In this document: in pieces, positions 1 to 64,000 of the stretch
Position numbering within the stretch: position 1 is the stretch's first letter
How the letters are laid out: every line of letters begins with the position of its first letter
DNA from: Muribaculaceae bacterium
GTDB taxonomy: Bacteria; Bacteroidota; Bacteroidia; Bacteroidales; Muribaculaceae
Assembly: GCA_016290325.1 (NCBI GenBank)
Contig: JAEETL010000004.1
Location: forward strand, 52,569-116,568
Reading direction: 5' to 3'
Length of the DNA: 64,000 bases
The notes under the pieces: generated by a model
The model's database searches: none
The model's input: only the letters and a program-made list of their open reading frames with translations
What the model was told of the DNA's origin: nothing
Position numbers and translations under genes: made by a program

Positions 1-426
1 GACATCCGCATCGCTTCGGTGAAGGCCAAGTTCGGCCAGCCCGAGGTAGGCTTGGGCATCATTCCCGGTTTCTCGGGAACCCACCGTTTGCCCAAACTCA
101 TCGGCCAGGGCTATGCCAAGGAGATGATCTACACGGGTAAAGTCATCCGTGCCGACGAAGCCTTGCGCATCGGTTTGGTCAATGCCATCTATGAGCCTGA
201 GGAACTGATGGACAAGGCGCTCGAGATGGCCGCCATGATGCTCAAGAATGCTCCCGTGGCCATCCGCTTGGCCAAGCAGAGCATCAACGAGGGCTATGAC
301 CTCGATGCCGACGGTGCTATCGCGTTGGAGAACAAGCTCTTTGGCCAGTGCTTTGCCACCAAGGACCAAAAAGAGGGCATGGACGCTTTCCTGAACAAGC
401 GCAAAGCTGATTTTATCGGAGAATAA
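1..426 (+). CDS. crt: Enoyl-CoA hydratase/crotonase, 5' partial
   Basis: This is the C-terminal 141 residues of a crotonase; the reading frame is open from the first base, so the start lies upstream of the window. Crotonases hydrate crotonyl-CoA to 3-hydroxybutyryl-CoA in the cytosol, or run in reverse. The visible segment [13 protein letters not shown] contains the family's glutamate and glycine-rich loop, followed by [10 protein letters not shown]. The C-terminus [12 protein letters not shown] is typical of short-chain crotonases. The next gene is 3-hydroxybutyryl-CoA dehydrogenase, 34 nt away, and bcd-etfBA follow. That context supports crotonyl-CoA chemistry rather than general beta-oxidation. 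Confidence 0.9.
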
Positions 427-460
427 ACATAAATCATTAAATATAACAGAATCAAAACTT

Positions 461-1297
461 ATGAAAATTTGTGTAATTGGAACCGGAACAATGGCTAAAG
501 GCATTGTCAAAGCCTTTGCTGCCAAGATGCCCGTTGTAATGAAGAGCCGCACCCAAGAGAGCCTCGACAAGGCTATGGCTTCAATCTCTAAGGGCTACAA
601 CAAGCTCGTCGAGAAGGGTAAAATCACCGAGGACGCCATGAAGGCCATCCTGGCGAACATCACCACCACGACCGACTATGCTGACTTCGCCGATGCTGAC
701 CTCGTTATCGAGGCTGCTGTCGAGAACATGCAGTTAAAGAAGGAAGTCTTCATGGAGCTTGACAAGATTTGCAAGCCCGAGACCATCTTCGCCACCAACT
801 CGTCGTCGCTCTCGATCACCGAGATCGCCGCTTGCACCAGCCGCCCCGCTCAGTTCATCGGCTGCCACTTCTTCAACCCCGCCGACCGCATGGCGCTCGT
901 TGAGGTTATCAAGGGCCAGCTCACCAGCGAGGAGACCGCAAAGTGCATCGTGGACCTGACCACCGAAATCGGCAAGACCCCCGTGCCCGTTAACGAGGCT
1001 CCTGGTTTTGTCGTTAACCGCATTCTCATCCCCATGATCAACGAGGCTGTAGGTATCCTGGCCGACGGTATTGCCAGCGCCGAGGACATCGACAAGTGCA
1101 TGATGCTGGGTGCTAACCACCCCATGGGCCCGCTCGCATTGGCCGACCTCATCGGTAACGACGTGAACCTCGCCATTATGGAGGTGCTCTACAACGAGTT
1201 TGGCGATCCCAAGTATCGTCCTCACCCGCTGCTGCGCAAGATGGTTCGTGCCGGCCTCCTGGGCCGCAAGACCGGCGAAGGCTTCTATAAATATTAA
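461..1297 (+). CDS. hbd: 3-hydroxybutyryl-CoA dehydrogenase
   Basis: A 278-residue protein, the usual length for Hbd, which interconverts acetoacetyl-CoA and 3-hydroxybutyryl-CoA with NAD(P)H. The N-terminal Rossmann motif is [12 protein letters not shown]. The catalytic histidine lies in [11 protein letters not shown] and the C-terminal domain begins near [13 protein letters not shown]. The C-terminus [12 protein letters not shown] is the standard family ending. It is the second gene of the crt-hbd-bcd-etfB-etfA operon. Several antisense ORFs overlap it and are shadows. Confidence 0.95.
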
Positions 1298-1306
1298 TTT
1301 TAGCTC

Positions 1307-1377
1307 TTAGGTGTCAGGTGTTAGGCATTGGTGGCATCTGCGCCCCTAAAGCCTAAAACCTGAAGCCTAAAGCCTAA
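1307..1377. repeat. Intergenic TTAGGC-heptamer inverted repeat, copy 1
   Basis: This lies between hbd and bcd. The left arm at 1307-1326 is TTAGGTGTCAGGTGTTAGGC. The right arm at 1351-1377 is a run of GCCTAAA-like heptamers whose reverse complement matches the left arm at about 17 of 20 positions. The arms would form a long imperfect hairpin in the mRNA. Copies 2 and 3 occupy the next two spacers of the same operon. Confidence 0.85.
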
Positions 1378-1391
1378 TCATTTAAAAGAAT

Positions 1392-2531
1392 ATGGATTTT
1401 AGCTATTCAAAGACTGAACAATTGTTCCTGCAGATGGTTCGCTCGTTTGCAGAGAACGAGGTAAAGCCTCTCGCCGCCGAGGTCGATGAGCAGGAGCGCT
1501 TCCCCCTCGAGACAGTCCAGAAAATGGGCAAGCTCGGCATGATGGGTATTCCTGTTCCCAAGCAGTATGGCGGTGCAGGCGGTACCGTACAGATGTATAT
1601 TATGGCTGTTGAGGAACTCTCACGCGTGTGTGCAACCACTGGCGTTGTCCTCTCGGCCCACACCTCGCTGTGTATCGCTCCCATTATGGAGAACGGTACC
1701 GAGGAGCAAAAAATGAAATATTTGCCCAAGCTCGCTTCGGGTGAGTGGATTGGCGCCTTTGGTCTTACCGAGCCCAACGCCGGTACCGATGCTGCCATGC
1801 AGCAGACAACCGCTGTTGACGCTGGTGACCACTGGGTGCTCAACGGCTCCAAGATTTTCATCACCAACGCTTCCTATGCCAACGTGTTCATCGTTATGGC
1901 AATGACCGACAAGTCGCTGGGAACCAAGGGTATTTCGGCCTTCATCGTCGAGAGGGATATGCCTGGCTTCTCCATCGGTAAGAAGGAGTTGAAGATGGGT
2001 ATCCGCGGCAGCGCTACCTGTGAGTTGATTTTCGAGAACTGCATCGTTCCCAAGGAGAACCTCCTCGGCCCGCTCGGCAAGGGCTTCTCTATTGCTATGA
2101 AGACCCTCGATGGCGGTCGCATCGGTATCGCTTCCCAGGCCCTCGGCATCGCTCAGGGCGCTATGGACGAGACCGTGAAGTATACCAAGGAGCGCAAGCA
2201 GTTTGGCCGCGCTATCGCCAAGTTCCAGAACACCCAGTTCCAGATGGCCGACCTCAAGACTAAGGTCGAGGCTGCCCGTCTGCTCGTGCGCAGTGCTGCC
2301 TGGAAGAAGGACATGGGCCTGCCCTACAGTGCCGATGCCGCTATGGCTAAGCTCTTTGCTGCCGAGACCGCTATGGAAGTGACGACCAAGGCCGTACAGT
2401 TCCATGGTGGCTATGGTTACACCCGTGAGTATCCTGTTGAGCGCATGATGCGTGACGCTAAGATTACCGAGATTTACGAAGGTACGTCAGAGGTACAGCG
2501 CATGGTCATCGCCGGTCATTTATTTAAATAA
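1392..2531 (+). CDS. bcd: Short-chain acyl-CoA dehydrogenase (butyryl-CoA dehydrogenase type)
   Basis: A 379-residue acyl-CoA dehydrogenase of normal length. It is predicted to interconvert crotonyl-CoA and butyryl-CoA using FAD, exchanging electrons with the EtfAB flavoprotein encoded next to it. The FAD/substrate motif GAFGLTEPNAGTDA is near residue 118. The C-terminal signature QFHGGYGYTREYPVERMMRD is followed by YEGTSEVQR, which holds the catalytic glutamate of short-chain enzymes. Adjacency to etfB and etfA suggests a Bcd-EtfAB complex as in butyrate-forming bacteria. Electron bifurcation is possible but cannot be shown from sequence alone. Confidence 0.93.
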   Translation: MDFSYSKTEQLFLQMVRSFAENEVKPLAAEVDEQERFPLETVQKMGKLGMMGIPVPKQYGGAGGTVQMYIMAVEELSRVCATTGVVLSAHTSLCIAPIMENGTEEQKMKYLPKLASGEWIGAFGLTEPNAGTDAAMQQTTAVDAGDHWVLNGSKIFITNASYANVFIVMAMTDKSLGTKGISAFIVERDMPGFSIGKKELKMGIRGSATCELIFENCIVPKENLLGPLGKGFSIAMKTLDGGRIGIASQALGIAQGAMDETVKYTKERKQFGRAIAKFQNTQFQMADLKTKVEAARLLVRSAAWKKDMGLPYSADAAMAKLFAAETAMEVTTKAVQFHGGYGYTREYPVERMMRDAKITEIYEGTSEVQRMVIAGHLFK

Positions 2532-2539
2532 ACTAGCTT

Positions 2540-2611
2540 TTAGGCATTAGGCGTTAGGCGATAGGTGGTATCCGCCTCACTAAAGCCTAAAACCTAAAGC
2601 CTCAAGCCTAA
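2540..2611. repeat. Intergenic TTAGGC-heptamer inverted repeat, copy 2
   Basis: This lies between bcd and etfB and is the clearest copy. The left arm has TTAGGC at 2540-2545, 2547-2552 and 2554-2559, a strict 7-nt period, then GATAGG. The right arm at 2585-2611 has four heptamers of the form GCCTAAA. The loop is about 19 nt. The arms are complementary over roughly 25 nt. Confidence 0.9.
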
Positions 2612-2624
2612 TTAAGGACAGAAT

Positions 2625-3407
2625 ATGAATATTATAGTTTGTGTAAAACAAGTTCCCGATACCACGGTTGTCAAGATCGACCCCGTTAAGGGTACCTTGA
2701 TTCGTGAAGGCGTGCCCAGCATCATGAACCCCGACGACAAGGGTGGTCTGGAGCTCGCATTGAGACTGAAGGACGAGTGTGGCGCTAACGTCACCGTTAT
2801 CTCGATGGGTCCTCCCCAAGCCGATGTCATGCTGCGTGAGGCCCTCGCTATGGGTGCCGACCGTGCCATCCTGTTGAGTGACCGCAAGTTTGCAGGTGCC
2901 GATACACTGGCCACCTCTTATGCCCTCTCGGGCCTGTGCCGCGTGCTTGACTATGACCTCATCATCGCTGGCCGTCAGGCCATCGACGGTGACACCGCCC
3001 AGGTGGGTCCTGAGCTCGCCGAGCACCTTGATCTGCCGCAGATTACCTACGTTGCCGGTGCTAAATTGCTCGACAACGGCAATCTGGAGGTCGAGAAAGA
3101 GAACGAGGACGGCGTGCAAGTCCTCGAGGTCGAGGGCAAGTGCCTGTTGACCGTGCTCGCTTCGGCTTTTGACGCCCGCTACATGAGCGTGAGCGGCATT
3201 ATGGAGGCCTATGACAAGGAAGTTGAGGTATGGAGTGCCGACAAGATCGACGTTGATGAGGGCAAGCTTGGTCTTGCTGGTTCACCCACCAAGGTCTTCA
3301 AGTCCTTCCCCAAGGCCATGAAGGCTCCTGGCGAGGTTCACGAGGTAACTCCCGAGGAGGCCGTTGAACTCATCGTTAATCAACTCAAAGCTAAACACAT
3401 TATCTAA
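2625..3407 (+). CDS. etfB: Electron transfer flavoprotein, beta subunit
   Basis: A 260-residue EtfB, the small AMP/FAD-binding subunit of the electron transfer flavoprotein that passes electrons to or from acyl-CoA dehydrogenase. The N-terminus MNIIVCVKQVPDTT is the family hallmark. It is followed by GVPSIMNPDDKGGLELALRL and by AGRQAIDGDTAQVGPELAEH, a signature of the EtfB fold. It sits between bcd and etfA in the same orientation. Confidence 0.95.
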   Translation: MNIIVCVKQVPDTTVVKIDPVKGTLIREGVPSIMNPDDKGGLELALRLKDECGANVTVISMGPPQADVMLREALAMGADRAILLSDRKFAGADTLATSYALSGLCRVLDYDLIIAGRQAIDGDTAQVGPELAEHLDLPQITYVAGAKLLDNGNLEVEKENEDGVQVLEVEGKCLLTVLASAFDARYMSVSGIMEAYDKEVEVWSADKIDVDEGKLGLAGSPTKVFKSFPKAMKAPGEVHEVTPEEAVELIVNQLKAKHII

Positions 3408-3420
3408 AAGTTGTAAGCTA

Positions 3421-3486
3421 TTAGGCATTAGCTATTAGGCGTTAGTAAATCTCCTAAAGCCTATAAACTAAAGCCTAAAGCCTAAA
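3421..3486. repeat. Intergenic TTAGGC-heptamer inverted repeat, copy 3
   Basis: This lies between etfB and etfA and is more degenerate than copy 2. The left arm at 3421-3445 contains TTAGGCATTAG and TTAGGCGTTAG. The right arm at 3453-3486 contains repeated CCTAAAG units. The layout is the same as the other copies: TTAGGC units, a short AT-rich loop, then the complementary units just before the next start codon. Confidence 0.8.
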
Positions 3487-3499
3487 AAAGAATAGCATT

Positions 3500-4516
3500 A
3501 TGGATAAGAAAGATTATAAGAACGTATTCGTTTTTGCTGAGCAGCGCGAGGGTGTTATCCAGTCCGTTGCATTTGAGCTTTTAGGTAAAGCCCGCGACCT
3601 GGCCGACGCGCTCGGCGAGAAGGTTGTGGCTATGTTACTGGGCTGTGGCATCAAGGACCAGGCTCAGACCCTCATCGAGCAGGGTGCCGACGAGGTCATC
3701 GTCGTTGACGCTCCCGAGCTGAAGGACTTCCTCAGTGAACAATACTCACAGGCTGTCGGCCAGATCATCCTGGACCGCAAGCCCGCCATCGTGCTCTATG
3801 GTGCCACCACCATCGGCCGTGACCTGGCTCCGCGCATCGCATCGCGCCTCAAGACCGGTCTTACCGCCGACTGCACCAAGCTTGACATCGAGCCCGACAA
3901 GGACGGCGAACCCGAATTCCGCATGACCCGTCCCGCCTTTGGCGGCAACCTCATGGCAACCATCATCTGCCCCAACAACCGTCCGCAGATGTCAACCGTT
4001 CGCCCCGGTGTGATGCAGAAGATGCAGCGCCAGCCCGGACGCCAGGGTGTCATCACCGAGTTTGCTCCTAAGTTCGACGCCAGCAAGTTCAAGGTAAAAC
4101 TCGTCAAGACCATCAAGGCCGATAAGCAGATTGCTGACATCGCCGAGGCTAAGGTCCTCGTCAGCGGTGGCCGCGGTGTGCATGACAAGGAAGGCTTCGA
4201 CAAGCTCCAGGCTCTCGCCGATGTCCTCGGCGGCCAGGTGGCTTCGTCACGTGCCATGGTCGATAACGGCGTGATGCCTCACGAGTGCCAGGTTGGTCAG
4301 ACGGGTAAGACCGTCCGTCCCGCCCTCTACATGGCTTGCGGTATCAGCGGTGCCATCCAGCACCTTGCCGGTATGGAGGAGAGCGATTTCATCATCGCCA
4401 TCAACAAGGACAAGTTCGCCCCCATCTTCAGCGTTGCTGACCTGGGTATCGTGGGCGACCTCCACAAGATTGTCCCCATGTTGACCGAGCGTATCAAGAA
4501 AGAGCTCGAGGCATAA
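3500..4516 (+). CDS. etfA: Electron transfer flavoprotein, alpha subunit
   Basis: A 338-residue EtfA, partner of EtfB. The C-terminal FAD-binding domain is clear: VSGGRGVHDKEGF, then SSRAMVDNGVMPHECQVGQT, GKTVRPALYMACGISGAIQH and INKDKFAPIFSVADLGIVGD. It closes the crotonyl-CoA operon; two hairpins follow within 115 nt of the stop. The length and domain order are normal for the family. Confidence 0.95.
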   Translation: MDKKDYKNVFVFAEQREGVIQSVAFELLGKARDLADALGEKVVAMLLGCGIKDQAQTLIEQGADEVIVVDAPELKDFLSEQYSQAVGQIILDRKPAIVLYGATTIGRDLAPRIASRLKTGLTADCTKLDIEPDKDGEPEFRMTRPAFGGNLMATIICPNNRPQMSTVRPGVMQKMQRQPGRQGVITEFAPKFDASKFKVKLVKTIKADKQIADIAEAKVLVSGGRGVHDKEGFDKLQALADVLGGQVASSRAMVDNGVMPHECQVGQTGKTVRPALYMACGISGAIQHLAGMEESDFIIAINKDKFAPIFSVADLGIVGDLHKIVPMLTERIKKELEA

Positions 4517-4528
4517 CCAACTTAAACT

Positions 4529-4564
4529 CCCCCTCTAAGATTAGAGGGGGTGCCCTTTAGGGCA
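4529..4564. terminator. Double hairpin after etfA
   Basis: CCCCCTCTA at 4529-4537 pairs with TAGAGGGGG at 4542-4550, and TGCCC/GGGCA form a second small stem at 4551-4564. There is no T-tract. Sequences of this CCCCCTCTAA...TTAGAGGGGG type recur between genes in Bacteroidetes, so this may be a dispersed intergenic repeat as well as a transcript end. Confidence 0.6.
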
Positions 4565-4602
4565 GGGGCGTTGAATACTCCCTGATAACAAATCAACAAC
4601 TA

Positions 4603-4631
4603 AGGGCGGGCGCCACTACGGCACCCGCCCT
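4603..4631 (+). terminator. GC-rich hairpin, probable etfA operon terminator
   Basis: AGGGCGGG at 4603-4610 pairs with CCCGCCCT at 4624-4631, with three more G-C pairs inside and a short loop. It is followed by TCGTTATCT, only weakly T-rich. The position, 87 nt after etfA and before a change of base composition, supports a transcription end. Confidence 0.6.
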
Positions 4632-4852
4632 CGTTATCTCATAAATTATGCATCGCTAACTACGTTCGCAAGTAATCTCTTTTTACATGTAATTACCATG
4701 AATTGTACATTAATTATATGATTAATTCACGGCAATTCACGTGAAAACACTTTTAGGAGCGAATGAAACTAATTAACGCTAATAATAAAACAGATTTCAT
4801 TAACCTCTAATCTCAAATTAGCGTGAATGCAGCTTATTTGGCAATTTTTTGT

Positions 4853-4860
4853 TATCTTTG
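4853..4860 (+). promoter_or_regulatory. Promoter -7 box for the DUF4062-FGE gene
   Basis: TATCTTTG matches the Bacteroidetes -7 consensus TAnnTTTG and lies 23 nt before the ATG at 4884. No TTG at the expected -33 spacing was found. Its position argues against the in-frame upstream start at 4827. Confidence 0.5.
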
Positions 4861-4883
4861 CGCCAATAAGTTTCAAAATCTAT

Positions 4884-6197
4884 ATGGACAAACGAAAGCG
4901 ATATCAAATTTTTGTCAGTTCCACTTTCACGGACCTTAAGGAGGAGAGAGGCAAGGTGATGGAAACAATCTTGAATTATAATTGTTTCCCTGTTGGGATG
5001 GAGATGTTTCCTGCTATGGATGAGAAACAATTTGAATATATTAAAAGAATTATCGATGAAAGCGATTACTATCTACTGATTATTGGTGGTCGCTATGGTA
5101 GCGTAGATGGCAGTGGTGTAAGCTGGACTGAAAGAGAGTTCGATTATGCCGTTACAAAAGGTATCCCTGTCCTTGTCTTTGATCATGAGGATTTTACTAG
5201 ACTTCCTGCAAATAAAACAGACCAAGGCAGAAAACGCAATAAATTAAATGCATTTAAAACGAAAGCGTCGTCAAGCAGACTAATTAAACATTGGTCTAAT
5301 AAAGATGATTTAGCTTTAGCTGTTTCAACCAGTCTTTCAAAAGTATTAGATTTACAACCAAGAATTGGTTGGGTGCGGGCAGACACTATAGTAAATGAAG
5401 ATGAACAAAAGGAAATTGATAACCTAAAGGAGGAATTGAAAAGAAAAGATGAATATTATCAAAAAAAGATAAACACTCTTATATCAGAATTGGCTGAGTT
5501 GAAAGCTATTCAAATCAAGCAGCCTCAGGCCAAAATCATCTCTATTCCAGGTACTAATGTTTTCTTCAGAATGATTCAGGTACTTAGTGGCTCGTTCATG
5601 ATGGGAGCAAGTGAAGTTGATGAGAGACCTATTCATAAGGTGACATTAAGTGATTATTGGATAGGTGAAACCCAGGTAACTCGCGCGATGTGGAGGGCGG
5701 TTATGGGAGAGAATACGATTAATCATGAGGCTGATCCGGACCTTCCTGTAGATTTTGCTTCATGGGATGACTGCCAAGCGTTCATTGAAAAATTGAACAA
5801 GATGACTGGTATGCAATTCCATTTACCAACTGAAGCGCAATGGGAGTTTGCGGCTCGTGGTGGGAGAATTGGTAAGAACAATCATTTTCGATATGCAGGA
5901 AGTGATGATGTATACGAACTTTGCAGTGGTACATTACATCCTGTTAAAGATGGTGTCCAAAATGAGTTGGGACTCTATGACATGAGTGGTAATGTGTGGG
6001 AATGGTGCCAGGATTGGTATGGTATCTATAGTAGTGATGATCAAATTGACCCCACGGGCCCAACTTATGGAGAAAAACGCGTACTCCGAGGAGGTAGTTG
6101 TCGAGACTATCCTTTGGACAACTGGCGCGTTGCACATAGGGAAAACTTCATACCAGAGTGTTCGAACGGCTGCTCTGGGCTACGTCTAGCACTCTGA
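4884..6197 (+). CDS. DUF4062 and formylglycine-generating-enzyme-like (SUMF1) fusion protein
   Basis: I chose the ATG at 4884 (437 residues) because MDKRKRYQIFVSSTFTDLKEER is the canonical DUF4062 beginning and a -7 promoter box lies just upstream. Residues 7 to about 100 form DUF4062. A charged coiled coil follows near KEEIDN-like sequence at about residues 180-215. The C-terminal 230 residues are an FGE-sulfatase/C-type-lectin-fold domain, with GSFMMGASEVDERPIHKV, LPTEAQWEFAARGG, LYDMSGNVWEWCQDWYG and RVLRGGSCRD. The ending SGLRLAL replaces the common GFRL. The gene is much more AT-rich than its neighbours, suggesting horizontal acquisition. Function is unknown; DUF4062 also occurs in conflict- or signalling-type fusions. 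I cannot assign formylglycine synthesis. Confidence 0.8.
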   Translation: MDKRKRYQIFVSSTFTDLKEERGKVMETILNYNCFPVGMEMFPAMDEKQFEYIKRIIDESDYYLLIIGGRYGSVDGSGVSWTEREFDYAVTKGIPVLVFDHEDFTRLPANKTDQGRKRNKLNAFKTKASSSRLIKHWSNKDDLALAVSTSLSKVLDLQPRIGWVRADTIVNEDEQKEIDNLKEELKRKDEYYQKKINTLISELAELKAIQIKQPQAKIISIPGTNVFFRMIQVLSGSFMMGASEVDERPIHKVTLSDYWIGETQVTRAMWRAVMGENTINHEADPDLPVDFASWDDCQAFIEKLNKMTGMQFHLPTEAQWEFAARGGRIGKNNHFRYAGSDDVYELCSGTLHPVKDGVQNELGLYDMSGNVWEWCQDWYGIYSSDDQIDPTGPTYGEKRVLRGGSCRDYPLDNWRVAHRENFIPECSNGCSGLRLAL

Positions 6198-6530
6198 TTT
6201 TACTCAATCAGTTCGCTAGCTACAAAAAGAGTTTTTATAATAGTTTTATTTCTATGGTTATTTGACACAATCTGCTTTTTGGTATGGCGCACTATTCCGC
6301 TTAGATTCTCTCTTTGCACCAGAGGCTGCAAAAACAGATTATAATATTTATTAAGAGCCCCTCGCGCCACACATTGCATGCTGCGGAGAGTAGATCGTGT
6401 CTGTCAATCAGTGGTTTGCGGTTTTTGCCGTTGATGGGTGGGTTTGTCTGTTGACGCGTTCATGTCTCTATGATGGGTGGTAATTCAATAGTTTTATTTA
6501 CCTTTGTAGGTGATTATTAACCTAAATGAT
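6198..6530. other. Spacer between the FGE-like gene and the VanX-like gene
   Basis: This is 333 nt without a supportable ORF. I looked for a second copy of the last 110 nt of the FGE-like gene, as expected for a diversity-generating retroelement template, and saw none. The right end has a TAccTTTG promoter box at 6499-6506. Confidence 0.5.
6499..6506 (+). promoter_or_regulatory. Promoter -7 box for the VanX-like gene
   Basis: TACCTTTG fits the TAnnTTTG consensus and lies 24 nt before the ATG at 6531. This rules against the in-frame GTG at 6510 as the start. Confidence 0.5.
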
Positions 6531-7310
6531 ATGAGAAAAATGAAGGCAAGGAATAGACAGTGGATGTGGGCCGCGATATTGGTCATATGCGGCTGCATGG
6601 CCTCGTGCAAGAGCACTCAGGGGCTTCAGGCCATCGACCCGACGATGGACTCGAGCCAATTTGTCAATATTACTGACGTGGTACCCGACGCGATTCTGGA
6701 GATACGCTACCACAGCACCTATAACTTTGTGGGAGCGCGCATCGACGGATATGAGGAACCGGTGGCGCTGATGACACGCGTGGCTGCCGACAGCTTGCGC
6801 GCCGTGAGCGACGACCTCAAGCGTCACGGCTATCGCTTGAAGATCTTTGACGCTTATCGCCCGCAACGTGGAGTGGACCATTTCATGCGCTGGTCACAGG
6901 ACCTGACCGACACTATCACCAAGGCCTATTTCTATCCCTACCTGACTAAGAAACAAGTGTTTGACGGCGAGTATGTCGCCACGAAGAGCGGCCACTCACG
7001 CGGCTCAACGGTGGACCTGACGCTCTTTGATATGAAAACGGGCAAGGAACTGGACATGGGCGGCACGTTTGACTGGTTTGGCCACGAGAGCCATCCCGAC
7101 TATGGTGGTAACCCCGAGACGCTGGAATATACCGGCCCCGAGTCAGCCATCACTTCTGAGCAGTTCTATAATCGCATGGTGCTGCGCACGGCGATGCTGC
7201 GCCACGGCTTCAAACCGCTCGACAACGAGTGGTGGCACTTCACCTTGAAGAACGAGCCTTTCCCCGACACCTACTTCAACTTCCCAATCAAGACGCTCCC
7301 CTCAAAGTAA
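6531..7310 (+). CDS. D-alanyl-D-alanine dipeptidase-like M15 lipoprotein (VanX/DdpX family)
   Basis: From the ATG at 6531 the product is 259 residues. An N-terminal hydrophobic signal ends in the lipobox MASC, so it is probably a lipid-anchored envelope protein. Peptidase M15D features are all present: the core FDAYRPQRGV, the zinc ligands His155 and Asp162 in HSRGSTVDL, and the catalytic Glu233 with ligand His236 in EWWHF. The family hydrolyses D-Ala-D-Ala dipeptides in peptidoglycan recycling. No van resistance partners (VanH, VanA or VanS-like) are nearby, so a housekeeping role is more likely than glycopeptide resistance. Confidence 0.85.
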   Translation: MRKMKARNRQWMWAAILVICGCMASCKSTQGLQAIDPTMDSSQFVNITDVVPDAILEIRYHSTYNFVGARIDGYEEPVALMTRVAADSLRAVSDDLKRHGYRLKIFDAYRPQRGVDHFMRWSQDLTDTITKAYFYPYLTKKQVFDGEYVATKSGHSRGSTVDLTLFDMKTGKELDMGGTFDWFGHESHPDYGGNPETLEYTGPESAITSEQFYNRMVLRTAMLRHGFKPLDNEWWHFTLKNEPFPDTYFNFPIKTLPSK

Positions 7311-7371
7311 AGGGAGGTGTTGTCACGGATGTCACCAATCAGTTGAATGATGCTTTTTGTCGCTCAGCGGC

Positions 7372-7401
7372 TTGAATATTCGTGGTTTTGTCTTATCTTT
7401 G
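7372..7401 (+). promoter_or_regulatory. Promoter of the GH3 gene
   Basis: TTG at 7372-7374, a 19-nt spacer and TATCTTTG at 7394-7401 match the Bacteroidetes sigma-ABfr-type -33/-7 layout. The start codon follows 38 nt later. Confidence 0.7.
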
Positions 7402-7439
7402 CAAGTAGATAACCAAAATAACAGAAAGATTCCAAAACG

Positions 7440-9773
7440 ATGAAGAAATTGACATTAATTGTGGCACTTGTGCTGTGTGCTATCGCGGGCAACGCGCAGG
7501 TGCGCCCGGCTATTCCGCGTGACGCCGCCATCGAGGCCAAGGTGGAAAAAACCTTGTCGCGTATGACGCTTGACGAGAAAATCGGTCAGATGTTGGAACT
7601 GAACCTCGACGTGATGGGTGCCTATGATCCGGCAAATCTGGATGCTGGTTGGCAACTTAACGAGACGATGCTCGACACCTGCATCTCCAAGTATAAGGTG
7701 GGTTCTATCCTGAACGCTCCTGGAACACGTGCCCAATCGGTGAAGATGTGGCAATACTGGATCAGGCTTATCCAGGAAAAATCGATGAAGCACATCGGCA
7801 TCCCCGACATTTATGGCCTTGACCAGAACCACGGTGTGACCTATGTACAGAACGGCACCCTGTTCCCGCAGCCCATTAACCTGGCCGCCTCGTTCAATAC
7901 CGACCTGGCTTTCGAGATGGCTCGGGTGACTGCCTATGAGAGCCGCGCTGCCAACTGTCCGTGGGTCTATAATCCCGTAATTGACTTGGGGCGCGATCCG
8001 CGTTGGTCTCGCATCTGGGAAAGCTTCGGCGAGGACCCGCTAGTCAATTCCCGCATGGTCGAGGCCGAGATCCTGGGCTATCAGGGCAACGACCCCAATC
8101 ACCTGGGAAAATACAATGTGGCAACGAGCGTGAAGCACTATTTTGCTTACGGAGCGCCCTTCACGGGCAAGGACCGCACGCCAGCTTACCTGTCGCCCGC
8201 CATGTTGCGCGAAAAATACTTCGAGCCCTTCAAGGCCGCCATCCGTTCCGGTGCGCTGACCGTGATGGCCAATTCGGCATCGGTTAACGGCGTGCCCGTT
8301 CATGCCAGTTACAAGTACTTGACGCAGTGGCTTAAGGAGGACCTGAATTGGGACGGCATGATTGTGACCGATTGGGCCGACATCAACAACCTGTACCAGC
8401 GTGAGCGCGTCGCCAAGGACAAGAAGGATGCCATCCGCATCGCCATTAACGCCGGCATTGACATGAGCATGGACCCTTACAGCGTGGACTTTTGCATCCT
8501 GCTGAAAGAACTGGTCGAGGAAGGCAAGGTGAAGATGAGCCGCATCGATGACGCCGTGCGCCGCATCCTGCGCGTGAAGTACCGTCTGGGTCTGTTTGAC
8601 CAGCCCAACACCGGTGGCAAGGGCTATGAGAAATATGGTAGCAAGGAACATGCCGAGAAAGCGTTGCATGCTGCCGAGGAGGGCGAGGTGCTGCTCAAGA
8701 ACGAGGGCAATCTGCTGCCCATCAAGCCTGGCACCCGCATCCTCTTGACCGGACCTAACGCTAACCAGATGCGCTGCCTGGACGGTGGCTGGAGCTACAC
8801 CTGGCAGGGTAGTAACGCCGAGGACTTGGCTGAGCAGTACAACACCATCTATGAGGCGTTGTGCAACAAGTACGGCCAGCAGAATGTTATTCTGGAGCAG
8901 GGCGTGAAATATGACGAGAAAGGAAGCTATGACGCTGAGATAGTCACTGGCATTGACAAGGCTGTTGCCGCTGCTGCTGGCGTTGATGTCATCATTGCTT
9001 GCATTGGCGAGAACTCCTATTGCGAGACACCTGGTAACCTGAGCGACCTGTGGTTATCCAACAACCAGCGCGACCTGGTCAAGGAACTTGCCAAGACAGG
9101 CAAGCCCATCGTACTCATCCTGAACGAGGGCCGTCCTCGCCTGATAACCGACATCGAGCCGCTCGCGAGCGCTGTGGTGGATATCCTGTTGCCTGGTAAC
9201 TATGGCGCTGACGCACTGGCCAACCTGCTGGCTGGTGACGCCAACTTCTCGGCCCGTATGCCCTATACCTATCCTCGAGAAATCAACTCCTTGGCCAATT
9301 ATGACTACAAGGTGAGCGAGGAAGTAGGCACGATGGAGGGAGCATATAACTATGATGCCAAGGTGTCGCTGATGTGGCCCTTTGGCTATGGATTGAGTTA
9401 CACGACCTTTGAATACGACAACCTGAGGGTTGATACCCGTGAATTTGGCCCTGAAGACCTGATTACGGTTACTGTCGATGTCAAGAACACGGGCAATGTA
9501 GCGGGCAAGAATTCTGTGTTACTCTACTCCAGCGACTTGATCGCCTCGATGGTGCCCGACAATAAGCGCCTGCGTGACTTCGCCAAGGTGGATTTGCACC
9601 CCGGCGAGGTAAAGACCGTGACTTTCAAGGTGCCGGCAACCAAACTGGCTTTTGTCAACGATGACGGCAAGTGGACCATCGAGGAAGGCGACTTCTTGTT
9701 CAAGGTGGGTAACTTGCAGCAGTTGGTTCGCTGCACGACGACCAAGGTGTGGGACGAGCCCAATATTGATTGA
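7440..9773 (+). CDS. Glycoside hydrolase family 3 beta-glucosidase, secreted
   Basis: A 777-residue GH3 enzyme with a signal peptide ending at GNAQ, so probably periplasmic. The N-terminal barrel holds LSRMTLDEKIGQM and VTDWADINN, where Asp311 is the expected nucleophile. The second (alpha/beta) domain begins near EGEVLLKNEG, and a C-terminal Fn3-like domain spans about residues 660-760 after PFGYGLSYTTFEYD. It would release glucose from beta-gluco-oligosaccharides. It has its own promoter and converges on the GH5-GH3 gene across a shared hairpin. With the GH16 and SusCD genes opposite, it fits beta-glucan breakdown. Confidence 0.92.
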   Translation: MKKLTLIVALVLCAIAGNAQVRPAIPRDAAIEAKVEKTLSRMTLDEKIGQMLELNLDVMGAYDPANLDAGWQLNETMLDTCISKYKVGSILNAPGTRAQSVKMWQYWIRLIQEKSMKHIGIPDIYGLDQNHGVTYVQNGTLFPQPINLAASFNTDLAFEMARVTAYESRAANCPWVYNPVIDLGRDPRWSRIWESFGEDPLVNSRMVEAEILGYQGNDPNHLGKYNVATSVKHYFAYGAPFTGKDRTPAYLSPAMLREKYFEPFKAAIRSGALTVMANSASVNGVPVHASYKYLTQWLKEDLNWDGMIVTDWADINNLYQRERVAKDKKDAIRIAINAGIDMSMDPYSVDFCILLKELVEEGKVKMSRIDDAVRRILRVKYRLGLFDQPNTGGKGYEKYGSKEHAEKALHAAEEGEVLLKNEGNLLPIKPGTRILLTGPNANQMRCLDGGWSYTWQGSNAEDLAEQYNTIYEALCNKYGQQNVILEQGVKYDEKGSYDAEIVTGIDKAVAAAAGVDVIIACIGENSYCETPGNLSDLWLSNNQRDLVKELAKTGKPIVLILNEGRPRLITDIEPLASAVVDILLPGNYGADALANLLAGDANFSARMPYTYPREINSLANYDYKVSEEVGTMEGAYNYDAKVSLMWPFGYGLSYTTFEYDNLRVDTREFGPEDLITVTVDVKNTGNVAGKNSVLLYSSDLIASMVPDNKRLRDFAKVDLHPGEVKTVTFKVPATKLAFVNDDGKWTIEEGDFLFKVGNLQQLVRCTTTKVWDEPNID

Positions 9774-9794
9774 AACACACACTAATATAAAAAG

Positions 9795-9830
9795 AATCAA
9801 GCAGCGTGAATGATATCGCGCTGCTTGATT
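9795..9830. terminator. Bidirectional terminator between convergent glycosidase genes
   Basis: AATCAAGCAGCG at 9795-9806 pairs perfectly with CGCTGCTTGATT at 9819-9830 around a 12-nt loop. A T-tract follows on the + strand and an A-tract precedes it, so it can end transcripts in both directions. It lies 21 nt after the GH3 stop and 20 nt after the end of the opposing gene. Confidence 0.85.
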
Positions 9831-9850
9831 TTTATAAATACATGAATTGG

Positions 9851-12800
9851 TTAGAAGACGGTGAAATCCGTTTTAAGTGGGAGGTTGTCGCTGGCAGTGC
9901 CCACGAGCATCGTGCGCTTGCCCAGCGATGTGGCCCAGTTGCCTTTCTGCTCATCCCAGTACTGGAACGCGCGGCCACCGATGGTAATGGTGACATCGCG
10001 GCTCTCGCCAGGTTGCAAGGTGACCTTTTGGAATCCGCGCAACTCCTTGACGGGCATATCGACAGTGACGTTGTGGTCGCTCACATAGAGCTGGATGACC
10101 TCGGCGCCGGCACGGTTGCCAGTGTTCTTGACGGTCACGGTAGCCGTTACGGTGCCATCGGCAGCTACCTCACGCTTGTCAAGGCGCAGGTTGCTCACGG
10201 CAAACGTCGTGTAGCTCAGTCCATGGCCAAAGGCAAACATCGGTTTCTTCTTTTGCTTGTCGGCCCAGCGGTAGCCCACATAAATGCCTTCCTTGTACTC
10301 CTCGTCAATGATATTGTGATCCTCTCGCCAGGTACCGGGATAGGCGCCTAGGGCATGAGCGCCCACATCGTTGAGACGGTTGTACCATGTGAACGGCAGT
10401 TTGCCCGAGGGGTTGGCATCGCCCACGAGAATGCTTGCGAACGCTTTTCCCGTCTCGCTGCCGATGAACCAGCCCTGCACGATGGCAGGCACCTTGTCAC
10501 GCCACGGCATGGCCACAGCATCGCCCGAGATGTTGACGAACACGATATTCTTGTTCACGCGAGCGAGCGCCTCAACCAGCTCATCTTGACCATAGGGCAT
10601 GTCCATGTGCTTGCGGTCGTGGCCCTCGGAATCCTGATAGTCGCTCTTGTTCAAGCCGCCGAAGATGATGACATAATCGGCACCTTGAGCCTTGGCGACC
10701 GCCTCGGCGATGAGTTCGCTGGCAGAGCGGTTTTCGGCCAGCGATTGCTTGGCCACAACGCCATTGTATTCACCTGTGGTGTCACCCACATAGCCGCGGG
10801 CATAATCTACCTCGATGCCGGTACCAGCCAGGCGTGCCTTCAGTCCTTCAAGCGGCAAAATCTCATGCTGCACCTTGAGCGAACTGCTGCCGCCGCCGAC
10901 GGTCATCATCTTGATGGCGTTCTCGCCGACAACCAGCACACGCTTGGTGTTGTTCAGGTCCATGGGCAGGACATTGCGCTTGTTCTGCAGCAACACGATA
11001 CCGTCCTGAGCCACCTTCATGGCCGCGTCATAGTGCGCCTCACTGCACAGGAAGCCCTGAGCGCGCTTATTGCTCATGGTCGTGCGGAAGAACAGACGCA
11101 GCACGCGACGAACCTTCTCATCGAGTTCACTTGTCGTGAACTTGCCTTCCTCGATCATTTTCTTGTAGGGCTTAGCCATGAAATAGGCATCATAGGCGTT
11201 GCTGGCGCCCCATGCCAAACCGTCGGTCCAGCTGCCAAACTCCATGTCAAGGCCATTTTTCACGGCCATCTCGGTGTCATGGGTTCCACCCCAGTCGCTC
11301 ACCACCACGCCATCGTACTGCCAGTCACCCTTAAGTATCTGGTTGAGCGTGTACTCGTTTTGACAGCAATGCTGGCTCTTGTACAGGTTGTAAGATCCCA
11401 TGATGCCCCAAGTGTGGCCTTCCTTAACGGCGGCTTCAAAGGCGGGCAGGTAAATTTCACGCATGGCGCGGTCACTGACGATGACGTTAACCTGATGGCG
11501 GTATTCCTCATCATTGTTGAGGCAGAAGTGCTTCACACATGCTGCCGTTCCAGTGCTTTGCAGTCCCTGAACATAGGGAACCACCATGCGGGATGCCAAC
11601 AACGGATCCTCGCCCATGTACTCAAAGTTGCGGCCATTCAGCGGGGTGCGGTTGATGTTCACGCCGGGACCAAGGATCATGTCCTTGCCGCGATAGCGTG
11701 CTTCCTCGCCCAGGCTACGGCCATAGAGGCGCGCTAGTTCTGGATTCCACGATGCAGCAAGACAAGTCAAGGCGGGAAATGCCACACACGAGTCGTTGGT
11801 CTGGCCAGCCTGTTCCCATTCGTCCCACAGGACATCGGGACGTACGCCGTGAGGCCCATCGTCGGTCCAGAAATCGGGAAATCCCAACCGTTTCACGCCA
11901 GGAGAAGAGAACTTGCTCTGAGCATGAATGACGGCGATCTTTTCATCGAGCGTCATGCGTGACAAGGCGTCTTCAACACGCTGCTCGATTGGCATGGTCT
12001 CGTCAAGATATAAGGGTTCACCAGCCGTCATTCCGAGTGACTGGATATAGTCCAACTGCGGGGTGCAGTGCTCATATCGGCTGTTTTCCACATATTGCAT
12101 CAGCAGTTTGCGGAAGATGGCCTGATCGGGGCGCGCCTCGCGCAGTTCCTTATAGGTGCCACGGGGTGCCTCGGAGTACTTCACTACGATGCTATCCCAC
12201 ATTTCGGGCCTGGTAATGCCCATCATGCAAGAATTGTCAATTTTCTTGTAGGGCCAGAACGTGTAGCCAATGCTGGCCTTCTTCATCACATCGACCAACT
12301 GAGTTTGCCACTCGATAGTGTTGTGGCCCGTCTCGCCCATATACATCGGCAGACCGGTCTTATCACGGAAGTCGATGTAATCCTTGATGGCCTCGGCAGT
12401 GGCATCGCCACCATAACGGTGGCAGGTGTACATGATGTTGTCATCAAATGCCCAGTCGCTGAACATATAGAAATCGGAGTTCCAGCGGGCGCCACCCAAC
12501 AGAATCACGTGGTTGGTGTCCACCTGGCGGATGGCTTGAACGGTCCGCTTATAAAGTGGCTCGAGTTTCTTGTTCAGCTCCTCTTTATTCTCAAAATAGT
12601 GGGCTATCGGCTCGTTCATCAGTTCATAGCCGAGAATCACAGGCTCGTCCTTGTAGCGGGCGGCAATGCGCTGCCAGATGTCAATGAACAACTGTTGGCT
12701 CGGCTCGCTCTCAAACAGCCATGGGTAGCCATGACCATCGTCAATGTTGTCGCCTGTCTGTCCGCCCGGACAGTCATGCATGTCAAGAATCAGGTAAAGA

Positions 12801-13246
12801 CCAGCGGCACGACACCAGTTGACCACCGAATCGATGCGGGCAAAGCCGTCTTGTTCCTTGGCGCGGCCCATGTAGTCTTCGTCGGTAAAGAGCCTGTAGT
12901 TGAAGGGCAGGCGAATGGTGTTAGCCCCTTGACGCGCGATGAACGCGATGTCGGCGCGGGTGATATAGTTGTCCTTGAACTGGCGCCAGAAATCGGCGGC
13001 AAAGTCAGGACCCACGGCCTCCTTGATCATCAGGTCAATCATCCACGGCGAATTGGTCTTGCTAAATCCGAACATGTAGCCTTCAGGGTTGAGCCAGTTA
13101 CCCAGGTTTGTACCTTGGATATAAAGTTTCTCTCCATTAGGTTGAACCAGGTCGGTTCCTTCCACATGTACAAACTTGCCTTGGGGCTTACCATGAAGCC
13201 CCAAGGCAAGAATTAGAGAGAGTAAGATTAAAAATGATCCTCTCAT
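9851..13246 (-). CDS. Two-catalytic-domain glycosidase, GH5 fused to GH3
   Basis: A 1131-residue secreted protein with a signal peptide over about residues 1-19. Residues 25-385 form a GH5 cellulase-type barrel with IRLPFNYRLF, the acid/base Glu212 in ELMNEP and the nucleophile Glu305 in YMGETG. From about residue 417 a complete GH3 enzyme follows: LSRMTLDEKIAVIH, then Asp651 in VVSDWGGTHD as nucleophile, the second domain, and a C-terminal Fn3-like domain after FGHGLSYTTFAVSN. One polypeptide would thus pair an endo/exo-beta-glucanase with a beta-glucosidase. It is the last gene of the PUL 1 operon. A 460-codon ORF on the + strand inside it is an antisense shadow. Confidence 0.92.
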   Translation of the reverse strand: MRGSFLILLSLILALGLHGKPQGKFVHVEGTDLVQPNGEKLYIQGTNLGNWLNPEGYMFGFSKTNSPWMIDLMIKEAVGPDFAADFWRQFKDNYITRADIAFIARQGANTIRLPFNYRLFTDEDYMGRAKEQDGFARIDSVVNWCRAAGLYLILDMHDCPGGQTGDNIDDGHGYPWLFESEPSQQLFIDIWQRIAARYKDEPVILGYELMNEPIAHYFENKEELNKKLEPLYKRTVQAIRQVDTNHVILLGGARWNSDFYMFSDWAFDDNIMYTCHRYGGDATAEAIKDYIDFRDKTGLPMYMGETGHNTIEWQTQLVDVMKKASIGYTFWPYKKIDNSCMMGITRPEMWDSIVVKYSEAPRGTYKELREARPDQAIFRKLLMQYVENSRYEHCTPQLDYIQSLGMTAGEPLYLDETMPIEQRVEDALSRMTLDEKIAVIHAQSKFSSPGVKRLGFPDFWTDDGPHGVRPDVLWDEWEQAGQTNDSCVAFPALTCLAASWNPELARLYGRSLGEEARYRGKDMILGPGVNINRTPLNGRNFEYMGEDPLLASRMVVPYVQGLQSTGTAACVKHFCLNNDEEYRHQVNVIVSDRAMREIYLPAFEAAVKEGHTWGIMGSYNLYKSQHCCQNEYTLNQILKGDWQYDGVVVSDWGGTHDTEMAVKNGLDMEFGSWTDGLAWGASNAYDAYFMAKPYKKMIEEGKFTTSELDEKVRRVLRLFFRTTMSNKRAQGFLCSEAHYDAAMKVAQDGIVLLQNKRNVLPMDLNNTKRVLVVGENAIKMMTVGGGSSSLKVQHEILPLEGLKARLAGTGIEVDYARGYVGDTTGEYNGVVAKQSLAENRSASELIAEAVAKAQGADYVIIFGGLNKSDYQDSEGHDRKHMDMPYGQDELVEALARVNKNIVFVNISGDAVAMPWRDKVPAIVQGWFIGSETGKAFASILVGDANPSGKLPFTWYNRLNDVGAHALGAYPGTWREDHNIIDEEYKEGIYVGYRWADKQKKKPMFAFGHGLSYTTFAVSNLRLDKREVAADGTVTATVTVKNTGNRAGAEVIQLYVSDHNVTVDMPVKELRGFQKVTLQPGESRDVTITIGGRAFQYWDEQKGNWATSLGKRTMLVGTASDNLPLKTDFTVF

Positions 13247-13267
13247 AAAGTCTTTTAGGTTAAAGCG

Positions 13268-14371
13268 TTACTTCTTTTGGAAAACGCGAACGTAATCCAC
13301 CTCCATGGTAACGGGCAGGGCGTTCTCGTCAACACCTTGAGCACCACCCCAGTCACCACCCCAAGCGAGGTTGAAGATGACATAGAACGGGGCATCATAG
13401 GGCCAGTCGTCGGTACCTAGGCCACGGTTGTCATAGCTCAGTTGCACCTGACCATCAACATAGGTGGTGATGTTCTGGGCCGTCCATTCGATAGCATAAG
13501 TGTGGAACTCGCCCTCGGCGCCCTCACAATACATATCATGGGTCACCTGAGTGCCGTTGGAGTGCACGTGTGCATTGGCGTGCAGGCTCGACGACACATA
13601 GTTGGGATGGTAACCCACCTCTTCCATGATATCAATCTCGCCATCAGCGGGCCAGGAATGGAAGTTGACTGGCATCATCCAGAAGGCAGGCCATGTGCCC
13701 TTGCCCTTAGGCAGCTTGATGCTGGCCTCGATGTAGCCATATTTCCAGCCCGTGTTGCGCTTAGCATAGACACGTCCCGAGTAAATCTTGCCGTTCTCCT
13801 TGAGTGCGGTAATACGCAGCTTGCCGTCACGGATTTCGGTAACGAACTTGCCATTGGGGGTCGTGTGGTTCACGTAGTTCTGCAACTCGTGGTTCACCCA
13901 ACCGCTATTCTGCACTTCATGCACCCAATCGTCGCCGTTCAGTTCCGAACCCTTGTCAAACTCGTCGTTCCAAACGAGGGTGTAGCCATCAGGGGAGTAG
14001 TAGGCAGCCTCTTCGGCTGCTTCCTGAGAGACCGTGATGGTCTTGCGGGCTGCACCCGACATAATGGTGACCTCACCGGCGCGAGCCTCGGTTAAGGGAT
14101 TGGCAGCAACAGTGATTGTTACTGAGCCTGACTGTGACGTGGTATTCTTTGCGTCGATAACGATAAAGTCCTTGTTGGCATAGGCACCCCATTCCTTGCC
14201 GGTGGTGGTGACGTTAATGGTGTATTCACCGCCGCTGGCAGGAACCGAGATGCTTTCCTGCGATACATTGATAGTTGCCGCAGGTGCCGGCTCATCGTTG
14301 CCATCCCCACCGCAGCCCCAGAGGGCTACGGTGAGAGAAAGCAATAATGTAGAAAGCACGAATCGTTTCAT
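13268..14371 (-). CDS. GH16 endo-beta-glucanase lipoprotein with N-terminal BACON-like domain
   Basis: I take the ATG at 14371 (367 residues) rather than the in-frame TTG two codons earlier. The lipobox is LWGC, so it is predicted to be an anchored envelope lipoprotein. Residues 35-120 form a BACON-like Ig domain (TINVSQESISVPASGGEYT, ending ITVSQEA). The GH16 catalytic domain follows with YTLVWNDEFDKGSELN and the ExDxxE active site in DGEIDIMEEVG (Glu245, Asp247, Glu250). Family knowledge and context suggest endo-cleavage of laminarin or mixed-linkage beta-glucan. It lies between the glycan-binding lipoprotein and the GH5-GH3 gene. Confidence 0.92.
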   Translation of the reverse strand: MKRFVLSTLLLSLTVALWGCGGDGNDEPAPAATINVSQESISVPASGGEYTINVTTTGKEWGAYANKDFIVIDAKNTTSQSGSVTITVAANPLTEARAGEVTIMSGAARKTITVSQEAAEEAAYYSPDGYTLVWNDEFDKGSELNGDDWVHEVQNSGWVNHELQNYVNHTTPNGKFVTEIRDGKLRITALKENGKIYSGRVYAKRNTGWKYGYIEASIKLPKGKGTWPAFWMMPVNFHSWPADGEIDIMEEVGYHPNYVSSSLHANAHVHSNGTQVTHDMYCEGAEGEFHTYAIEWTAQNITTYVDGQVQLSYDNRGLGTDDWPYDAPFYVIFNLAWGGDWGGAQGVDENALPVTMEVDYVRVFQKK

Positions 14372-14383
14372 CTTCAAGGATGA

Positions 14384-16318
14384 TTATTGAGCCCTATGCT
14401 TTTGGATAATGATATCACTAACCTTGGCCTCGAAGCCTGCAGGACATCCACCAAAGTCAAGGATGAATTTACCCTGATCAAACTCAATTTCCTCGCCATT
14501 GTTCTTGGCAACGGCGCCAATGATCTGAAGAACATTCTCACCATCCTCAAGCGTGAAGTCATTCTTGTAGCACAGTGTGTTCGGGTCATTGGTCACGTCA
14601 GGATCCTTATTGACCTTGACAGTCATGCGTCCCAGCTCCATGTTGGAATGGATGGTAACGCGAATGTCATAAGCCTGACCTCTCTCGATGTGCAGGGGCA
14701 CTCCGTTGATGGCGCACTGAGCCTGCCACTCTGAAACGGTAGCGTCGTTGGCTGTGATGGTATAAACGCCGTTGGCAAATGAGAAGCCGGGATCAGCTAC
14801 CTGCATCCAACCTGCATCGGCCCACCAGAAGCTCATCACACCTACCGAGTTGAAACCGGCACCCAGGTTGTCGGGTGAATTCACGTCCACCCATTCAACA
14901 GTGGGCTCGTCGGGAGTAACGGGCAGCACAGTGCCGTCGTCGTTGGCATGGTCCTTGAGCACGATGTTAGAGATGTTGACGGTAGTACCAGCCTGGCAGC
15001 CACCGAAGTCGAAGAACAGGTTCACACGCTCCATGTCGATACCGGGCATGTCACTCTTCCAGAAGATGTAGTCCTGTCCGGCCCTCAGGTCGATGCGGTC
15101 AGCAAAGTAGAAGACGTTGTCATCACCATCCATCACAAGCTTCACGGTAACACCGTTGATGTCCTTGTCGCTGTTGAGGATGCACGAGAAGTCATAGTTG
15201 CGGTCGGCCGAGGTCGAGATGTTAGTGGTCTTGAACGCCATCTGAGCCTGCCACTGGTCGGTAGTTGCCTCGGGCAGGAATACGGTATAATCATTACCAT
15301 TGGCCTCGAAACTGGGATCGGCAATCTGGTTCCAGCCGGGAGCGTACCAGAAGAACATGCTGTAATCCACATTCTTCCACATGTTGAAGTCGCTGTTGGG
15401 GTCGAAACCGTTGAATCCCTGCTCTTCCTCCTCACTGGTGAAGATAAAGCGCCAAGCGATACCGCGGTCGGGAGCATCATAGACGAGGACCATCTTCTTG
15501 GCCGTCAGGGTCTCGATGCGGAACTTGGGATTCTCGTACTGGGCATCAGAGCTGATGTAGGGGAAGAGGGTGTTGGGAGCGAGCTGGATATAGGTCTGCT
15601 TGCTCACGTTGCCGTCAGCATCCTCCCAGTCATACTCCTCGAAGCTCCAGGTGCTAGTCTGGTTGCCGATAGAGGCATCCCAGTCAGCATCCTGATGGCC
15701 CCACTTGGTCGTACCAGTGTTCACATAGGTCAAGCCATCTTCACCAGCATTGTAGGTGAAGGTGCCGCCCTTGCGGTTATCGGCGGTGAAGGTGAGGCGG
15801 TCGTCATACACGCCAAAGTCCCTCTTCTCGCCTGGCTGGGCCGACCACCATCCTGTACCGGCAGTACCGGCAGGACCGCAGGCAAGGTGAGCCACCTCGC
15901 TGTAGTCGATGCGCCATTCCTTCTCACAGATGCGGCGGAAGTCGTTGGTGTAGTCAATCTTTGACTCGTTGAAGGTGTATTCCTTCTTCACACCGGTCTG
16001 GCTGATGCCGTTGCGGTTACCTAGGCGCAACTCGATGGTGTGAGTGCCAGCCTCGCTGTTCTTGTAACCCACCTCTTGCAGGGTGGAGTAGGATGTTCCG
16101 TCAAGGATCCAGATGGGATAGGTGCCGGGCTGCGGGGTATAGTTGGCTATCATCTGGTTGGTCTCCTGATCAACTGAGATGTTGAAGTCAACACCGCTCA
16201 CGGTGGGGAGGCTGTTGGGATCTGCGCCTTCAAATTCATCAGGCGAGCAGGCCGTGAAAGCCATAGACAATAACATGATAGCTATTGCGCTGCTCAATTT
16301 GTTTATCTTGGTCATCAT
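14384..16318 (-). CDS. Surface glycan-binding lipoprotein with duplicated C-terminal carbohydrate-binding modules
   Basis: A 644-residue lipoprotein with lipobox FTAC, in the SusE/F position directly after susD. An N-terminal PKD/Ig-like domain spans about residues 35-110, followed by a middle domain of unknown type. The C-terminal half contains two similar modules of about 150 residues. Each starts with an aromatic-rich segment (FFWYAPGWNQIADPSF and FWWADAGWMQVADPGF), has a WQAQ motif, and ends in DFGGC plus ISNIVLKDH or VSDIIIQKH. These look like CBM4-type beta-sandwiches. It probably captures beta-glucan at the cell surface for GH16 and SusCD. Sequence similarity to SusE itself is low, so no symbol is given. 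Confidence 0.82.
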   Translation of the reverse strand: MMTKINKLSSAIAIMLLSMAFTACSPDEFEGADPNSLPTVSGVDFNISVDQETNQMIANYTPQPGTYPIWILDGTSYSTLQEVGYKNSEAGTHTIELRLGNRNGISQTGVKKEYTFNESKIDYTNDFRRICEKEWRIDYSEVAHLACGPAGTAGTGWWSAQPGEKRDFGVYDDRLTFTADNRKGGTFTYNAGEDGLTYVNTGTTKWGHQDADWDASIGNQTSTWSFEEYDWEDADGNVSKQTYIQLAPNTLFPYISSDAQYENPKFRIETLTAKKMVLVYDAPDRGIAWRFIFTSEEEEQGFNGFDPNSDFNMWKNVDYSMFFWYAPGWNQIADPSFEANGNDYTVFLPEATTDQWQAQMAFKTTNISTSADRNYDFSCILNSDKDINGVTVKLVMDGDDNVFYFADRIDLRAGQDYIFWKSDMPGIDMERVNLFFDFGGCQAGTTVNISNIVLKDHANDDGTVLPVTPDEPTVEWVDVNSPDNLGAGFNSVGVMSFWWADAGWMQVADPGFSFANGVYTITANDATVSEWQAQCAINGVPLHIERGQAYDIRVTIHSNMELGRMTVKVNKDPDVTNDPNTLCYKNDFTLEDGENVLQIIGAVAKNNGEEIEFDQGKFILDFGGCPAGFEAKVSDIIIQKHRAQ

Positions 16319-16344
16319 AATTTTAATCTCTAAATTAATGATTA

Positions 16345-17880
16345 TTAATAGTTATTCTGAACCAGCGTGGGATCAGCATCAAGCTCTGACTGTGCCAGAG
16401 GAATGTACTTCTTGCTGGGAGTCCAGCTGTTGGTACGATAGCCGTAGCTGTCAGGAACCAATACGGTAGATGCCTTCTGAGTGGCACCTGCGATGCCCTC
16501 GGCACGCACGAGGTCAAAGTAGCGCTTGCCCTCGCCGCAGAATTCCAAGTGACGCTCGGTGAAGATGTCATCGATGGTAACACTAGTGAGTGCAGCAAGA
16601 CCTGCACGGGCGCGAACCTCGTTTACATAGCCTGCAGCCTCAGCGGCGCTGCCTCCAGTTTGGAGAATCAGCTCAGCAGCGTTCAACAGGGTCTCGGCAT
16701 AACGGTAGATGCGCTTGTTGTTGTTATAGTTCAGGTTCTTGGAAGTCGGGCAGTCCTGATTGTTGGCAGACTGCGGACGATACTTGCCGTGCCAGATGTG
16801 GGTGTCCTGATAGCGCTCGGTGTAGCTGTAGCCACGAACGTCCCAGCAGGTAACATCGCGACGCAAGTCGTTCTCGGCATACATGTTGTAAGCCTCGACA
16901 CGCATGGGCAGGAAGCCCCAACCGTCGTTACCGCTGTCCCAGCCTTCGCCGCCGCCCCAACCATTGGGTGAGCACAGGGTGGGGAATACGGTGCCACCAG
17001 CAGCCATGGGAGTACCCCAGTCGCGCTGAGCCTGGTCATCGTTGTAGTTAATCTCGAAGATGCTCTCGGCGCACCACTCGCCACTCTCCTGCCACAGGTC
17101 ATAGAAGCTGGGATTGAGCTGGTAGTGGCTGTCGCTGATGATCTGCTTCATGTAGCTGAGGGCCTGAGCATAACGGCTGTTGTCGTTCTGGTACATGACC
17201 ATCTCGGCATAGAGCATGTAAGCAAATGCCTGGCTCACGCGACCCGCCTCGGCATTGGGCCAACGCATGGGGAGCACGCCCGAGGCGATGATCTCCTCAA
17301 GTTCGGGCAAGAGCTGGTTGTAAATCTCATCGGCACTCATCTGCGGAGCAGTGTAAGGCAGCGAGAGGTTCTCCAGATAGAAGGGAACGTTGCCATAGTA
17401 GTGCCACAAAATATTATAATAGTACACGCGAAGCAAGCGGGCCTGCATCTCCATCGAACGGCGGAAGTCAGCGCTAGCTTCACCTTCCCAAGTTGCATAC
17501 TTGATGGCATCGTTGCAGCGCTTGATACCGCTGTAGAAGTCGCCCCACAGGGTGGCGAGGGTGTTGTTGCCGTCACCGGCAAAGTTGAACAGACGGTGCC
17601 AGTGCTGGTTGTCGGTGTTGTCGGCACCGCCGGGCCAGAAGTCGTCGCCCATGATTTCACCATCGACGGTCAGGTCGTTATAGGCTGAGCCGTCCCAATC
17701 GGGCCAGTGCAGGGGAGCATAGGCCGCCGTGAGGGCCTCGTTAAGGGCTGCCTCGGTGGTGTAATATTCCTCAAGAGGCTCGCCCGTCGGGTTCTTCACC
17801 TCAAGAAAATCGTCGCTACAGGCAGTCAGCGCGAGAAATGCTGCACACAGGCCTGCTATGATAGAAATATGCTTTTTCAT
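16345..17880 (-). CDS. susD-like: SusD/RagB-family nutrient-binding outer-membrane lipoprotein (PUL 1)
   Basis: A 511-residue SusD homologue with lipobox LTAC followed by SDDFLEVKNPTGEP. The typical opening EEYYTTEAALNEALTAAYAPL is followed by TPR-like helices, and the C-terminal RagB/SusD domain ends in NSWTPSKKYIPLAQSELDAD. SusD proteins cap the SusC barrel and bind oligosaccharides at the cell surface. It is separated from susC by 19 nt and precedes the glycan-binding lipoprotein, so it probably binds beta-glucan fragments. Confidence 0.95.
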   Translation of the reverse strand: MKKHISIIAGLCAAFLALTACSDDFLEVKNPTGEPLEEYYTTEAALNEALTAAYAPLHWPDWDGSAYNDLTVDGEIMGDDFWPGGADNTDNQHWHRLFNFAGDGNNTLATLWGDFYSGIKRCNDAIKYATWEGEASADFRRSMEMQARLLRVYYYNILWHYYGNVPFYLENLSLPYTAPQMSADEIYNQLLPELEEIIASGVLPMRWPNAEAGRVSQAFAYMLYAEMVMYQNDNSRYAQALSYMKQIISDSHYQLNPSFYDLWQESGEWCAESIFEINYNDDQAQRDWGTPMAAGGTVFPTLCSPNGWGGGEGWDSGNDGWGFLPMRVEAYNMYAENDLRRDVTCWDVRGYSYTERYQDTHIWHGKYRPQSANNQDCPTSKNLNYNNNKRIYRYAETLLNAAELILQTGGSAAEAAGYVNEVRARAGLAALTSVTIDDIFTERHLEFCGEGKRYFDLVRAEGIAGATQKASTVLVPDSYGYRTNSWTPSKKYIPLAQSELDADPTLVQNNY

Positions 17881-17899
17881 ATTGATAATTCTTTATTGT

Positions 17900-20800
17900 T
17901 TAGAATGAGACGTTGAAACCGATAGTGTAAATGCGAGCTTGCGGATAAACTCCGTAATCCACGCCAAGGCTGGTAGCGCCAGAGCCGATCTCAGGATCAA
18001 AGCCCCAGTACTTGGTCCAGGTCAAGAGATTCTCGGCACGACCATAGACGCGCAGGCGGCTGATGCCGATCTTGTTGGTGAGATAGCGGTTGAAGGTGTA
18101 ACCCAGAGTGATGTTCTTCAGACGAAGGTAGCTGCCGTCCTGGATGTACATGTCACTGCATACCCAGTTCTTTGAGTCACCGAGGGTGGGCACGGTGTTG
18201 CTGGTGCCCTCACCGGTCCAGCGCTGGAGTACCCAAGTGGGATAGTTACCCGAGGCGATATCCTGGCGATAGGTGGCGTCAAATACGTCGGCACCATGAA
18301 CGCCCTGGAAGAATACGCCGAAGTCAAATCCTCTCCAGTCCATATCGAAGTTAAGACCAAAGGTCCAGTCGGGCACACCGTTACCGATGTTGGTACGGTC
18401 GTCGCTGTTGATCTTGTTGTCACCATTGGTGTCCACGAAGCGGAAGTCACCAGGATTGCATGAGGTGCCGTACTTGCTGTTGTAAGCCTCGGCCTCGGCC
18501 ATGTTCTGGATGATGCCGTCGGTCTTGTAACCATAGAAGAAGGGGAAGGGCTGGCCATTCTCGGCGCGAGTGCCACCGTCGCTGAACTGGCTGATGCCGT
18601 AGTTCAGGAAGCCGGTGTCGTTACCCAGGTTCTTGAGCTTGTTCTTCAAGTAAGAAGCGTTGCCCCTCAAGGCGAAGTGTACGTCAGCAACGTTCCAGCG
18701 GTAACCGAGCTCAAACTCAACACCGCTGTTCTCCATGTCACCCACGTTGGCCAGCGGGCGAGCCTCACCCACGTAGCTCGGGATGGGCATCTCGATGATC
18801 ATACCGTTGGTCTTCTTGATGTAGTAGTCGACACTGAAGGTCAACTTGTTGTTCCAGAAACCGAAGTCGATACCGAGGTCGGTCTGTTCGCTCTCCTCCC
18901 ACTTCAGGTCCTCGTTGGCCAGGCGGTTAGCCTTGGAGCCGTAAACCATAGCAGCGGTCTGTCCGAAGTAATAGTTACTGGTATTACCGATTGTGGTCAG
19001 TGTAGTATAGGCGAAGTCGCCAATGTTGTCGTTACCGTTCTTACCCCAGCTGAAACGCAACTTCAAGTTGTTCAGCCAGTCGCGGTGGTCCTCCATGAAC
19101 TTCTCGTTCATGATATTCCAACCCATTGAGAACGAGGGGAAGATACCGTACCTGTTGTTGGAACCAAAGCGGCTCGAACCATCGCGGCGCACGGTTGCCT
19201 GGAACATGTAACGCTCGTCGTAGTTGTAGCTCACACGAGCAAACAGTGAAGACAAGCGGTGCTCGGTGTAGGGACCACCCCAAGCGCCCACGAGGCTCGT
19301 TGCACCCGTCATCTTACCGTCGGCATCGGTCGAGATTTCAATATCGCCACCGGTGGTGTAGTTGATACTGGGCTTATCGGGGTTCACGAGATACCAGTGT
19401 GAACCACCAAGCTCGTCACCCTTGAACTTCAAGGCACTCTGACCGAGCACGATGCCAATGGTGTGCTTGCCAAAGGTCTTGTCATAGGTCAAGGTGTTTT
19501 CAATCTGCCAGGTGTTGTTGTTACCCTTGAAGGCAACTACCGAGGTGTGGTCGGCATTGTTGTTACCCGAGAGGTAGTACTCCTGCTTGGTAGCGCCATC
19601 GTAGCCCCAGAATGAGAGCTCAGCGCTGTAGGTGAAGTGATACTTCAGTGCATCCCACAGTTGCAGGTCGATCGAGAACTTGGGCATGAACTTGTGGCTC
19701 CAGTTCTTGTTGGGGGTACCCTGCATCATGGCGATGGGGTTGTTCTGCTCCTGATAGCTGCCGATGAATCCGGGAATCGTGTAAGGATTGCCGTTCTCAT
19801 CTTTATAGAGGTCAAAAGCGCTGTAGCGATCAATCATCTCCTGAGCGATAGCGCCTCTTAAGGTGACGGGCAGGGTGGGAGCGAGATAGAGGGCTGAACC
19901 CAGGGGAGAACCCCAAGTGGAGTTGGCATCGATACCCGTGCTATGCACGCGCATATAAGAAAGGTTAGCACCCAGATCGAGCTTGTTCAGGAAGTTGCGC
20001 TCCTTGGTGGCGTCGATGAGGTTGAACTGATTGTTGGTGCGGATGGTTAAACGGTCATAGTTGGACTGTCCGTAGTTACCGCCGATGATACCGTCCTGAG
20101 TGAAGTAGCCCAGCGAGAGGTAGTAGTTCACCTTCTCAGAGGCACCGCTCACCGAGATATCATGCTGCATGATGGGCGCATTCTTGTTGAAGAGCAGCTC
20201 CTGCCAGTCGGTACCGAAGCCGACAATCTTGTCGCCATTGGCGTCAGTCAGGTTGTAGGGATCCTGATAAAGCGGAGACAGACCATTTTGCACGCGACGC
20301 TCGTTCTGCAGGATAGCATAGTCGGTGGCGCCAGTCACGTCGCGGTAACGCCAAGGATTCTGCCAACCATAAGAAAAGTCGTAGTTGATGCTGGCCTTGC
20401 CCTGCTTGCCCCTCTTGGTGGTCACGAGGATAACACCATTGGCAGCACGAGCACCATAGATGGCACCCGAAGCGGCATCCTTCAGCACCTCGATACTCTC
20501 GATATCGTTGGGGTTCACGCTCTCCATACCATACTGGTCGGTGGGCATGCCATCAATAATATAAAGAGGATTAGAGTTGTTGATGGTGCCGATACCGCGG
20601 ATGCGGATCATCGACTGGGCTCCAGGCTGACCTGAAGACGAGGTGACGTTGACACCAGCGGCCATACCCTTCAGGGCATCCTCGGCACGCAGGCGGGTCT
20701 TACCAGCCAAGTCCTCAGAAGATACCTTGGCGATAGAGGCCGTCACGACGCTCTTCTTCTGCACACCGTAACCGATCACCACAACCTCATTGAGCAACTC

Positions 20801-21088
20801 GGCGTCCTCGGTGATGGTGATGTGCATGTCGTTAGCAGCAAGCACGGTCTGCTTACCATAACCCACGTAAGTGATTTCCAACTCAGCACCTACGGGTGCG
20901 TTGATGGTGAAATTGCCGTCGAAATCCGTAACGGTGGTGTTCGACGTGCCCTTTTGCACAATCGTGGCGCCAATCACCGGCTCGCCGTTGGGGTCAACGA
21001 CAGTACCTGTGATGGCCTGATTCTGTGCAAAGGCTGCTATTGACAACATAACTGTCAACAACAGTGAAAGTAATCTTTTTTCTTTCAT
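17900..21088 (-). CDS. susC-like: SusC/RagA-family TonB-dependent transporter (PUL 1)
   Basis: The open frame extends to 21241, but MKEKRLLSLLLTVMLSIAAF at 21088 is the signal-peptide start, giving 1062 residues. A carboxypeptidase-regulatory-like domain (ITGTVVDPNGEPVIGATI) is followed by the TonB-box region LNEVVVIGYG. The plug domain holds PLYIIDGMP and DIESIEVLKDAASGAIYGAR, and a 22-strand-type barrel ends in the aromatic IYTIGFNVSF. It is the first gene of the - strand beta-glucan operon and is predicted to import oligosaccharides across the outer membrane. Confidence 0.95.
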   Translation of the reverse strand: MKEKRLLSLLLTVMLSIAAFAQNQAITGTVVDPNGEPVIGATIVQKGTSNTTVTDFDGNFTINAPVGAELEITYVGYGKQTVLAANDMHITITEDAELLNEVVVIGYGVQKKSVVTASIAKVSSEDLAGKTRLRAEDALKGMAAGVNVTSSSGQPGAQSMIRIRGIGTINNSNPLYIIDGMPTDQYGMESVNPNDIESIEVLKDAASGAIYGARAANGVILVTTKRGKQGKASINYDFSYGWQNPWRYRDVTGATDYAILQNERRVQNGLSPLYQDPYNLTDANGDKIVGFGTDWQELLFNKNAPIMQHDISVSGASEKVNYYLSLGYFTQDGIIGGNYGQSNYDRLTIRTNNQFNLIDATKERNFLNKLDLGANLSYMRVHSTGIDANSTWGSPLGSALYLAPTLPVTLRGAIAQEMIDRYSAFDLYKDENGNPYTIPGFIGSYQEQNNPIAMMQGTPNKNWSHKFMPKFSIDLQLWDALKYHFTYSAELSFWGYDGATKQEYYLSGNNNADHTSVVAFKGNNNTWQIENTLTYDKTFGKHTIGIVLGQSALKFKGDELGGSHWYLVNPDKPSINYTTGGDIEISTDADGKMTGATSLVGAWGGPYTEHRLSSLFARVSYNYDERYMFQATVRRDGSSRFGSNNRYGIFPSFSMGWNIMNEKFMEDHRDWLNNLKLRFSWGKNGNDNIGDFAYTTLTTIGNTSNYYFGQTAAMVYGSKANRLANEDLKWEESEQTDLGIDFGFWNNKLTFSVDYYIKKTNGMIIEMPIPSYVGEARPLANVGDMENSGVEFELGYRWNVADVHFALRGNASYLKNKLKNLGNDTGFLNYGISQFSDGGTRAENGQPFPFFYGYKTDGIIQNMAEAEAYNSKYGTSCNPGDFRFVDTNGDNKINSDDRTNIGNGVPDWTFGLNFDMDWRGFDFGVFFQGVHGADVFDATYRQDIASGNYPTWVLQRWTGEGTSNTVPTLGDSKNWVCSDMYIQDGSYLRLKNITLGYTFNRYLTNKIGISRLRVYGRAENLLTWTKYWGFDPEIGSGATSLGVDYGVYPQARIYTIGFNVSF

Positions 21089-21196
21089 GTCACATTGGTT
21101 TATTGATTGGTAAATAAATATTATGATGTTTTGGTTATCGTTCATCTGCTTAGGCTTAATGTTGCGGTTGGGGTGCGTGGCGCACATTGTCTTTTG

Positions 21197-21204
21197 CAAA
21201 ATTA
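21197..21204 (-). promoter_or_regulatory. Probable -7 box of the PUL 1 susC promoter
   Basis: On the - strand this reads TAATTTTG, a TAnnTTTG match, about 109 nt upstream of the susC start. No TTG with the right spacing was seen upstream. The remaining spacer to 21390 is AT-rich and presumably carries the regulator site. Confidence 0.4.
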
Positions 21205-21389
21205 GGAGATAAATGTGTGCATTGAACACCTTAAAAATCAAAAAGTGGATGAATTAAGGAGATGAAATTCACTAAATAGTTAAGTACCAGCAATTTGGTG
21301 AATTTGAAAATACGTTAAAAAGTGGATGTGATTAAGACCCTCCGAAAAAGGTAAAAAACATGGTTTCATCGAAGATTTCGGCCTTTTGG

Positions 21390-21420
21390 TTGCCCGCACC
21401 GACTTTTATTGTTATTTTTG
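21390..21420 (+). promoter_or_regulatory. Promoter of the DUF6377 regulator gene
   Basis: TTG at 21390-21392, a 20-nt spacer and TATTTTTG at 21413-21420 give a full -33/-7 pair. The ATG at 21439 follows 18 nt later. An in-frame upstream start at 21409 overlaps the promoter and is rejected. Confidence 0.7.
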
Positions 21421-21438
21421 CGACAAAAACTAAAATTG

Positions 21439-23091
21439 ATGAAAAACTATCCTAAAATTATAACTGTTCTACTTCTTCTGTTGCCATTCACCTTGTGGGC
21501 TCAGAGCGAGATAGATTTGGAACAAGTGTACCGGCAGCTCGATGAGGCCATCAGTAACACCGACAACTATATACAAGAGCGTGAACAACGCATCTTGAAA
21601 TATAGAACTGCGCTCGAAGTGACACAAGACCCTGACGGGCAGTATCAATTGTGCCGCCGCCTCTATGACGAATTCCAGCCTTACATGAATGACTCGGCTA
21701 TCTACTATATCGATCGCTGTATTTCACTGGCTGAAAAAATGGGGGACCATGCCCGCGCCGAACAATGCCAGCTGCAGTTGGCTTTCCAGTGTACCGAGTC
21801 GGGAATGTATCATGAGGCCATGGACATCTTGCAGGGTATCGATGAGACCAAAATCAGTGATGCCCAAAATCGTCAAAAGTACTACAGCACCCTTTCCCAC
21901 CTGTATACCGAGCTTGGATACTATTGCAAGGTGCCGCGCCTCCAGCGGGAGTACTATGCTAACGGTGACCGATATAGGGCGCTCATCGACACAGCGGTGT
22001 GCTCGAGAGATGAGGCACTGCAAATCAAGGAAATGCAGTGTTTTTCGGCTGGCGATGCTAAAGGGGCGCTTCAATTTAGCGACATGAGGCTCAAGCAAGT
22101 GAAAGAAGGCTCTCATGAGTATGCCATCGTCGCTTTTTACCGTTATTTGGACTATATTTTAATGGGCGATTCGGTACAAGCGCGTTACTGGGTCACACAG
22201 TCGGCCCTGAGCGATGTCAAGAATGCCATTATGGATCAGGGTGCCCTGTGGGAATTGGCCAATATGCTTATGGCCGATGGCGATGTGGACCGTGCTTATT
22301 TCTATATTCACTTCGCTTGGCAGTGCGCCAACAAGTTTAACACGGTCAAGCGTAATAACCAGATCTCGCCCGTGTTGACCTCTATTAGTGACAATTATGA
22401 GGCAACGCTCCAGCGTGCTAATCGCCAATTGCTCACCATGGTTGTGGTAGCAAGTCTGTTGGCAGCGTTGTTCCTGGCCATTCTGTTCTATAGCAATAGC
22501 CAGCGCAAGAAGCTTGCCAGGGCTCGTAATGAGTTGAGCGACAGTAATAAACAGTTGGCTCAATTGAACGGCCAGCTATCGGAATTGAATAGCCAGTTAG
22601 GCGAAACCAATATCAAGCTTAACGAGTCCAACCGCGTCAAGGACGAGTATGTGGGCCGGTTTATCCACCTGTGTTCTTTCTATATCGACCGCCTTGATGA
22701 GGTGCGCAAGCGTGTCAATAAAATGGTCAAGGGCAAAGACTTGGACGCCCTTTATAAGTTCACCGAGGGCAACGAGTTGAGGGACCAGAACCTCAACAAG
22801 CTGTTCGAGATGTTTGATAGCACCTTCCTGCATTTGTTCCCTAACTTCGTCAACGACTTCAATGCCCTGCTGAGCCCCGAAAGCCGCATAACACTCGAAG
22901 ATCCAAGCATCTTGAACACCGACTTGCGCATTTTCGCGCTCATCCGCCTGGGCATCGAGGACAGTAGCCGCATCGCTGAATTCCTGCACTACTCGGTCAA
23001 CACCATCTACAACTACCGGGCCCGAGTAAAGAATGGCGCCCTGGGTGACCGTGACACCTTTGAGACCCAGGTAAAATCCATCGGCATGTAA
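21439..23091 (+). CDS. TPR and transmembrane regulator with DUF6377-type C-terminus (probable PUL 1 regulator)
   Basis: A 550-residue protein. A signal peptide ending near LWAQ is followed by a helical, TPR-like periplasmic region to about residue 325, then one membrane segment (VVVASLLAALFLAILFYS). A coiled coil rich in NGQLSELNSQLGE follows. The cytoplasmic C-terminus matches what I know of DUF6377 proteins and ends in an HTH-like stretch, IAEFLHYSVNTIYNYRARVK. This single-polypeptide layout (periplasmic sensor, one TM segment, cytoplasmic DNA binding) resembles SusR-type regulators. It is transcribed divergently from susC, which supports control of the beta-glucan PUL. The DUF assignment is from memory of the motif and should be checked. 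Confidence 0.75.
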   Translation: MKNYPKIITVLLLLLPFTLWAQSEIDLEQVYRQLDEAISNTDNYIQEREQRILKYRTALEVTQDPDGQYQLCRRLYDEFQPYMNDSAIYYIDRCISLAEKMGDHARAEQCQLQLAFQCTESGMYHEAMDILQGIDETKISDAQNRQKYYSTLSHLYTELGYYCKVPRLQREYYANGDRYRALIDTAVCSRDEALQIKEMQCFSAGDAKGALQFSDMRLKQVKEGSHEYAIVAFYRYLDYILMGDSVQARYWVTQSALSDVKNAIMDQGALWELANMLMADGDVDRAYFYIHFAWQCANKFNTVKRNNQISPVLTSISDNYEATLQRANRQLLTMVVVASLLAALFLAILFYSNSQRKKLARARNELSDSNKQLAQLNGQLSELNSQLGETNIKLNESNRVKDEYVGRFIHLCSFYIDRLDEVRKRVNKMVKGKDLDALYKFTEGNELRDQNLNKLFEMFDSTFLHLFPNFVNDFNALLSPESRITLEDPSILNTDLRIFALIRLGIEDSSRIAEFLHYSVNTIYNYRARVKNGALGDRDTFETQVKSIGM

Positions 23092-23139
23092 AAAGATGAT
23101 TAATCAACTAAGTTTAAACATGATTATGGGAAGTCATTA

Positions 23140-23171
23140 TTTGAATAAAAGAATGAAAATGACTACCTTTG
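23140..23171 (+). promoter_or_regulatory. Promoter upstream of the membrane protein gene at 23285
   Basis: TTTG at 23140-23143, a 20-nt spacer and TACCTTTG at 23164-23171 form a full Bacteroidetes promoter. The predicted 5' UTR to 23285 is about 107 nt, longer than most here. Confidence 0.7.
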
Positions 23172-23284
23172 CGGTAATAAATAATTATTCTATAGTATTG
23201 AAATTGTAATCGAGAGGCTCACGATATGCGTCGTAATGGCGATATCAGTGCATCGACATAAACGTTTCACAAAAATCTTTCAAT

Positions 23285-24058
23285 ATGAATGTCAAGTTAC
23301 ATACCCCAAAGAGTTTGAAGATGGGCAGCGGAATGGGTTCAATGAAGCAATTCCTGCTGTCGCTCTTGGCTACTACCGTCTCGATCGCACTCACCTTTGG
23401 TACAGCGGCCATCATTGACTATAAAAAGAAACAAAGAGAGAAACGCGAGATTGTGATGATGGTGATGTATGACATGTACAACTCACTGGTGGCGATCGAG
23501 AACGCTGACTCGATGATTCGCCAGTCAATGCAGGCTCAGCTGCAGATAGCTGAAGACACTACTAAGTTTAATGAATTAATGTTCACGATAGCGCGTGATG
23601 GCATGGCGCCCCTGATGGCAGTTACCGAGGAAACGACAACAGAACGCATTTTCTCGTCGAGTATCGAAACCATAAATACCGTGGGTAACGTGCTCTTTAC
23701 CGAGAATGTGGAGGAGTTCTATCATAACCGCAGGTTTTACAAATCAGCCGTTTGCGACTCGCTTACAAATAGTGTAAAAGAGAACCCACTAACTACATTA
23801 AATGGTGTTCTTTATTTTGACCAATCCGATTATGCCATGTTAAGTGGTGCAATCTTGAAAGACATGCGGCGAAACTTCGCCAGGTGCAAACAGATTATGA
23901 AAGTAACTGACAAGGAGATAGATGTCTATCGAGTGATAAGAGAAAAGATGGACAAAAATACGTCTATTACTGATTCAGTTAGTGCATCAACACCAGAAGA
24001 TGTGATTCGGCTTCAGATGAAAATTAATGATGCCAAAGAGAAACTAAGACTGAATTGA
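23285..24058 (+). CDS. Single-pass membrane protein of unknown function
   Basis: A 257-residue protein I do not recognise. One N-terminal membrane segment (FLLSLLATTVSIALTFGTAA) is followed by a basic KKKQREKRE patch. A long, mostly helical and charged region follows with no catalytic motif that I can identify. The N-terminus before the membrane segment has alternative Met codons at residues 13, 17 and 20, so the start is uncertain. It has its own promoter, and a second promoter box precedes the next gene. It may be unrelated to the NRPS operon, though it lies only 138 nt before it. Confidence 0.65.
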   Translation: MNVKLHTPKSLKMGSGMGSMKQFLLSLLATTVSIALTFGTAAIIDYKKKQREKREIVMMVMYDMYNSLVAIENADSMIRQSMQAQLQIAEDTTKFNELMFTIARDGMAPLMAVTEETTTERIFSSSIETINTVGNVLFTENVEEFYHNRRFYKSAVCDSLTNSVKENPLTTLNGVLYFDQSDYAMLSGAILKDMRRNFARCKQIMKVTDKEIDVYRVIREKMDKNTSITDSVSASTPEDVIRLQMKINDAKEKLRLN

Positions 24059-24160
24059 AAAATCCAACCGATAAAAAAAGCAAATCATCAAGAGTGCCCC
24101 CCGATGAAAACAAATATGCATTCCGGGTATAGACATCACACAAATACTATAGAAAAGTAG

Positions 24161-24168
24161 TACATTTG
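24161..24168 (+). promoter_or_regulatory. Probable promoter -7 box of the NRPS operon
   Basis: TACATTTG matches TAnnTTTG and lies 28 nt before the first gene of the operon. No clear -33 element was seen. The preceding 100 nt contain no coding sequence. Confidence 0.5.
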
Positions 24169-24196
24169 CATCCTTAATAGTTGTTGAATAGTTGAG

Positions 24197-26410
24197 ATGA
24201 AGATAAACGAGATATTTGATAGTGAGAAAAGGAGCAAGTTTGGGCGGGCACTTCCTGCGCTTGCCACTATCATTATTGCGATACTATTAATTGAGCTCAT
24301 TTCGCTGGTACAGTACCGATACACCCATCGCCTGATGGAAAATGAGTTGGATTATCGTACCGAGAGTGAGTTGACCCTCAAGTCTGTTCGCGTTAGGGGC
24401 CTGCTCAAATCCAGCGAGAAGATGGTGCGCAACTACTTGTGGCCTATTCAGCGGCAAATCAAACATCCTGATAAAATTTACGACATCATTAAGCGTATAG
24501 TTGTTACTAACCATGACGTGATGAGTAGCTTTGTGACTTTTAAGCCAGGCTATTATCCTGATCGTGAATATCTGTTTGAACCATGTGCCACCAGGCTTGG
24601 TGACAGCATCATGACCCTGCAGATGGCCAGCGAGAAGCATGACTATACTCAACGGGAGTTTTACCACAATGCTGTTGATAGTGGATTATCGAGCTGGAGT
24701 GACCCATATCCCGATGAAGACGCCAGCGGCGTGGTCGTAACGACCTATGCAGTTCCCCTCAAGGATGATGCTGGACAGACTGTCGGAGCCTTTGGCATCG
24801 ACCTGTCAGTTCAGGGAATCATCGATACCTTGAATACCAAGCACAATTATCCCTCGACATTTTTCCTCTTGCTCACCGAGGACGGCAAGCTCATTTCACA
24901 ACCCGACACGACTCACTCTCAACACGATGATGTGGCTATGGTAGTGAGCATGATCAATGACAGCACGTGTGAACGTGAGAGCAGTGCTTCGGGACTCACT
25001 AAGATCATTACATTCAACGACAAGGAGAAAGGAAAGGGCTATGCTTACTATGCGTTCATGAAGGGACGGCCCCACTGGCAGGTGGTGATGGTTTGCTATG
25101 ACGATGAGGTTTACGGCAAGTTGAACAAGATGCGCCGCATCATGCTGCTGATGTCGTTAGCTGCCTTATCGCTGCTGGGATACATCCTTTACCGTTTCAA
25201 TCGCAATGTGTCCAGGCTCCATGAATCTAAACTGAACAAGGAGCGTGCCGATAGTGAACTACGCGTTGCCCAAAATATTCAAGCCGAGATGCTACCCAGC
25301 GAGGACATCAATCGGCCCGATGTTGAGGTGAGCGGTAAACAGGTAACAGCGCTCGAGGTGGGCGGCGACTTGTATGACTACTTTATCCGTGACGAGAAAC
25401 TGTACTTTTGCATCGGCGACGTGAGTGGCAAGGGGGTGCCGTCATCACTGGTAATGGCGGTGGTTCACTCTTTTTTCCGCAGCCAATCCATGCACGAGAG
25501 TAATCCCGCCCACATCATGCAGGTAATCAACGAGATAGCCTGTGAGGGCAACAAGACCAACATGTTTGTCACCTTGTTCATTGGTGTGCTTGACTTGCCG
25601 ACGGGTCGCTTGCGCTACTGCAACGCGGGCCATGATGCTCCATTGCTCATCACCAGTGGCGTGAAACTCTTGCCTGTTAATGCCAATCTGCCAGCAGGCC
25701 TGTTCGACGATTTCAAGTATGTCCAGCAGCAAGCTAGTTTAGAAGACGGAACCACGCTGTTCCTATATACCGATGGCCTCACCGAAATGGCCGACCCAGA
25801 CAGACGCATGTTCGGCCTGCATCGTATCATCGACACGGCTCAAGATTGCTTGAAAGAAGGCAAGATAGCCCATGCAGTGCTGATGAACACCGTGTATGAG
25901 GAATCTAAACGATTTGCTAACGGTGCACAGCAGAGCGATGACCTGACCATGCTCACCATCAATTACCATCGTCCCGAGGAGGAATACGTGCTGGATGAAC
26001 AACTCAAGACGATCAATGATGTGCATCAAGTGCCAGAGGTCAACAAATTTGTCACATCGGTGGGCCAACGATTAAACCTTGAACCGTCGCTAGTGTCTCA
26101 ACTGATGCTGGCCGTTGAGGAGGCCGTGGTCAACGTGATGAACTATGCCTATCCAATAGGTACACAAGGTGACATCACCATCGAGGCCAAAGCAACCGGA
26201 CAATGGCTGAAGTTCATCATCTCAGATGAGGGAAAGGCCTTTGATCCGACCCAAGGCGGCAATGCCGATACCTCGCTCAGTGCCGAGGACCGTCCTATCG
26301 GCGGACTTGGCATCCTGTTGGTACGATCTTTGATGGATAGCATTAATTATGAGTACAACGGTAGCAAGAACGTGCTGACGTTGATGAAGGTATTAGGCGA
26401 CAAAAAGTAG
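24197..26410 (+). CDS. Membrane sensor: SpoIIE-type phosphatase fused to RsbW-like anti-sigma kinase
   Basis: A 737-residue two-TM protein. The first membrane segment is near residue 20-40. A dCache-like extracytoplasmic sensor (FGIDLSVQGIIDTL) follows, and the second membrane segment is near residue 315. The PPM/SpoIIE phosphatase has ELRVAQNIQAEMLP, the metal-binding GGDLYDYF, IGDVSGKGVPSSLVMA, FLYTDGLTEM and QSDDLTML. The last 130 residues are an HATPase_c of the RsbW/SpoIIAB type: EEAVVNVMNYAYP is the N-box, DEGKAFDP the G1-like box and IGGLGILLV the G2-like box. Opposing phosphatase and kinase activities toward a STAS protein are therefore in one chain. The STAS gene follows 53 nt downstream. 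Confidence 0.9.
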   Translation: MKINEIFDSEKRSKFGRALPALATIIIAILLIELISLVQYRYTHRLMENELDYRTESELTLKSVRVRGLLKSSEKMVRNYLWPIQRQIKHPDKIYDIIKRIVVTNHDVMSSFVTFKPGYYPDREYLFEPCATRLGDSIMTLQMASEKHDYTQREFYHNAVDSGLSSWSDPYPDEDASGVVVTTYAVPLKDDAGQTVGAFGIDLSVQGIIDTLNTKHNYPSTFFLLLTEDGKLISQPDTTHSQHDDVAMVVSMINDSTCERESSASGLTKIITFNDKEKGKGYAYYAFMKGRPHWQVVMVCYDDEVYGKLNKMRRIMLLMSLAALSLLGYILYRFNRNVSRLHESKLNKERADSELRVAQNIQAEMLPSEDINRPDVEVSGKQVTALEVGGDLYDYFIRDEKLYFCIGDVSGKGVPSSLVMAVVHSFFRSQSMHESNPAHIMQVINEIACEGNKTNMFVTLFIGVLDLPTGRLRYCNAGHDAPLLITSGVKLLPVNANLPAGLFDDFKYVQQQASLEDGTTLFLYTDGLTEMADPDRRMFGLHRIIDTAQDCLKEGKIAHAVLMNTVYEESKRFANGAQQSDDLTMLTINYHRPEEEYVLDEQLKTINDVHQVPEVNKFVTSVGQRLNLEPSLVSQLMLAVEEAVVNVMNYAYPIGTQGDITIEAKATGQWLKFIISDEGKAFDPTQGGNADTSLSAEDRPIGGLGILLVRSLMDSINYEYNGSKNVLTLMKVLGDKK

Positions 26411-26463
26411 AACTTTATATAGTGAGAACTGAGATAATAAACATCAATTTACAATAGTTAGAT

Positions 26464-26766
26464 ATGAAAACGATTATTGAAGAACATGACGAGAATATCC
26501 TCGTTACCATGATTGGTTCGCTCGACACTGCAGCAGCCATCGAAGCCGAACAAACGTTGAAACCTATCACCGAAGGCGAGGGCAAGGATATCGTGTTTGA
26601 GTGCAAGGAACTGGAGTATATCGCATCCAGTGGCCTGCGTATCTTGCTCGACGTGCTCAAGAAGACCAAGACTAAAGGTAAGAAGGTCACCCTGCGCAAC
26701 GTGAATGAAGATATCCAAAACGTGTTCAAAATCACGGGGTTCATCAACCTGTTTGAGTTTGAGTGA
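26464..26766 (+). CDS. STAS-domain anti-sigma factor antagonist
   Basis: A 100-residue single STAS domain, the length of SpoIIAA/RsbV proteins. The segment LEYIASSGLRILLDVLKK holds the conserved phosphorylatable serine (Ser55 or Ser56) and the GLR motif. By family knowledge its phosphorylation state is set by an RsbW-type kinase and a SpoIIE-type phosphatase, both present in the preceding gene product. No sigma factor lies within the operon, so the final target is unknown. Confidence 0.9.
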   Translation: MKTIIEEHDENILVTMIGSLDTAAAIEAEQTLKPITEGEGKDIVFECKELEYIASSGLRILLDVLKKTKTKGKKVTLRNVNEDIQNVFKITGFINLFEFE

Positions 26767-26773
26767 TTACCCC

Positions 26774-28147
26774 ATGGACATGAAACTCATCAATATCAGG
26801 CGATGGCTGTTGGCAGCACTCGCCTTGCCTGCACTCTTGGCGACGGGACAACCTTCTGGCGACACCATCCCTTCACTTCAAAACCAGTTGAGCGTGGATG
26901 TTCAGTTCTTGGGACGTGGCGAGTCCCGATATGGAGGACTACCGGAAGCGCCCAATGAGGTAGATGAGGATGAGAATAGCGATAAGGTGCCGAAGTCCAA
27001 TTTCGTGCTCAGCCGCACGCGTCTGCCCATCAACTTCAAGCGCGATTGGCTGGAAGTGCGTGTGACACCACAACACTCTGGCGTGTGGGGACAAGCGGGT
27101 AAAGGCGCCTTTAACATCTATGAGAGCTGGGCGAAACTGACTACTCGTTTCGGCCTGTTTGCCCAAGTGGGTCGTGTGGCACTCAACTATGACGATGAGC
27201 GCATCATCGGCTCTGATGATTGGGCAATGGCTTCATCGTCCCACGACGTGTTGCGCTTGGGATATGAAGGTCATGGCCACAAGGCTCACGTGATCCTGGC
27301 CTATAACCAGAACGCCGATGTAATGAACAGTGGCGGCTCTGTATACAAGGACGGCGCACAGCCTTACAAAATCATGCACACGGCGTGGTATCATTATGAC
27401 TTTCCGCGTTTCCCGTTAGGTGCTTCATTGATGTTCATGAACATCGGCATGCAGAGCACAGTGGATAATATCACAGTGGGGACTCACAAAGACAGAACCT
27501 GGTTTCAACATCTGGCCGGTGCCTATTTGTCCTTCCAACCAGAACACTGGAAAGCCGAAGCGTCATATTATAACCAATTTGGCCGAAACGAGACGGGTAC
27601 CAAAATCAAGGCATGGATGATGAGCGCCAAACTCACCTATATGCCGGCACCAAAATTAAATGCCACACTAGGCTATGATTACTTGAGCGGTGACAAGTAT
27701 TTTGCTGTTCCCACTGGACATAACATTGGTATGATACATCACGATGTCATCAAGGGTTTCAGCACCGTCTATGGCTCTCACCATAAGTTCTACGGAGCAA
27801 TGGACTTCTTCTATGTGAGCGCTTATCATCACGGCTTTACTCCTGGCCTCCAGAATGCCTATGTTGGTGCTACTTACAGCCCATTGAAGAACTGGACGGT
27901 AGATGCCAGTTATCACTACCTCTCCACTGCCACAGAACTCGATGATATGGACAGGACCCTAGGTCACGAGATTGAGTTTCAAACAAGCTACGGCATTAGC
28001 CGTGACGTGAGAGTGGCAGCGGGAACGTCGTTCATGTGGGGCAGCGAGACCATGGAACGCCTGAAACGATCCAAAACAAAAAACAGCATGCGATGGGGTT
28101 GGATCACGTTAAGTGTCAACCCACGCATCTTCACAACTAAATGGTAA
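26774..28147 (+). CDS. Outer-membrane beta-barrel protein, alginate-export/porin type
   Basis: I take the ATG at 26774 (457 residues); the open frame runs further upstream but overlaps the STAS gene. A signal peptide ends near LLATGQ. The body alternates aromatic and polar residues with recurring GRVALNYDD, YWAK-like and YHYL strands, and ends in ITLSVNPRIF plus four residues, consistent with a barrel. It resembles the alginate_exp family by motif such as LEVRVTPQHSGVW. It sits 7 nt after the STAS gene and 25 nt before the NRPS, suggesting a path across the outer membrane for the product or a precursor. That role is inferred only. Confidence 0.7.
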   Translation: MDMKLINIRRWLLAALALPALLATGQPSGDTIPSLQNQLSVDVQFLGRGESRYGGLPEAPNEVDEDENSDKVPKSNFVLSRTRLPINFKRDWLEVRVTPQHSGVWGQAGKGAFNIYESWAKLTTRFGLFAQVGRVALNYDDERIIGSDDWAMASSSHDVLRLGYEGHGHKAHVILAYNQNADVMNSGGSVYKDGAQPYKIMHTAWYHYDFPRFPLGASLMFMNIGMQSTVDNITVGTHKDRTWFQHLAGAYLSFQPEHWKAEASYYNQFGRNETGTKIKAWMMSAKLTYMPAPKLNATLGYDYLSGDKYFAVPTGHNIGMIHHDVIKGFSTVYGSHHKFYGAMDFFYVSAYHHGFTPGLQNAYVGATYSPLKNWTVDASYHYLSTATELDDMDRTLGHEIEFQTSYGISRDVRVAAGTSFMWGSETMERLKRSKTKNSMRWGWITLSVNPRIFTTKW

Positions 28148-28172
28148 TAACTAAATCCAAGAAACAAGTAAT

Positions 28173-31100
28173 ATGAAATTATCCGCGCCCTTATCAACCT
28201 CCCAATACGGAATCTATGTGGAATGTGTAAGCCACCAGGGAGAACCGTACTATAATTTGCCTTACATTTATGTTCTTGACGGTTCAGTGGATGGTCAACG
28301 GCTACTTGATGCTGTAGAAACAGCTTTTAAGGCTCACCCCACGTTGTTCACGCGCATCGCACTGAACGATGACGGCGAACCCATGCAAACGCTTGACATG
28401 GATAACGAGTCCTGGTCTCTCACTATCGAGGAAATCCAGGACATCGAGCAGGAAAAAACTCGCCTTGTGGAGCCATTTGACATTAACGGAGGCCGCCTGT
28501 TCCATGTTCATGTGATGCATGATAAAGACCACTATTACCTCTTTCTCGACTACCATCATATCATCGTGGACGGCACGTCGATGCAAATCATGCTGCAAGA
28601 CATTGATAAGGCTTACCGCGGTGAACCCATTGCGGCTGAGGAACTGACCCAGATGGATATCGCAAAGCAAGAGTCTTCCCAGCGCGAAACGCCCGCGTTT
28701 GCCGAGGCCAAGAAGTGGTATGCCGCCAACTTTGACTGCGACGACACGTTCACACAGTTCTTGCCCGATTTAGAGGAGGCTGAACACCGCGAGGATAGTG
28801 TGTTGCGCACGCTGTCGCTGGACCTGAGCCGTGTGGATGACTACTGCAAGAAAAACGGTGTGTTCAAGAGCACGCTATTCACTACCGCCTATGCCTTCCT
28901 GCTGGCCAAGTTCAACAATGAGCAGGAATCCTTATTCACGACAGTATATAACGGTCGCTCTGACAAGCGATTTGCCCATTCAGTGGGCATGGCAGTGAAA
29001 ACACTGCCTGTCTATGCCAAATTCACAGCCGAAACGACTGTGCATGACCTGCTGCTCAGTGGACAAGAACAGATGAGCGGATGTCGCGAGCATGAGTTGT
29101 ACTCTTATGCCGACGTGATGACCGACCTTAACCTCCAGAGCAACTCGATGTTTGCATGGCACGGAATGTTGTTTGACAACGAGACGATGGGCGGAAAGCA
29201 CATGAAGACCGTGCGCATCGGTAACAGCACGCTGGATGCCTCGTTCTACATGAAAGTCTTTATCCAGGACAATAAGGTGCAGGCTAAGGCCGAATATAAC
29301 GCTAATGAGTATTCCCGTGAGTTCATCAGCCAGATTCTGGAGAGCTATGAGGCCGTGCTCGAGGGCTTCCTTACCCAGGAATACCTGTGCGACATTGATA
29401 TGGCAACGGCAGGCCAGGTGGCTATCCTTGACGGCTTTAACCCAGGCGAATTGGATTATGACAACAGCCAAACCATCGTATCGATGTTCCGTCAGCAGGT
29501 CAAGGCTACGCCCGATGCTGTTGCCGTTGTCTATATGGACAAGCGGTTCACCTATGCCCAGGTGGACGAGATTAGCGACCGCATTGCTGCCTACGTTGCT
29601 AAAAAGGGCTTGGGCGCTGAGGATGTCGTGTCGGTACTCATTCCTCGCTGCGAGTGGATGCCCATTGCCTCAATAGGCGTGCTGAAGGCCGGCTGTGCTT
29701 ATCAACCCCTTGATCCGAGTTACCCCAAGGAGCGACTCAACTTCATGATGCAGGACGCCAGTGCCAAACTGCTCATTGCCGATGAGGAGTTGCGTCCCAT
29801 CGTTGACGAATATAAGGGTGAAGTATTGCTGACTAAAGATATCATGGCATTGCCCGCATCGGCAGCGCCGCAAGTGACCATCACGCCTGATCAGCTGTTT
29901 ATTCTGCTCTATACTTCAGGTTCAACGGGTATTCCTAAAGGGTGTCAGCTCACTCATGGCAACCTTGTTGCTTTTTGCCACTGGTACCATCACATGTTTA
30001 ATCTCAATCCAGGATGCAAAGTGGCCGCCTATGCCAGCTATGGTTTTGACGCTAACATGATGGATACCTACCCCGCGTTGACTTGTGGTGCGACGTTATA
30101 TATCGTTCCCGAGGAAATGCGTCTGGATCTCATCGCTCTCAATGAATACTTTGAGCAGAACGGCATCACCCATTCGTTCATGACAACACAAGTGGGCTAC
30201 CAGTTTGCTACCAGTGTTGAGAACCACTCGTTGCAGTATCTCTCGACAGGCGGCGAGAAACTGGCATCACTCACGCCACCGCAAGGCATCAAATTCTATA
30301 ACCTTTATGGTCCCACCGAGTCAACAGTTTTCATTACCTATTACCATGTAGATAAGAAAATGAAAGAGATTCCCATTGGCAAGGCGCCGAAAAACGTGCG
30401 CTTGTATATCGTTGACCCGCAAGGTCATCGCCTGCCGGTGGGAGCAGCTGGCGAATTGTGGGTTGCTGGTCCCCAGGTGAGCCGTGGCTACCTGAACCGT
30501 CCCGATAAAACCGCCGAGGTCTATATCAATAACCCATTTACCACCGAAGAGAAATATGCGCGCGTTTACCGCACGGGTGACATTGTGCGCTATCTGCCCT
30601 CGGGCGACATCCAGTTTGTGGGCCGTCGTGACGGACAGGTGAAGATTCGCGGTTTCCGCATCGAGCTCAAGGAGGTCGAGGGCATCATCCGCGAGTTCCC
30701 CGGCATCAAGGATGCTACGGTGCAGGCCTTTGATGAGGAAGGTGGCGGCAAGTTCATCGCTGCCTACATCGTGAGTGATGAGACCATCGACATCGAGGCG
30801 TTGAACAACTTCATCATGGACGAGAAACCGCCCTATATGGTTCCCGCCGTTACGATGCAGATCGATGCCATTCCATTGAACCAGAATCAGAAGGTGAACA
30901 AGCGCGCCCTGCCCAAGCCTGAAAAGAAGGCCGCTGCTGTCGAGAATGTCAATGTGCCGATGAATGTGCTGGAGCAGGAATTGCACCAGATTGTTGCCGA
31001 CATCGTCAATAATAACGACTTTGGGGTGACCACGGTATTGGGCTACGCTGGTCTGACCTCCATTTCGGCCATCAAGCTGGCTGTCCAGATCAATAAACGC

Positions 31101-34100
31101 TATGGTGTAACGCTCGACTCTAAGAGCTTGGTGAAAACAGGTACAATTCAGTCAATCGAGAATGAAATACTGAAAGCGATGCTTGCCGGAGGCGCTAAAC
31201 CTGCCGCTGAAACTACCAAGGCTAAGGCTATCACAAGCGCACCGCTGTCTTATGCCCAGACTGGTGTTTATTTCGATTGCCTGAAGAATCCCGCATCCAC
31301 AATTTATAACATCCCTTACTTGCTCTCTTATCCCGAGGGAACTGATGCTAATCTCCTTGCCGATGCCGTGAAGCGCGTTATTGAGGCTCATCCCGAGTTG
31401 AGTGTCCACTTCACGACTCAGGGCGACGCTATCATTCAGACAACTGACGATAGTGTGCCTGTTGAGGTGCCCATCACCAAGATGAGCGAGGAAGAGCTCG
31501 CTAAATATAAGAAAGAGTTTGTACGTCCCTTCAACTTGCAGAAGGCTCCCCTCTATCGTGCTGAGGTGGTCACCACTCCTGCAGGCATCTATCTGTTGCT
31601 GGATGTTCACCATCTGGTGTTTGACGGTGGCTCAGCCGACCTGCTCATTCGCCAACTCAATGCGGCGATTGAGGGCAAGGCTGTTGAAAAGGAATCTTAT
31701 AACTATCTTGATTTTATTACCGATCAACAGGCAGCCGAGGATACTGATGCTTTCAAGGCTTCACAGCAATTCTTTGCCGAGAAACTCCAGACCTGTGAGG
31801 GCGCTAGCGAAATTCCTGCCGACTTACCAAAGAGTGATGAACAAGGTTACATCGGTGAGGCCGTGTGCCCTGCCGATCTAGAAAAGGCGACAGCTTTCTG
31901 CCGTCAGCAGGAAATCACGCCAGCCCATTTGTTCCTTGCCGCCACCTCCTATGTGGTGTCTCGATATACCAATAACCGAGATGTTTATCTGTGTACCGTC
32001 AGCAGCGGCCGCAGCAACCTCAAGATTGCCGATACGGTGGGCATGTTTGTCAATACCCTTGCATTGGGCTTGAGCATTGATGACGTGACTGTTGAGCAAT
32101 TCTTGAAGAATGCAAGCGAGACATTTGACCAAACACTGCGTCATGAGGATTATCCCTTTGCCCGCATTGCCACCGACTATGGCTTCAGGCCCGCGATAGC
32201 CTACGCTTATCAGGTTGGCGTACTCTCGCAATACACGGTTAACAGCAAGCCCATCGGCCAAGAGTTGCTGGAACTTAATGTTCCCAAGTTCAAAATCAAT
32301 ATCAAGATAGAATCACGAGGAGTTGTCGTGCAATATGATGACTCGATATACAGTGAGCGTGTGGGCCGAGGCCTGGCCGAGAGCATTGTTGCTGTAGCCA
32401 CGAGGATGATGGAGCAGCCGCAAGCCAAATTACGTCAGTTATCTATCGTGAGCCCGGCTCAGGAGGAGGAATTGAGCCACCTGCGCCAAACGGCTACAGG
32501 CGAAGCCCCCTTCACATTGTTCCATGAGTGCATTGGCCATTTTGCTCAGGTACAGCCTGACCAAGAGGCCCTGGTGGCTATAGACAACCGCTTTACCTAT
32601 AAGGAGGTTGACGAGATTACTAGCTGCATCGCCGCTGCATTAAGGAAACGCGGTGTTCATGAGCGCGACCGTGTGGCACTGCTGCTGCCCCGCACGAGCA
32701 GGCTCATTCTCGCCTTGTTTGGCGTGTTGAAGTCGGGTGCTGCCTACATTCCCTGCGACCCTGAGTATCCCGCTGACCGCGTGAAACTTATCCTTGAGGA
32801 TAGTGAGGCACGTTACATTATCACCACTGCCGACCGTATGGATACCGTGCCTGCCGACAAAGCGATTGATGTCGAGGAACTCATCGGTGATGACAATGAT
32901 GGAACCATCGTGATCGATATCCAGCCTGATGACTTGGCTTATCTGATTTACACCAGCGGTTCAACGGGTCGTCCTAAGGGTGTGATGCTGCATCACCGCG
33001 GCATCTGCAATTACCTGTATGGCCATCCGGCCAATGTGTTTGCTAATGGTGTGATGACCGATGCCAAGCGCATCATGAGCGTGACGACCATCTCGTTTGA
33101 TGCCGCCCTGCAAGATATCGGCACTGCCTTCTTTAATGGCAAGACGCTTGTTGTCGCCACCGAGGAACAGGCCAATAACCCGCTTGATTTGGCTCGGCTC
33201 ATCAACGAGGAGCACGTCAACATGGTGTCAGGAACGCCGTCACGATGGATGACGTGGCTCACGAGTGAGGACTTCTGTGATGCCATCAGCCGCATTGATA
33301 TTGTGCGAGCAGGTGGTGAGAAATTCTCTGACCAGCTGCTTGACCAGCTCCGTAAGGTTACAAAGGCCCGCATTTTCAACTGCTATGGCCCCACCGAGAT
33401 CACGGTGGCTTCAAACAACAAGGAATTGACCCATGCTACCATGGTGACCGTGGGCAAACCCCAGTTGAACGTCGTTGAGTTTATCGTGGATCAAGACGGC
33501 AATGAGTTGCCTGTCGGTGTCGTTGGTGAACTCTACATTGGCGGACGTGGCGTGGCTCATGGCTATAATAATCTGGATGAAATGACCCGCGAGCGGTTTG
33601 TGGACTACCACGGCACGCGCATCTACAAGTCGGGTGACTATGCCAAATGGCTTCCCGATGGTGATGTTGTCATCCTGGGACGTACCGACCACCAGATTAA
33701 GTTGCGTGGTCTGCGCATCGAGTTGGGCGAGATCGAAAATGTGATGCTCAAGGTTGATGGTCTCAAAAAGGTTGTCATCCTCATACGCAAAATCAATGAC
33801 AAAGAGCACTTGTGTGCATACTACACAGCCGACCGCGAGATTAAACCCGAGGATTTGAAGGCTGAAATTTCCAAGAGCCTGACCCAGTACATGGTGCCCA
33901 CGGCCTATCTGCAGCTGAAGGAGATGCCGATGACGCCTAACGGAAAAACTGATGTTAAGGCTCTGCCTGAGCCCGAGTTGGCTATCAGTTCGGCCTATGT
34001 GGCTCCAGCCAATGACACCGAACGTGTCTTCTGCGACATCTTTGCCGATATCCTCCAGATGGACAAGGTGGGCGCTACAGACAACTTCTTTGAACTGGGC

Positions 34101-35417
34101 GGCACCTCGCTCGTCGTGACGCGTGTCATCATTGAGGCCGACAAGGCGGGAATGCATGTCGCCTATGGTGATGTATTTGCCAATCCCACACCCCGTAAAC
34201 TGGCCCGCTTGATTTCGGGCGATAGCGCTAATGCGGCCGACGATGAGATTACAGGGTTTGACTATACCGCTATCAACAACCTGTTGCAGGGCAACACGCT
34301 GGCGGCATTCCGTCGTGGTGAACGCCAGCAGTTGGGCAACGTGCTGCTGACTGGTGCGACGGGCTACTTGGGTATTCACATCCTGCGTGAGCTCATCGAC
34401 TCTGATGCTGAGAACATCTATTGCCTCGTGCGTGGCAAGAACCTGGAGGCTGCCGAAAGTCGCTTGCGTACCCTGCTGTTCTACTATTTCTCGGATGCTT
34501 TCAAGGACTTGTTCGGCAAGCGCCTGCACATCGTTCTTGGTGATGTGACCAGCGATTTTGCTGAGGGTCTGAGGGTCGATACGGTATTTAACTGTGCGGC
34601 CATCGTCAAGCACTTCAGCGAGGGTACCGAGATCGAGGATGTGAACATCGGTGGTGCTCAACGCTGTGTGGACTACTGTGTCAAGACAGGCGCCAAGCTT
34701 GTGCATGTTTCCACGGCAAGTACCCGCGGCCTGTGGGCCGGCGAGGTCAAGGATGATGTCTTCACCGAGCAACGTCTCTACATGGGGCAATTCTTGGGCA
34801 ACAAGTACATCTATTCCAAGTTCATGGCCGAGCGATTGATTCTCAATGCCGTGGCACAGCATGGATTGAATGCCAAAATCATGCGTGTGGGTAACTTGGC
34901 AGCACGCTCGACCGATGGTGAGTTCCAGGCCAACTTTGCCACTAATTCATTTATGGGCCGCATCAAGGTCTATAACATGCTGGGTTGCTGTCCTTATAGC
35001 ATGCGTAATAAGCAAGTTGAATTCTCACCCATCAACGAGGTGGCCAAGGCCATCCTCCTGCTTGCGACGACACCAAGTTCATGCTGCGTCTTCCATCCTT
35101 ACAACATCCACACCCAGTTCCTCGGTGACGTGCTTCAGGGCCTTATCACGGTGGGCGACGGTGTGCGCTTTGTTGAGCAGGAAGAATTTGCTGAAGCCTT
35201 GGAGCGGGCCAAGGAAGACCCCCAAAAGGCTAAACTGATGTCCTCGCTGCTGGCCTATCAGGATATGGCTCACGGACAAAAGACTACCGATGTGAAACGT
35301 GACAATGACTACACGACCCAGGTGCTCTATCGCCTGAACTTCGCTTGGTCTCCCACGTCGTGGGATTATGTGGAGCGCATGCTCACCACCATCGGCGGAT
35401 TTGGATTCTTTGAATAA
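28173..35417 (+). CDS. Two-module nonribosomal peptide synthetase with terminal reductase (C-A-T-C-A-T-R)
   Basis: A 2414-residue NRPS. Condensation domain 1 has HHIIVDG at residues 128-134. Adenylation domain 1 has YTSGSTGIPKG at 580 and YGPTES. Carrier 1 has AGLTSIS, with Ser963 the predicted phosphopantetheine site. Condensation domain 2 has HHLVFDG at 1146. Adenylation domain 2 has YTSGSTGRPKG at 1593 and YGPTEI. Carrier 2 has LGGTSL with Ser1979. From about residue 2055 to the end is a thioester reductase with LLTGATGYLGIHIL and the YSKFMAE catalytic pair. It should join two amino acids, with the first N-acylated because a condensation domain leads, and release an aldehyde or alcohol. 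By alignment to GrsA the A-domain codes read DAMFSGLVFK and DAQSVACVAK. The first looks hydrophobic; the second I cannot predict. Confidence 0.95.
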   Translation: MKLSAPLSTSQYGIYVECVSHQGEPYYNLPYIYVLDGSVDGQRLLDAVETAFKAHPTLFTRIALNDDGEPMQTLDMDNESWSLTIEEIQDIEQEKTRLVEPFDINGGRLFHVHVMHDKDHYYLFLDYHHIIVDGTSMQIMLQDIDKAYRGEPIAAEELTQMDIAKQESSQRETPAFAEAKKWYAANFDCDDTFTQFLPDLEEAEHREDSVLRTLSLDLSRVDDYCKKNGVFKSTLFTTAYAFLLAKFNNEQESLFTTVYNGRSDKRFAHSVGMAVKTLPVYAKFTAETTVHDLLLSGQEQMSGCREHELYSYADVMTDLNLQSNSMFAWHGMLFDNETMGGKHMKTVRIGNSTLDASFYMKVFIQDNKVQAKAEYNANEYSREFISQILESYEAVLEGFLTQEYLCDIDMATAGQVAILDGFNPGELDYDNSQTIVSMFRQQVKATPDAVAVVYMDKRFTYAQVDEISDRIAAYVAKKGLGAEDVVSVLIPRCEWMPIASIGVLKAGCAYQPLDPSYPKERLNFMMQDASAKLLIADEELRPIVDEYKGEVLLTKDIMALPASAAPQVTITPDQLFILLYTSGSTGIPKGCQLTHGNLVAFCHWYHHMFNLNPGCKVAAYASYGFDANMMDTYPALTCGATLYIVPEEMRLDLIALNEYFEQNGITHSFMTTQVGYQFATSVENHSLQYLSTGGEKLASLTPPQGIKFYNLYGPTESTVFITYYHVDKKMKEIPIGKAPKNVRLYIVDPQGHRLPVGAAGELWVAGPQVSRGYLNRPDKTAEVYINNPFTTEEKYARVYRTGDIVRYLPSGDIQFVGRRDGQVKIRGFRIELKEVEGIIREFPGIKDATVQAFDEEGGGKFIAAYIVSDETIDIEALNNFIMDEKPPYMVPAVTMQIDAIPLNQNQKVNKRALPKPEKKAAAVENVNVPMNVLEQELHQIVADIVNNNDFGVTTVLGYAGLTSISAIKLAVQINKRYGVTLDSKSLVKTGTIQSIENEILKAMLAGGAKPAAETTKAKAITSAPLSYAQTGVYFDCLKNPASTIYNIPYLLSYPEGTDANLLADAVKRVIEAHPELSVHFTTQGDAIIQTTDDSVPVEVPITKMSEEELAKYKKEFVRPFNLQKAPLYRAEVVTTPAGIYLLLDVHHLVFDGGSADLLIRQLNAAIEGKAVEKESYNYLDFITDQQAAEDTDAFKASQQFFAEKLQTCEGASEIPADLPKSDEQGYIGEAVCPADLEKATAFCRQQEITPAHLFLAATSYVVSRYTNNRDVYLCTVSSGRSNLKIADTVGMFVNTLALGLSIDDVTVEQFLKNASETFDQTLRHEDYPFARIATDYGFRPAIAYAYQVGVLSQYTVNSKPIGQELLELNVPKFKINIKIESRGVVVQYDDSIYSERVGRGLAESIVAVATRMMEQPQAKLRQLSIVSPAQEEELSHLRQTATGEAPFTLFHECIGHFAQVQPDQEALVAIDNRFTYKEVDEITSCIAAALRKRGVHERDRVALLLPRTSRLILALFGVLKSGAAYIPCDPEYPADRVKLILEDSEARYIITTADRMDTVPADKAIDVEELIGDDNDGTIVIDIQPDDLAYLIYTSGSTGRPKGVMLHHRGICNYLYGHPANVFANGVMTDAKRIMSVTTISFDAALQDIGTAFFNGKTLVVATEEQANNPLDLARLINEEHVNMVSGTPSRWMTWLTSEDFCDAISRIDIVRAGGEKFSDQLLDQLRKVTKARIFNCYGPTEITVASNNKELTHATMVTVGKPQLNVVEFIVDQDGNELPVGVVGELYIGGRGVAHGYNNLDEMTRERFVDYHGTRIYKSGDYAKWLPDGDVVILGRTDHQIKLRGLRIELGEIENVMLKVDGLKKVVILIRKINDKEHLCAYYTADREIKPEDLKAEISKSLTQYMVPTAYLQLKEMPMTPNGKTDVKALPEPELAISSAYVAPANDTERVFCDIFADILQMDKVGATDNFFELGGTSLVVTRVIIEADKAGMHVAYGDVFANPTPRKLARLISGDSANAADDEITGFDYTAINNLLQGNTLAAFRRGERQQLGNVLLTGATGYLGIHILRELIDSDAENIYCLVRGKNLEAAESRLRTLLFYYFSDAFKDLFGKRLHIVLGDVTSDFAEGLRVDTVFNCAAIVKHFSEGTEIEDVNIGGAQRCVDYCVKTGAKLVHVSTASTRGLWAGEVKDDVFTEQRLYMGQFLGNKYIYSKFMAERLILNAVAQHGLNAKIMRVGNLAARSTDGEFQANFATNSFMGRIKVYNMLGCCPYSMRNKQVEFSPINEVAKAILLLATTPSSCCVFHPYNIHTQFLGDVLQGLITVGDGVRFVEQEEFAEALERAKEDPQKAKLMSSLLAYQDMAHGQKTTDVKRDNDYTTQVLYRLNFAWSPTSWDYVERMLTTIGGFGFFE

Positions 35418-35437
35418 CAATTAAAAATACAATAAAA

Positions 35438-36787
35438 ATGAGAACTATTTCAGTTGAGGAGGCCAAACGCCTCGTTGCCGAGGGCGAACAAATGACCATT
35501 GCCCAGCGTGCCGAAGTGAGACGTCAGCGTCTGCGTGAACTGGTGAACTATGCAAGGGAAAACTCCCCTTATTTTGCCAAACTGTATGCCAATATTCCTG
35601 AGGACTTTGAACTCACTGATTTGCCTGCCACCGAAAAACCGGTGCTTGTCGCCAACTTCAACGATTGGGTAACAGACCGGCGCATCAACAAGGAGATGGT
35701 GAGCAAGTATCTGGAACGCGATGCAGAAAAAGACCGTTCGCTGCTGCTGGATGAGTACACCGCCCTCCACACCTCGGGCAGCACAGGCAATCCGTTGCTC
35801 ATGGTGCGTGATGACTATCACAACAAGATCCATGCGCAACTCATCGGGCAACGCTTGCTGAAGGGCACTACCCCCGACATGCTGTCCATTGCCAAGCATC
35901 GCCGTGCCTCGGTCATCTCCATGGCTAAGGGCGCCTCGAGTTATAGCGCATTCCTCCGCATCAAGGCCAATAATCCCGAATATGCACACAATCTACTGGG
36001 CATCAATGCGATAGAAAGCGTTGAAAGTATTGTAAAGAAACTCAACGATTTTCAGCCCGAGACCATGGCCGGCTATCCCTCAATGGTGGTCCAACTGGCA
36101 ATTGAGCAGTTGCAAGGTCGCCTTCATCTCTCGCTCAAGCATCTGGTCACTTCGGCCGAGACCCTTACCGAAGAGAACTGGCATTTGCTGCGAGAAGCGT
36201 TCCAGTGTCCCGTGGGCAATAACTACTGCATGACCGAGGGTGGCGAGGTTGCTATGACGCACAACTGTCCGCATCTCCACATCAATGATGATTGGGTTAT
36301 TGTCGAACCCGTGGATGCCGATCGTAATCCTATTGATGACCCTGAAGAATGGTCTCAAGGCGTTTTCATCACCGACCTCAGCAACTTCATTCAGCCCGTG
36401 ATTCGTTACTATGTAAACGACATGGTGCGCATCGTCCCGTCACATGAGTCATGCTGCAATATGCCCATCCTCAAGGTGCAGGGCCGCACGTTCCCCGTGT
36501 TCACCGCAGCCGGCAAGAACTATAGTGTGGCAGGACTGTATTCCAAAGCTAAAGTGTGGCCAGATCTCGTGAATTTCCAGTTTGTCCAGGTCGACGACAC
36601 CACTTTAGAGGTGAGAGGCGTGTGCAAGAGCGACCCAGCCCAAGTGTTATCGTCGTTGTGCGTCCGTCTCCAAGACTTTATGACTGAGATGGGCTGCCCC
36701 GAGGCCCGTTTCACCTGGTCTAATGCCCCCCTCATTCCCAACAAGCGAGGCGGCAAGATACCTCTCTATATCAACAACCAAGATTAA
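35438..36787 (+). CDS. PaaK-like adenylate-forming acyl/aryl-CoA ligase
   Basis: A 449-residue phenylacetate-CoA ligase family protein. The ATP-binding loop LHTSGSTGNPLLMVRDD is clear. Other family features are MAGYPSMVVQLA, a CMTEGG segment in the position of the usual Y-x-x-TE motif, and a C-terminal RGGKIPLYI. It lies 20 nt after the NRPS. The first NRPS domain is a condensation domain with no loading module, so this ligase may activate the carboxylic acid that acylates the first amino acid, as acyl-CoA. It carries no carrier domain, so free CoA or a trans-acting carrier would be the acceptor. The acid is unknown. Confidence 0.82.
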   Translation: MRTISVEEAKRLVAEGEQMTIAQRAEVRRQRLRELVNYARENSPYFAKLYANIPEDFELTDLPATEKPVLVANFNDWVTDRRINKEMVSKYLERDAEKDRSLLLDEYTALHTSGSTGNPLLMVRDDYHNKIHAQLIGQRLLKGTTPDMLSIAKHRRASVISMAKGASSYSAFLRIKANNPEYAHNLLGINAIESVESIVKKLNDFQPETMAGYPSMVVQLAIEQLQGRLHLSLKHLVTSAETLTEENWHLLREAFQCPVGNNYCMTEGGEVAMTHNCPHLHINDDWVIVEPVDADRNPIDDPEEWSQGVFITDLSNFIQPVIRYYVNDMVRIVPSHESCCNMPILKVQGRTFPVFTAAGKNYSVAGLYSKAKVWPDLVNFQFVQVDDTTLEVRGVCKSDPAQVLSSLCVRLQDFMTEMGCPEARFTWSNAPLIPNKRGGKIPLYINNQD

Positions 36788-36809
36788 GTAGAAAAGTGTT
36801 TTTATCGTT

Positions 36810-38129
36810 ATGACTAACGAAGAAAAATCTGCCCTCTCCACTCAATTCAACCGTTTCCTCTGGTCATCGGTGCTCATCACCTTGTCTGGATGCCTAGGAA
36901 ACGTTGTCGATGGTATTATTGTGGGCAACCTCATCGGACAGGACGGTGTGAGCGCCATCAACCTGTCCAAACCCGTTGTGCAACTTTACATGACCCTCAA
37001 CCTGCTATTGGGTATGGGGGCAAGTATGATTGTGGGCCGAGCCCTTGGCAAGAACGATAAGAAACGTGCTGCATACGTTTTCACGTTAGCAGTTATCATC
37101 AACTTGGCGATTGGTTTGGGTTTCACCCTCGTCGGCATGACTGCCAATTCCAATGTGGCCCATCTGCTGTGCAACCATGACCAACTTTTAAAGCAATCTG
37201 AGGAATACCTTTTGCCCATGCTTTTGGGTGCACCCGCTTACATGATGATGTGGACGTGCAGCGCCATGATCAGTGTCGATGGCAGTCCACGGTTGGCATC
37301 CATGGCCATCGTTATCGACAACGCGGTCAACTTGTTGCTCGACCTCGTATTCATTTCCTGGTTCGGATGGGGTATCACGGGATCATCCACAGCAACTGTT
37401 GTGGGTCATCTTGTGGGCATTGCCATCATGATGCGCCACTTCAAGTACAAGAACAACACCCTGAGCCTCTCCCTCAAGCATGATCAGCCGGAATTCCTGA
37501 ACATCGTCTCCCAGGGAGCGCCGCTTGCAGTGGCATCAGTCTGCTTGACGCTGTTGCTGCTGACGGCAAACACCACCGTGTTGTCTACATTGGGACGCAC
37601 AGGTATTTTTGCCTTCTCGGTTTGCATGAACCTATTGCAGATATATAACCTATATGTTGCCGGTACTTGCCGCACACTGCAATCGCTTGGTGCCATCCAA
37701 GCGGGTTCTGGTAACGATGAGGCATTCTCCTATGTCGTGCACAAATCACTGCGGTTCATCACCATTTCAATGGGCATCACCTGTCTGTTGGTTCTGATTT
37801 GGCCTCAGGTCATCACCATCCTGTTTGGTGCCGAAGATGCTGCTTCGACCGTCGAGTGCAACCGTGCCCTGAGGATTTTTGCCTTGAGTTTCATTCCCTT
37901 CTGCTACATCTATGTGCTGATGATTATCTATAAACTCTATGGTCAGCACAGCATGGCATTGTTCATCTCGTTCGCGTTGTCGCTCACGGTGATTCCCGTG
38001 TTGTGGATCATGGCCAAGACGATGCCCCAGTACATTTGGTACAGCTACCTTATTGCCTACATGATTGAGGCTATCGTCATCTTCGCTCTGCACAAGGGGC
38101 GCCACATCCAATTCCAGTTAAAGGGGTGA
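36810..38129 (+). CDS. MATE-family efflux transporter
   Basis: A 439-residue polytopic membrane protein with about 12 predicted segments in two homologous halves. Family-typical features are FLWSSVLITLSGCLGNVVDG, LLGMGASMIVGRALGKND, and the second-half GAPLAVASVCLTLLLLTAN. MATE proteins export small organic compounds using proton or sodium gradients. Position between the ligase and the phosphopantetheinyl transferase in one operon suggests it moves the peptide product across the inner membrane. The stop overlaps the next start by 4 nt. Confidence 0.9.
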   Translation: MTNEEKSALSTQFNRFLWSSVLITLSGCLGNVVDGIIVGNLIGQDGVSAINLSKPVVQLYMTLNLLLGMGASMIVGRALGKNDKKRAAYVFTLAVIINLAIGLGFTLVGMTANSNVAHLLCNHDQLLKQSEEYLLPMLLGAPAYMMMWTCSAMISVDGSPRLASMAIVIDNAVNLLLDLVFISWFGWGITGSSTATVVGHLVGIAIMMRHFKYKNNTLSLSLKHDQPEFLNIVSQGAPLAVASVCLTLLLLTANTTVLSTLGRTGIFAFSVCMNLLQIYNLYVAGTCRTLQSLGAIQAGSGNDEAFSYVVHKSLRFITISMGITCLLVLIWPQVITILFGAEDAASTVECNRALRIFALSFIPFCYIYVLMIIYKLYGQHSMALFISFALSLTVIPVLWIMAKTMPQYIWYSYLIAYMIEAIVIFALHKGRHIQFQLKG

Positions 38130-38698
38130 TCTACTATGATGACCATATCTGGGATTTTGACCTGCAACAAGCATTAGCCGAGGTCAGCCCGCAACGGCGT
38201 GAATATGCCTTGCGGTATCGCCAAGAGCGCGACCAGCGCCTCTGTGTGGCGGTTTATAGGCTCTTGCATCGGGCTTTGCGGCTCGAGTATGGCATAGATG
38301 AGGCCCCAGTGTTTAACTATGGCGCTCACAGTAAACCTGTGCTCCAGGGTCGCCCCGACATTCATTTTAGCTTGAGCCACTGTCATGAGACGGTGGCTTG
38401 TGCCGTGAGCGATCATCCAGTGGGAATCGATATCGAGTCGACCGAGCACTACACGATTGATGTGGCGCGCCATGTGATGAACGACGATGAGATCAGGCAG
38501 ATTGAAGCGTCAGCCCAGTCTGCAGTCACGTTCACCCGCTTGTGGACGATGAAGGAGAGCCTCTACAAGTTGACGGGTGACGATAACAATGGCGACATCC
38601 GTCACATGCTTGACAAGGCACCTCCTGTCACTTTTGAGACAGTCGTCTTTTCCCACGGCGTCTGCACGGTTTGCCGCAGCATGGTTGACAACGAATAA
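38126..38698 (+). CDS. Sfp-type 4'-phosphopantetheinyl transferase
   Basis: A 190-residue protein starting with GTG inside the MATE stop (GTGA overlap); the only nearby ATG, at 38136, is out of frame. It carries the family signatures HSKPVLQG, FSLSHCHE, VGIDIES and WTMKESLYKLTG. Sfp-type enzymes transfer phosphopantetheine from CoA to carrier-domain serines, here presumably Ser963 and Ser1979 of the NRPS. Its presence makes the cluster self-sufficient for carrier activation. It is the last gene of the operon. Confidence 0.93.
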   Translation: MIYYDDHIWDFDLQQALAEVSPQRREYALRYRQERDQRLCVAVYRLLHRALRLEYGIDEAPVFNYGAHSKPVLQGRPDIHFSLSHCHETVACAVSDHPVGIDIESTEHYTIDVARHVMNDDEIRQIEASAQSAVTFTRLWTMKESLYKLTGDDNNGDIRHMLDKAPPVTFETVVFSHGVCTVCRSMVDNE

Positions 38699-38725
38699 AG
38701 TTGTTTCATGTTTCGCTCGTTTCTT

Positions 38726-38757
38726 TTTGTAAATGAGAGGAAAAAGTGTTATCTTTG
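38726..38757 (+). promoter_or_regulatory. Promoter of the aldo/keto reductase gene
   Basis: TTTG at 38726-38729, a 20-nt spacer and TATCTTTG at 38750-38757 make a full Bacteroidetes promoter. It lies 28 nt after the PPTase stop, so the reductase has its own promoter even if some read-through from the NRPS operon occurs. A 59-nt leader follows. Confidence 0.75.
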
Positions 38758-38822
38758 CGCATCCTCTCCTCGGTTTCCACGTTTCTGGGGGAGGCTTAAT
38801 GACCATTTAATAAATCATCGTT

Positions 38823-40181
38823 ATGGGAAAGCAATCTGATATGAATCGACGCAGTTTTCTTCGCAAACTGGGACTTGGCGCCGCTGCAATGGCCATGGAT
38901 CCGATGAGTGTGTTAGCGGGAGAGACAAGTAAGCCGCAACAGCATGAAGGCGGTGACGTGAACAACCAGATGACCTACCGCGTGCAACACGGCTCGGGTG
39001 AAAGGGTCTCGCTACTGGGCTTTGGCATGATGCGCCTGCCCGATGACCAGGACGAGGTGAACCAGCTTGTGGATTATGCCATCAGTCACGGAGTGAACTA
39101 TTTTGACACGGCCCCGATGTACAAGGGCGGACGCAGCGAGACGATGACAGGACAGGCCTTGAGCCGGCATCCGCGTGACAAGTACATGGTAGCCACCAAG
39201 ATGTCTAACCAGAAGGAGAGCCTGTGGTCATTTGATGAATCCCGCAAGATGTATGAGAAGTCATTCCAGGATCTTCGGGTTGAACATATCGATTATTATC
39301 TGCTCCATAGCGTTGGCGGAGGCGGAATAGATACACTCAAGGCCCGCTTCCTCGACAACGGCTTGCTTGAGTTCCTGCTGCGGGAGCGCGAGGCCGGACG
39401 CATTCGTCACCTGGGCTTCTCCTATCACGGCGACGTCAGCGTGTTTGACTACTTGCTCGACCACCAGGACGAGTACCACTGGGACTTTGCCCAGATTCAG
39501 ATGAACTACCTCGATTGGCGCCATGCCTCCCTCAACAAGTCGGGAAGGAGGCAGGATGCCGACGCCGAGTACCTCTATAACAAGATGGAGAAGGCTGGTG
39601 TGCAGACCGTCGTTATGGAACCCCTCAGGGGCGGAGCATTGGCCCGTATAGATGAAGAACTCGTTCAACGCCTCACGGCCCTGCGGCCTCAGGACAGTCC
39701 AGCGAAATGGGCTTTCCGTTGGGTTGGCTCGCACCCCAATATTCTCACCACGCTCAGCGGCATGAATCAGATGAGCCACATGGAGGAGAACGTCAGCACC
39801 TTTTCGCCGCTCGACCCCTGCACCGAAGCCGAAAACAAGGTGCTCGAAGAGATTGCCGATGTGATGGCTGGCGCGCCCGTCATTCCGTGCACCGCTTGCG
39901 AGTATTGCATGCCATGCCCCTATGGGGTAGATATCCCCGGCAACTTTGCTTATTACAACGAGGCTATCGCCCAAAAGATACTCCCGTTGCCCGACAAACA
40001 GGCAGCTGACTATATGGACCGCAAGCAGCAGTTTGCCGACGGCTTGCGCCAGGCCTTGCCCGATGTCTCGACATGGGCTACCCAGTGCACCGACTGTGAA
40101 ACCTGCCTCAAGAAGTGCCCTCAACAGATACGCATCCCTAACCAGATGGCTCGTATCGTCGAGACCCTAAAAAGAAGATAA
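38823..40181 (+). CDS. Aldo/keto reductase with Tat-like signal and two 4Fe-4S cluster motifs
   Basis: A 452-residue protein. The N-terminus MNRRSFLRKLGLGAAAMAMD looks like a twin-arginine signal, so it may act in the periplasm. The barrel domain has GFGMMRLPDDQ, the catalytic YFDTAPMYKGGRSE, the strand HIDYYLLHSVGG and FSYHGDVSVFDY. The C-terminal 80 residues have CTACEYCMPCP and CTDCETCLKKCP, two ferredoxin-type clusters. This Fe-S aldo/keto reductase family is common in gut anaerobes with unknown substrates. It follows the NRPS operon but has its own promoter, so a role in reducing the NRPS aldehyde is only a possibility. Confidence 0.88.
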   Translation: MGKQSDMNRRSFLRKLGLGAAAMAMDPMSVLAGETSKPQQHEGGDVNNQMTYRVQHGSGERVSLLGFGMMRLPDDQDEVNQLVDYAISHGVNYFDTAPMYKGGRSETMTGQALSRHPRDKYMVATKMSNQKESLWSFDESRKMYEKSFQDLRVEHIDYYLLHSVGGGGIDTLKARFLDNGLLEFLLREREAGRIRHLGFSYHGDVSVFDYLLDHQDEYHWDFAQIQMNYLDWRHASLNKSGRRQDADAEYLYNKMEKAGVQTVVMEPLRGGALARIDEELVQRLTALRPQDSPAKWAFRWVGSHPNILTTLSGMNQMSHMEENVSTFSPLDPCTEAENKVLEEIADVMAGAPVIPCTACEYCMPCPYGVDIPGNFAYYNEAIAQKILPLPDKQAADYMDRKQQFADGLRQALPDVSTWATQCTDCETCLKKCPQQIRIPNQMARIVETLKRR

Positions 40182-40198
40182 CGCTTACAAATAACCGG

Positions 40199-40245
40199 CA
40201 ACCCGAAACAGCTTTTCCATCTGCTGGAGAGGCTGTTTCGGGTTG
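40199..40245. terminator. Strong hairpin between convergent genes
   Basis: CAACCCGAAACAGC at 40199-40212 pairs perfectly over 14 bp with GCTGTTTCGGGTTG at 40232-40245. A smaller stem TGCCAT/ATGGCA follows at 40261-40277 before a T-rich stretch. They separate the + strand reductase from the - strand DUF805 gene and probably end both transcripts. Confidence 0.75.
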
Positions 40246-40293
40246 TATACCATCGCCCAATGCCATCAATAATGGCAGTTCTTTTTCCGCTCT

Positions 40294-40800
40294 TTACTGA
40301 TATTTTGGAGAAGGGCCATACTGGTTCTCCTCCTTGTGGCTGTCAAGCACGCTGAAGTATAAAACAACGATGTAGACAAATAAGAATAGTAAGAACATTA
40401 TATAATAGAAGATGACCCATATAGCTGAGCTATAATAAACCAAAGATTCTACTGAAAAGGCCATGATCCACATGATTACAGCCATTACAAATTCGGCAAC
40501 AATCCACCAACCACTGCGTCCAGTATCGTGCAAACGGCGTGTTCCAGCGGCTAAACTCGGGATAATCAGAATTAGCCAAGCGATCATTTTGAAGATGTCA
40601 CCTAATGAGAGTATATGACCGATAAGCCTGGTCGCTGTGTAAATGATGAAACAGAGAAGGCACCACCACCAGTACTCACTGCGGCGGGCACGGCCCTTGA
40701 AGTCGGAAAACTTCTTCCAGCAGATGCGAATTGCCTCCCCAAATTCTAACATGGGTCGAGGCTGATTGGGATTAGGATTTTGTGCTTGAATAGGTTCCAT
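40294..40800 (-). CDS. DUF805 integral membrane protein
   Basis: From the ATG at 40800 the protein has 168 residues; the longer frame to 40854 contains the promoter. DUF805 hallmarks are present: FKGRARRSEYWWW before the first membrane segment and RLHDTGRSGWW in the loop. Four hydrophobic segments are visible. A proline-rich N-terminus (NPNPNQPRPM) precedes the domain. The molecular function of DUF805 proteins is not established. Confidence 0.88.
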   Translation of the reverse strand: MEPIQAQNPNPNQPRPMLEFGEAIRICWKKFSDFKGRARRSEYWWWCLLCFIIYTATRLIGHILSLGDIFKMIAWLILIIPSLAAGTRRLHDTGRSGWWIVAEFVMAVIMWIMAFSVESLVYYSSAIWVIFYYIMFLLFLFVYIVVLYFSVLDSHKEENQYGPSPKYQ

Positions 40801-40843
40801 TGTCTTTTCGTTTTTAAAAGTTAATCGTGAGGGGTTTATTCTG

Positions 40844-40851
40844 CAAAAATA
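40844..40851 (-). promoter_or_regulatory. -7 box upstream of the DUF805 gene
   Basis: The - strand reads TATTTTTG, 44 nt before the start. A TTG lies 16 nt further upstream, shorter than the usual 19-21 nt, so the -33 match is weak. Confidence 0.45.
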
Positions 40852-40946
40852 CAAAAAAACATCATATCAATAAAGTATTTGCCTAAAATATCGTTTTTTA
40901 ATGCCAATCTTCTGTTCTATATCTCAGCTAATTATTCCCCATATAG

Positions 40947-40980
40947 CGATTAGAGACGCAAAATTTTGCGTCTCTAATCG
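40947..40980. repeat. Perfect 34-bp palindrome
   Basis: CGATTAGAGACGCAAAA at 40947-40963 is followed directly by its exact reverse complement at 40964-40980, giving a 17-bp perfect palindrome with no spacer. It lies in the spacer between the ends and starts of - strand genes, 45 nt after the small lipoprotein stop. It could serve as a terminator, since the - strand transcript forms a stem, or be a dispersed intergenic element. Confidence 0.9.
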
Positions 40981-41025
40981 TTAGGCAGTACCCAAATGTC
41001 ATGCTTAAAAAGACAGATTCGAGGT

Positions 41026-41601
41026 TTATTCTATCACTTTGAAACTATCAGTGAATTTTTTGAATTTTTGTTCCAATTCATTTTGATTCGTAGACTTGGA
41101 GTCAGCCATAACCGTCAATGAGATAATGTAATTGCCTTTGTTGAACTCTACGGTGCGACTCAAAATTCCTTGATAAGAATTGTCTCCAATAAAACCAGGA
41201 TACTTGTTGTCTGAAAATAAAACTTTCTCAACATTGGTGTAGCTTGCAGGGTAGTCTTGGATTTGTGGGAAGTCTGATTCCTTTATCTGATTCATTCGTT
41301 CGTTTTGCTCCGCTTCAGATAAATCTTCAAAAACTTTTGATGTTTTTTTCACCACAACTAGATAATTTGTCGCGTTTTGTGGGTAGTCACCATCTGTCCC
41401 TTGAATCACATAAGTTGTGGTATCACCATCCTCAACAGGTGGTAGTTCCTCGAACACACAAGGAGCAGTAACTGAGAACCCGAATTCTTCAAATGTCTTG
41501 GTGATTTCTTCTGATTTACCTTCTTGATTGGAAGCCTTGCTAGAGTTGTTCATGCAACTAACACAGACCAGTAATAGGCACAAAAAAATAGTCTTTTTCA
41601 T
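41026..41601 (-). CDS. Small lipoprotein of unknown function
   Basis: From the ATG at 41601 the product is 191 residues with a classic signal (MKKTIFLCLLLVCVSC) and lipobox. The mature part begins with a polar, Ser/Asn/Glu-rich linker. A domain with FGFSVTAPCVFEELPPV and a later FNKGNYIISLTVMAD follows, which recalls PsbP/DcrB-like folds. That is a guess from layout only. Base composition is AT-rich relative to the PUL genes. A matched promoter lies upstream. Confidence 0.75.
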   Translation of the reverse strand: MKKTIFLCLLLVCVSCMNNSSKASNQEGKSEEITKTFEEFGFSVTAPCVFEELPPVEDGDTTTYVIQGTDGDYPQNATNYLVVVKKTSKVFEDLSEAEQNERMNQIKESDFPQIQDYPASYTNVEKVLFSDNKYPGFIGDNSYQGILSRTVEFNKGNYIISLTVMADSKSTNQNELEQKFKKFTDSFKVIE

Positions 41602-41630
41602 TTCAAGTAACATTAAGTGGTTATTGATTG

Positions 41631-41660
41631 CAAATATATATCATTTATTCTGATATACAA
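41631..41660 (-). promoter_or_regulatory. Promoter of the small lipoprotein gene
   Basis: On the - strand, TTG at 41660-41658, a 19-nt spacer and TATATTTG at 41638-41631 form a full -33/-7 pair, about 30 nt upstream of the ATG at 41601. Confidence 0.7.
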
Positions 41661-41675
41661 TCAATAAGAACAAAA

Positions 41676-41707
41676 AAATGCCGCACCTAACATGAGATGC
41701 GGCATTT
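41676..41707 (-). terminator. Terminator after the decayed C10 peptidase gene
   Basis: AAATGCCGCA and TGCGGCATTT form a perfect 10-bp stem with a 12-nt loop. On the - strand it is followed by a run of Ts, an intrinsic terminator 25 nt after the pseudogene stop. Confidence 0.85.
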
Positions 41708-41732
41708 CTAAATGTCATACTTGTGTAATGCT

Positions 41733-42210
41733 TTACTTGTTTCCTGACAGGAGGAAGTCGATGAGGGTGGTTACATCTTCGATGCTGATGCGGCCGTCGG
41801 CATCCACGTCGGCTTGATCGTTGCCAGTGGAATTGCCTGCCAAGAGGAGGTCAATGAGGTCGGTGACATCATCGATACCGAGCTTGCCATCATCATTAAC
41901 ATCGCCTGGGAGATTTTCACGGTTGGGATATAATCCCACGTACATCGCCTGCCAGTCATCATAGGTGTACTGGAGCACATTGAGCAGAGCGACATCAAAG
42001 TAACCTTTTTCTACTCCATACCATCCCCAATTGACATGGACAAGTCCATTCTCGTCATAACCGTCAATGATGAAATTATGCCCAGCTATGATTCCCTCTA
42101 CAATGTTGATGTCCTTGGCTGAGTACAGGATCGGGTTGCCTGATGCCAGCCAGTGCAGATGCTGTCGCTATGACAGCTAGCACACCAACAAAAACCTTTT
42201 GTGATTTCAT
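41733..42210 (-). pseudogene. Decayed C10 (streptopain-like) peptidase with C-terminal dockerin-like repeats
   Basis: Reading leftward from an ATG at 42210, a good signal peptide (MKSQKVFVGVLAVIATASA) runs out of frame after about 22 residues. The other frame then gives LHWLASGNPILYSAKDIN, GHNFIIDGYDENGLVHVNWG and YFDVALLNVLQYTYDDW, which is the C-terminal catalytic histidine region of C10 peptidases. Two dockerin-type EF-hand repeats follow (DVNDDGKLGIDDVTDLIDLL and DVDADGRISIEDVTTLIDFL). The prodomain and catalytic cysteine region are missing. I infer an internal deletion plus frame change joining the signal peptide to the last 130 residues. Promoter and terminator are still present. Confidence 0.8.
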
Positions 42211-42254
42211 AAGCATTTAAAAACATGAGTGGTAGTATATAAATTCTAATGCCG

Positions 42255-42262
42255 CAAATATA
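42255..42262 (-). promoter_or_regulatory. -7 box of the C10 pseudogene
   Basis: The - strand reads TATATTTG, 45 nt upstream of the remnant ATG at 42210. No matching -33 element was seen. Confidence 0.4.
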
Positions 42263-42384
42263 GTGTTTTTCTTTGATTATATACATATTTTTTCTATTAG
42301 TGTTCCGAAAAAATGTTGTGCTTGCGGTTCTGTTCAGAAATTCAAGCGAATATGGACCATTACTGGATGAGTGGCTAAAAGAAT

Positions 42385-42409
42385 CAGGGCGGGTAGAAAA
42401 CCCGCCCTG
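42385..42409 (-). terminator. Terminator of the PUL 2 operon
   Basis: CAGGGCGGGT at 42385-42394 and ACCCGCCCTG at 42400-42409 form a perfect 10-bp stem with loop AGAAA. On the - strand it lies 21 nt after the last PUL 2 gene and is followed by a partly T-rich stretch. Confidence 0.8.
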
Positions 42410-42429
42410 TTACTTTGATGTCATCGTGG

Positions 42430-43650
42430 TTATTCCAGGACCTTGTTATAGTCGTCCTTGATCCAATGGATGTACTGGCTATAGTCGTGGGCGACGAGAA
42501 CGCCGTTCTCGCGGTCGTCACGCCATGTGTCGGTCCAGTCCATGTCATAGCCGTGACCCGTGGCATCGTGGAAGATGTGGCCCTCGCCCTCGTTCATCTT
42601 CCAGTAGGCCACCAAACCGTCGCTATGGGCATTCACGCCCGCGAAGCCCATGGCAATCTCGCTGGCCGTTAGCGCACGGTTCCACACGCGCACCTCACAC
42701 AGACGGCCCTGGAAGAACTGGCTGCTGCGGTAGTTGCCCCACGACATGCCCAACTCAAATCGCTGGAACGGCGTGGACTTGCCGCTGCCGCTGGTTTGGG
42801 CATCTTCCACACCATCGACATACATCTTGAAGGTCGAGCCGTCATAGGTGCAGGACACGAGATACCACTGGTTGGTTTTGAAATGGGTGGATGAGAAGCA
42901 TCGGCCACCGGGCAATACCCATTGCAGGATGTCACCACCCGCCGAGCCGTTCTCGCCAAAGCGGAACATGTTGGCCTCCTCCTCGTTCTTGCCCTCGATG
43001 GCCAGCACGCGCTTGATGTTACCCACGTTGCCGAACCTGTAGGAGAATACTTTGAACTCGATGGTGTAGTTCGTCAGATTGACCATCTTGTCATCGGGGA
43101 AGATGTAGTTAGATGACGCGTTCAGGTTGTTCTCCAGCGAGTAGAACGAGATGATGCGTGAGATTTGCAGGAAAATAGTGCGGCTGCTCTCGATCAGCTC
43201 GCAGCCGTTGCCGTTGAGTTGCTGAATGGTCACGGGAATGACATAGGTGGCACCCTCGATGAAATCATCGGTGCTCACCACCCGCACCTGTGCGGCGGTG
43301 GACAATGCCTCGCCCTGCTGGATGGTCACCTCGCTGTTTTCAAGGCTGACATCGCCAGGCGGCACAGCATAATAGGAAGTGCCATAGCGGGCATTATAGG
43401 CCCTCACCAGTGCCGTGTCGATAGCAAGACGCATGGTCACTGCCTGCTTGCAGCGACGCGTGGTCTTGACCGTGACAGCATAGGCCGCTGGCAGTTCATC
43501 GACGGTGAAGCGCTGCACCGGCACCTGCTCGGTGCCCGAGATGAGCAGTCCCACTTTGTCATAGTCAAACTTGTCGCCCTCGCTGTCACAGGCACTCAGC
43601 AGCCAACTGGCAGCCAATAACAGTATCAGATTGAATATGGTCTTTTTCAT
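42430..43650 (-). CDS. DUF1735 and LamG-domain lipoprotein (PUL 2 surface glycan-binding protein)
   Basis: A 406-residue lipoprotein with lipobox LSAC. Residues 30-165 look like DUF1735 (QRFTVDELPAAYAVTVKTTR, YNARYGTSYYAVPPGDVSLE). Residues 170-380 form a laminin-G/concanavalin-like domain (FYSLENNLNASSNY, YLVSCTYDGSTFKMYVDG, LCEVRVWNRALTASEIAMGF). The same architecture is encoded beside the GH18 enzyme in the B. thetaiotaomicron BT3983-BT3987 locus (BT3986-like). It probably holds glycoprotein glycans at the surface for the GH18 enzyme. It is 3 nt from the GH18 stop. Confidence 0.85.
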   Translation of the reverse strand: MKKTIFNLILLLAASWLLSACDSEGDKFDYDKVGLLISGTEQVPVQRFTVDELPAAYAVTVKTTRRCKQAVTMRLAIDTALVRAYNARYGTSYYAVPPGDVSLENSEVTIQQGEALSTAAQVRVVSTDDFIEGATYVIPVTIQQLNGNGCELIESSRTIFLQISRIISFYSLENNLNASSNYIFPDDKMVNLTNYTIEFKVFSYRFGNVGNIKRVLAIEGKNEEEANMFRFGENGSAGGDILQWVLPGGRCFSSTHFKTNQWYLVSCTYDGSTFKMYVDGVEDAQTSGSGKSTPFQRFELGMSWGNYRSSQFFQGRLCEVRVWNRALTASEIAMGFAGVNAHSDGLVAYWKMNEGEGHIFHDATGHGYDMDWTDTWRDDRENGVLVAHDYSQYIHWIKDDYNKVLE

Positions 43651-43653
43651 CGC

Positions 43654-44586
43654 TTATCGGGTTTTAGCGGGGTTCATAATTTGGATGGCACGGCGGATGG
43701 CACCGTAGGGGACGCCGTCGCTCGTGTTATAGTAGTTGCGCTCCACATAGTAGGCGCCGCAGCCGCCCTTGTGGCCCGTCTGGGGTTCCCATGCGGCATA
43801 GTTGAAGATTTCGCCGCCTGTGGGCTTTTGGCCGAAGGACTCACAATAGACGGTCTTCTCGTCAGGGTGTCCCATGGCCCCCACGCCAGCACCCTGCTGG
43901 CTGTAGGCCTGCTTGATGTAGTAGTCCACAAAGGGGTCGCATGCCACGGGAGGCGATACCGAAAAGTAATCGACAATGACCAGTTTGTCGGGATACTGAC
44001 CGTTGGGACCGAAGATCTTGTTACATTCCTCGATGGCCCAGGTCAGGTGCTGCCCGTTCCAACCCTCGTAGTCAAAATCGGCGCCGTCAAGACCAGTCTT
44101 AACAACAGTGTCGCACACCCAGCGGGCATAAGCACGGATGGACTCCTCGCTGCGGTCGTCAGAAAGGTCATAATTGCGACCGTCAATGGTGAAACGGTGG
44201 TTATAGTTAGATGCGTCGGCATGGAACACAAAGCGGGTTCCCTTCTTGTCACGCGTCTCAATCATGTCCTGATAGGCAACGGGGTGAGTCTCGGGCGTCG
44301 GGATGCCCATCCACAAATTCACGATGTCGATGCTATCGGGCAAGCCGATGATGCGTTCGCCCCACGAGGCTGGGTCCTTGTAGCCGCTCGCCCCCTCGAT
44401 AGGAGCCCAGTCGGCATAATAGACGTAGCAAATCTCGTGAGCGCTTGCCTTATACTCACGCAAGGCTTGGTAATATTCCTCGCTGTACTCCTTCATTGGC
44501 TGCAAATCCAGTGCCTCGGGCTCGGTGTCACAAGCCGTGACAACGAGGAGAAGCAACGCAGCCGAAATATATCTTGTCAGTTTCAT
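43654..44586 (-). CDS. GH18 glycosidase lipoprotein, probable endo-beta-N-acetylglucosaminidase
   Basis: A 310-residue GH18 protein with lipobox VTAC. The active-site motif DGADFDYEGW is intact (Asp170, Asp172 and acid Glu174). The barrel strands HEICYVYYADW and DIVNLWMGIPTPE precede it. GH18 enzymes of this size next to a DUF1735-LamG gene and SusCD resemble EndoBT-3987, which cuts the chitobiose core of N-glycans. Context therefore favours an ENGase over a chitinase. The chain is shorter than BT3987 because no N-terminal binding domain is present; the LamG-type function is on a separate gene. Confidence 0.85.
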   Translation of the reverse strand: MKLTRYISAALLLLVVTACDTEPEALDLQPMKEYSEEYYQALREYKASAHEICYVYYADWAPIEGASGYKDPASWGERIIGLPDSIDIVNLWMGIPTPETHPVAYQDMIETRDKKGTRFVFHADASNYNHRFTIDGRNYDLSDDRSEESIRAYARWVCDTVVKTGLDGADFDYEGWNGQHLTWAIEECNKIFGPNGQYPDKLVIVDYFSVSPPVACDPFVDYYIKQAYSQQGAGVGAMGHPDEKTVYCESFGQKPTGGEIFNYAAWEPQTGHKGGCGAYYVERNYYNTSDGVPYGAIRRAIQIMNPAKTR

Positions 44587-44610
44587 ATCTTTTTCACTAA
44601 TCTCTAACCA

Positions 44611-46242
44611 CTAATCACTAATCACTTTCTTGTCCCACCACAAGCGGGTGCCTCCGTTATCCAGTCCACCGCCCATGGCCTCGCTGCCCAGCAGCTGGAT
44701 GGCGGCCTGAACGGCGCTCTCGTTAGTGTTGTATTCCTGCACCGGGAAGGGGCATCGGCGCACCTGTATGTCGGTGTCAATCAGTCCCTGACTGTCATTG
44801 TTCACCACTGGCAGCAGTCGCGGATAGCCAGTGCGGCGGAACTCCGCCCAGCCCTCGCAGCCGTCGGGATACATCGCAATCCACTTCTGGGTGATGATGC
44901 GTTCAAGATTGGTCTCGAAATCGGCCTCATCATTCCAAGCGATGGTAATTTCGCTGGGCGCATTGGCTGCATTGCCGCCATTGGTGCGGTCCACATAGCG
45001 AGTGGGTTTCAACGTCGAGTTGGTGATATAGGAGTCCTCACCGCTCACGTTGTTCTCGGTGAATGATGCCTTGATGCCTGCCTCATAGAAAGCCCGTGCC
45101 GTGCCTCCCATGTTCCAGCCACGCAAGGCGGCTTCGGCGCGCAGGAAGTAGCCCTCGGCAGAGGTCATCCACACGATGGGCGTGGTCGCGCGGTCAATGT
45201 TCAGATTGGAGACGTACACACCCGCATAGCGAGTGGGGTTCATGTTGTGCACGCCCAATCTAACGCCATGGTACTTGTTATCATTGCTGGCGGGGATGAA
45301 GTAGGCTGCTAAACGCGGGTCGCTGTAGCCGTTCATGTAGCAGTCCATCGTGGCGCCCATGCGCACCTCACCCGCATTGAAGTTGTAGGCCATATCATAG
45401 TTCGGGTGATAATAGGTCAGGCGGCCATGCAGGAGTTGGGCACGCTCGGCAGGTGTCTCGATAAAGCCAACAGTGCATGCCGCCGATTTCTCGGCCTGTT
45501 GTTGGGCAAGGGCAGGGTCGGCATAGGCGATTCGGATGGCTAGGCGCAGGCGCAGCGTGTTAGCAAACTTCACCCAGCGGGTAACGTTGCCCTCATACAC
45601 GTTATCATAATCGGGCAACAGCAGTTCGCCCGACTCAGCCATCGGTGTGAGCACATTGATGGCTTCATCCAACTCTTCAAAGAACTTTTTGTACACGTCC
45701 TGCTGGCGGTCATAGGCAGTGCCGAGCGTTCCGCTACCGAAATTCAGATAGGGGATGGGACCATACATGTCGGTCACGCGGTGCAACGCCTCCACCTTGA
45801 CGATGGTAGCAAGTGCGGCAACGGCAGGCTGACCCATTTCCTCGGCCACCCGTGTGATGCGCTGCCATGCCGGCATCACCTCGCTGAAGGCGCGTGTGAA
45901 CATCTGGTCATACCAGCCGCTCACAAAACTGTAGGAGCCGTTGTGAACGCCGTTGCGCCAGGTGCCTGTCAAGGCGATGTAGCCCGAGAATGCGTCGGCG
46001 CTAAGGCCTTGTGCCACCTGGTAGTCTGATGACAGGCAGTTGCCTGAACCGTCGTCAAAGAGGATGACGCGCGACACCATTTGGGAGAAGAAAGCGCCTA
46101 CATTCTGGTAATCCCTGGCCAGTTCCTCGTCGGTGAGTTGATGCTGGTTGGTGTTGATGTCATCAAACGACTTGGTGCATCCGGCAGCCATCACCAGTAA
46201 CAAACTCATATATATAAGAATTCTTGTCTTCATAGCCGTCAT
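44611..46242 (-). CDS. susD-like: SusD-like nutrient-binding lipoprotein (PUL 2)
   Basis: A 543-residue protein of the SusD/RagB superfamily, nearer the SusD-like type 2 group (FDDINTNQHQLTDEEL at the N-terminus and a C-terminal EGWAEFRRTGYPRLLPV). The lipobox is AAGC. The start ATG overlaps the susC stop as TAATG, which suggests translational coupling; an in-frame ATG three codons later (46233) is also possible. Pairing with the preceding SusC, it would bind glycans for import. Confidence 0.92.
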   Translation of the reverse strand: MTAMKTRILIYMSLLLVMAAGCTKSFDDINTNQHQLTDEELARDYQNVGAFFSQMVSRVILFDDGSGNCLSSDYQVAQGLSADAFSGYIALTGTWRNGVHNGSYSFVSGWYDQMFTRAFSEVMPAWQRITRVAEEMGQPAVAALATIVKVEALHRVTDMYGPIPYLNFGSGTLGTAYDRQQDVYKKFFEELDEAINVLTPMAESGELLLPDYDNVYEGNVTRWVKFANTLRLRLAIRIAYADPALAQQQAEKSAACTVGFIETPAERAQLLHGRLTYYHPNYDMAYNFNAGEVRMGATMDCYMNGYSDPRLAAYFIPASNDNKYHGVRLGVHNMNPTRYAGVYVSNLNIDRATTPIVWMTSAEGYFLRAEAALRGWNMGGTARAFYEAGIKASFTENNVSGEDSYITNSTLKPTRYVDRTNGGNAANAPSEITIAWNDEADFETNLERIITQKWIAMYPDGCEGWAEFRRTGYPRLLPVVNNDSQGLIDTDIQVRRCPFPVQEYNTNESAVQAAIQLLGSEAMGGGLDNGGTRLWWDKKVISD

Positions 46243-49200
46243 TAGAATTTGAGTTTCACATTAAATCCCATCGACCGCAGGCTGGGCTGCATGAAGTAGT
46301 CGATGCCCTGATAATAGGTGCCCGTGTTAGAGGTCGCCTCGGGGTCATAGGGGGCCTTGTTGTAAAGCATGCACAGGTTGTGGGCGACAAAGGCCACGTT
46401 CAGGCCCTTGACCCACTTGACCCAGCGGTAAATGGGCACGTCATAGCCGATGCTCAACTCGGCGAGCCTGAGGTTGGTCGCACTGTAGACATAGCGCGAG
46501 TCCACCGTGCCGTTGGGATTGCCCACGGTCTGATAGTAGCCCTGGGCGTTGATCTTCTTGCCATTGATGACCACGCCGCCGTCGTTGCGGGCGTTCTGCG
46601 TGGCCTCACTGGCGCCATAGTAGTCGAGGATAGCCTGTGTCTCGCTCACAACGATACCGCCATAGCGGTAGGCGAACAGGGCAGACAGGGTCACACCCTT
46701 GAAATTGATCGAGTTGCCCCACGACAGGTTGTACTTGGGAGCGGCTTGCCCGGCATAGATGTAATAGGCGTTGTTGTTGGGATTGGCTTCTACCGTCTGC
46801 CGCTCGGGGTTGACGTAGATGGCGCCGTGCTCGTCGGTCTTGAGCGTCGAGACATACACGTCGCTGAGGGTGCCGCCCTCGGTCAGCCTGATCTGGTAGC
46901 CCGAGGTGCCACCCATGTAGAGTTCGTCAAGGTTGTAAATCTCGCCGTCGATGGGGTTGCGCCAGTCCTTAAGCAGTTCCTTGACCTTGTTTTGGTTATG
47001 CGTCCATGTTAGGAAAGTTTCCCAAGTGACGGGGCCTAGGGGCTGGGTATAACGCGCCGTGAGTTCAACGCCCTCGTTATCGACACGGCCACCATTGACC
47101 ACCGCACTGGTATAGCCCGACGAAGCAGGCAGAGTGGGATAGAAGAACTGGTTGCGCGTGATGGATTTATATAGCGTCATATTCACTTTCAGACGGCTGC
47201 GGAACATATACAGGTCGATACCAGCCTCCTGCGACTCAGTGCGTTCGGGCTTGAGATCGGTGAGCATCCGCGTCGAGGTCTCAGCAAGGCCCGTCGAGGG
47301 GTTGATGGCATAGGTCTCACGCGTCAGGAAAGGCTCATTGGGCTCGTTACCCACCTGGGAGTAGCCTATGCGGGTCTTGAAGAAATTGAGCCAATCAAGA
47401 TTTACACCAATCTGACGCAGCGCTTCGGTCCATATACAAGAAAGACCAGCCGACCAGTAGAAGTAACTCTTTTCGAGTTTGCTCGACCAGTCATTGCGGG
47501 CAGTAAGATCAATATAGACCATATCAGCACCACCCACTTGGGCGGTGGCATAGACGCTCTGCAACTGGGTGCGGTAACCGCTCTGGATGGGCTTGAAGGT
47601 CGAGTTGCCAGTCTCGACGTTGGCCAGGGTGAACTTGTTGGCGGTGCCTTTCAGGTGGCCGTTGAAACCCTCGATGCTGTTGTCGCGCTGGTCAAAACTC
47701 GTGCCCAGCACACCGCTCAAACTCAAGTGGCTATCGGCAATGTAAAAGTATTTGTTGAACTTGGCGAAGGCCTCGGCATAGAGTTGACGGTTGCTCACGT
47801 TGCGCAGGCCGTAGTGGCCGTATTGGGAAGCATAAAGCGTATTGGTCGAGGCGAAGAATTTCTCCTCGTACTTGTCGCTGCTCTTGTCATACTTCACGCG
47901 GCCCGTAATGTCGAGCCACGGGGTGATGCGCCAGTTGAGCGAGACGGTCGCCTGGTGGCGCTCCTTGTGGTTGATGAAGCGCTCGCGCTCGGTCTCCCAA
48001 TAAGGATTCTCCATCGAAATGTCGTAGTTGTAGGGCCAGTACTGCACGGGGAAGTTGCGTCCCGTGTCATAGCGCTCGAAGTAGCCTAACTTGGAGAAAT
48101 CGTCACCCGCGGGGAACAGATAGACAGGCACCAGCGGATTGTGGTACTGACCCTGGCTGATCATGTTCTGCTCCTTGACCGCAGTGAGCATGTAGCCCAG
48201 GTCGAGCGTCATGCGGTCATCTAGGAAGTTGGTTGTATTGCGCACACTGACGTTGTAGCGGTCGTAGTTGTTGCTGTGGATGATGCCTTGTGCGTTTGTG
48301 GCACCAAGCGAAAGATAGGTCTGGTTCTTGTCGGTGCCGGTACTCAGGCTCACCGAGTTGGCGATATTGGTGCCCGTCTGGAAGAAGTCGGCGGGCTTGT
48401 AACTGCTGGGCGTTTCCAATTTCTCGCCCCAACTGAAGTAACTGCCCGTCTCGCTGGGACCGTACTGGTTCTGGAAACGCGGCAGAACAAAGGGCTTAGA
48501 GAATTGGAAACTGCCGTTGTAGGTCACGTCCACCCGACCCGCACGACCGCGCTTGGTGGTGATGAGGATGACACCGTTAGCGGCATTGGCACCGTAGAGG
48601 GCAGCTGCCGACGGGCCCGTCAGGGCACTGATGCTCTCGATGTCGTCGGGGTTGATGTTGCTGGTGGCGTCACCCGTCTGACCCGCTCCGGCAAAGATTC
48701 CCTCGGGCTGCTCGCTACTGAGGTTCTGCATGGGGATACCATCCACGACATAGAGCACATTGTTATTGCCGTTGATGGACTTGGCACCGCGCATTACAAC
48801 GCGGCTGCTGCCGCCCGCGCCCGTTGCACTGGTATTGATGGTCACGCCAGCCACCTTGCCGCTGAGGGAATTGACGAAGTTGGCGTCCTGCACACGCATC
48901 AAGGCATCGCCTTCCACCTGTTGCACATTGTAGGACAGCGACTTGGCCTCCTTCTTGATACCGAGGGCGGTCACCACCACCTCGTTAAGTACTTGAGTAT
49001 CTTCCTGCGGAACGATGGTCAAATGGTTGCCATTTACCCGCACTTCGCGTTTGTGGTAGCCCACATAAGTCACTATCAGGGTTGAGCCCTGTGGCGCCTG
49101 GATACTATACTTGCCGTCAATATCGGTGGTGGCGTACACATTGGTGCCCTTGACTTGGACGGTAGCCCCAATCAAGGGTTCACCGTTCTTGTCAATCACC

Positions 49201-49352
49201 CGTCCTGTCACCGTTTGGGCATGTTCCACGGCGCTCTGGTTTTGAGGCACAGGTACGGCCAAGGCCGCACCGCTGTTCAAGGCAAACATCAGCACAGCCA
49301 ATACCTTGACAGCCCTCCATGTCTTGAGTTTTAGTGTTTCAATCATATTCAT
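46242..49352 (-). CDS. susC-like: SusC-like TonB-dependent transporter (PUL 2)
   Basis: A 1036-residue SusC/RagA protein. A signal peptide ends near ALAVPVP, and a carboxypeptidase-regulatory-like domain (VTGRVIDKNGEPLIGATVQV) follows. LNEVVVTALGIKKE is the TonB-box region of the ALGIKKE subgroup that usually pairs with SusD-like type 2 proteins. The plug has LYVVDGIPM and AAALYGANAANGVILITTKR, and the barrel ends in SMGFNVKLKF. It leads the PUL 2 operon of susC, susD, GH18 and DUF1735-LamG. Confidence 0.95.
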   Translation of the reverse strand: MNMIETLKLKTWRAVKVLAVLMFALNSGAALAVPVPQNQSAVEHAQTVTGRVIDKNGEPLIGATVQVKGTNVYATTDIDGKYSIQAPQGSTLIVTYVGYHKREVRVNGNHLTIVPQEDTQVLNEVVVTALGIKKEAKSLSYNVQQVEGDALMRVQDANFVNSLSGKVAGVTINTSATGAGGSSRVVMRGAKSINGNNNVLYVVDGIPMQNLSSEQPEGIFAGAGQTGDATSNINPDDIESISALTGPSAAALYGANAANGVILITTKRGRAGRVDVTYNGSFQFSKPFVLPRFQNQYGPSETGSYFSWGEKLETPSSYKPADFFQTGTNIANSVSLSTGTDKNQTYLSLGATNAQGIIHSNNYDRYNVSVRNTTNFLDDRMTLDLGYMLTAVKEQNMISQGQYHNPLVPVYLFPAGDDFSKLGYFERYDTGRNFPVQYWPYNYDISMENPYWETERERFINHKERHQATVSLNWRITPWLDITGRVKYDKSSDKYEEKFFASTNTLYASQYGHYGLRNVSNRQLYAEAFAKFNKYFYIADSHLSLSGVLGTSFDQRDNSIEGFNGHLKGTANKFTLANVETGNSTFKPIQSGYRTQLQSVYATAQVGGADMVYIDLTARNDWSSKLEKSYFYWSAGLSCIWTEALRQIGVNLDWLNFFKTRIGYSQVGNEPNEPFLTRETYAINPSTGLAETSTRMLTDLKPERTESQEAGIDLYMFRSRLKVNMTLYKSITRNQFFYPTLPASSGYTSAVVNGGRVDNEGVELTARYTQPLGPVTWETFLTWTHNQNKVKELLKDWRNPIDGEIYNLDELYMGGTSGYQIRLTEGGTLSDVYVSTLKTDEHGAIYVNPERQTVEANPNNNAYYIYAGQAAPKYNLSWGNSINFKGVTLSALFAYRYGGIVVSETQAILDYYGASEATQNARNDGGVVINGKKINAQGYYQTVGNPNGTVDSRYVYSATNLRLAELSIGYDVPIYRWVKWVKGLNVAFVAHNLCMLYNKAPYDPEATSNTGTYYQGIDYFMQPSLRSMGFNVKLKF

Positions 49353-49379
49353 TCAATGATTTGGTTTCTCTAGATACCA

Positions 49380-49387
49380 CAAAGGTA
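49380..49387 (-). promoter_or_regulatory. -7 box of the PUL 2 susC promoter
   Basis: The - strand reads TACCTTTG, a TAnnTTTG match 28 nt before the susC start. A TTG at a 23-nt spacing is longer than usual. Confidence 0.5.
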
Positions 49388-49582
49388 ATCATTTTTCGCA
49401 ATTCATGCCCCAATGCTTTAATTCTTTAATGTATTCCCCGTGCTTTTAGACAAGTTGGTAGCTACTATGATTCGAAGGTCCAGCACCATGTTTTGTCATC
49501 ATTTTTGCGGGATGAAACAGCAAAATATTGTTTCAATTATTATATATTGCTCCAATCGTGCCCGTTATTTGCAAATAAACTG

Positions 49583-49590
49583 TAACTTTG
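49583..49590 (+). promoter_or_regulatory. -7 box upstream of the interrupted AraC regulator
   Basis: TAACTTTG lies 43 nt before the ATG at 49634. It shares a 281-nt AT-rich divergent spacer with the PUL 2 susC promoter, the usual layout for a regulator and its target. No -33 match was found. Confidence 0.45.
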
Positions 49591-49633
49591 TGATGGAATC
49601 GGCGAGACAGAAACATTATTATATATAGCGCGT

Positions 49634-50239
49634 ATGAATCAGAAAGAATTTGAAGAGAAAATCAGCTTGCTGGAGGAGCAAGTCCAAACGTTGCAGGAGG
49701 CAAACCACAAGTTGCAGGAGCAAGCCAACATGCTGCAACAGGCAGGCCTCGAACTGCTGAACCGCAACATGCAGTTGAGCCAGCAACTCGACATCTACTA
49801 CGACGTGCGCCGGCGCATTCAGATGCTGAAGGAACTTGTCATCCGCCACCAGGAACTGATGAATAAGGCCGACATGCGCAACGATGACGAACTCATGGCG
49901 CTCATCGAAACGCGCCTCGAGCAGGAGCACCCTTACGAGGACCCAAACTTCGGACTCGCCGAACTCGCAGACTATATCGGCACCAGTAAGTCACGTCTCA
50001 TCAAACTCTTTCGTAACCTCAATTTCTACCGCTCGGCCGACGACTATTTGGACTACATGAGACTGCTGCGCTCCCTATACTACCTGCAGTCCAAGCCCTC
50101 ATGGGGCATTGCCGCCTGTGCTTAGGAGGCTGGCTTCGCGGTGGTGCGCACTTATAATCGCAAGTTTCTTGACATCATCGGCATGACGCCCGGCGAATTC
50201 CGACAAATGCTCGAGGCAGGCCGAAAAAGCGAGCATTAA
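49634..50239 (+). pseudogene. AraC-type HTH regulator interrupted by an in-frame TAG
   Basis: An N-terminal coiled coil (LEEQVQTLQEANHKLQEQAN) is followed by an AraC-type HTH: LAELADYIGTSKSRLIKLFR is the first helix pair. Translation stops at TAG 50123-50125 inside the second helix pair. The same frame continues perfectly with EAGFAVVRTYNRKFLDIIG and MTPGEFRQM to a TAA at 50239. Homologues should have Glu or Gln at the TAG position. TAG is used as a normal stop elsewhere here (gene ending at 26410), so recoding is unlikely. The product would lose half the DNA-binding domain. Its divergent position makes it the likely regulator of PUL 2. Confidence 0.88.
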
Positions 50240-50358
50240 GCAGGCCGTCTGGACAAAAAATTAAGCCATTTCGCCGGTTTGTCCAGAATCAGTGCCATTG
50301 TCCACACAACTTGAGACGAAAGTCGGGAAAATCCATTCGTTGTATCATATTAGGGGCA

Positions 50359-50366
50359 TACTTTTG
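50359..50366 (+). promoter_or_regulatory. -7 box upstream of the truncated lipoprotein gene
   Basis: TACTTTTG matches TAnnTTTG and lies 52 nt before the ATG at 50419. A TTG occurs at only 16 nt spacing. Confidence 0.4.
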
Positions 50367-50418
50367 CATCGTCAAATCAAACGAAACAACAAAGTATAAC
50401 CACAAAATTATCACAACA

Positions 50419-50959
50419 ATGGAAACAAAGAATTTTTTCAAGAACGCTCTCAAGGCAGCAGCCTGCTACCTGGTTGCTACAAGCATGATGACGGGTTTCA
50501 CCGCCTGCACTGATGACATCTACGATGAGCCGACACTCGATGAGACACAACTCGGAGGCATGCTCGATGCATCGGCCGATACCTACAACATCAACGACGG
50601 GGAGTTCACAGCCGAGAACTGGCGCGATCAGGAGGCCATCTACATCTATGACAATGAGGGTCCTGAAATCGACGGTATGGGCCGCGATGGCTACACGCTG
50701 GTCAACCTGCCCTGGTATGATGGCGACAAACTGACGAACCTGCCTACCGGTTTCTGTGACGACCTCACGCGCAAGAACGGTTGGGAACTGGTGCTCAACC
50801 GCTGTGGCAGTCGCAGTATCTTGAACAACAACTTCTTTGCCATCTACAACAAGTATTCAGGCATGTTGCGTTTCTTCTATTACCAGCCCGTGCAATGATG
50901 ATGGCGATACCCACATGCAACTTGGTGAATTCCGCTTCAACTATTATACACCCTGGTAA
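50419..50959 (+). pseudogene. Frameshifted, probably truncated lipoprotein gene
   Basis: From ATG 50419 a lipoprotein signal (lipobox FTAC) leads into DNAYN-like sequence with FTAENWRDQEAIYIYDNEG, NGWELVLNRCGSRSILNNNF and GMLRFFYYQPV. The frame stops at TGA 50896-50898. Shifting by one base at about 50893 continues as NDDGDTHMQLGEFRFNYYTP to a TAA at 50959. From memory, proteins with this N-terminus in Bacteroidetes are several hundred residues longer, so I read it as a frameshift plus a lost 3' end. The unshifted 159-residue product could still be made. Function is unknown. Confidence 0.6.
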
Positions 50960-50979
50960 AATAGAATGATTGGCACCAC

Positions 50980-51017
50980 AAAAATCCCCTTCGCTTTCAC
51001 TGGCGAGGGGGATTTTT
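50980..51017. terminator. Bidirectional hairpin terminator
   Basis: AAAAATCCCC at 50980-50989 pairs with GGGGATTTTT at 51008-51017. Inner TCGC/GCGA pairing extends the stem. It carries T- and A-tracts in the stem ends and follows the truncated lipoprotein gene by 20 nt. Confidence 0.85.
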
Positions 51018-51259
51018 GCATTCAAGCTGTTTCGGTTGTTTGTCCAGATGTCGAAGTCATTGAAGTTTTGACATCAGCAATCACAACTTCGCAGAGCCAT
51101 AATGACCCTTTTGGATAATAATGAATGAACAAGATTCAGAAAAACCTGAATCTGCAAGGTGTGATTACAAATTATAGCTATATTTGTTCCTGCATTAAGG
51201 ATGTTTTTACATTAGAGTTGGTCGAAAAAAAACAATAACGGATTTTAATCATTTCAACA
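51018..51259. other. Spacer before the SDR gene
   Basis: No ORF of note. A TATATTTG promoter -7 box is at 51179-51186, about 74 nt before the SDR start. I see nothing else supportable. Confidence 0.5.
51179..51186 (+). promoter_or_regulatory. -7 box upstream of the SDR gene
   Basis: TATATTTG fits the Bacteroidetes consensus. No -33 element was identified. It would drive the SDR and lactonase genes, which are 17 nt apart. Confidence 0.45.
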
Positions 51260-51967
51260 ATGGATTTCAAGGATAAAGTTGTCGTCGTGACAGGCGGGGC
51301 GCAGGGAATAGGACGCTGCATCGCTGATGAGTTTCAGAAGGCTGGCGCGTACGTCTGCGTGATTGACAAGCAGCCGGGGAACCACTTCGTGGGTGATATC
51401 GCTGACAAGCCGGTATTGGAGCAATTTGCGCAAGAGGTCTTCGAGGAATATGGCCGGGTGGACTATCTCATCAATAATGCTCTGCCGCTGATGAAAGGCA
51501 TTGATGAGTGCAGCTACGAGGAGTTCCAGTATACATTGAGCGTTGGCGTTACAGCACCGTTCTATTTGTGCAAACTCTTCTCTCCCTTTTTTGCCGAGGG
51601 GGCTGCCATCATTAACATTTCCTCTTCGCGTGACCGCATGAGCCAGCCTCAGACCGAGAGTTACGCTGCTGCCAAAGGCGGTATCGCTGCCCTGACTCAT
51701 GCCCTGGCTGTCAGCTTTGCAGGCCGTGTGAGGGTCAATTCCATCTCACCGGGCTGGATTGACACAGCCTGTACTGTCTATCAAGGACCCGATGCCAACC
51801 AGCACCCAGCAGGTCGCGTCGGTAACCCCATGGATATCGCCAACATGGTGATGTATCTGTGTTCCGATAAAGCGGGATTTATCACGGGCGAGAACATCTG
51901 CATCGACGGCGGCATGACCCGTCAGATGATTTACCATGGAGATTATGGTTGGAAGTTAGAACAATAA
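51260..51967 (+). CDS. Short-chain dehydrogenase/reductase
   Basis: A 235-residue classical SDR. The cofactor motif TGGAQGIGR is near residue 11, LINNALP carries the NAG-like segment, and the catalytic YAAAK is near residue 136 after NISSSRDRM. A second conserved region is SPGWIDT. The C-terminus GENICIDGGMTRQM is typical. The substrate cannot be assigned. It is 17 nt from a lactonase-family gene, suggesting joint sugar or sugar-acid metabolism. Confidence 0.9.
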   Translation: MDFKDKVVVVTGGAQGIGRCIADEFQKAGAYVCVIDKQPGNHFVGDIADKPVLEQFAQEVFEEYGRVDYLINNALPLMKGIDECSYEEFQYTLSVGVTAPFYLCKLFSPFFAEGAAIINISSSRDRMSQPQTESYAAAKGGIAALTHALAVSFAGRVRVNSISPGWIDTACTVYQGPDANQHPAGRVGNPMDIANMVMYLCSDKAGFITGENICIDGGMTRQMIYHGDYGWKLEQ

Positions 51968-51984
51968 GATTAAAGGAATATGAT

Positions 51985-53064
51985 ATGAAACTGAAAAATG
52001 CATTGATTATGCTTCTGTCCTGTATAGGTATTATGCAGGCTCAGGAGATGGAAATGATGTTTGTCGGGACATACACCGACGGAGGCAGCAAGGGTGTCTA
52101 TTCCTATCGTTTCAATCAGGAGACTGGTGAAGCCGTGGTTTTGGATTCGTTGGAAATGACAAATCCATCCTATTTGACCATATCTCGCGACCAACGGCTG
52201 ATGTATGTAGTCAGTGAGACCCATGACGACAAGGCTTCGCTCAACATTGTCAGAATAACCGAGAACGGCGGTATGCGCCTGATTGATACGGCACCAACCG
52301 AAGGTCAAGACCCGTGTTACGTAGCCGTCAAAGATGGTCTCGCCCTCGCCGCCAATTACTCGGGAGGCTCGATGAGTGTGTTCAGGCTGAAGCAGTGCGG
52401 AACGCTTGCCGAACTCGCCACGAAATTCCTTGGAGCAACGGGAGGCCCCGACCTTTCGCGGCAGCAAACACCCCACGTTCACTGCGCCTGTTTCACGCCT
52501 GATGGGAAATATGTGCTGGCCACGGACTTCAGCGCAGACCGCATCCTGTCGTTCCGCATCGAGGGACAAAATGTGATTGCCAACGATGTCTCCGCCCGTG
52601 TCAGTGAAGATTATGGTCCTCGTCACATGACCTTTAGCAACGATGGCCGTTTTGCCTATCTGATGAGTGAGCTTTCGGGCAAGGTGACGGTATTCGCCTA
52701 TCACGAGGGCTGGTTAGAGACGCTGCAGGAAATCGTCTCGGATAGCGTGGGAGCACGAGGTGGGGCAGATATACATCTTAGTCCCGACGGTAAATTTCTT
52801 TATTCCAGCAATCGTTTGAAAGCTGATGGCATCGCCATTTTTGCCGTTGATAACCAAACCGGACTGCTCACGCGCATCGGCTACCAACCCACAGCAGCCC
52901 ACCCTCGCATGTTCAACATAACGCCCAACGGGCGTTTCCTGTTGTGCTGCTGCCGCGACAGTAACAAGATCCAGGTGTTCCGACGTGACGCTGACACAGG
53001 ACTCCTCACCGACACCCATCAGGACATCCCCCTCAGTAAACCCGTCTGCGTCCAATTCTTCTAA
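51985..53064 (+). CDS. Lactonase-family beta-propeller protein (6-phosphogluconolactonase-like), secreted
   Basis: I use the ATG at 51985 (359 residues) because it begins a signal peptide ending near IMQAQE; the frame also opens 12 codons earlier inside the SDR gene. Family motifs are FVGTYTDGGSKGVYSY, LAANYSGGSMSVF, QTPHVHCACFTPDGKYVLAT, GPRHMTFSNDGRFAY and ADIHLSPDGKFLYSSNR. This is the seven-bladed Pgl/YbhE family, which hydrolyses sugar lactones. Export from the cytosol makes the pentose-phosphate role less likely here. The upstream SDR could supply a lactone substrate. Confidence 0.87.
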   Translation: MKLKNALIMLLSCIGIMQAQEMEMMFVGTYTDGGSKGVYSYRFNQETGEAVVLDSLEMTNPSYLTISRDQRLMYVVSETHDDKASLNIVRITENGGMRLIDTAPTEGQDPCYVAVKDGLALAANYSGGSMSVFRLKQCGTLAELATKFLGATGGPDLSRQQTPHVHCACFTPDGKYVLATDFSADRILSFRIEGQNVIANDVSARVSEDYGPRHMTFSNDGRFAYLMSELSGKVTVFAYHEGWLETLQEIVSDSVGARGGADIHLSPDGKFLYSSNRLKADGIAIFAVDNQTGLLTRIGYQPTAAHPRMFNITPNGRFLLCCCRDSNKIQVFRRDADTGLLTDTHQDIPLSKPVCVQFF

Positions 53065-53090
53065 ACACAAGCCTTTCTGTAAAGTAAAAA

Positions 53091-53119
53091 AATAAGTCAC
53101 TGAAATTCAGTGACTTATT
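53091..53119 (+). terminator. Terminator after the lactonase gene
   Basis: AATAAGTCACTGAA at 53091-53104 and TTCAGTGACTTATT at 53106-53119 form a perfect 14-bp stem around one base. It starts 27 nt after the lactonase stop. Confidence 0.75.
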
Positions 53120-53321
53120 ATTAATTCCGTAGGGCTGGAGGTTTTATCGAATGATATTACACACTAATCATGAGATAGTATAAACTAATGATATCATTTT
53201 TAAAATTAGTATTTGAAAATTTTGATATGTACTAGAAATTTAGCAATTTTGCAGGCCAATTGAGTTTTCATAACCAATATGCTATTTATTTAATGTGTTT
53301 TGGGCCATTATGTTGACAAAA

Positions 53322-55526
53322 ATGCGAAAATATTATCATTTTGCTTTTACTATACTGATGATTATGGGCCTGCTAGCCTCGTGCTCGCAGGACGAGAAAA
53401 AATACCGAATCGGGGTGTCGCAGTGTTCTGACGACATTTGGCGCGACAAGCAGAATTCTGAATTGCAGATCGGCGCCTATTTCCATGACAATGTGGAGTT
53501 GCGGTTTGCCGCGGCATATGATAGTGACGAGCGCCAAATCCAGCAGATTGACAGCCTTGTCGGCACTGGCATTGATCTGCTGATTGTGGCGCCCAACCAA
53601 GTTTCGACGATTTCGCCGGCCATCGATAGGGCCTATGACAAGGGTATCCCGGTGATCGTGTTTGAGCGCAAGACCAACACCAAGAAATACACGGCCTATA
53701 TGGGTGCCGATAACTATGAGATGGGGCACCTGATGGGCGAATATGTCGCCACAAGGCTAAATGAGCGTGGCCGCATCATCGAGGTGATGGGCTTGAAGGG
53801 GTCTTCGCCCGCGATAGAGCGCCACAACGGCTTCAGGGAGGCCATCGCCCAGCATCCAGGTATCCAAGTGGTGGCCACCCTGCAGGGCGACTGGACCGAA
53901 CCGACGGCCTACAATATGGTCAAACAATGGCTCGACAAAAACAAGGATGCTGGGAAGATTGACCTGGTCTTCGGCATGAACGACCGCACAGCAATGGGCG
54001 CCCGCAAGGCGTTTGAAGAGGCAGGCGGAATATTGCCACTGTTCTGTGGCATTGACGGTTTGCCTGGCGAGAATGGCGGCATCAGGCTGGTGCAGGACTC
54101 ACTGCTGGACGCATCCTACATCTATCCCACCCACGGCGACCAGTTGCTGCAGCTGGCAGTGGATATCCTTGAGGGGAAGCCCTACGAAAAGGAGACCAAG
54201 CTGATGTCGGCGCTAGTCACCCAAGACAATGCCCGCGTGCTGTTGATGGAGAGCGAGGAAATCATGCGCCAATCAAGCAACCTCGAGCAACTGCATGAAA
54301 AGGCCAGCCAATACCTCGACCAATTGGGAAACCAACGCACACTCATCTTTGTTGCCCTAGCCGCGATACTGCTGTTGCTGGCACTGCTGGCCGGTATCTA
54401 CATGTATTACCTGCAACGGGCCCGTATCCAGGACGAGCGAACTAAAATGGAACGTGAGCAGCTGGACTTCTACACCCAAGTGAGCCACGAGCTGCGCACG
54501 CCGCTGTCGCTTATCCAAGGTCCACTGGACCAATTATTAAGGACCAATGACTTCCGTGGTGCGAGCGATGAAGCGCGTGAGCTCTTCAGCATTGTTCGTC
54601 GCAATACCCATCACCTCACAGGTATCATCAACAAAATGTTGGATGCCCAGATGGGGACTCCCATCCAAGAGATGACGAGTGCACAGGTGGATGCCATCAC
54701 CGTGTCACAACCCATTGCGGCTCCCGCTGAAGTTCCCGATCAGGACGAGGATGCTCCCACAGTGCTTATTGTTGATGACAATGCCGACATACGCACCTAC
54801 CTGCGGTCCATCCTGCAAGGGCAATACAGGCTGCTGGAAGCCGAGGACGGCCAGCGCGGCCTGGAACTCGCCCGCGAACAGGTGCCCGACCTGATTGTGT
54901 CGGACGTGATGATGCCCGTGATGAACGGTCTGGAGTTCTGCCAACAGGTGAAAAAAGACGGCATCTCCAGCCATATCCCCGTCATCCTGCTCACAGCCAG
55001 GGCACTGGAAAAACATCAAATCGAAGGCTATGAAAGCGGAGCCGACGCCTATATCACAAAACCCTTCTCACCTGAACTGCTGCTGGCTCGAATTGATAAC
55101 CTGTTGCAAAGCCGCCACCAACTCAAGGACCTATGGGGCATGAAGCCCGCAACAGAGACTACCGCCGCTCCATCTGAGGCCACTGCAACTGCCCCGACGC
55201 CCACCGAGGATGCCTTTATTTCCAGTTTCAAGAAGATTGTGGAGGAACGCTTATCGAACAGCAACCTGAGCGTCGAGGACCTTGCTGCCAACATGGGATT
55301 GAGCCGAGTGCAGCTTTATCGCAAGGTCAAAGCCTTGACAGGCAGCACACCGATTGACCTACTGCGCAAGGCCAGGCTGGCTCAGGCCCAAAAACTGCTT
55401 CAAGAGTCCACGCTCTCGGTCAGCGAGGTGGCCTATCAGGTGGGCTTTGCCTCACCGTCCTACTTCACCAAATGCTACAAAGACGAATTCGGCATCGTGC
55501 CCGGCGAGGCGCGTAAGCCTAACTAA
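53322..55526 (+). CDS. Hybrid two-component regulator with sugar-binding sensor domain, no visible HATPase domain (PUL 3)
   Basis: I use the ATG at 53322 (734 residues; 53310 is an alternative). A lipoprotein-like signal GLLASC precedes a LacI/RbsB-type periplasmic binding domain (YRIGVSQCSDDIWRDKQNSE, DLLIVAPNQVSTISPAID, VFGMNDRTAMGARKAF). A membrane segment near residue 347, then HisKA with SHELRTPLSLIQGPLDQLL (His389), follows. About 35 residues later comes a receiver domain with LIVDDNADIRT and Asp528 in SDVMMPVMNG, then an AraC HTH. The layout matches the fructose-sensing BT1754 of B. thetaiotaomicron, but I see no N, G1 or G2 boxes, so the kinase ATPase domain appears to be missing. It precedes the fructan PUL and should control it. 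Confidence 0.88.
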   Translation: MRKYYHFAFTILMIMGLLASCSQDEKKYRIGVSQCSDDIWRDKQNSELQIGAYFHDNVELRFAAAYDSDERQIQQIDSLVGTGIDLLIVAPNQVSTISPAIDRAYDKGIPVIVFERKTNTKKYTAYMGADNYEMGHLMGEYVATRLNERGRIIEVMGLKGSSPAIERHNGFREAIAQHPGIQVVATLQGDWTEPTAYNMVKQWLDKNKDAGKIDLVFGMNDRTAMGARKAFEEAGGILPLFCGIDGLPGENGGIRLVQDSLLDASYIYPTHGDQLLQLAVDILEGKPYEKETKLMSALVTQDNARVLLMESEEIMRQSSNLEQLHEKASQYLDQLGNQRTLIFVALAAILLLLALLAGIYMYYLQRARIQDERTKMEREQLDFYTQVSHELRTPLSLIQGPLDQLLRTNDFRGASDEARELFSIVRRNTHHLTGIINKMLDAQMGTPIQEMTSAQVDAITVSQPIAAPAEVPDQDEDAPTVLIVDDNADIRTYLRSILQGQYRLLEAEDGQRGLELAREQVPDLIVSDVMMPVMNGLEFCQQVKKDGISSHIPVILLTARALEKHQIEGYESGADAYITKPFSPELLLARIDNLLQSRHQLKDLWGMKPATETTAAPSEATATAPTPTEDAFISSFKKIVEERLSNSNLSVEDLAANMGLSRVQLYRKVKALTGSTPIDLLRKARLAQAQKLLQESTLSVSEVAYQVGFASPSYFTKCYKDEFGIVPGEARKPN

Positions 55527-55632
55527 AACGAAACACAAACTACGAATTTCACGAATTAAACTAATTGGGCATCCGCCTTCTTATTCTTTCAAATTTCACG
55601 AATAGCAGGCGCCTGCTTTTTCAAACAGCTTG

Positions 55633-55719
55633 AACAAACAATAAACAACAACTCAAACAACTTTCTAAGGCGGTCTTATTTTGTTGTTTGGGTTGTTGTT
55701 TTGTTGTTCTTATTGTTTG
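55633..55719. repeat. Imperfect inverted repeat rich in AAC/GTT triplets
   Basis: The left arm at 55633-55661 reads AACAAACAATAAACAACAAC and onwards. The right arm at 55683-55719 is its reverse complement with a small insertion. The loop is about 21 nt. It would form a long hairpin between the regulator and susC; either a transcript end or an operator-like region is possible. Confidence 0.7.
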
Positions 55720-55867
55720 AAACAACTTAGCGACTTTGCGCCTTAGCGTGGAGCCGTACGAGTGCAGACGCTTGTAAAAATCGTTCATTGAATAACAGAA
55801 ATGATACATTGCAACAAATTTGCAAGCAGAAGAACGAAAACTGATAGCCCCCCTTGTTTCAATAAGT

Positions 55868-55875
55868 TAACTTTG
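55868..55875 (+). promoter_or_regulatory. -7 box of the PUL 3 susC promoter
   Basis: TAACTTTG matches TAnnTTTG and lies 49 nt before the susC start. No -33 element at normal spacing was found, as is common for activator-dependent PUL promoters. Confidence 0.5.
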
Positions 55876-55924
55876 CCCAAATTCACAAAACCAACCTTTT
55901 ATATTAACTAAAACCAACAGAACA

Positions 55925-58900
55925 ATGAACGTACTGAAAAGATTTCTACTCAGCTTCATGCTCATGTTGACGTGTACAATTCTGTATGCGCAAACAGAAA
56001 TCACAGGCACCGTCGTTGACGAGACAGGAGAAACCGTCATCGGCGCCACTGTGATTGAGAAAGGTACCACAAATGGTACAGTGACCGACTTTGACGGCGT
56101 CTTCACCCTCAAGGTCAATCCCGGAGTAACCCTCGTATTCTCCTATGTGGGTTACCTCAATGTTGAAATGCCGGCCAGCAATGGCATGGTCGTTACGATG
56201 AAAGAGGATGCACTTGCCCTCAACGAGATTGTCGTGACGGGTTACACCACTCAGCGCAAAGCTGACTTGACCGGTGCCGTGAGTGTAGTTAGCGTGACCG
56301 ACCTGGTCAAGCAAAACGAGAACAACCCCATCAAGGCGATGCAAGGTCGCGTGCCTGGCATGAACATCTCGGCCGATGGTAACCCCTCGGGTGCAGCCAC
56401 TGTGCGCATCCGTGGTACAGGTACCCTCAACAACAACGACCCGCTGTACATCATCGACGGTGTTCCCACCAAGGCTGGTATGCACGAGCTTAATGGTAAT
56501 GACATCGAGAGCATCCAGGTGTTGAAGGATGCCGCCTCGGCTTCTATCTATGGTAGCCGTGCTGCTAATGGTGTCATCATCATCACCACTAAGGGCGGCA
56601 AGGACGGCAAAGTGAAGATCGACTTCGATGCCAGCCTGTCAGTCCAGACCTATGCCCACAAGATGAAAGTGCTGAACGCTAAGGAGTTTGGCCAAACGAT
56701 GTGGCAGGGTTTTGTGAACGATGGCTTGAACCCCAACCTGAATGGCCTGGGTTACCACTATGACTGGAGTTACGATGCTAATGGTGTCCCCAAGCTCAAC
56801 AACATCACCATGAACAAGTTCTTGGATCCCGCAGGTATTACTCCCGCAGCCGACACCGACTGGTTTAAGGAGACTACCCGCACGGGCCTGATTCAGCAGT
56901 ATAACGTTTCGCTGAGCCAGGGTACCGAGAATGGTACTTCATTTTTCTCGCTGGGCTACTACAAGAACGACGGTATCATCAAGAAGTCGGACTTCCAGCG
57001 CATTTCGGCCCGTATGAACTCGACCTACAAGCTGTTGCCCATCGGCGACCGCAAGATCGTGACCGTGGGTGAGCACTTCACTGTAAACCGCACCAACGAG
57101 CTTCAGGCTCCTGGCGGTTTCCTGGAGAATGTGCTGCAGTTTAACCCCTCACTGCCCGTTTACACGACCGATGGCCAATATGCTGGTCCCGTCGGCGGTT
57201 ATCCTGACCGTGAGAACCCTGTAGCCCGTCTTGACCGCAACAGCGACAACCGCTACACCTACTGGCGCATGTTTGGTGATGCCTTCATCAACATCAACCC
57301 CATTCAGGACCTGAACCTGAAGACGACCTTCGGTATCGACTATGCACAGAAACAGCAGCGCATCTTCACCTATCCCATTACCGAGGGCACCGTGGCCAAT
57401 CCGACCAATGCCGTTGAGGCCAAGCAGGAGCACTGGACCAAGTGGATGTGGAATGCCATCGCTACCTATAACCTGGAGCGCGGCAACCACCGTGGTGACA
57501 TCCTGGTCGGTACCGAGCTCAACCGCGAGGACGACTCCTGGCTGAGTGGTAAGGCATACGACTTTGCTGTCCTCAATCCCGACTATATGTGGCCCAATGC
57601 TGCAGTTGGCGAGGCAGAGGCTTACGGTTCTGGCGAAGGTTACACCCTGGTGTCGTTCTTCGGCAAATTGAATTACACCTACGCTGACCGCTACTTGGCC
57701 AGCTTGACTATGCGTTACGACGGTTCAAGCCGTTTCGGCCGCAATAACCGCTACGGTACCTTCCCCTCGGTCAGCCTTGGTTGGCGCATCAGCGAGGAAC
57801 CCTTCATGAAGCGCATGGAGTGGCTCGACAACCTCAAACTTCGTGCATCATGGGGTCAGACTGGTAACCAGGAGATTTCCAACATTGCCCGCTACACCAT
57901 CTTTGAGAGCAACTATGGCGAGGCCGGTTTCGGTGGCCAGAGCTACGGTACCAGCTATGATATCGCCGGTACCAATGGCGGCCAGACGCTCCCCAGCGGT
58001 TTCAAGCGCAATCAGTTGGGCAACGATAACCTCAAGTGGGAAACCACGACCCAAACCAACGTCGGTTTCGACTTCGGTATGCTGCGCAACGCGCTCTACG
58101 GTTCATTTGAGTGGTACTACAAGAAGACCACCGACATTTTGGTTTACATGCCCGGCATCGGTGTGATGGGTGAGGGTAGCAGCCAGTGGATCAACGCTGG
58201 TGAGATGACCAATAAGGGTATCGAGCTGAACGTGGGTTACCGCGGCAGCGTGGGCGATTTCCAGTATGATATCGCCGGCAACATCGGTACCTATCGCAAC
58301 AAGGTGACCAAACTCCCCGAGACTCTGGCAGCTGCCGGCACCTTCGGCGGTAATGGCGTTGAGAGCGTTGTGGGCCATCCCATGGGTGCCCAGGTGGGCT
58401 ATGTATATGACGGCATCTTCAAGAGCCAGGACGAGATTGCCAACCATGCCGCACAGAACGGCGCTGGCCTGGGTCGCATCCGCTGGAAAGACCTGAACGA
58501 GGACGGTGTCATTAACGAGAAGGACCAGAAGTGGATTTATTCACCGGTTCCCGACTTCACATGGGGTCTTAACATATATCTTGAATACAAGAACCTGGAC
58601 TTCACCATGTTCTGGCAGGGCGTGCAGGGCGTTGACGTCATCAGTGACCTGAAGCGCGAGACTGACCTGTGGGCCGGTTTGAATATCACCAACCTGAACA
58701 AGGGTCGTCGCCTGCTCGACGCTTGGACTCCCAATAATCCCAGCTCCAACATTCCTGCTGTCAGCACGATGGACAACAATAACGAGAAGCGCGTGAGCAG
58801 CTACTTTGTGGAGAACGGTTCCTTCGCCAAGATGCGTAACATTCAGCTGGGTTACAACTTTGGCAGCAGCGTGTGTGACAAGTTGCACATCGCCCGCCTG

Positions 58901-59032
58901 CGCATGTATGTATCAGCCCAGAATCTGCTGACCATCAAGAGCAAGTCATTTACTGGTGTGGATCCCGAGAACCCCAACTTCGGCTATCCTATCCCTCTCA
59001 ATGTCACCTATGGTCTTAATGTTTCATTCTAA
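55925..59032 (+). CDS. susC-like: SusC-like TonB-dependent transporter (PUL 3, fructan)
   Basis: A 1035-residue SusC/RagA protein with a signal peptide ending at LYAQ. It has a carboxypeptidase-regulatory-like domain (ITGTVVDETGETVIGATVIE) and LNEIVVTGYTTQRKADLTGA at the TonB-box region. The plug has PLYIIDGVPTKAG and DIESIQVLKDAASASIYGSR, and the barrel ends in NVTYGLNVSF. It leads the operon susC, susD, DUF4960 lipoprotein, GH32-like and GH32. The gene content suggests fructo-oligosaccharide import. Confidence 0.95.
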   Translation: MNVLKRFLLSFMLMLTCTILYAQTEITGTVVDETGETVIGATVIEKGTTNGTVTDFDGVFTLKVNPGVTLVFSYVGYLNVEMPASNGMVVTMKEDALALNEIVVTGYTTQRKADLTGAVSVVSVTDLVKQNENNPIKAMQGRVPGMNISADGNPSGAATVRIRGTGTLNNNDPLYIIDGVPTKAGMHELNGNDIESIQVLKDAASASIYGSRAANGVIIITTKGGKDGKVKIDFDASLSVQTYAHKMKVLNAKEFGQTMWQGFVNDGLNPNLNGLGYHYDWSYDANGVPKLNNITMNKFLDPAGITPAADTDWFKETTRTGLIQQYNVSLSQGTENGTSFFSLGYYKNDGIIKKSDFQRISARMNSTYKLLPIGDRKIVTVGEHFTVNRTNELQAPGGFLENVLQFNPSLPVYTTDGQYAGPVGGYPDRENPVARLDRNSDNRYTYWRMFGDAFININPIQDLNLKTTFGIDYAQKQQRIFTYPITEGTVANPTNAVEAKQEHWTKWMWNAIATYNLERGNHRGDILVGTELNREDDSWLSGKAYDFAVLNPDYMWPNAAVGEAEAYGSGEGYTLVSFFGKLNYTYADRYLASLTMRYDGSSRFGRNNRYGTFPSVSLGWRISEEPFMKRMEWLDNLKLRASWGQTGNQEISNIARYTIFESNYGEAGFGGQSYGTSYDIAGTNGGQTLPSGFKRNQLGNDNLKWETTTQTNVGFDFGMLRNALYGSFEWYYKKTTDILVYMPGIGVMGEGSSQWINAGEMTNKGIELNVGYRGSVGDFQYDIAGNIGTYRNKVTKLPETLAAAGTFGGNGVESVVGHPMGAQVGYVYDGIFKSQDEIANHAAQNGAGLGRIRWKDLNEDGVINEKDQKWIYSPVPDFTWGLNIYLEYKNLDFTMFWQGVQGVDVISDLKRETDLWAGLNITNLNKGRRLLDAWTPNNPSSNIPAVSTMDNNNEKRVSSYFVENGSFAKMRNIQLGYNFGSSVCDKLHIARLRMYVSAQNLLTIKSKSFTGVDPENPNFGYPIPLNVTYGLNVSF

Positions 59033-59048
59033 TAATTCAGGATTCACT

Positions 59049-60788
59049 ATGAAAAAGATATTCAATATATTGTGTGTCGGTCTGGTTTGCTGCAGTGCCA
59101 CCACTTTATTTACATCATGTGACGATTTTCTCGATGAGCACAAGCCTCAAGCCACCCTCAGTGACGAACAGGTAAAATCGCCCGAGAACGCTGAGGCCAT
59201 GGCCATCTCGGCCTATGCCATCTTCACTTCTGCCGAGGACATCAACTCATCATTCTCGATGTGGAACTTTGACGTCCGTAGTGATGACGCCTACAAGGGT
59301 GGTAACGGTACCAGCGACGGTGACGTTTTCCATCAGCTTGAGATCCAGCAGGGTGTTCTCACCACCAACTGGAACATTAACGACATGTGGGTGAGGTTGT
59401 ACAACAGCCTGTCACGCGTGAACAGCGCCATCGCCCTGCTCAAGGAGACTGATGACAGCTACGCGATGAAGGGTCAGCGCCTGGCCGAGATGAAGTTCTT
59501 GCGTGCCTATGGCCACTTCCTGCTCAAGCGCCTGTACAAGAACATCCCCTTTGTTGTCAACGAGAGCTTGACCTATGAAGAGTATAATGAGTTGTCCAAC
59601 ACCCAGTACACCAACGATGAGGGCTGGCAGCTCATCATCGACGACCTGATGGAGGCTTATAACACTCTGCCTGAGGTTCAGCAGGACAAGGGACGTCCCA
59701 CCCGCGCTGCCGCTGCCGCATTCCTGGCCAAGGTTTATCTCTACAAGGCCTATCGTCAGGATGACGCCAAGAGCAACCAGGTGACGAGCATCAACCAGGA
59801 CGACCTGCAAAAGGTGATCGAGTTCACCAATCCCGCCCTGTATGCCAACTATGGTCTGGAGGATGATATCCACAATAACTTCCGTCCCGAGGAAGAATAT
59901 GAGAACGGTATCGAGAGCATTTGGGCTATCCAGTATTCACGCAACGATGGTTCCACCTATGGTAACCTGAACTGGAGCTACGGCTTGATTCCGCCCAACA
60001 TCCCCGGTGCTACCGATGGTGGCTGCGACTTCTACAAACCCTCGCAGAACCTGGTGAATGCCTACCGCACCGGTGCCGATGGCCTGCCCATGCTCGACAC
60101 CTTCAACGAGCATGACTATGACATGGCTGCCGACAATGCCGACCCGCGCCTGTTCCTCACCGTGGGTATGCCTGGCTTGCCCTACATGTTCAACCGCAAC
60201 TACATGATGGAGGAGACCAGCATCTGGAGCCGCAGCAACGGTCTGTATGGCTACTATGTTTCCCTCAAGCACAATGTTGACCCTGCGCTCATCGGTAGCT
60301 ACCTCATCAAGGGTTCTTACTGGGCCAGCTCGATGAACCGCATCGTCTTCCGCTATGCCGACGTGCTGTTGATGCGTGCCGAGGCTTATGCCCAGTTGGG
60401 TCAGGCCGACCAAGCCATCAATCTCGTGAACCAGCTGCGCTCTCGTGCAACCACCAGCACCCAGATGATTTCCAGTTATCCTAACACCTATGGCGTGAAG
60501 ATGTACATCAGCAACTATCGCGGCAGCTATTCTAAAGATCAGGCTGTGAAGATAGTGAAGATGGAACGCCGTCTGGAAATGGGTATGGAGAGCGAGCGTT
60601 TCTTTGACCTCGTGCGCTGGGGTGACGCCGCCACGGTGCTGAACAAGTACTTCTCGGAGGAAATCGGCCACTGTGCTATCTACAGTGCCGCTCATTTCAC
60701 CGCCAACAAGGACGAGTACCTGCCCATCCCGTTCAGTCAGATTTCGGCCTCGAACGGCCATTACACACAGAACATTGGCAACTGGTAA
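59049..60788 (+). CDS. susD-like: SusD-like nutrient-binding lipoprotein (PUL 3)
   Basis: From ATG 59049 the product is 579 residues; the open frame extends 31 codons into susC but the lipoprotein signal (lipobox FTSC, then DDFLDEHKPQATLSDEQV) sets the start. SusD features include YNSLSRVNSAIALLKE, FLRAYGHFLLKRLYKNIPFV and the C-terminal RRLEMGMESERFFDLVRWGD and YLPIPFSQISAS. It forms the expected pair with the SusC encoded 16 nt upstream. Confidence 0.95.
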   Translation: MKKIFNILCVGLVCCSATTLFTSCDDFLDEHKPQATLSDEQVKSPENAEAMAISAYAIFTSAEDINSSFSMWNFDVRSDDAYKGGNGTSDGDVFHQLEIQQGVLTTNWNINDMWVRLYNSLSRVNSAIALLKETDDSYAMKGQRLAEMKFLRAYGHFLLKRLYKNIPFVVNESLTYEEYNELSNTQYTNDEGWQLIIDDLMEAYNTLPEVQQDKGRPTRAAAAAFLAKVYLYKAYRQDDAKSNQVTSINQDDLQKVIEFTNPALYANYGLEDDIHNNFRPEEEYENGIESIWAIQYSRNDGSTYGNLNWSYGLIPPNIPGATDGGCDFYKPSQNLVNAYRTGADGLPMLDTFNEHDYDMAADNADPRLFLTVGMPGLPYMFNRNYMMEETSIWSRSNGLYGYYVSLKHNVDPALIGSYLIKGSYWASSMNRIVFRYADVLLMRAEAYAQLGQADQAINLVNQLRSRATTSTQMISSYPNTYGVKMYISNYRGSYSKDQAVKIVKMERRLEMGMESERFFDLVRWGDAATVLNKYFSEEIGHCAIYSAAHFTANKDEYLPIPFSQISASNGHYTQNIGNW

Positions 60789-60812
60789 TCCCAGCAACAT
60801 AGTTAAATTCCG

Positions 60813-62243
60813 ATGAATAAAATAACAATGATTATGAAAGCTAAGATATTATATATATTCTGTGCGTGTCTTGCCTGCTGCGGACTCGCTCCAATGCTCA
60901 GTTCTTGCTCCGATGACAACATCAGTGACCTGGAGTTGGCGGGCAACTGCATGATTGATCAGCTCTCGCTGGACAACTTTGAGGGAATCATCGACTTGCC
61001 CTCAAGGTCGATTCTCGTCCGCTTGCCCGAGGTCTATGAGACATCGGCCATGACGGTCACTTCATTGAAGATGTCCGATGGCGCCGTGTGCAACATTAGC
61101 CAGGGTGAAACCATCAACATGGACGCCGCCAAGGTGCTGCATGTCAAGAATGGTGACGTCTTTATGGATTGGACGCTCTCAGTCCTCCACGATGAGGCTC
61201 GCATCACCAGCTTTGTGATCAACGACATCTACACGGGTAGCATCGATCAGGAGGCCAAGACGATTGTGGTCTATATTCCCGCAACTCTCGACATTACCAA
61301 CCTGGTGCCCACTATTACTTACAGCGCTAATGCTACGATCACCCCGTCGTCGGGTGTAGCTCAGGACTTCTCTCAGCCCGTGACTTACACGGTGAAGAAC
61401 AACTCGGCCGAGAGCGTCTATACCGTTAGAGTTATCGCCATCAGCAAGCCCAAGGCTCTCTTCCTGGGTTCCGCTCCCACGATGAGCGAACTTGATCCCG
61501 AGGCTCAGACTGCATGCCAGTGGATGCTTGGCAATGTTGAGAGCTCGCTGTATGCTTCGTTTGCTGACCTGCGCGCCGGTACGCTCGACCTGTCTGAGTG
61601 CAAGCTCATCTGGTGGCACTGGCACGTTGACGGTGGCGTGGATGGCCATGACAACTTTGTCGCCAAGGCTACCGATGCGATGAACACGCTGAACGAGCTG
61701 CGCCAGTTCTACGAGAACGGCGGTGCATTGCTGCTCACCCGCTATGCCGTTAACCTGCCGTCATTCATCGGCACCACTGGTGACGACGAGTGGACGACGC
61801 CCAACAACTGTTGGGGTCAAGACGAGGCTTATGCCGAGTTGTGCGGCGGTCCGTGGACTTTCCGCATCTTTGACGGTCAGAATGGCCATGCCCTCTATCA
61901 GAATCTCGTAACTGGTGATAACCCCAACGAGGTTTACTGCACCGATGCCGGCTACCACATCACCAACTCCACCGCCCAGTACCACATTGGTACCGATTGG
62001 GGTGGCTATGACAACTATGACGTTTGGACCGGCCGCACCGGCGGTAGGGTTCTCGGCGTAGGTGGTGATGGCGCTATCGTGCTTTGGGAGTATCCCGCCC
62101 ATGACGGCAAGGGTGGCATCATCTGCATCGGTTCTGGCTGCTACGATTGGTATTCCTACACCTTCGAGGCTGGTTATACCGAGAAGTACCACAAGAACAT
62201 TGAGATTATGACCAAGAATGCTATCAACTATTTAACTCATTAA
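60813..62243 (+). CDS. DUF4960-type surface glycan-binding lipoprotein (fructan PUL)
   Basis: A 476-residue lipoprotein with lipobox LSSC; the ATG at 60834 is an equally good start. Two Ig-like repeats span about residues 35-215 (SLDNFEGIIDLPSRSILVRL and FVINDIYTGSIDQEAKTIVV). The C-terminal DUF4960-like domain begins at KALFLGSAPTMSELDPEAQT and contains KLIWWHWHVDGGVDGHDNFV and LLLTRYAVNLP. It matches my memory of BT1761, the levan-binding SGBP. It sits between susD and a GH32-like gene. Confidence 0.82.
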   Translation: MNKITMIMKAKILYIFCACLACCGLAPMLSSCSDDNISDLELAGNCMIDQLSLDNFEGIIDLPSRSILVRLPEVYETSAMTVTSLKMSDGAVCNISQGETINMDAAKVLHVKNGDVFMDWTLSVLHDEARITSFVINDIYTGSIDQEAKTIVVYIPATLDITNLVPTITYSANATITPSSGVAQDFSQPVTYTVKNNSAESVYTVRVIAISKPKALFLGSAPTMSELDPEAQTACQWMLGNVESSLYASFADLRAGTLDLSECKLIWWHWHVDGGVDGHDNFVAKATDAMNTLNELRQFYENGGALLLTRYAVNLPSFIGTTGDDEWTTPNNCWGQDEAYAELCGGPWTFRIFDGQNGHALYQNLVTGDNPNEVYCTDAGYHITNSTAQYHIGTDWGGYDNYDVWTGRTGGRVLGVGGDGAIVLWEYPAHDGKGGIICIGSGCYDWYSYTFEAGYTEKYHKNIEIMTKNAINYLTH

Positions 62244-62250
62244 TTGACTC

Positions 62251-63843
62251 ATGAAACAGTACAAGAATATATTCAGCACATTGCTGCTGTGTTGCTTTAT
62301 GGTCGCTTCGTCGGCATGCAGCGAGGATGATTTCGGCCCCGATCCTTCTAAGGACTGGGACGGCACAACCGCATTCTTCAATTCGGTGGACGAGGCTGGT
62401 TTCCAGACCTACTACAACCCGGCTATTGGCCGTTGTGGTGACCCGATGCCTTTCTATGATGCCAAGGCAGGCCACTTCAAGGTGTTGTACCTGCAGGAGT
62501 TTGACAACAATGCCGCATTCAACTATCACCCCTTCTGGGGCGTGTCCACCGTTGATGGCGCTACCTATCAGTCACTGGGCGAGGTATTGCCCACTGGCAC
62601 ATCTCCCGACGAGCAGGATGCTGCCCTGGGTACAGGCTGCTGTATCTATAATGATAGGGATGGATTATACTATATCTATTACACGGGACATGACCGTTTT
62701 GGCCGCGAGGCCGTAATGAGGGCTACCTCAGCCGATTTCAAGGACTGGTCAAAGGACGCCGTGTGGATGTTGAAGGGTTCGGCCTATGGCTACTCGGATA
62801 ACGACTTCCGCGACCCGCAGATCTTTGTTGCCGACGATGGTCTTTACCACATGGTCATCTCCAGCAACCTGAAGTTCGCCGAGTTCAAGTCCAGCGACTT
62901 GAAGGCGTGGGAACACGTCGGCAACTTCCCCATGATTTGGGACCGCATGTGTGAGTGCCCCGACATCTTCAAGATGGGCAACTACTGGTATCTGGTTTAC
63001 AGTGAGGGTTATCGTGCCTCATGGAGCCGCAAGGTGAAGTACATGATGGCGCCCACCTTCGAGGCTCTGAAGGCCTGCTTTAACGATCCCGGTGCCAACT
63101 GGCCCCGCGATGGTCATGAGGGCGTTCTCGACACCCGCGCTTTCTATGCTGGCAAGACTGCTAGCAACGGCCAGGACCGCTACATCTGGGGTTGGTGCCC
63201 CTACCGCACGGGCAACACCATCCACGACAAGAATGTCAACGTGGGTGCTGGTGGCGAGCCCAACTGGTCGGGTGCGCTGGTATGCCACAAGATCATCCAG
63301 CATGCCGACGGTACACTCACCCTGGGCGAGGTGCCTGCTATCGCAGCTAAGTTCAACAAGGAGCAGACCGTCAAGGTGATGGCCAGCAATGGTGCCCAAA
63401 TGAGCGGTGTCAATGGCAAACTCTCGGGTGATGACGCTTATGTGCTGTACAACCGCCTGGGAACCTGCAACCACATCTCATTCACCGTGACCACGTCCAA
63501 CAACTGGGACCGCTTCGGCATCTCGCTGGTTCGCGGTACCGACAGTGAACGTTATTACACGATGATGGTCAACCCCGAGGATGAGAACCACCGCAAGGTG
63601 AACTTTGAGCAGGAGGGTAGCGCCGGTAAGGGCTTTATCGAGGGTATCGATGGCTATTGGTTTGAGCGTCCCGCCGACAACGTTTACCACATTAACATCT
63701 ACACCGACAATTCGGTCATGGTGATGTACATCAACGATGTCTGCTGCTACACCAACCGCATCTATGGTATCCAGAAGAACTGCTGGAGTATCAACAATTA
63801 TGGTGGCAATATCACCATCTCTGACCTGAAAGTGTTCCAGTAA
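62251..63843 (+). CDS. GH32-like beta-fructosidase family lipoprotein
   Basis: A 530-residue protein with lipobox SSAC. A five-bladed propeller is indicated by three acidic motifs in family order: Asp64 in CGDPMPFYD, Asp188 in FRDPQIF and Glu235 in CECPDIF (the ECP motif of GH32). A C-terminal beta-sandwich follows from about residue 370. The canonical N-terminal WMNDPNG is replaced by YNPAIGRCGDPMP, so this is a divergent GH32 (possibly DUF4975 type). It may hydrolyse or simply bind fructan. It lies 7 nt after the DUF4960 gene. Confidence 0.8.
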   Translation: MKQYKNIFSTLLLCCFMVASSACSEDDFGPDPSKDWDGTTAFFNSVDEAGFQTYYNPAIGRCGDPMPFYDAKAGHFKVLYLQEFDNNAAFNYHPFWGVSTVDGATYQSLGEVLPTGTSPDEQDAALGTGCCIYNDRDGLYYIYYTGHDRFGREAVMRATSADFKDWSKDAVWMLKGSAYGYSDNDFRDPQIFVADDGLYHMVISSNLKFAEFKSSDLKAWEHVGNFPMIWDRMCECPDIFKMGNYWYLVYSEGYRASWSRKVKYMMAPTFEALKACFNDPGANWPRDGHEGVLDTRAFYAGKTASNGQDRYIWGWCPYRTGNTIHDKNVNVGAGGEPNWSGALVCHKIIQHADGTLTLGEVPAIAAKFNKEQTVKVMASNGAQMSGVNGKLSGDDAYVLYNRLGTCNHISFTVTTSNNWDRFGISLVRGTDSERYYTMMVNPEDENHRKVNFEQEGSAGKGFIEGIDGYWFERPADNVYHINIYTDNSVMVMYINDVCCYTNRIYGIQKNCWSINNYGGNITISDLKVFQ

Positions 63844-63862
63844 ACGCTAAACAGCCTTTACT

Positions 63863-64000
63863 ATGATGAACAGACTATTAACTATTCTGGCGGCAGTGCT
63901 CGTGGCCTTCTCGGCCACGGCACTGGCCCCCCAGATGTTGAGCGAAAACCACGCCATGCTGCGGGTTGACGCTACGGGCAAGTACCTGTTGCTGCCCGTG
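63863..64000 (+). CDS. GH32 levanase/inulinase, 3' partial
   Basis: Only the first 46 codons are in the window. A signal peptide (MMNRLLTILAAVLVAFSATA) is followed by LSENHAMLRVDATGKYLLLP, the usual opening of Bacteroidetes GH32 enzymes with an N-terminal accessory domain (DUF4980 type). It is 19 nt after the GH32-like gene and in the same orientation, so it belongs to the fructan operon. The catalytic part lies beyond the window. Confidence 0.7.
   Translation, partial: MMNRLLTILAAVLVAFSATALAPQMLSENHAMLRVDATGKYLLLPV

Follow-up and report, generated by a model that had tools for sequence, protein, structure and literature searches.

A set of genes that combines a two-module NRPS with phosphatases and an antagonist has been described before. 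In the archaeon Methanobrevibacter ruminantium M1, the cluster mru0066-mru0071 includes a two-module NRPS and a MatE together with serine phosphatases and an antagonist of the anti-sigma-factor type, as reported in 2010 (PMC2812497). By its description this NRPS resembles the one presented here in having two modules and a C domain in the first; its terminal domain is called a thioesterase in the main text and a thioester reductase in the legend to Fig. S8 (PMC2812497). The sections of the paper drawn on here mention no outer-membrane barrel in the cluster, place the PPTase in a separate cluster (mru0514) rather than in the operon as in our case, and compare Syntrophomonas wolfei swol1094 with M. 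ruminantium for the NRPS only (PMC2812497).

Three other systems share individual features. Ruminopeptin (rup) of Ruminococcus bromii and the NRPSs of gut Clostridia yield dipeptide aldehydes; these are Firmicutes systems, likened to ours by description, and the excerpts cited mention no switch, barrel or ligase-MATE exchange (PMC12327764, PMC10794557). AusA/AusB of Staphylococcus, which make aureusimine, provide the best NCBIfam models for our NRPS and PPTase, and the R domains are related. Finally, in Vibrio fischeri the dual serine kinase/phosphatase SypE acts on a lone STAS protein, SypA, in the control of biofilm; SypE is called a response regulator in the title of a reference listed there, whereas our sensor takes its input through a periplasmic PDC domain (PMC8256260).

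The locus considered here belongs to a Bacteroidales host. We did not find this operon described in the open-licence literature, where the part consulted of one survey gives a bulk inventory of rumen NRPS clusters, Bacteroidota included (PMC8241843). The original prediction that it is a distinct Bacteroidales system nevertheless has to be narrowed: the combination is not peculiar to the order, a similar set having been reported in the rumen archaeon, as far as the cited text describes it (PMC2812497).

The operon and its retention in relatives

The window is the whole 64,000-nt stretch of contig JAEETL010000004.1 (Muribaculaceae bacterium, GCA_016290325.1) that was analyzed; coordinates are positions in it, and all features lie on the + strand. 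Seven intact ORFs occupy 24197-38698 in the 5′ to 3′ order PDC/SpoIIE/HATPase sensor, STAS, AlgE-like barrel, C-A-T-C-A-T-R NRPS, PaaK-like ligase, MATE and PPTase. The intergenic spacings are 53, 13, 25, 20, 22, and -4 nt when the barrel is taken to start at 26780, the signal-peptide and likely start; its ORF extends upstream to 26705, which would overlap STAS. The ORF check and the Pfam and NCBIfam domain content thus bear out the closely spaced seven-gene set first proposed.

A predicted promoter element, TACATTTG, lies at 24161..24168 and fits TAnnTTTG, which we take to be the Bacteroidetes-type -7 consensus. Of 64 loci, 40 carry this motif in the 120 nt preceding SpoIIE, vs. 30 of 640 in-gene 120-mers, a control that is coding and not intergenic. 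General scans of the sequence returned 13 promoter-like sites (15.5 in shuffles) and 17 terminator-like sites (11.6 in shuffles, sd 3.9), and were not used. The PPTase is followed by an aldo/keto reductase gene at 38823, which is preceded by a -7-like element (TATCTTTG, 38750-38757) of its own and occurs in only 1/80 related loci; the operon therefore most likely ends at the PPTase, and the reductase is ruled out as a tailoring gene. The upstream SusR-type and unknown genes (3/80 and 0/80 loci) are likewise ruled out as operon parts.

One scan of species genomes gave 227 stretches encoding relatives of the NRPS, and operon context was examined in the 80 that were kept. By their record labels these Bacteroidales relatives come mostly from ruminants, and every one of the 80 is entered as a MAG or as uncultured. 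Among the 65 loci having enough flank, SpoIIE, STAS, barrel, NRPS, and MATE are all in place in 45, and SpoIIE with STAS lies within 10 kb upstream of the NRPS in 60; the recurrence of five flank genes is 0 to 3 of 80 loci. The gene order thus recurs far above chance. Comparison across Bacteroidales had been suggested as a check on the idea of a self-contained operon, with loss of the neighbors counting against it; the neighbors are retained, and the idea stands.

In an order-wide draw of 295 genomes 17 had a match at E up to 1e-100. Apart from genome G000, only one of these (G460, 52%) matched along almost the entire length at more than 50% identity; another (G290) covers that length at 30% identity. 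No close relative was found on plasmids: 2949 records gave a match, all below 60% identity, and the best among the matches listed was 29%.

A likely private phosphorylation switch

The first gene (24197..26410) encodes a membrane sensor that joins in one protein a periplasmic, MCP-like PDC/dCache domain (PF22673), a SpoIIE-type PP2C phosphatase (PF07228) and an RsbW-type HATPase_c_2 kinase (PF13581). Its catalytic motifs are near-invariant across the 66-67 proteins aligned (SpoIIE proteins shorter than 650 aa were excluded), and both PP2C and kinase active sites are intact. The second gene (26464..26766) encodes a lone STAS protein (PF01740) of the anti-sigma-antagonist type. The string YIASSGLR, found in 67 of 75 STAS proteins, offers a candidate phosphorylatable Ser in its SSG context.

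The kinase domain follows the NRPS from genome to genome. Of 198 Muribaculaceae genomes, HATPase_c_2 scores at least 50 bits in 18/18 that bear the NRPS and in 6/180 others (Fisher p 9e-21), two of these six containing NRPS fragments; when the Pfam cut-off is applied instead, the counts are 18/18 and 19/180. This genome-level coupling of a strong RsbW-type kinase domain with the NRPS is new here. The window's genome (91.7% complete) has one HATPase_c_2 match and one STAS match, both within the operon, which together with the coupling points to a private switch. It is likely that this built-in phosphorylation switch turns production on and off, and perhaps it does so without a sigma factor.

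The classical route would be different: the STAS protein would cause the kinase domain to let go of a sigma factor, which would switch on transcription of the operon. This agrees with the STAS protein scoring over the cut-off of TIGR00377 (anti-sigma factor antagonist) and with the intact ATP-site motifs of the RsbW-like domain, but the operon ORFs include no sigma gene, and the genome gives no HATPase_c_2 match beyond the operon's own. Archaea, to our knowledge, have no sigma factors. Yet in an archaeon too, according to the portion of the report cited, a phosphatase/antagonist set adjoins an NRPS (PMC2812497). On balance, we consider the classical route rather unlikely and prefer the private switch.

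The assembly line and its predicted product

The NRPS (28173..35417; 2414 aa) contains by Pfam two Condensation, two AMP-binding, and two PP-binding domains and NAD_binding_4, giving the two-module arrangement C-A-T-C-A-T-R. C1 (28188..29462), with its HHIIVDG motif intact, is predicted to be N-acylating; its matches in the PDB do not clearly single out the starter (acylating) subtype. A1 (29466..30920; code DAMFSGLVFK) is predicted to load an aliphatic residue. C2 (31236..32474) is recognized by Pfam-type domain content and its motif, and is followed by A2 (32541..33971; code DAQSVACVAK), whose code gives no confident substrate, and a terminal thioester reductase, R (34260..35414). The code positions follow what we take to be the PheA numbering and substrates were read by eye only; we know of no exact known code for either domain.

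Leaving aside fragments and three-module forms, we compared the 81 NRPSs of 2300-2600 aa, namely the window's, those of 78 loci, and second copies in loci L055 and L072. The HHxxxDG of C1 is intact in 76 of them, and those of C2, the Ser of T1 and of T2, and the GxxGxxG and YxxxK of R each in all 81. The codes recur as well, DAMFSG-type in 66 and DAQS[VCA]ACVAK in 68. In the window's protein all six motifs, including those of the terminal R, are intact, so that an inactive NRPS, which would have told against the prediction, finds no sign in its sequence. All five domains tested are under purifying selection (median omega 0.05-0.09 in 11 close pairs). In pairs whose identity is moderate to high, no domain diverges more than C1, which is less identical than C2 in 2317 of 2350 pairs; positive selection on C1 is not supported (omega about 0.09).

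From this domain content the predicted product is an N-acylated dipeptide aldehyde, the R domain presumably releasing the chain as an aldehyde. The rup pathway is N-acylating, and AusA is not known to have the first C domain that the window's NRPS has. Because this domain is present, with its motif intact here and in most of the set, the pyrazinone precursor first suggested is less likely than a peptide aldehyde that is N-acylated, while the reductase-terminated two-module architecture holds.

An N-acyl dipeptide alcohol would result if R carried the reduction through four electrons, as some R domains do, or if a later reductase acted. Among solved structures 6vtj (235 bits), which we believe to be a rumen-methanogen NRPS, is the closest to the R domain, and this might suit an alcohol. 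The next relative is, however, the R domain of AusA (130 bits), which releases aldehydes and whose pathway leads to pyrazinones, and the operon is not accompanied by any conserved reductase gene of its own; the alcohol thus seems unlikely. Still less probable is a free-amine dipeptide aldehyde cyclizing to a pyrazinone, with C1 inactive or the acyl group removed later: AusA is the best-scoring NCBIfam model for the NRPS (NF047350; 1168.1 bits, under the curated cut-off of 2500) and the dipeptide aldehydes of gut bacteria were obtained in pyrazinone form, by the part of the study cited (PMC12327764), but C1 has its motif intact in most of the set and is under purifying selection, and Pfam and NCBIfam find no deacylase domain in the operon's proteins. 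The N-acylated aldehyde remains our preferred product.

Likely export, probable ligase exchange and a proposed mechanism

The barrel (26780..28147) matches Alginate_exp (PF13372) at 33.5 bits, above the gathering cut-off of 25.2, and 30/30 aligned homologs match the family at E up to 0.001. Its closest relative is AlgE, the Pseudomonas alginate exporter, yet identity is 14% and OprD/Occ porins score almost equally; a sequence search of the PDB gave chance matches only. An AlgE-like barrel makes the envelope export route envisaged at the outset plausible. The MATE exporter (36810..38129) scores 95.1 bits with PF01554 (gathering cut-off 24.9) and 130.3 with TIGR00797, under the cut-off of 147.4. 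The Sfp-type PPTase (38126..38698) has a GTG start that overlaps MATE by 4 nt; it scores 46 bits with PF01648 (ACPS; gathering cut-off 25) and 65.7 with the AusB model, under the cut-off of 225.

The PaaK-like adenylate-forming ligase (35438..36787; AMP-binding) had been listed among the seven genes of the operon; being present in 7/80 loci, it is better called accessory. It scores 30 bits with TIGR02155 (phenylacetate-CoA ligase PaaK; curated cut-off 646.3) and 94.9 with the nearest model, TIGR02304 (cut-off 251.9), in each case under the cut-off; 8 of 10 PaaK rows entered the alignment.

The ligase goes with a second (type-2) MATE lineage, to which the window's MATE belongs. The MATE tree holds the 67 rows having both a 2300-2600 aa NRPS and a MATE, and in it 53 MATEs of type 1 cluster together (SH-aLRT 100); PaaK accompanies none of them. 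PaaK presence requires 3 changes on this tree, where shuffling gave a mean of 8.6 and 0/500 as low as 3, vs. 7 changes on the NRPS tree (66 rows, the very long branch of L105 removed beforehand). Locus L102, with PaaK and a three-module NRPS, is in neither tree. Against the 96% sister L057, which is PaaK-free, a 150-nt identity profile marks a differing block at 35001..37850, which starts in the last part of R and takes in most of MATE, with about 92% identity on both sides. Exporter and ligase differ together between close relatives, probably having been exchanged as a unit.

PaaK as supplier of the acyl group for C1 is not supported, since C1 is 97% identical in the window and L057. Loci that bear PaaK have their closest C1 relatives mostly among loci that lack it, and in the pairs L039/L052 and L040/L055 C1 is as close as the remaining NRPS.

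How the parts may work together can be sketched from the gene content. A periplasmic ligand would be sensed by the PDC domain, and the fused kinase and phosphatase would set the phosphorylation state of STAS, whose unphosphorylated form would permit production or export. Its target, we infer, may be a transcription partner, or the NRPS or exporter by direct contact. C1 would attach an acyl group to the aliphatic residue loaded by A1, C2 would join the residue loaded by A2, and R would release the chain; MATE would move the product to the periplasm and the barrel would carry it to the outside. In the window's species the ligase would further modify the product, the exporter probably being replaced together with it. 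We give about even weight for and against this combined reading, of an NRPS-made N-acylated dipeptide aldehyde under private SpoIIE/RsbW-STAS control and exported via MATE and the AlgE-like barrel. A bolder version, that the sigma-free switch gates the NRPS or exporter directly, that an NRPS-switch cassette is common to rumen bacteria and archaea, and that swapping the ligase-exporter block retools the chemistry in Bacteroidales, we hold to be doubtful.

If the combined reading is right, small and likely reactive peptides of one class are made across a group of gut Bacteroidales that come mostly from ruminants, and with NRPS relatives this common they would be frequent enough to bear on proteolysis or signaling in the rumen. 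The private switch makes it testable how a STAS protein acts with no sigma factor in sight, and sister species that differ in ligase and exporter can be paired so as to show directly what the ligase does.

Layout and conservation of the operon

The original prediction was that seven ORFs of the window (24197..38698) form one operon, encoding a SpoIIE/RsbW sensor, a STAS protein, an outer-membrane barrel, a C-A-T-C-A-T-R NRPS, a PaaK-like ligase, a MATE exporter and a PPTase. All seven are present, intact and collinear on the forward strand, and the claimed domains were confirmed by Pfam and NCBIfam. With the signal-peptide start at 26780 taken as the beginning of the barrel gene, the intergenic spacings are 53, 13, 25, 20, 22 and -4 nt. 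A TAnnTTTG element at 24161 lies upstream of the sensor gene (24197..26410). The element occupies the same upstream place in 40 of 64 relatives vs. 30 of 640 in-gene segments. The aldo/keto reductase that begins downstream of the operon, at 38823, is preceded by its own TAnnTTTG element and is common to one of 80 loci.

When species genomes were searched with the NRPS as query, 227 stretches encoding a relative were found, of which the best 80 were kept for locus comparison. The record titles mark all 80 as MAGs or uncultured. Ruminant or rumen-type title labels are borne by 63: 24 are RGIG records, each with a ruminant name, 36 are RUG or Tb.RUG, which we take to be rumen sets, and 3 belong to rumen, reindeer or sheep sets. 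The other 17 name no host. Within the window's genus, 12 of 16 genomes searched encode a full or near-full NRPS. The locus closest to the window is L057 (label RUG373; NRPS 96%).

The main synteny count covers the 65 loci having at least 4.5 kb of upstream and at least 2 kb of downstream flank. Of these, 45 have the full set of SpoIIE, STAS, barrel and MATE in place, and 60 have SpoIIE and STAS within 10 kb upstream of the NRPS. Taken singly, STAS, SpoIIE and the barrel are found within 4.7 kb in 61, 57 and 51 of 66 loci. Downstream, 60 of 76 loci have MATE within 2.5 kb, 38 have a PPTase match within 4 kb, and seven have PaaK. The first gene upstream of the NRPS, within 600 nt, could be assigned in 72 loci: it is the barrel in 52 and STAS in 13, and in seven it is not one of the five tested genes. 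Gene order is rearranged in L102, L104, L105 and L106, with SpoIIE and STAS still within the locus. In sum, the operon is real, conserved and under selection. Searches of open-licence papers gave no description of it; peptide-aldehyde NRPSs of gut Clostridia are already described (PMC12327764; PMC10794557).

A SusR-family glycan-utilization regulator, above the NCBIfam cut-off, lies at 21409-23091. Relatives of it in L042, L060 and L089 are 3′ of the operon on the opposite strand.

Coupling of the switch to the NRPS

The motifs of the switch are nearly invariant: the phosphatase motif TDG in 67/67 aligned proteins, the kinase N-box E and N in 66/66, and the STAS motif YIASSGLR in 67/75. The window's genome has a single HATPase_c_2 and a single STAS match (E ≤0.001), both inside the operon. 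Of 198 Muribaculaceae genomes, 18 carry the NRPS with a score of 1900 bits or more. HATPase_c_2 of at least 50 bits, a limit chosen after inspection of the match list, occurs in 18/18 of these vs. 6/180 of the other genomes (p = 9e-21, uncorrected for relatedness). Two of the six (G004, G007, G035, G144, G156, G164), G156 and G164, contain NRPS fragments. At the Pfam cut-off the domain is found in 37 of the 198 genomes (18/18 vs. 19/180); scores of the additional ones are about 27-34 bits, and most of them fall in long frames. Among the STAS matches listed, NRPS-linked frames are about 100-130 aa vs. about 420-650 aa for the others, which fits transporters. Two genomes of the window's genus without the NRPS (G095, G173) gave no match in the STAS search. 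In G154 about 54 kb separates the HATPase_c_2/STAS pair from the NRPS, and in G146 the pair is on a separate contig; thus, the pairing is retained at the genome level despite lost adjacency. No description of such genome-wide coupling was found in searches of open-licence papers.

Second strong HATPase_c_2 matches occur in two NRPS-bearing genomes, G193 (C40:9089-9466, 804-aa frame) and G079 (C99:10287-10661, 757-aa frame). In the sensor's PDC domain (24476-24820), Y, W, PY and D are nearly invariant across 67 proteins, positions that resemble those of amino-acid-binding dCache domains.

An obligatory sigma-factor output of the switch seems less likely by analogy, because archaea have no sigma factors and an apparently parallel NRPS system is described there. 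The published description gives archaeal NRPS clusters a phosphatase, an anti-sigma antagonist and MatE (PMC2812497). A relative of the NRPS is also reported in M. millerae.

NRPS domains and the predicted product

The C1 HHxxxDG motif is intact in 76 of 81 NRPSs (28173..35417 in the window) and the remaining five tested motifs in all 81. The A2 code belongs to a single family in 68/81, and the A1 code is DAMFSG-type in 66/81. The R domain matches 6vtj most closely and AusA second. Among 2350 pairs whose core identity is 0.70-0.95, C1 is the most divergent of the five domains compared (C1, A1, C2, A2, R) in 2306, yet it is under purifying selection (median omega 0.09 vs. 0.05-0.07 for the others, 11 pairs). 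In distant pairs (core 0.50-0.60) the order reverses (mean identity 0.51 for C1 vs. 0.45 for C2). A natural reading is that products of the near group would share one dipeptide core and differ in the acyl group; relaxed constraint alone could also account for the C1 divergence.

L055 encodes a second, different two-module NRPS (11346-18578; codes DVEFSAGILK and DAEGTGVDDK), directly 3′ of PaaK and a type-2 MATE and running off the contig end. Two NRPS genes are also close together in L033 and L072. Larger relatives (2977-3024 aa in L085, L102, L103 and L104; 3493 aa in L072) sit in loci that also carry SpoIIE/STAS or barrel genes.

Ligase and exporter

MATE proteins were compared in a quick tree without bootstrap, in which one group of 53, all lacking PaaK, has SH-aLRT support of 100. 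The remainder holds all nine PaaK-bearing rows together with L026, L044, L065 and L082, while L105 stands out by its long branch. On the NRPS tree, PaaK presence requires seven changes and MATE type 10; on the MATE tree, PaaK presence requires three. A block that begins at about 35,000-35,400 and runs to 37,850 sets the window apart from L057, the sister locus without PaaK; on either side of it their DNA is about 92% identical. Inside it, PaaK is extra in the window and most of MATE differs. The two also diverge upstream of about 24,350, a stretch comprising the DNA ahead of the operon and the initial codons of the sensor.

The ligase has 844 database relatives at E ≤0.001, and its adenylation motifs are retained in eight aligned sequences. 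No description of a ligase-exporter pairing was found in searches of open-licence papers. We infer that ligase and exporter have been exchanged as one unit; the ligase may alter the cargo that the pump must carry.
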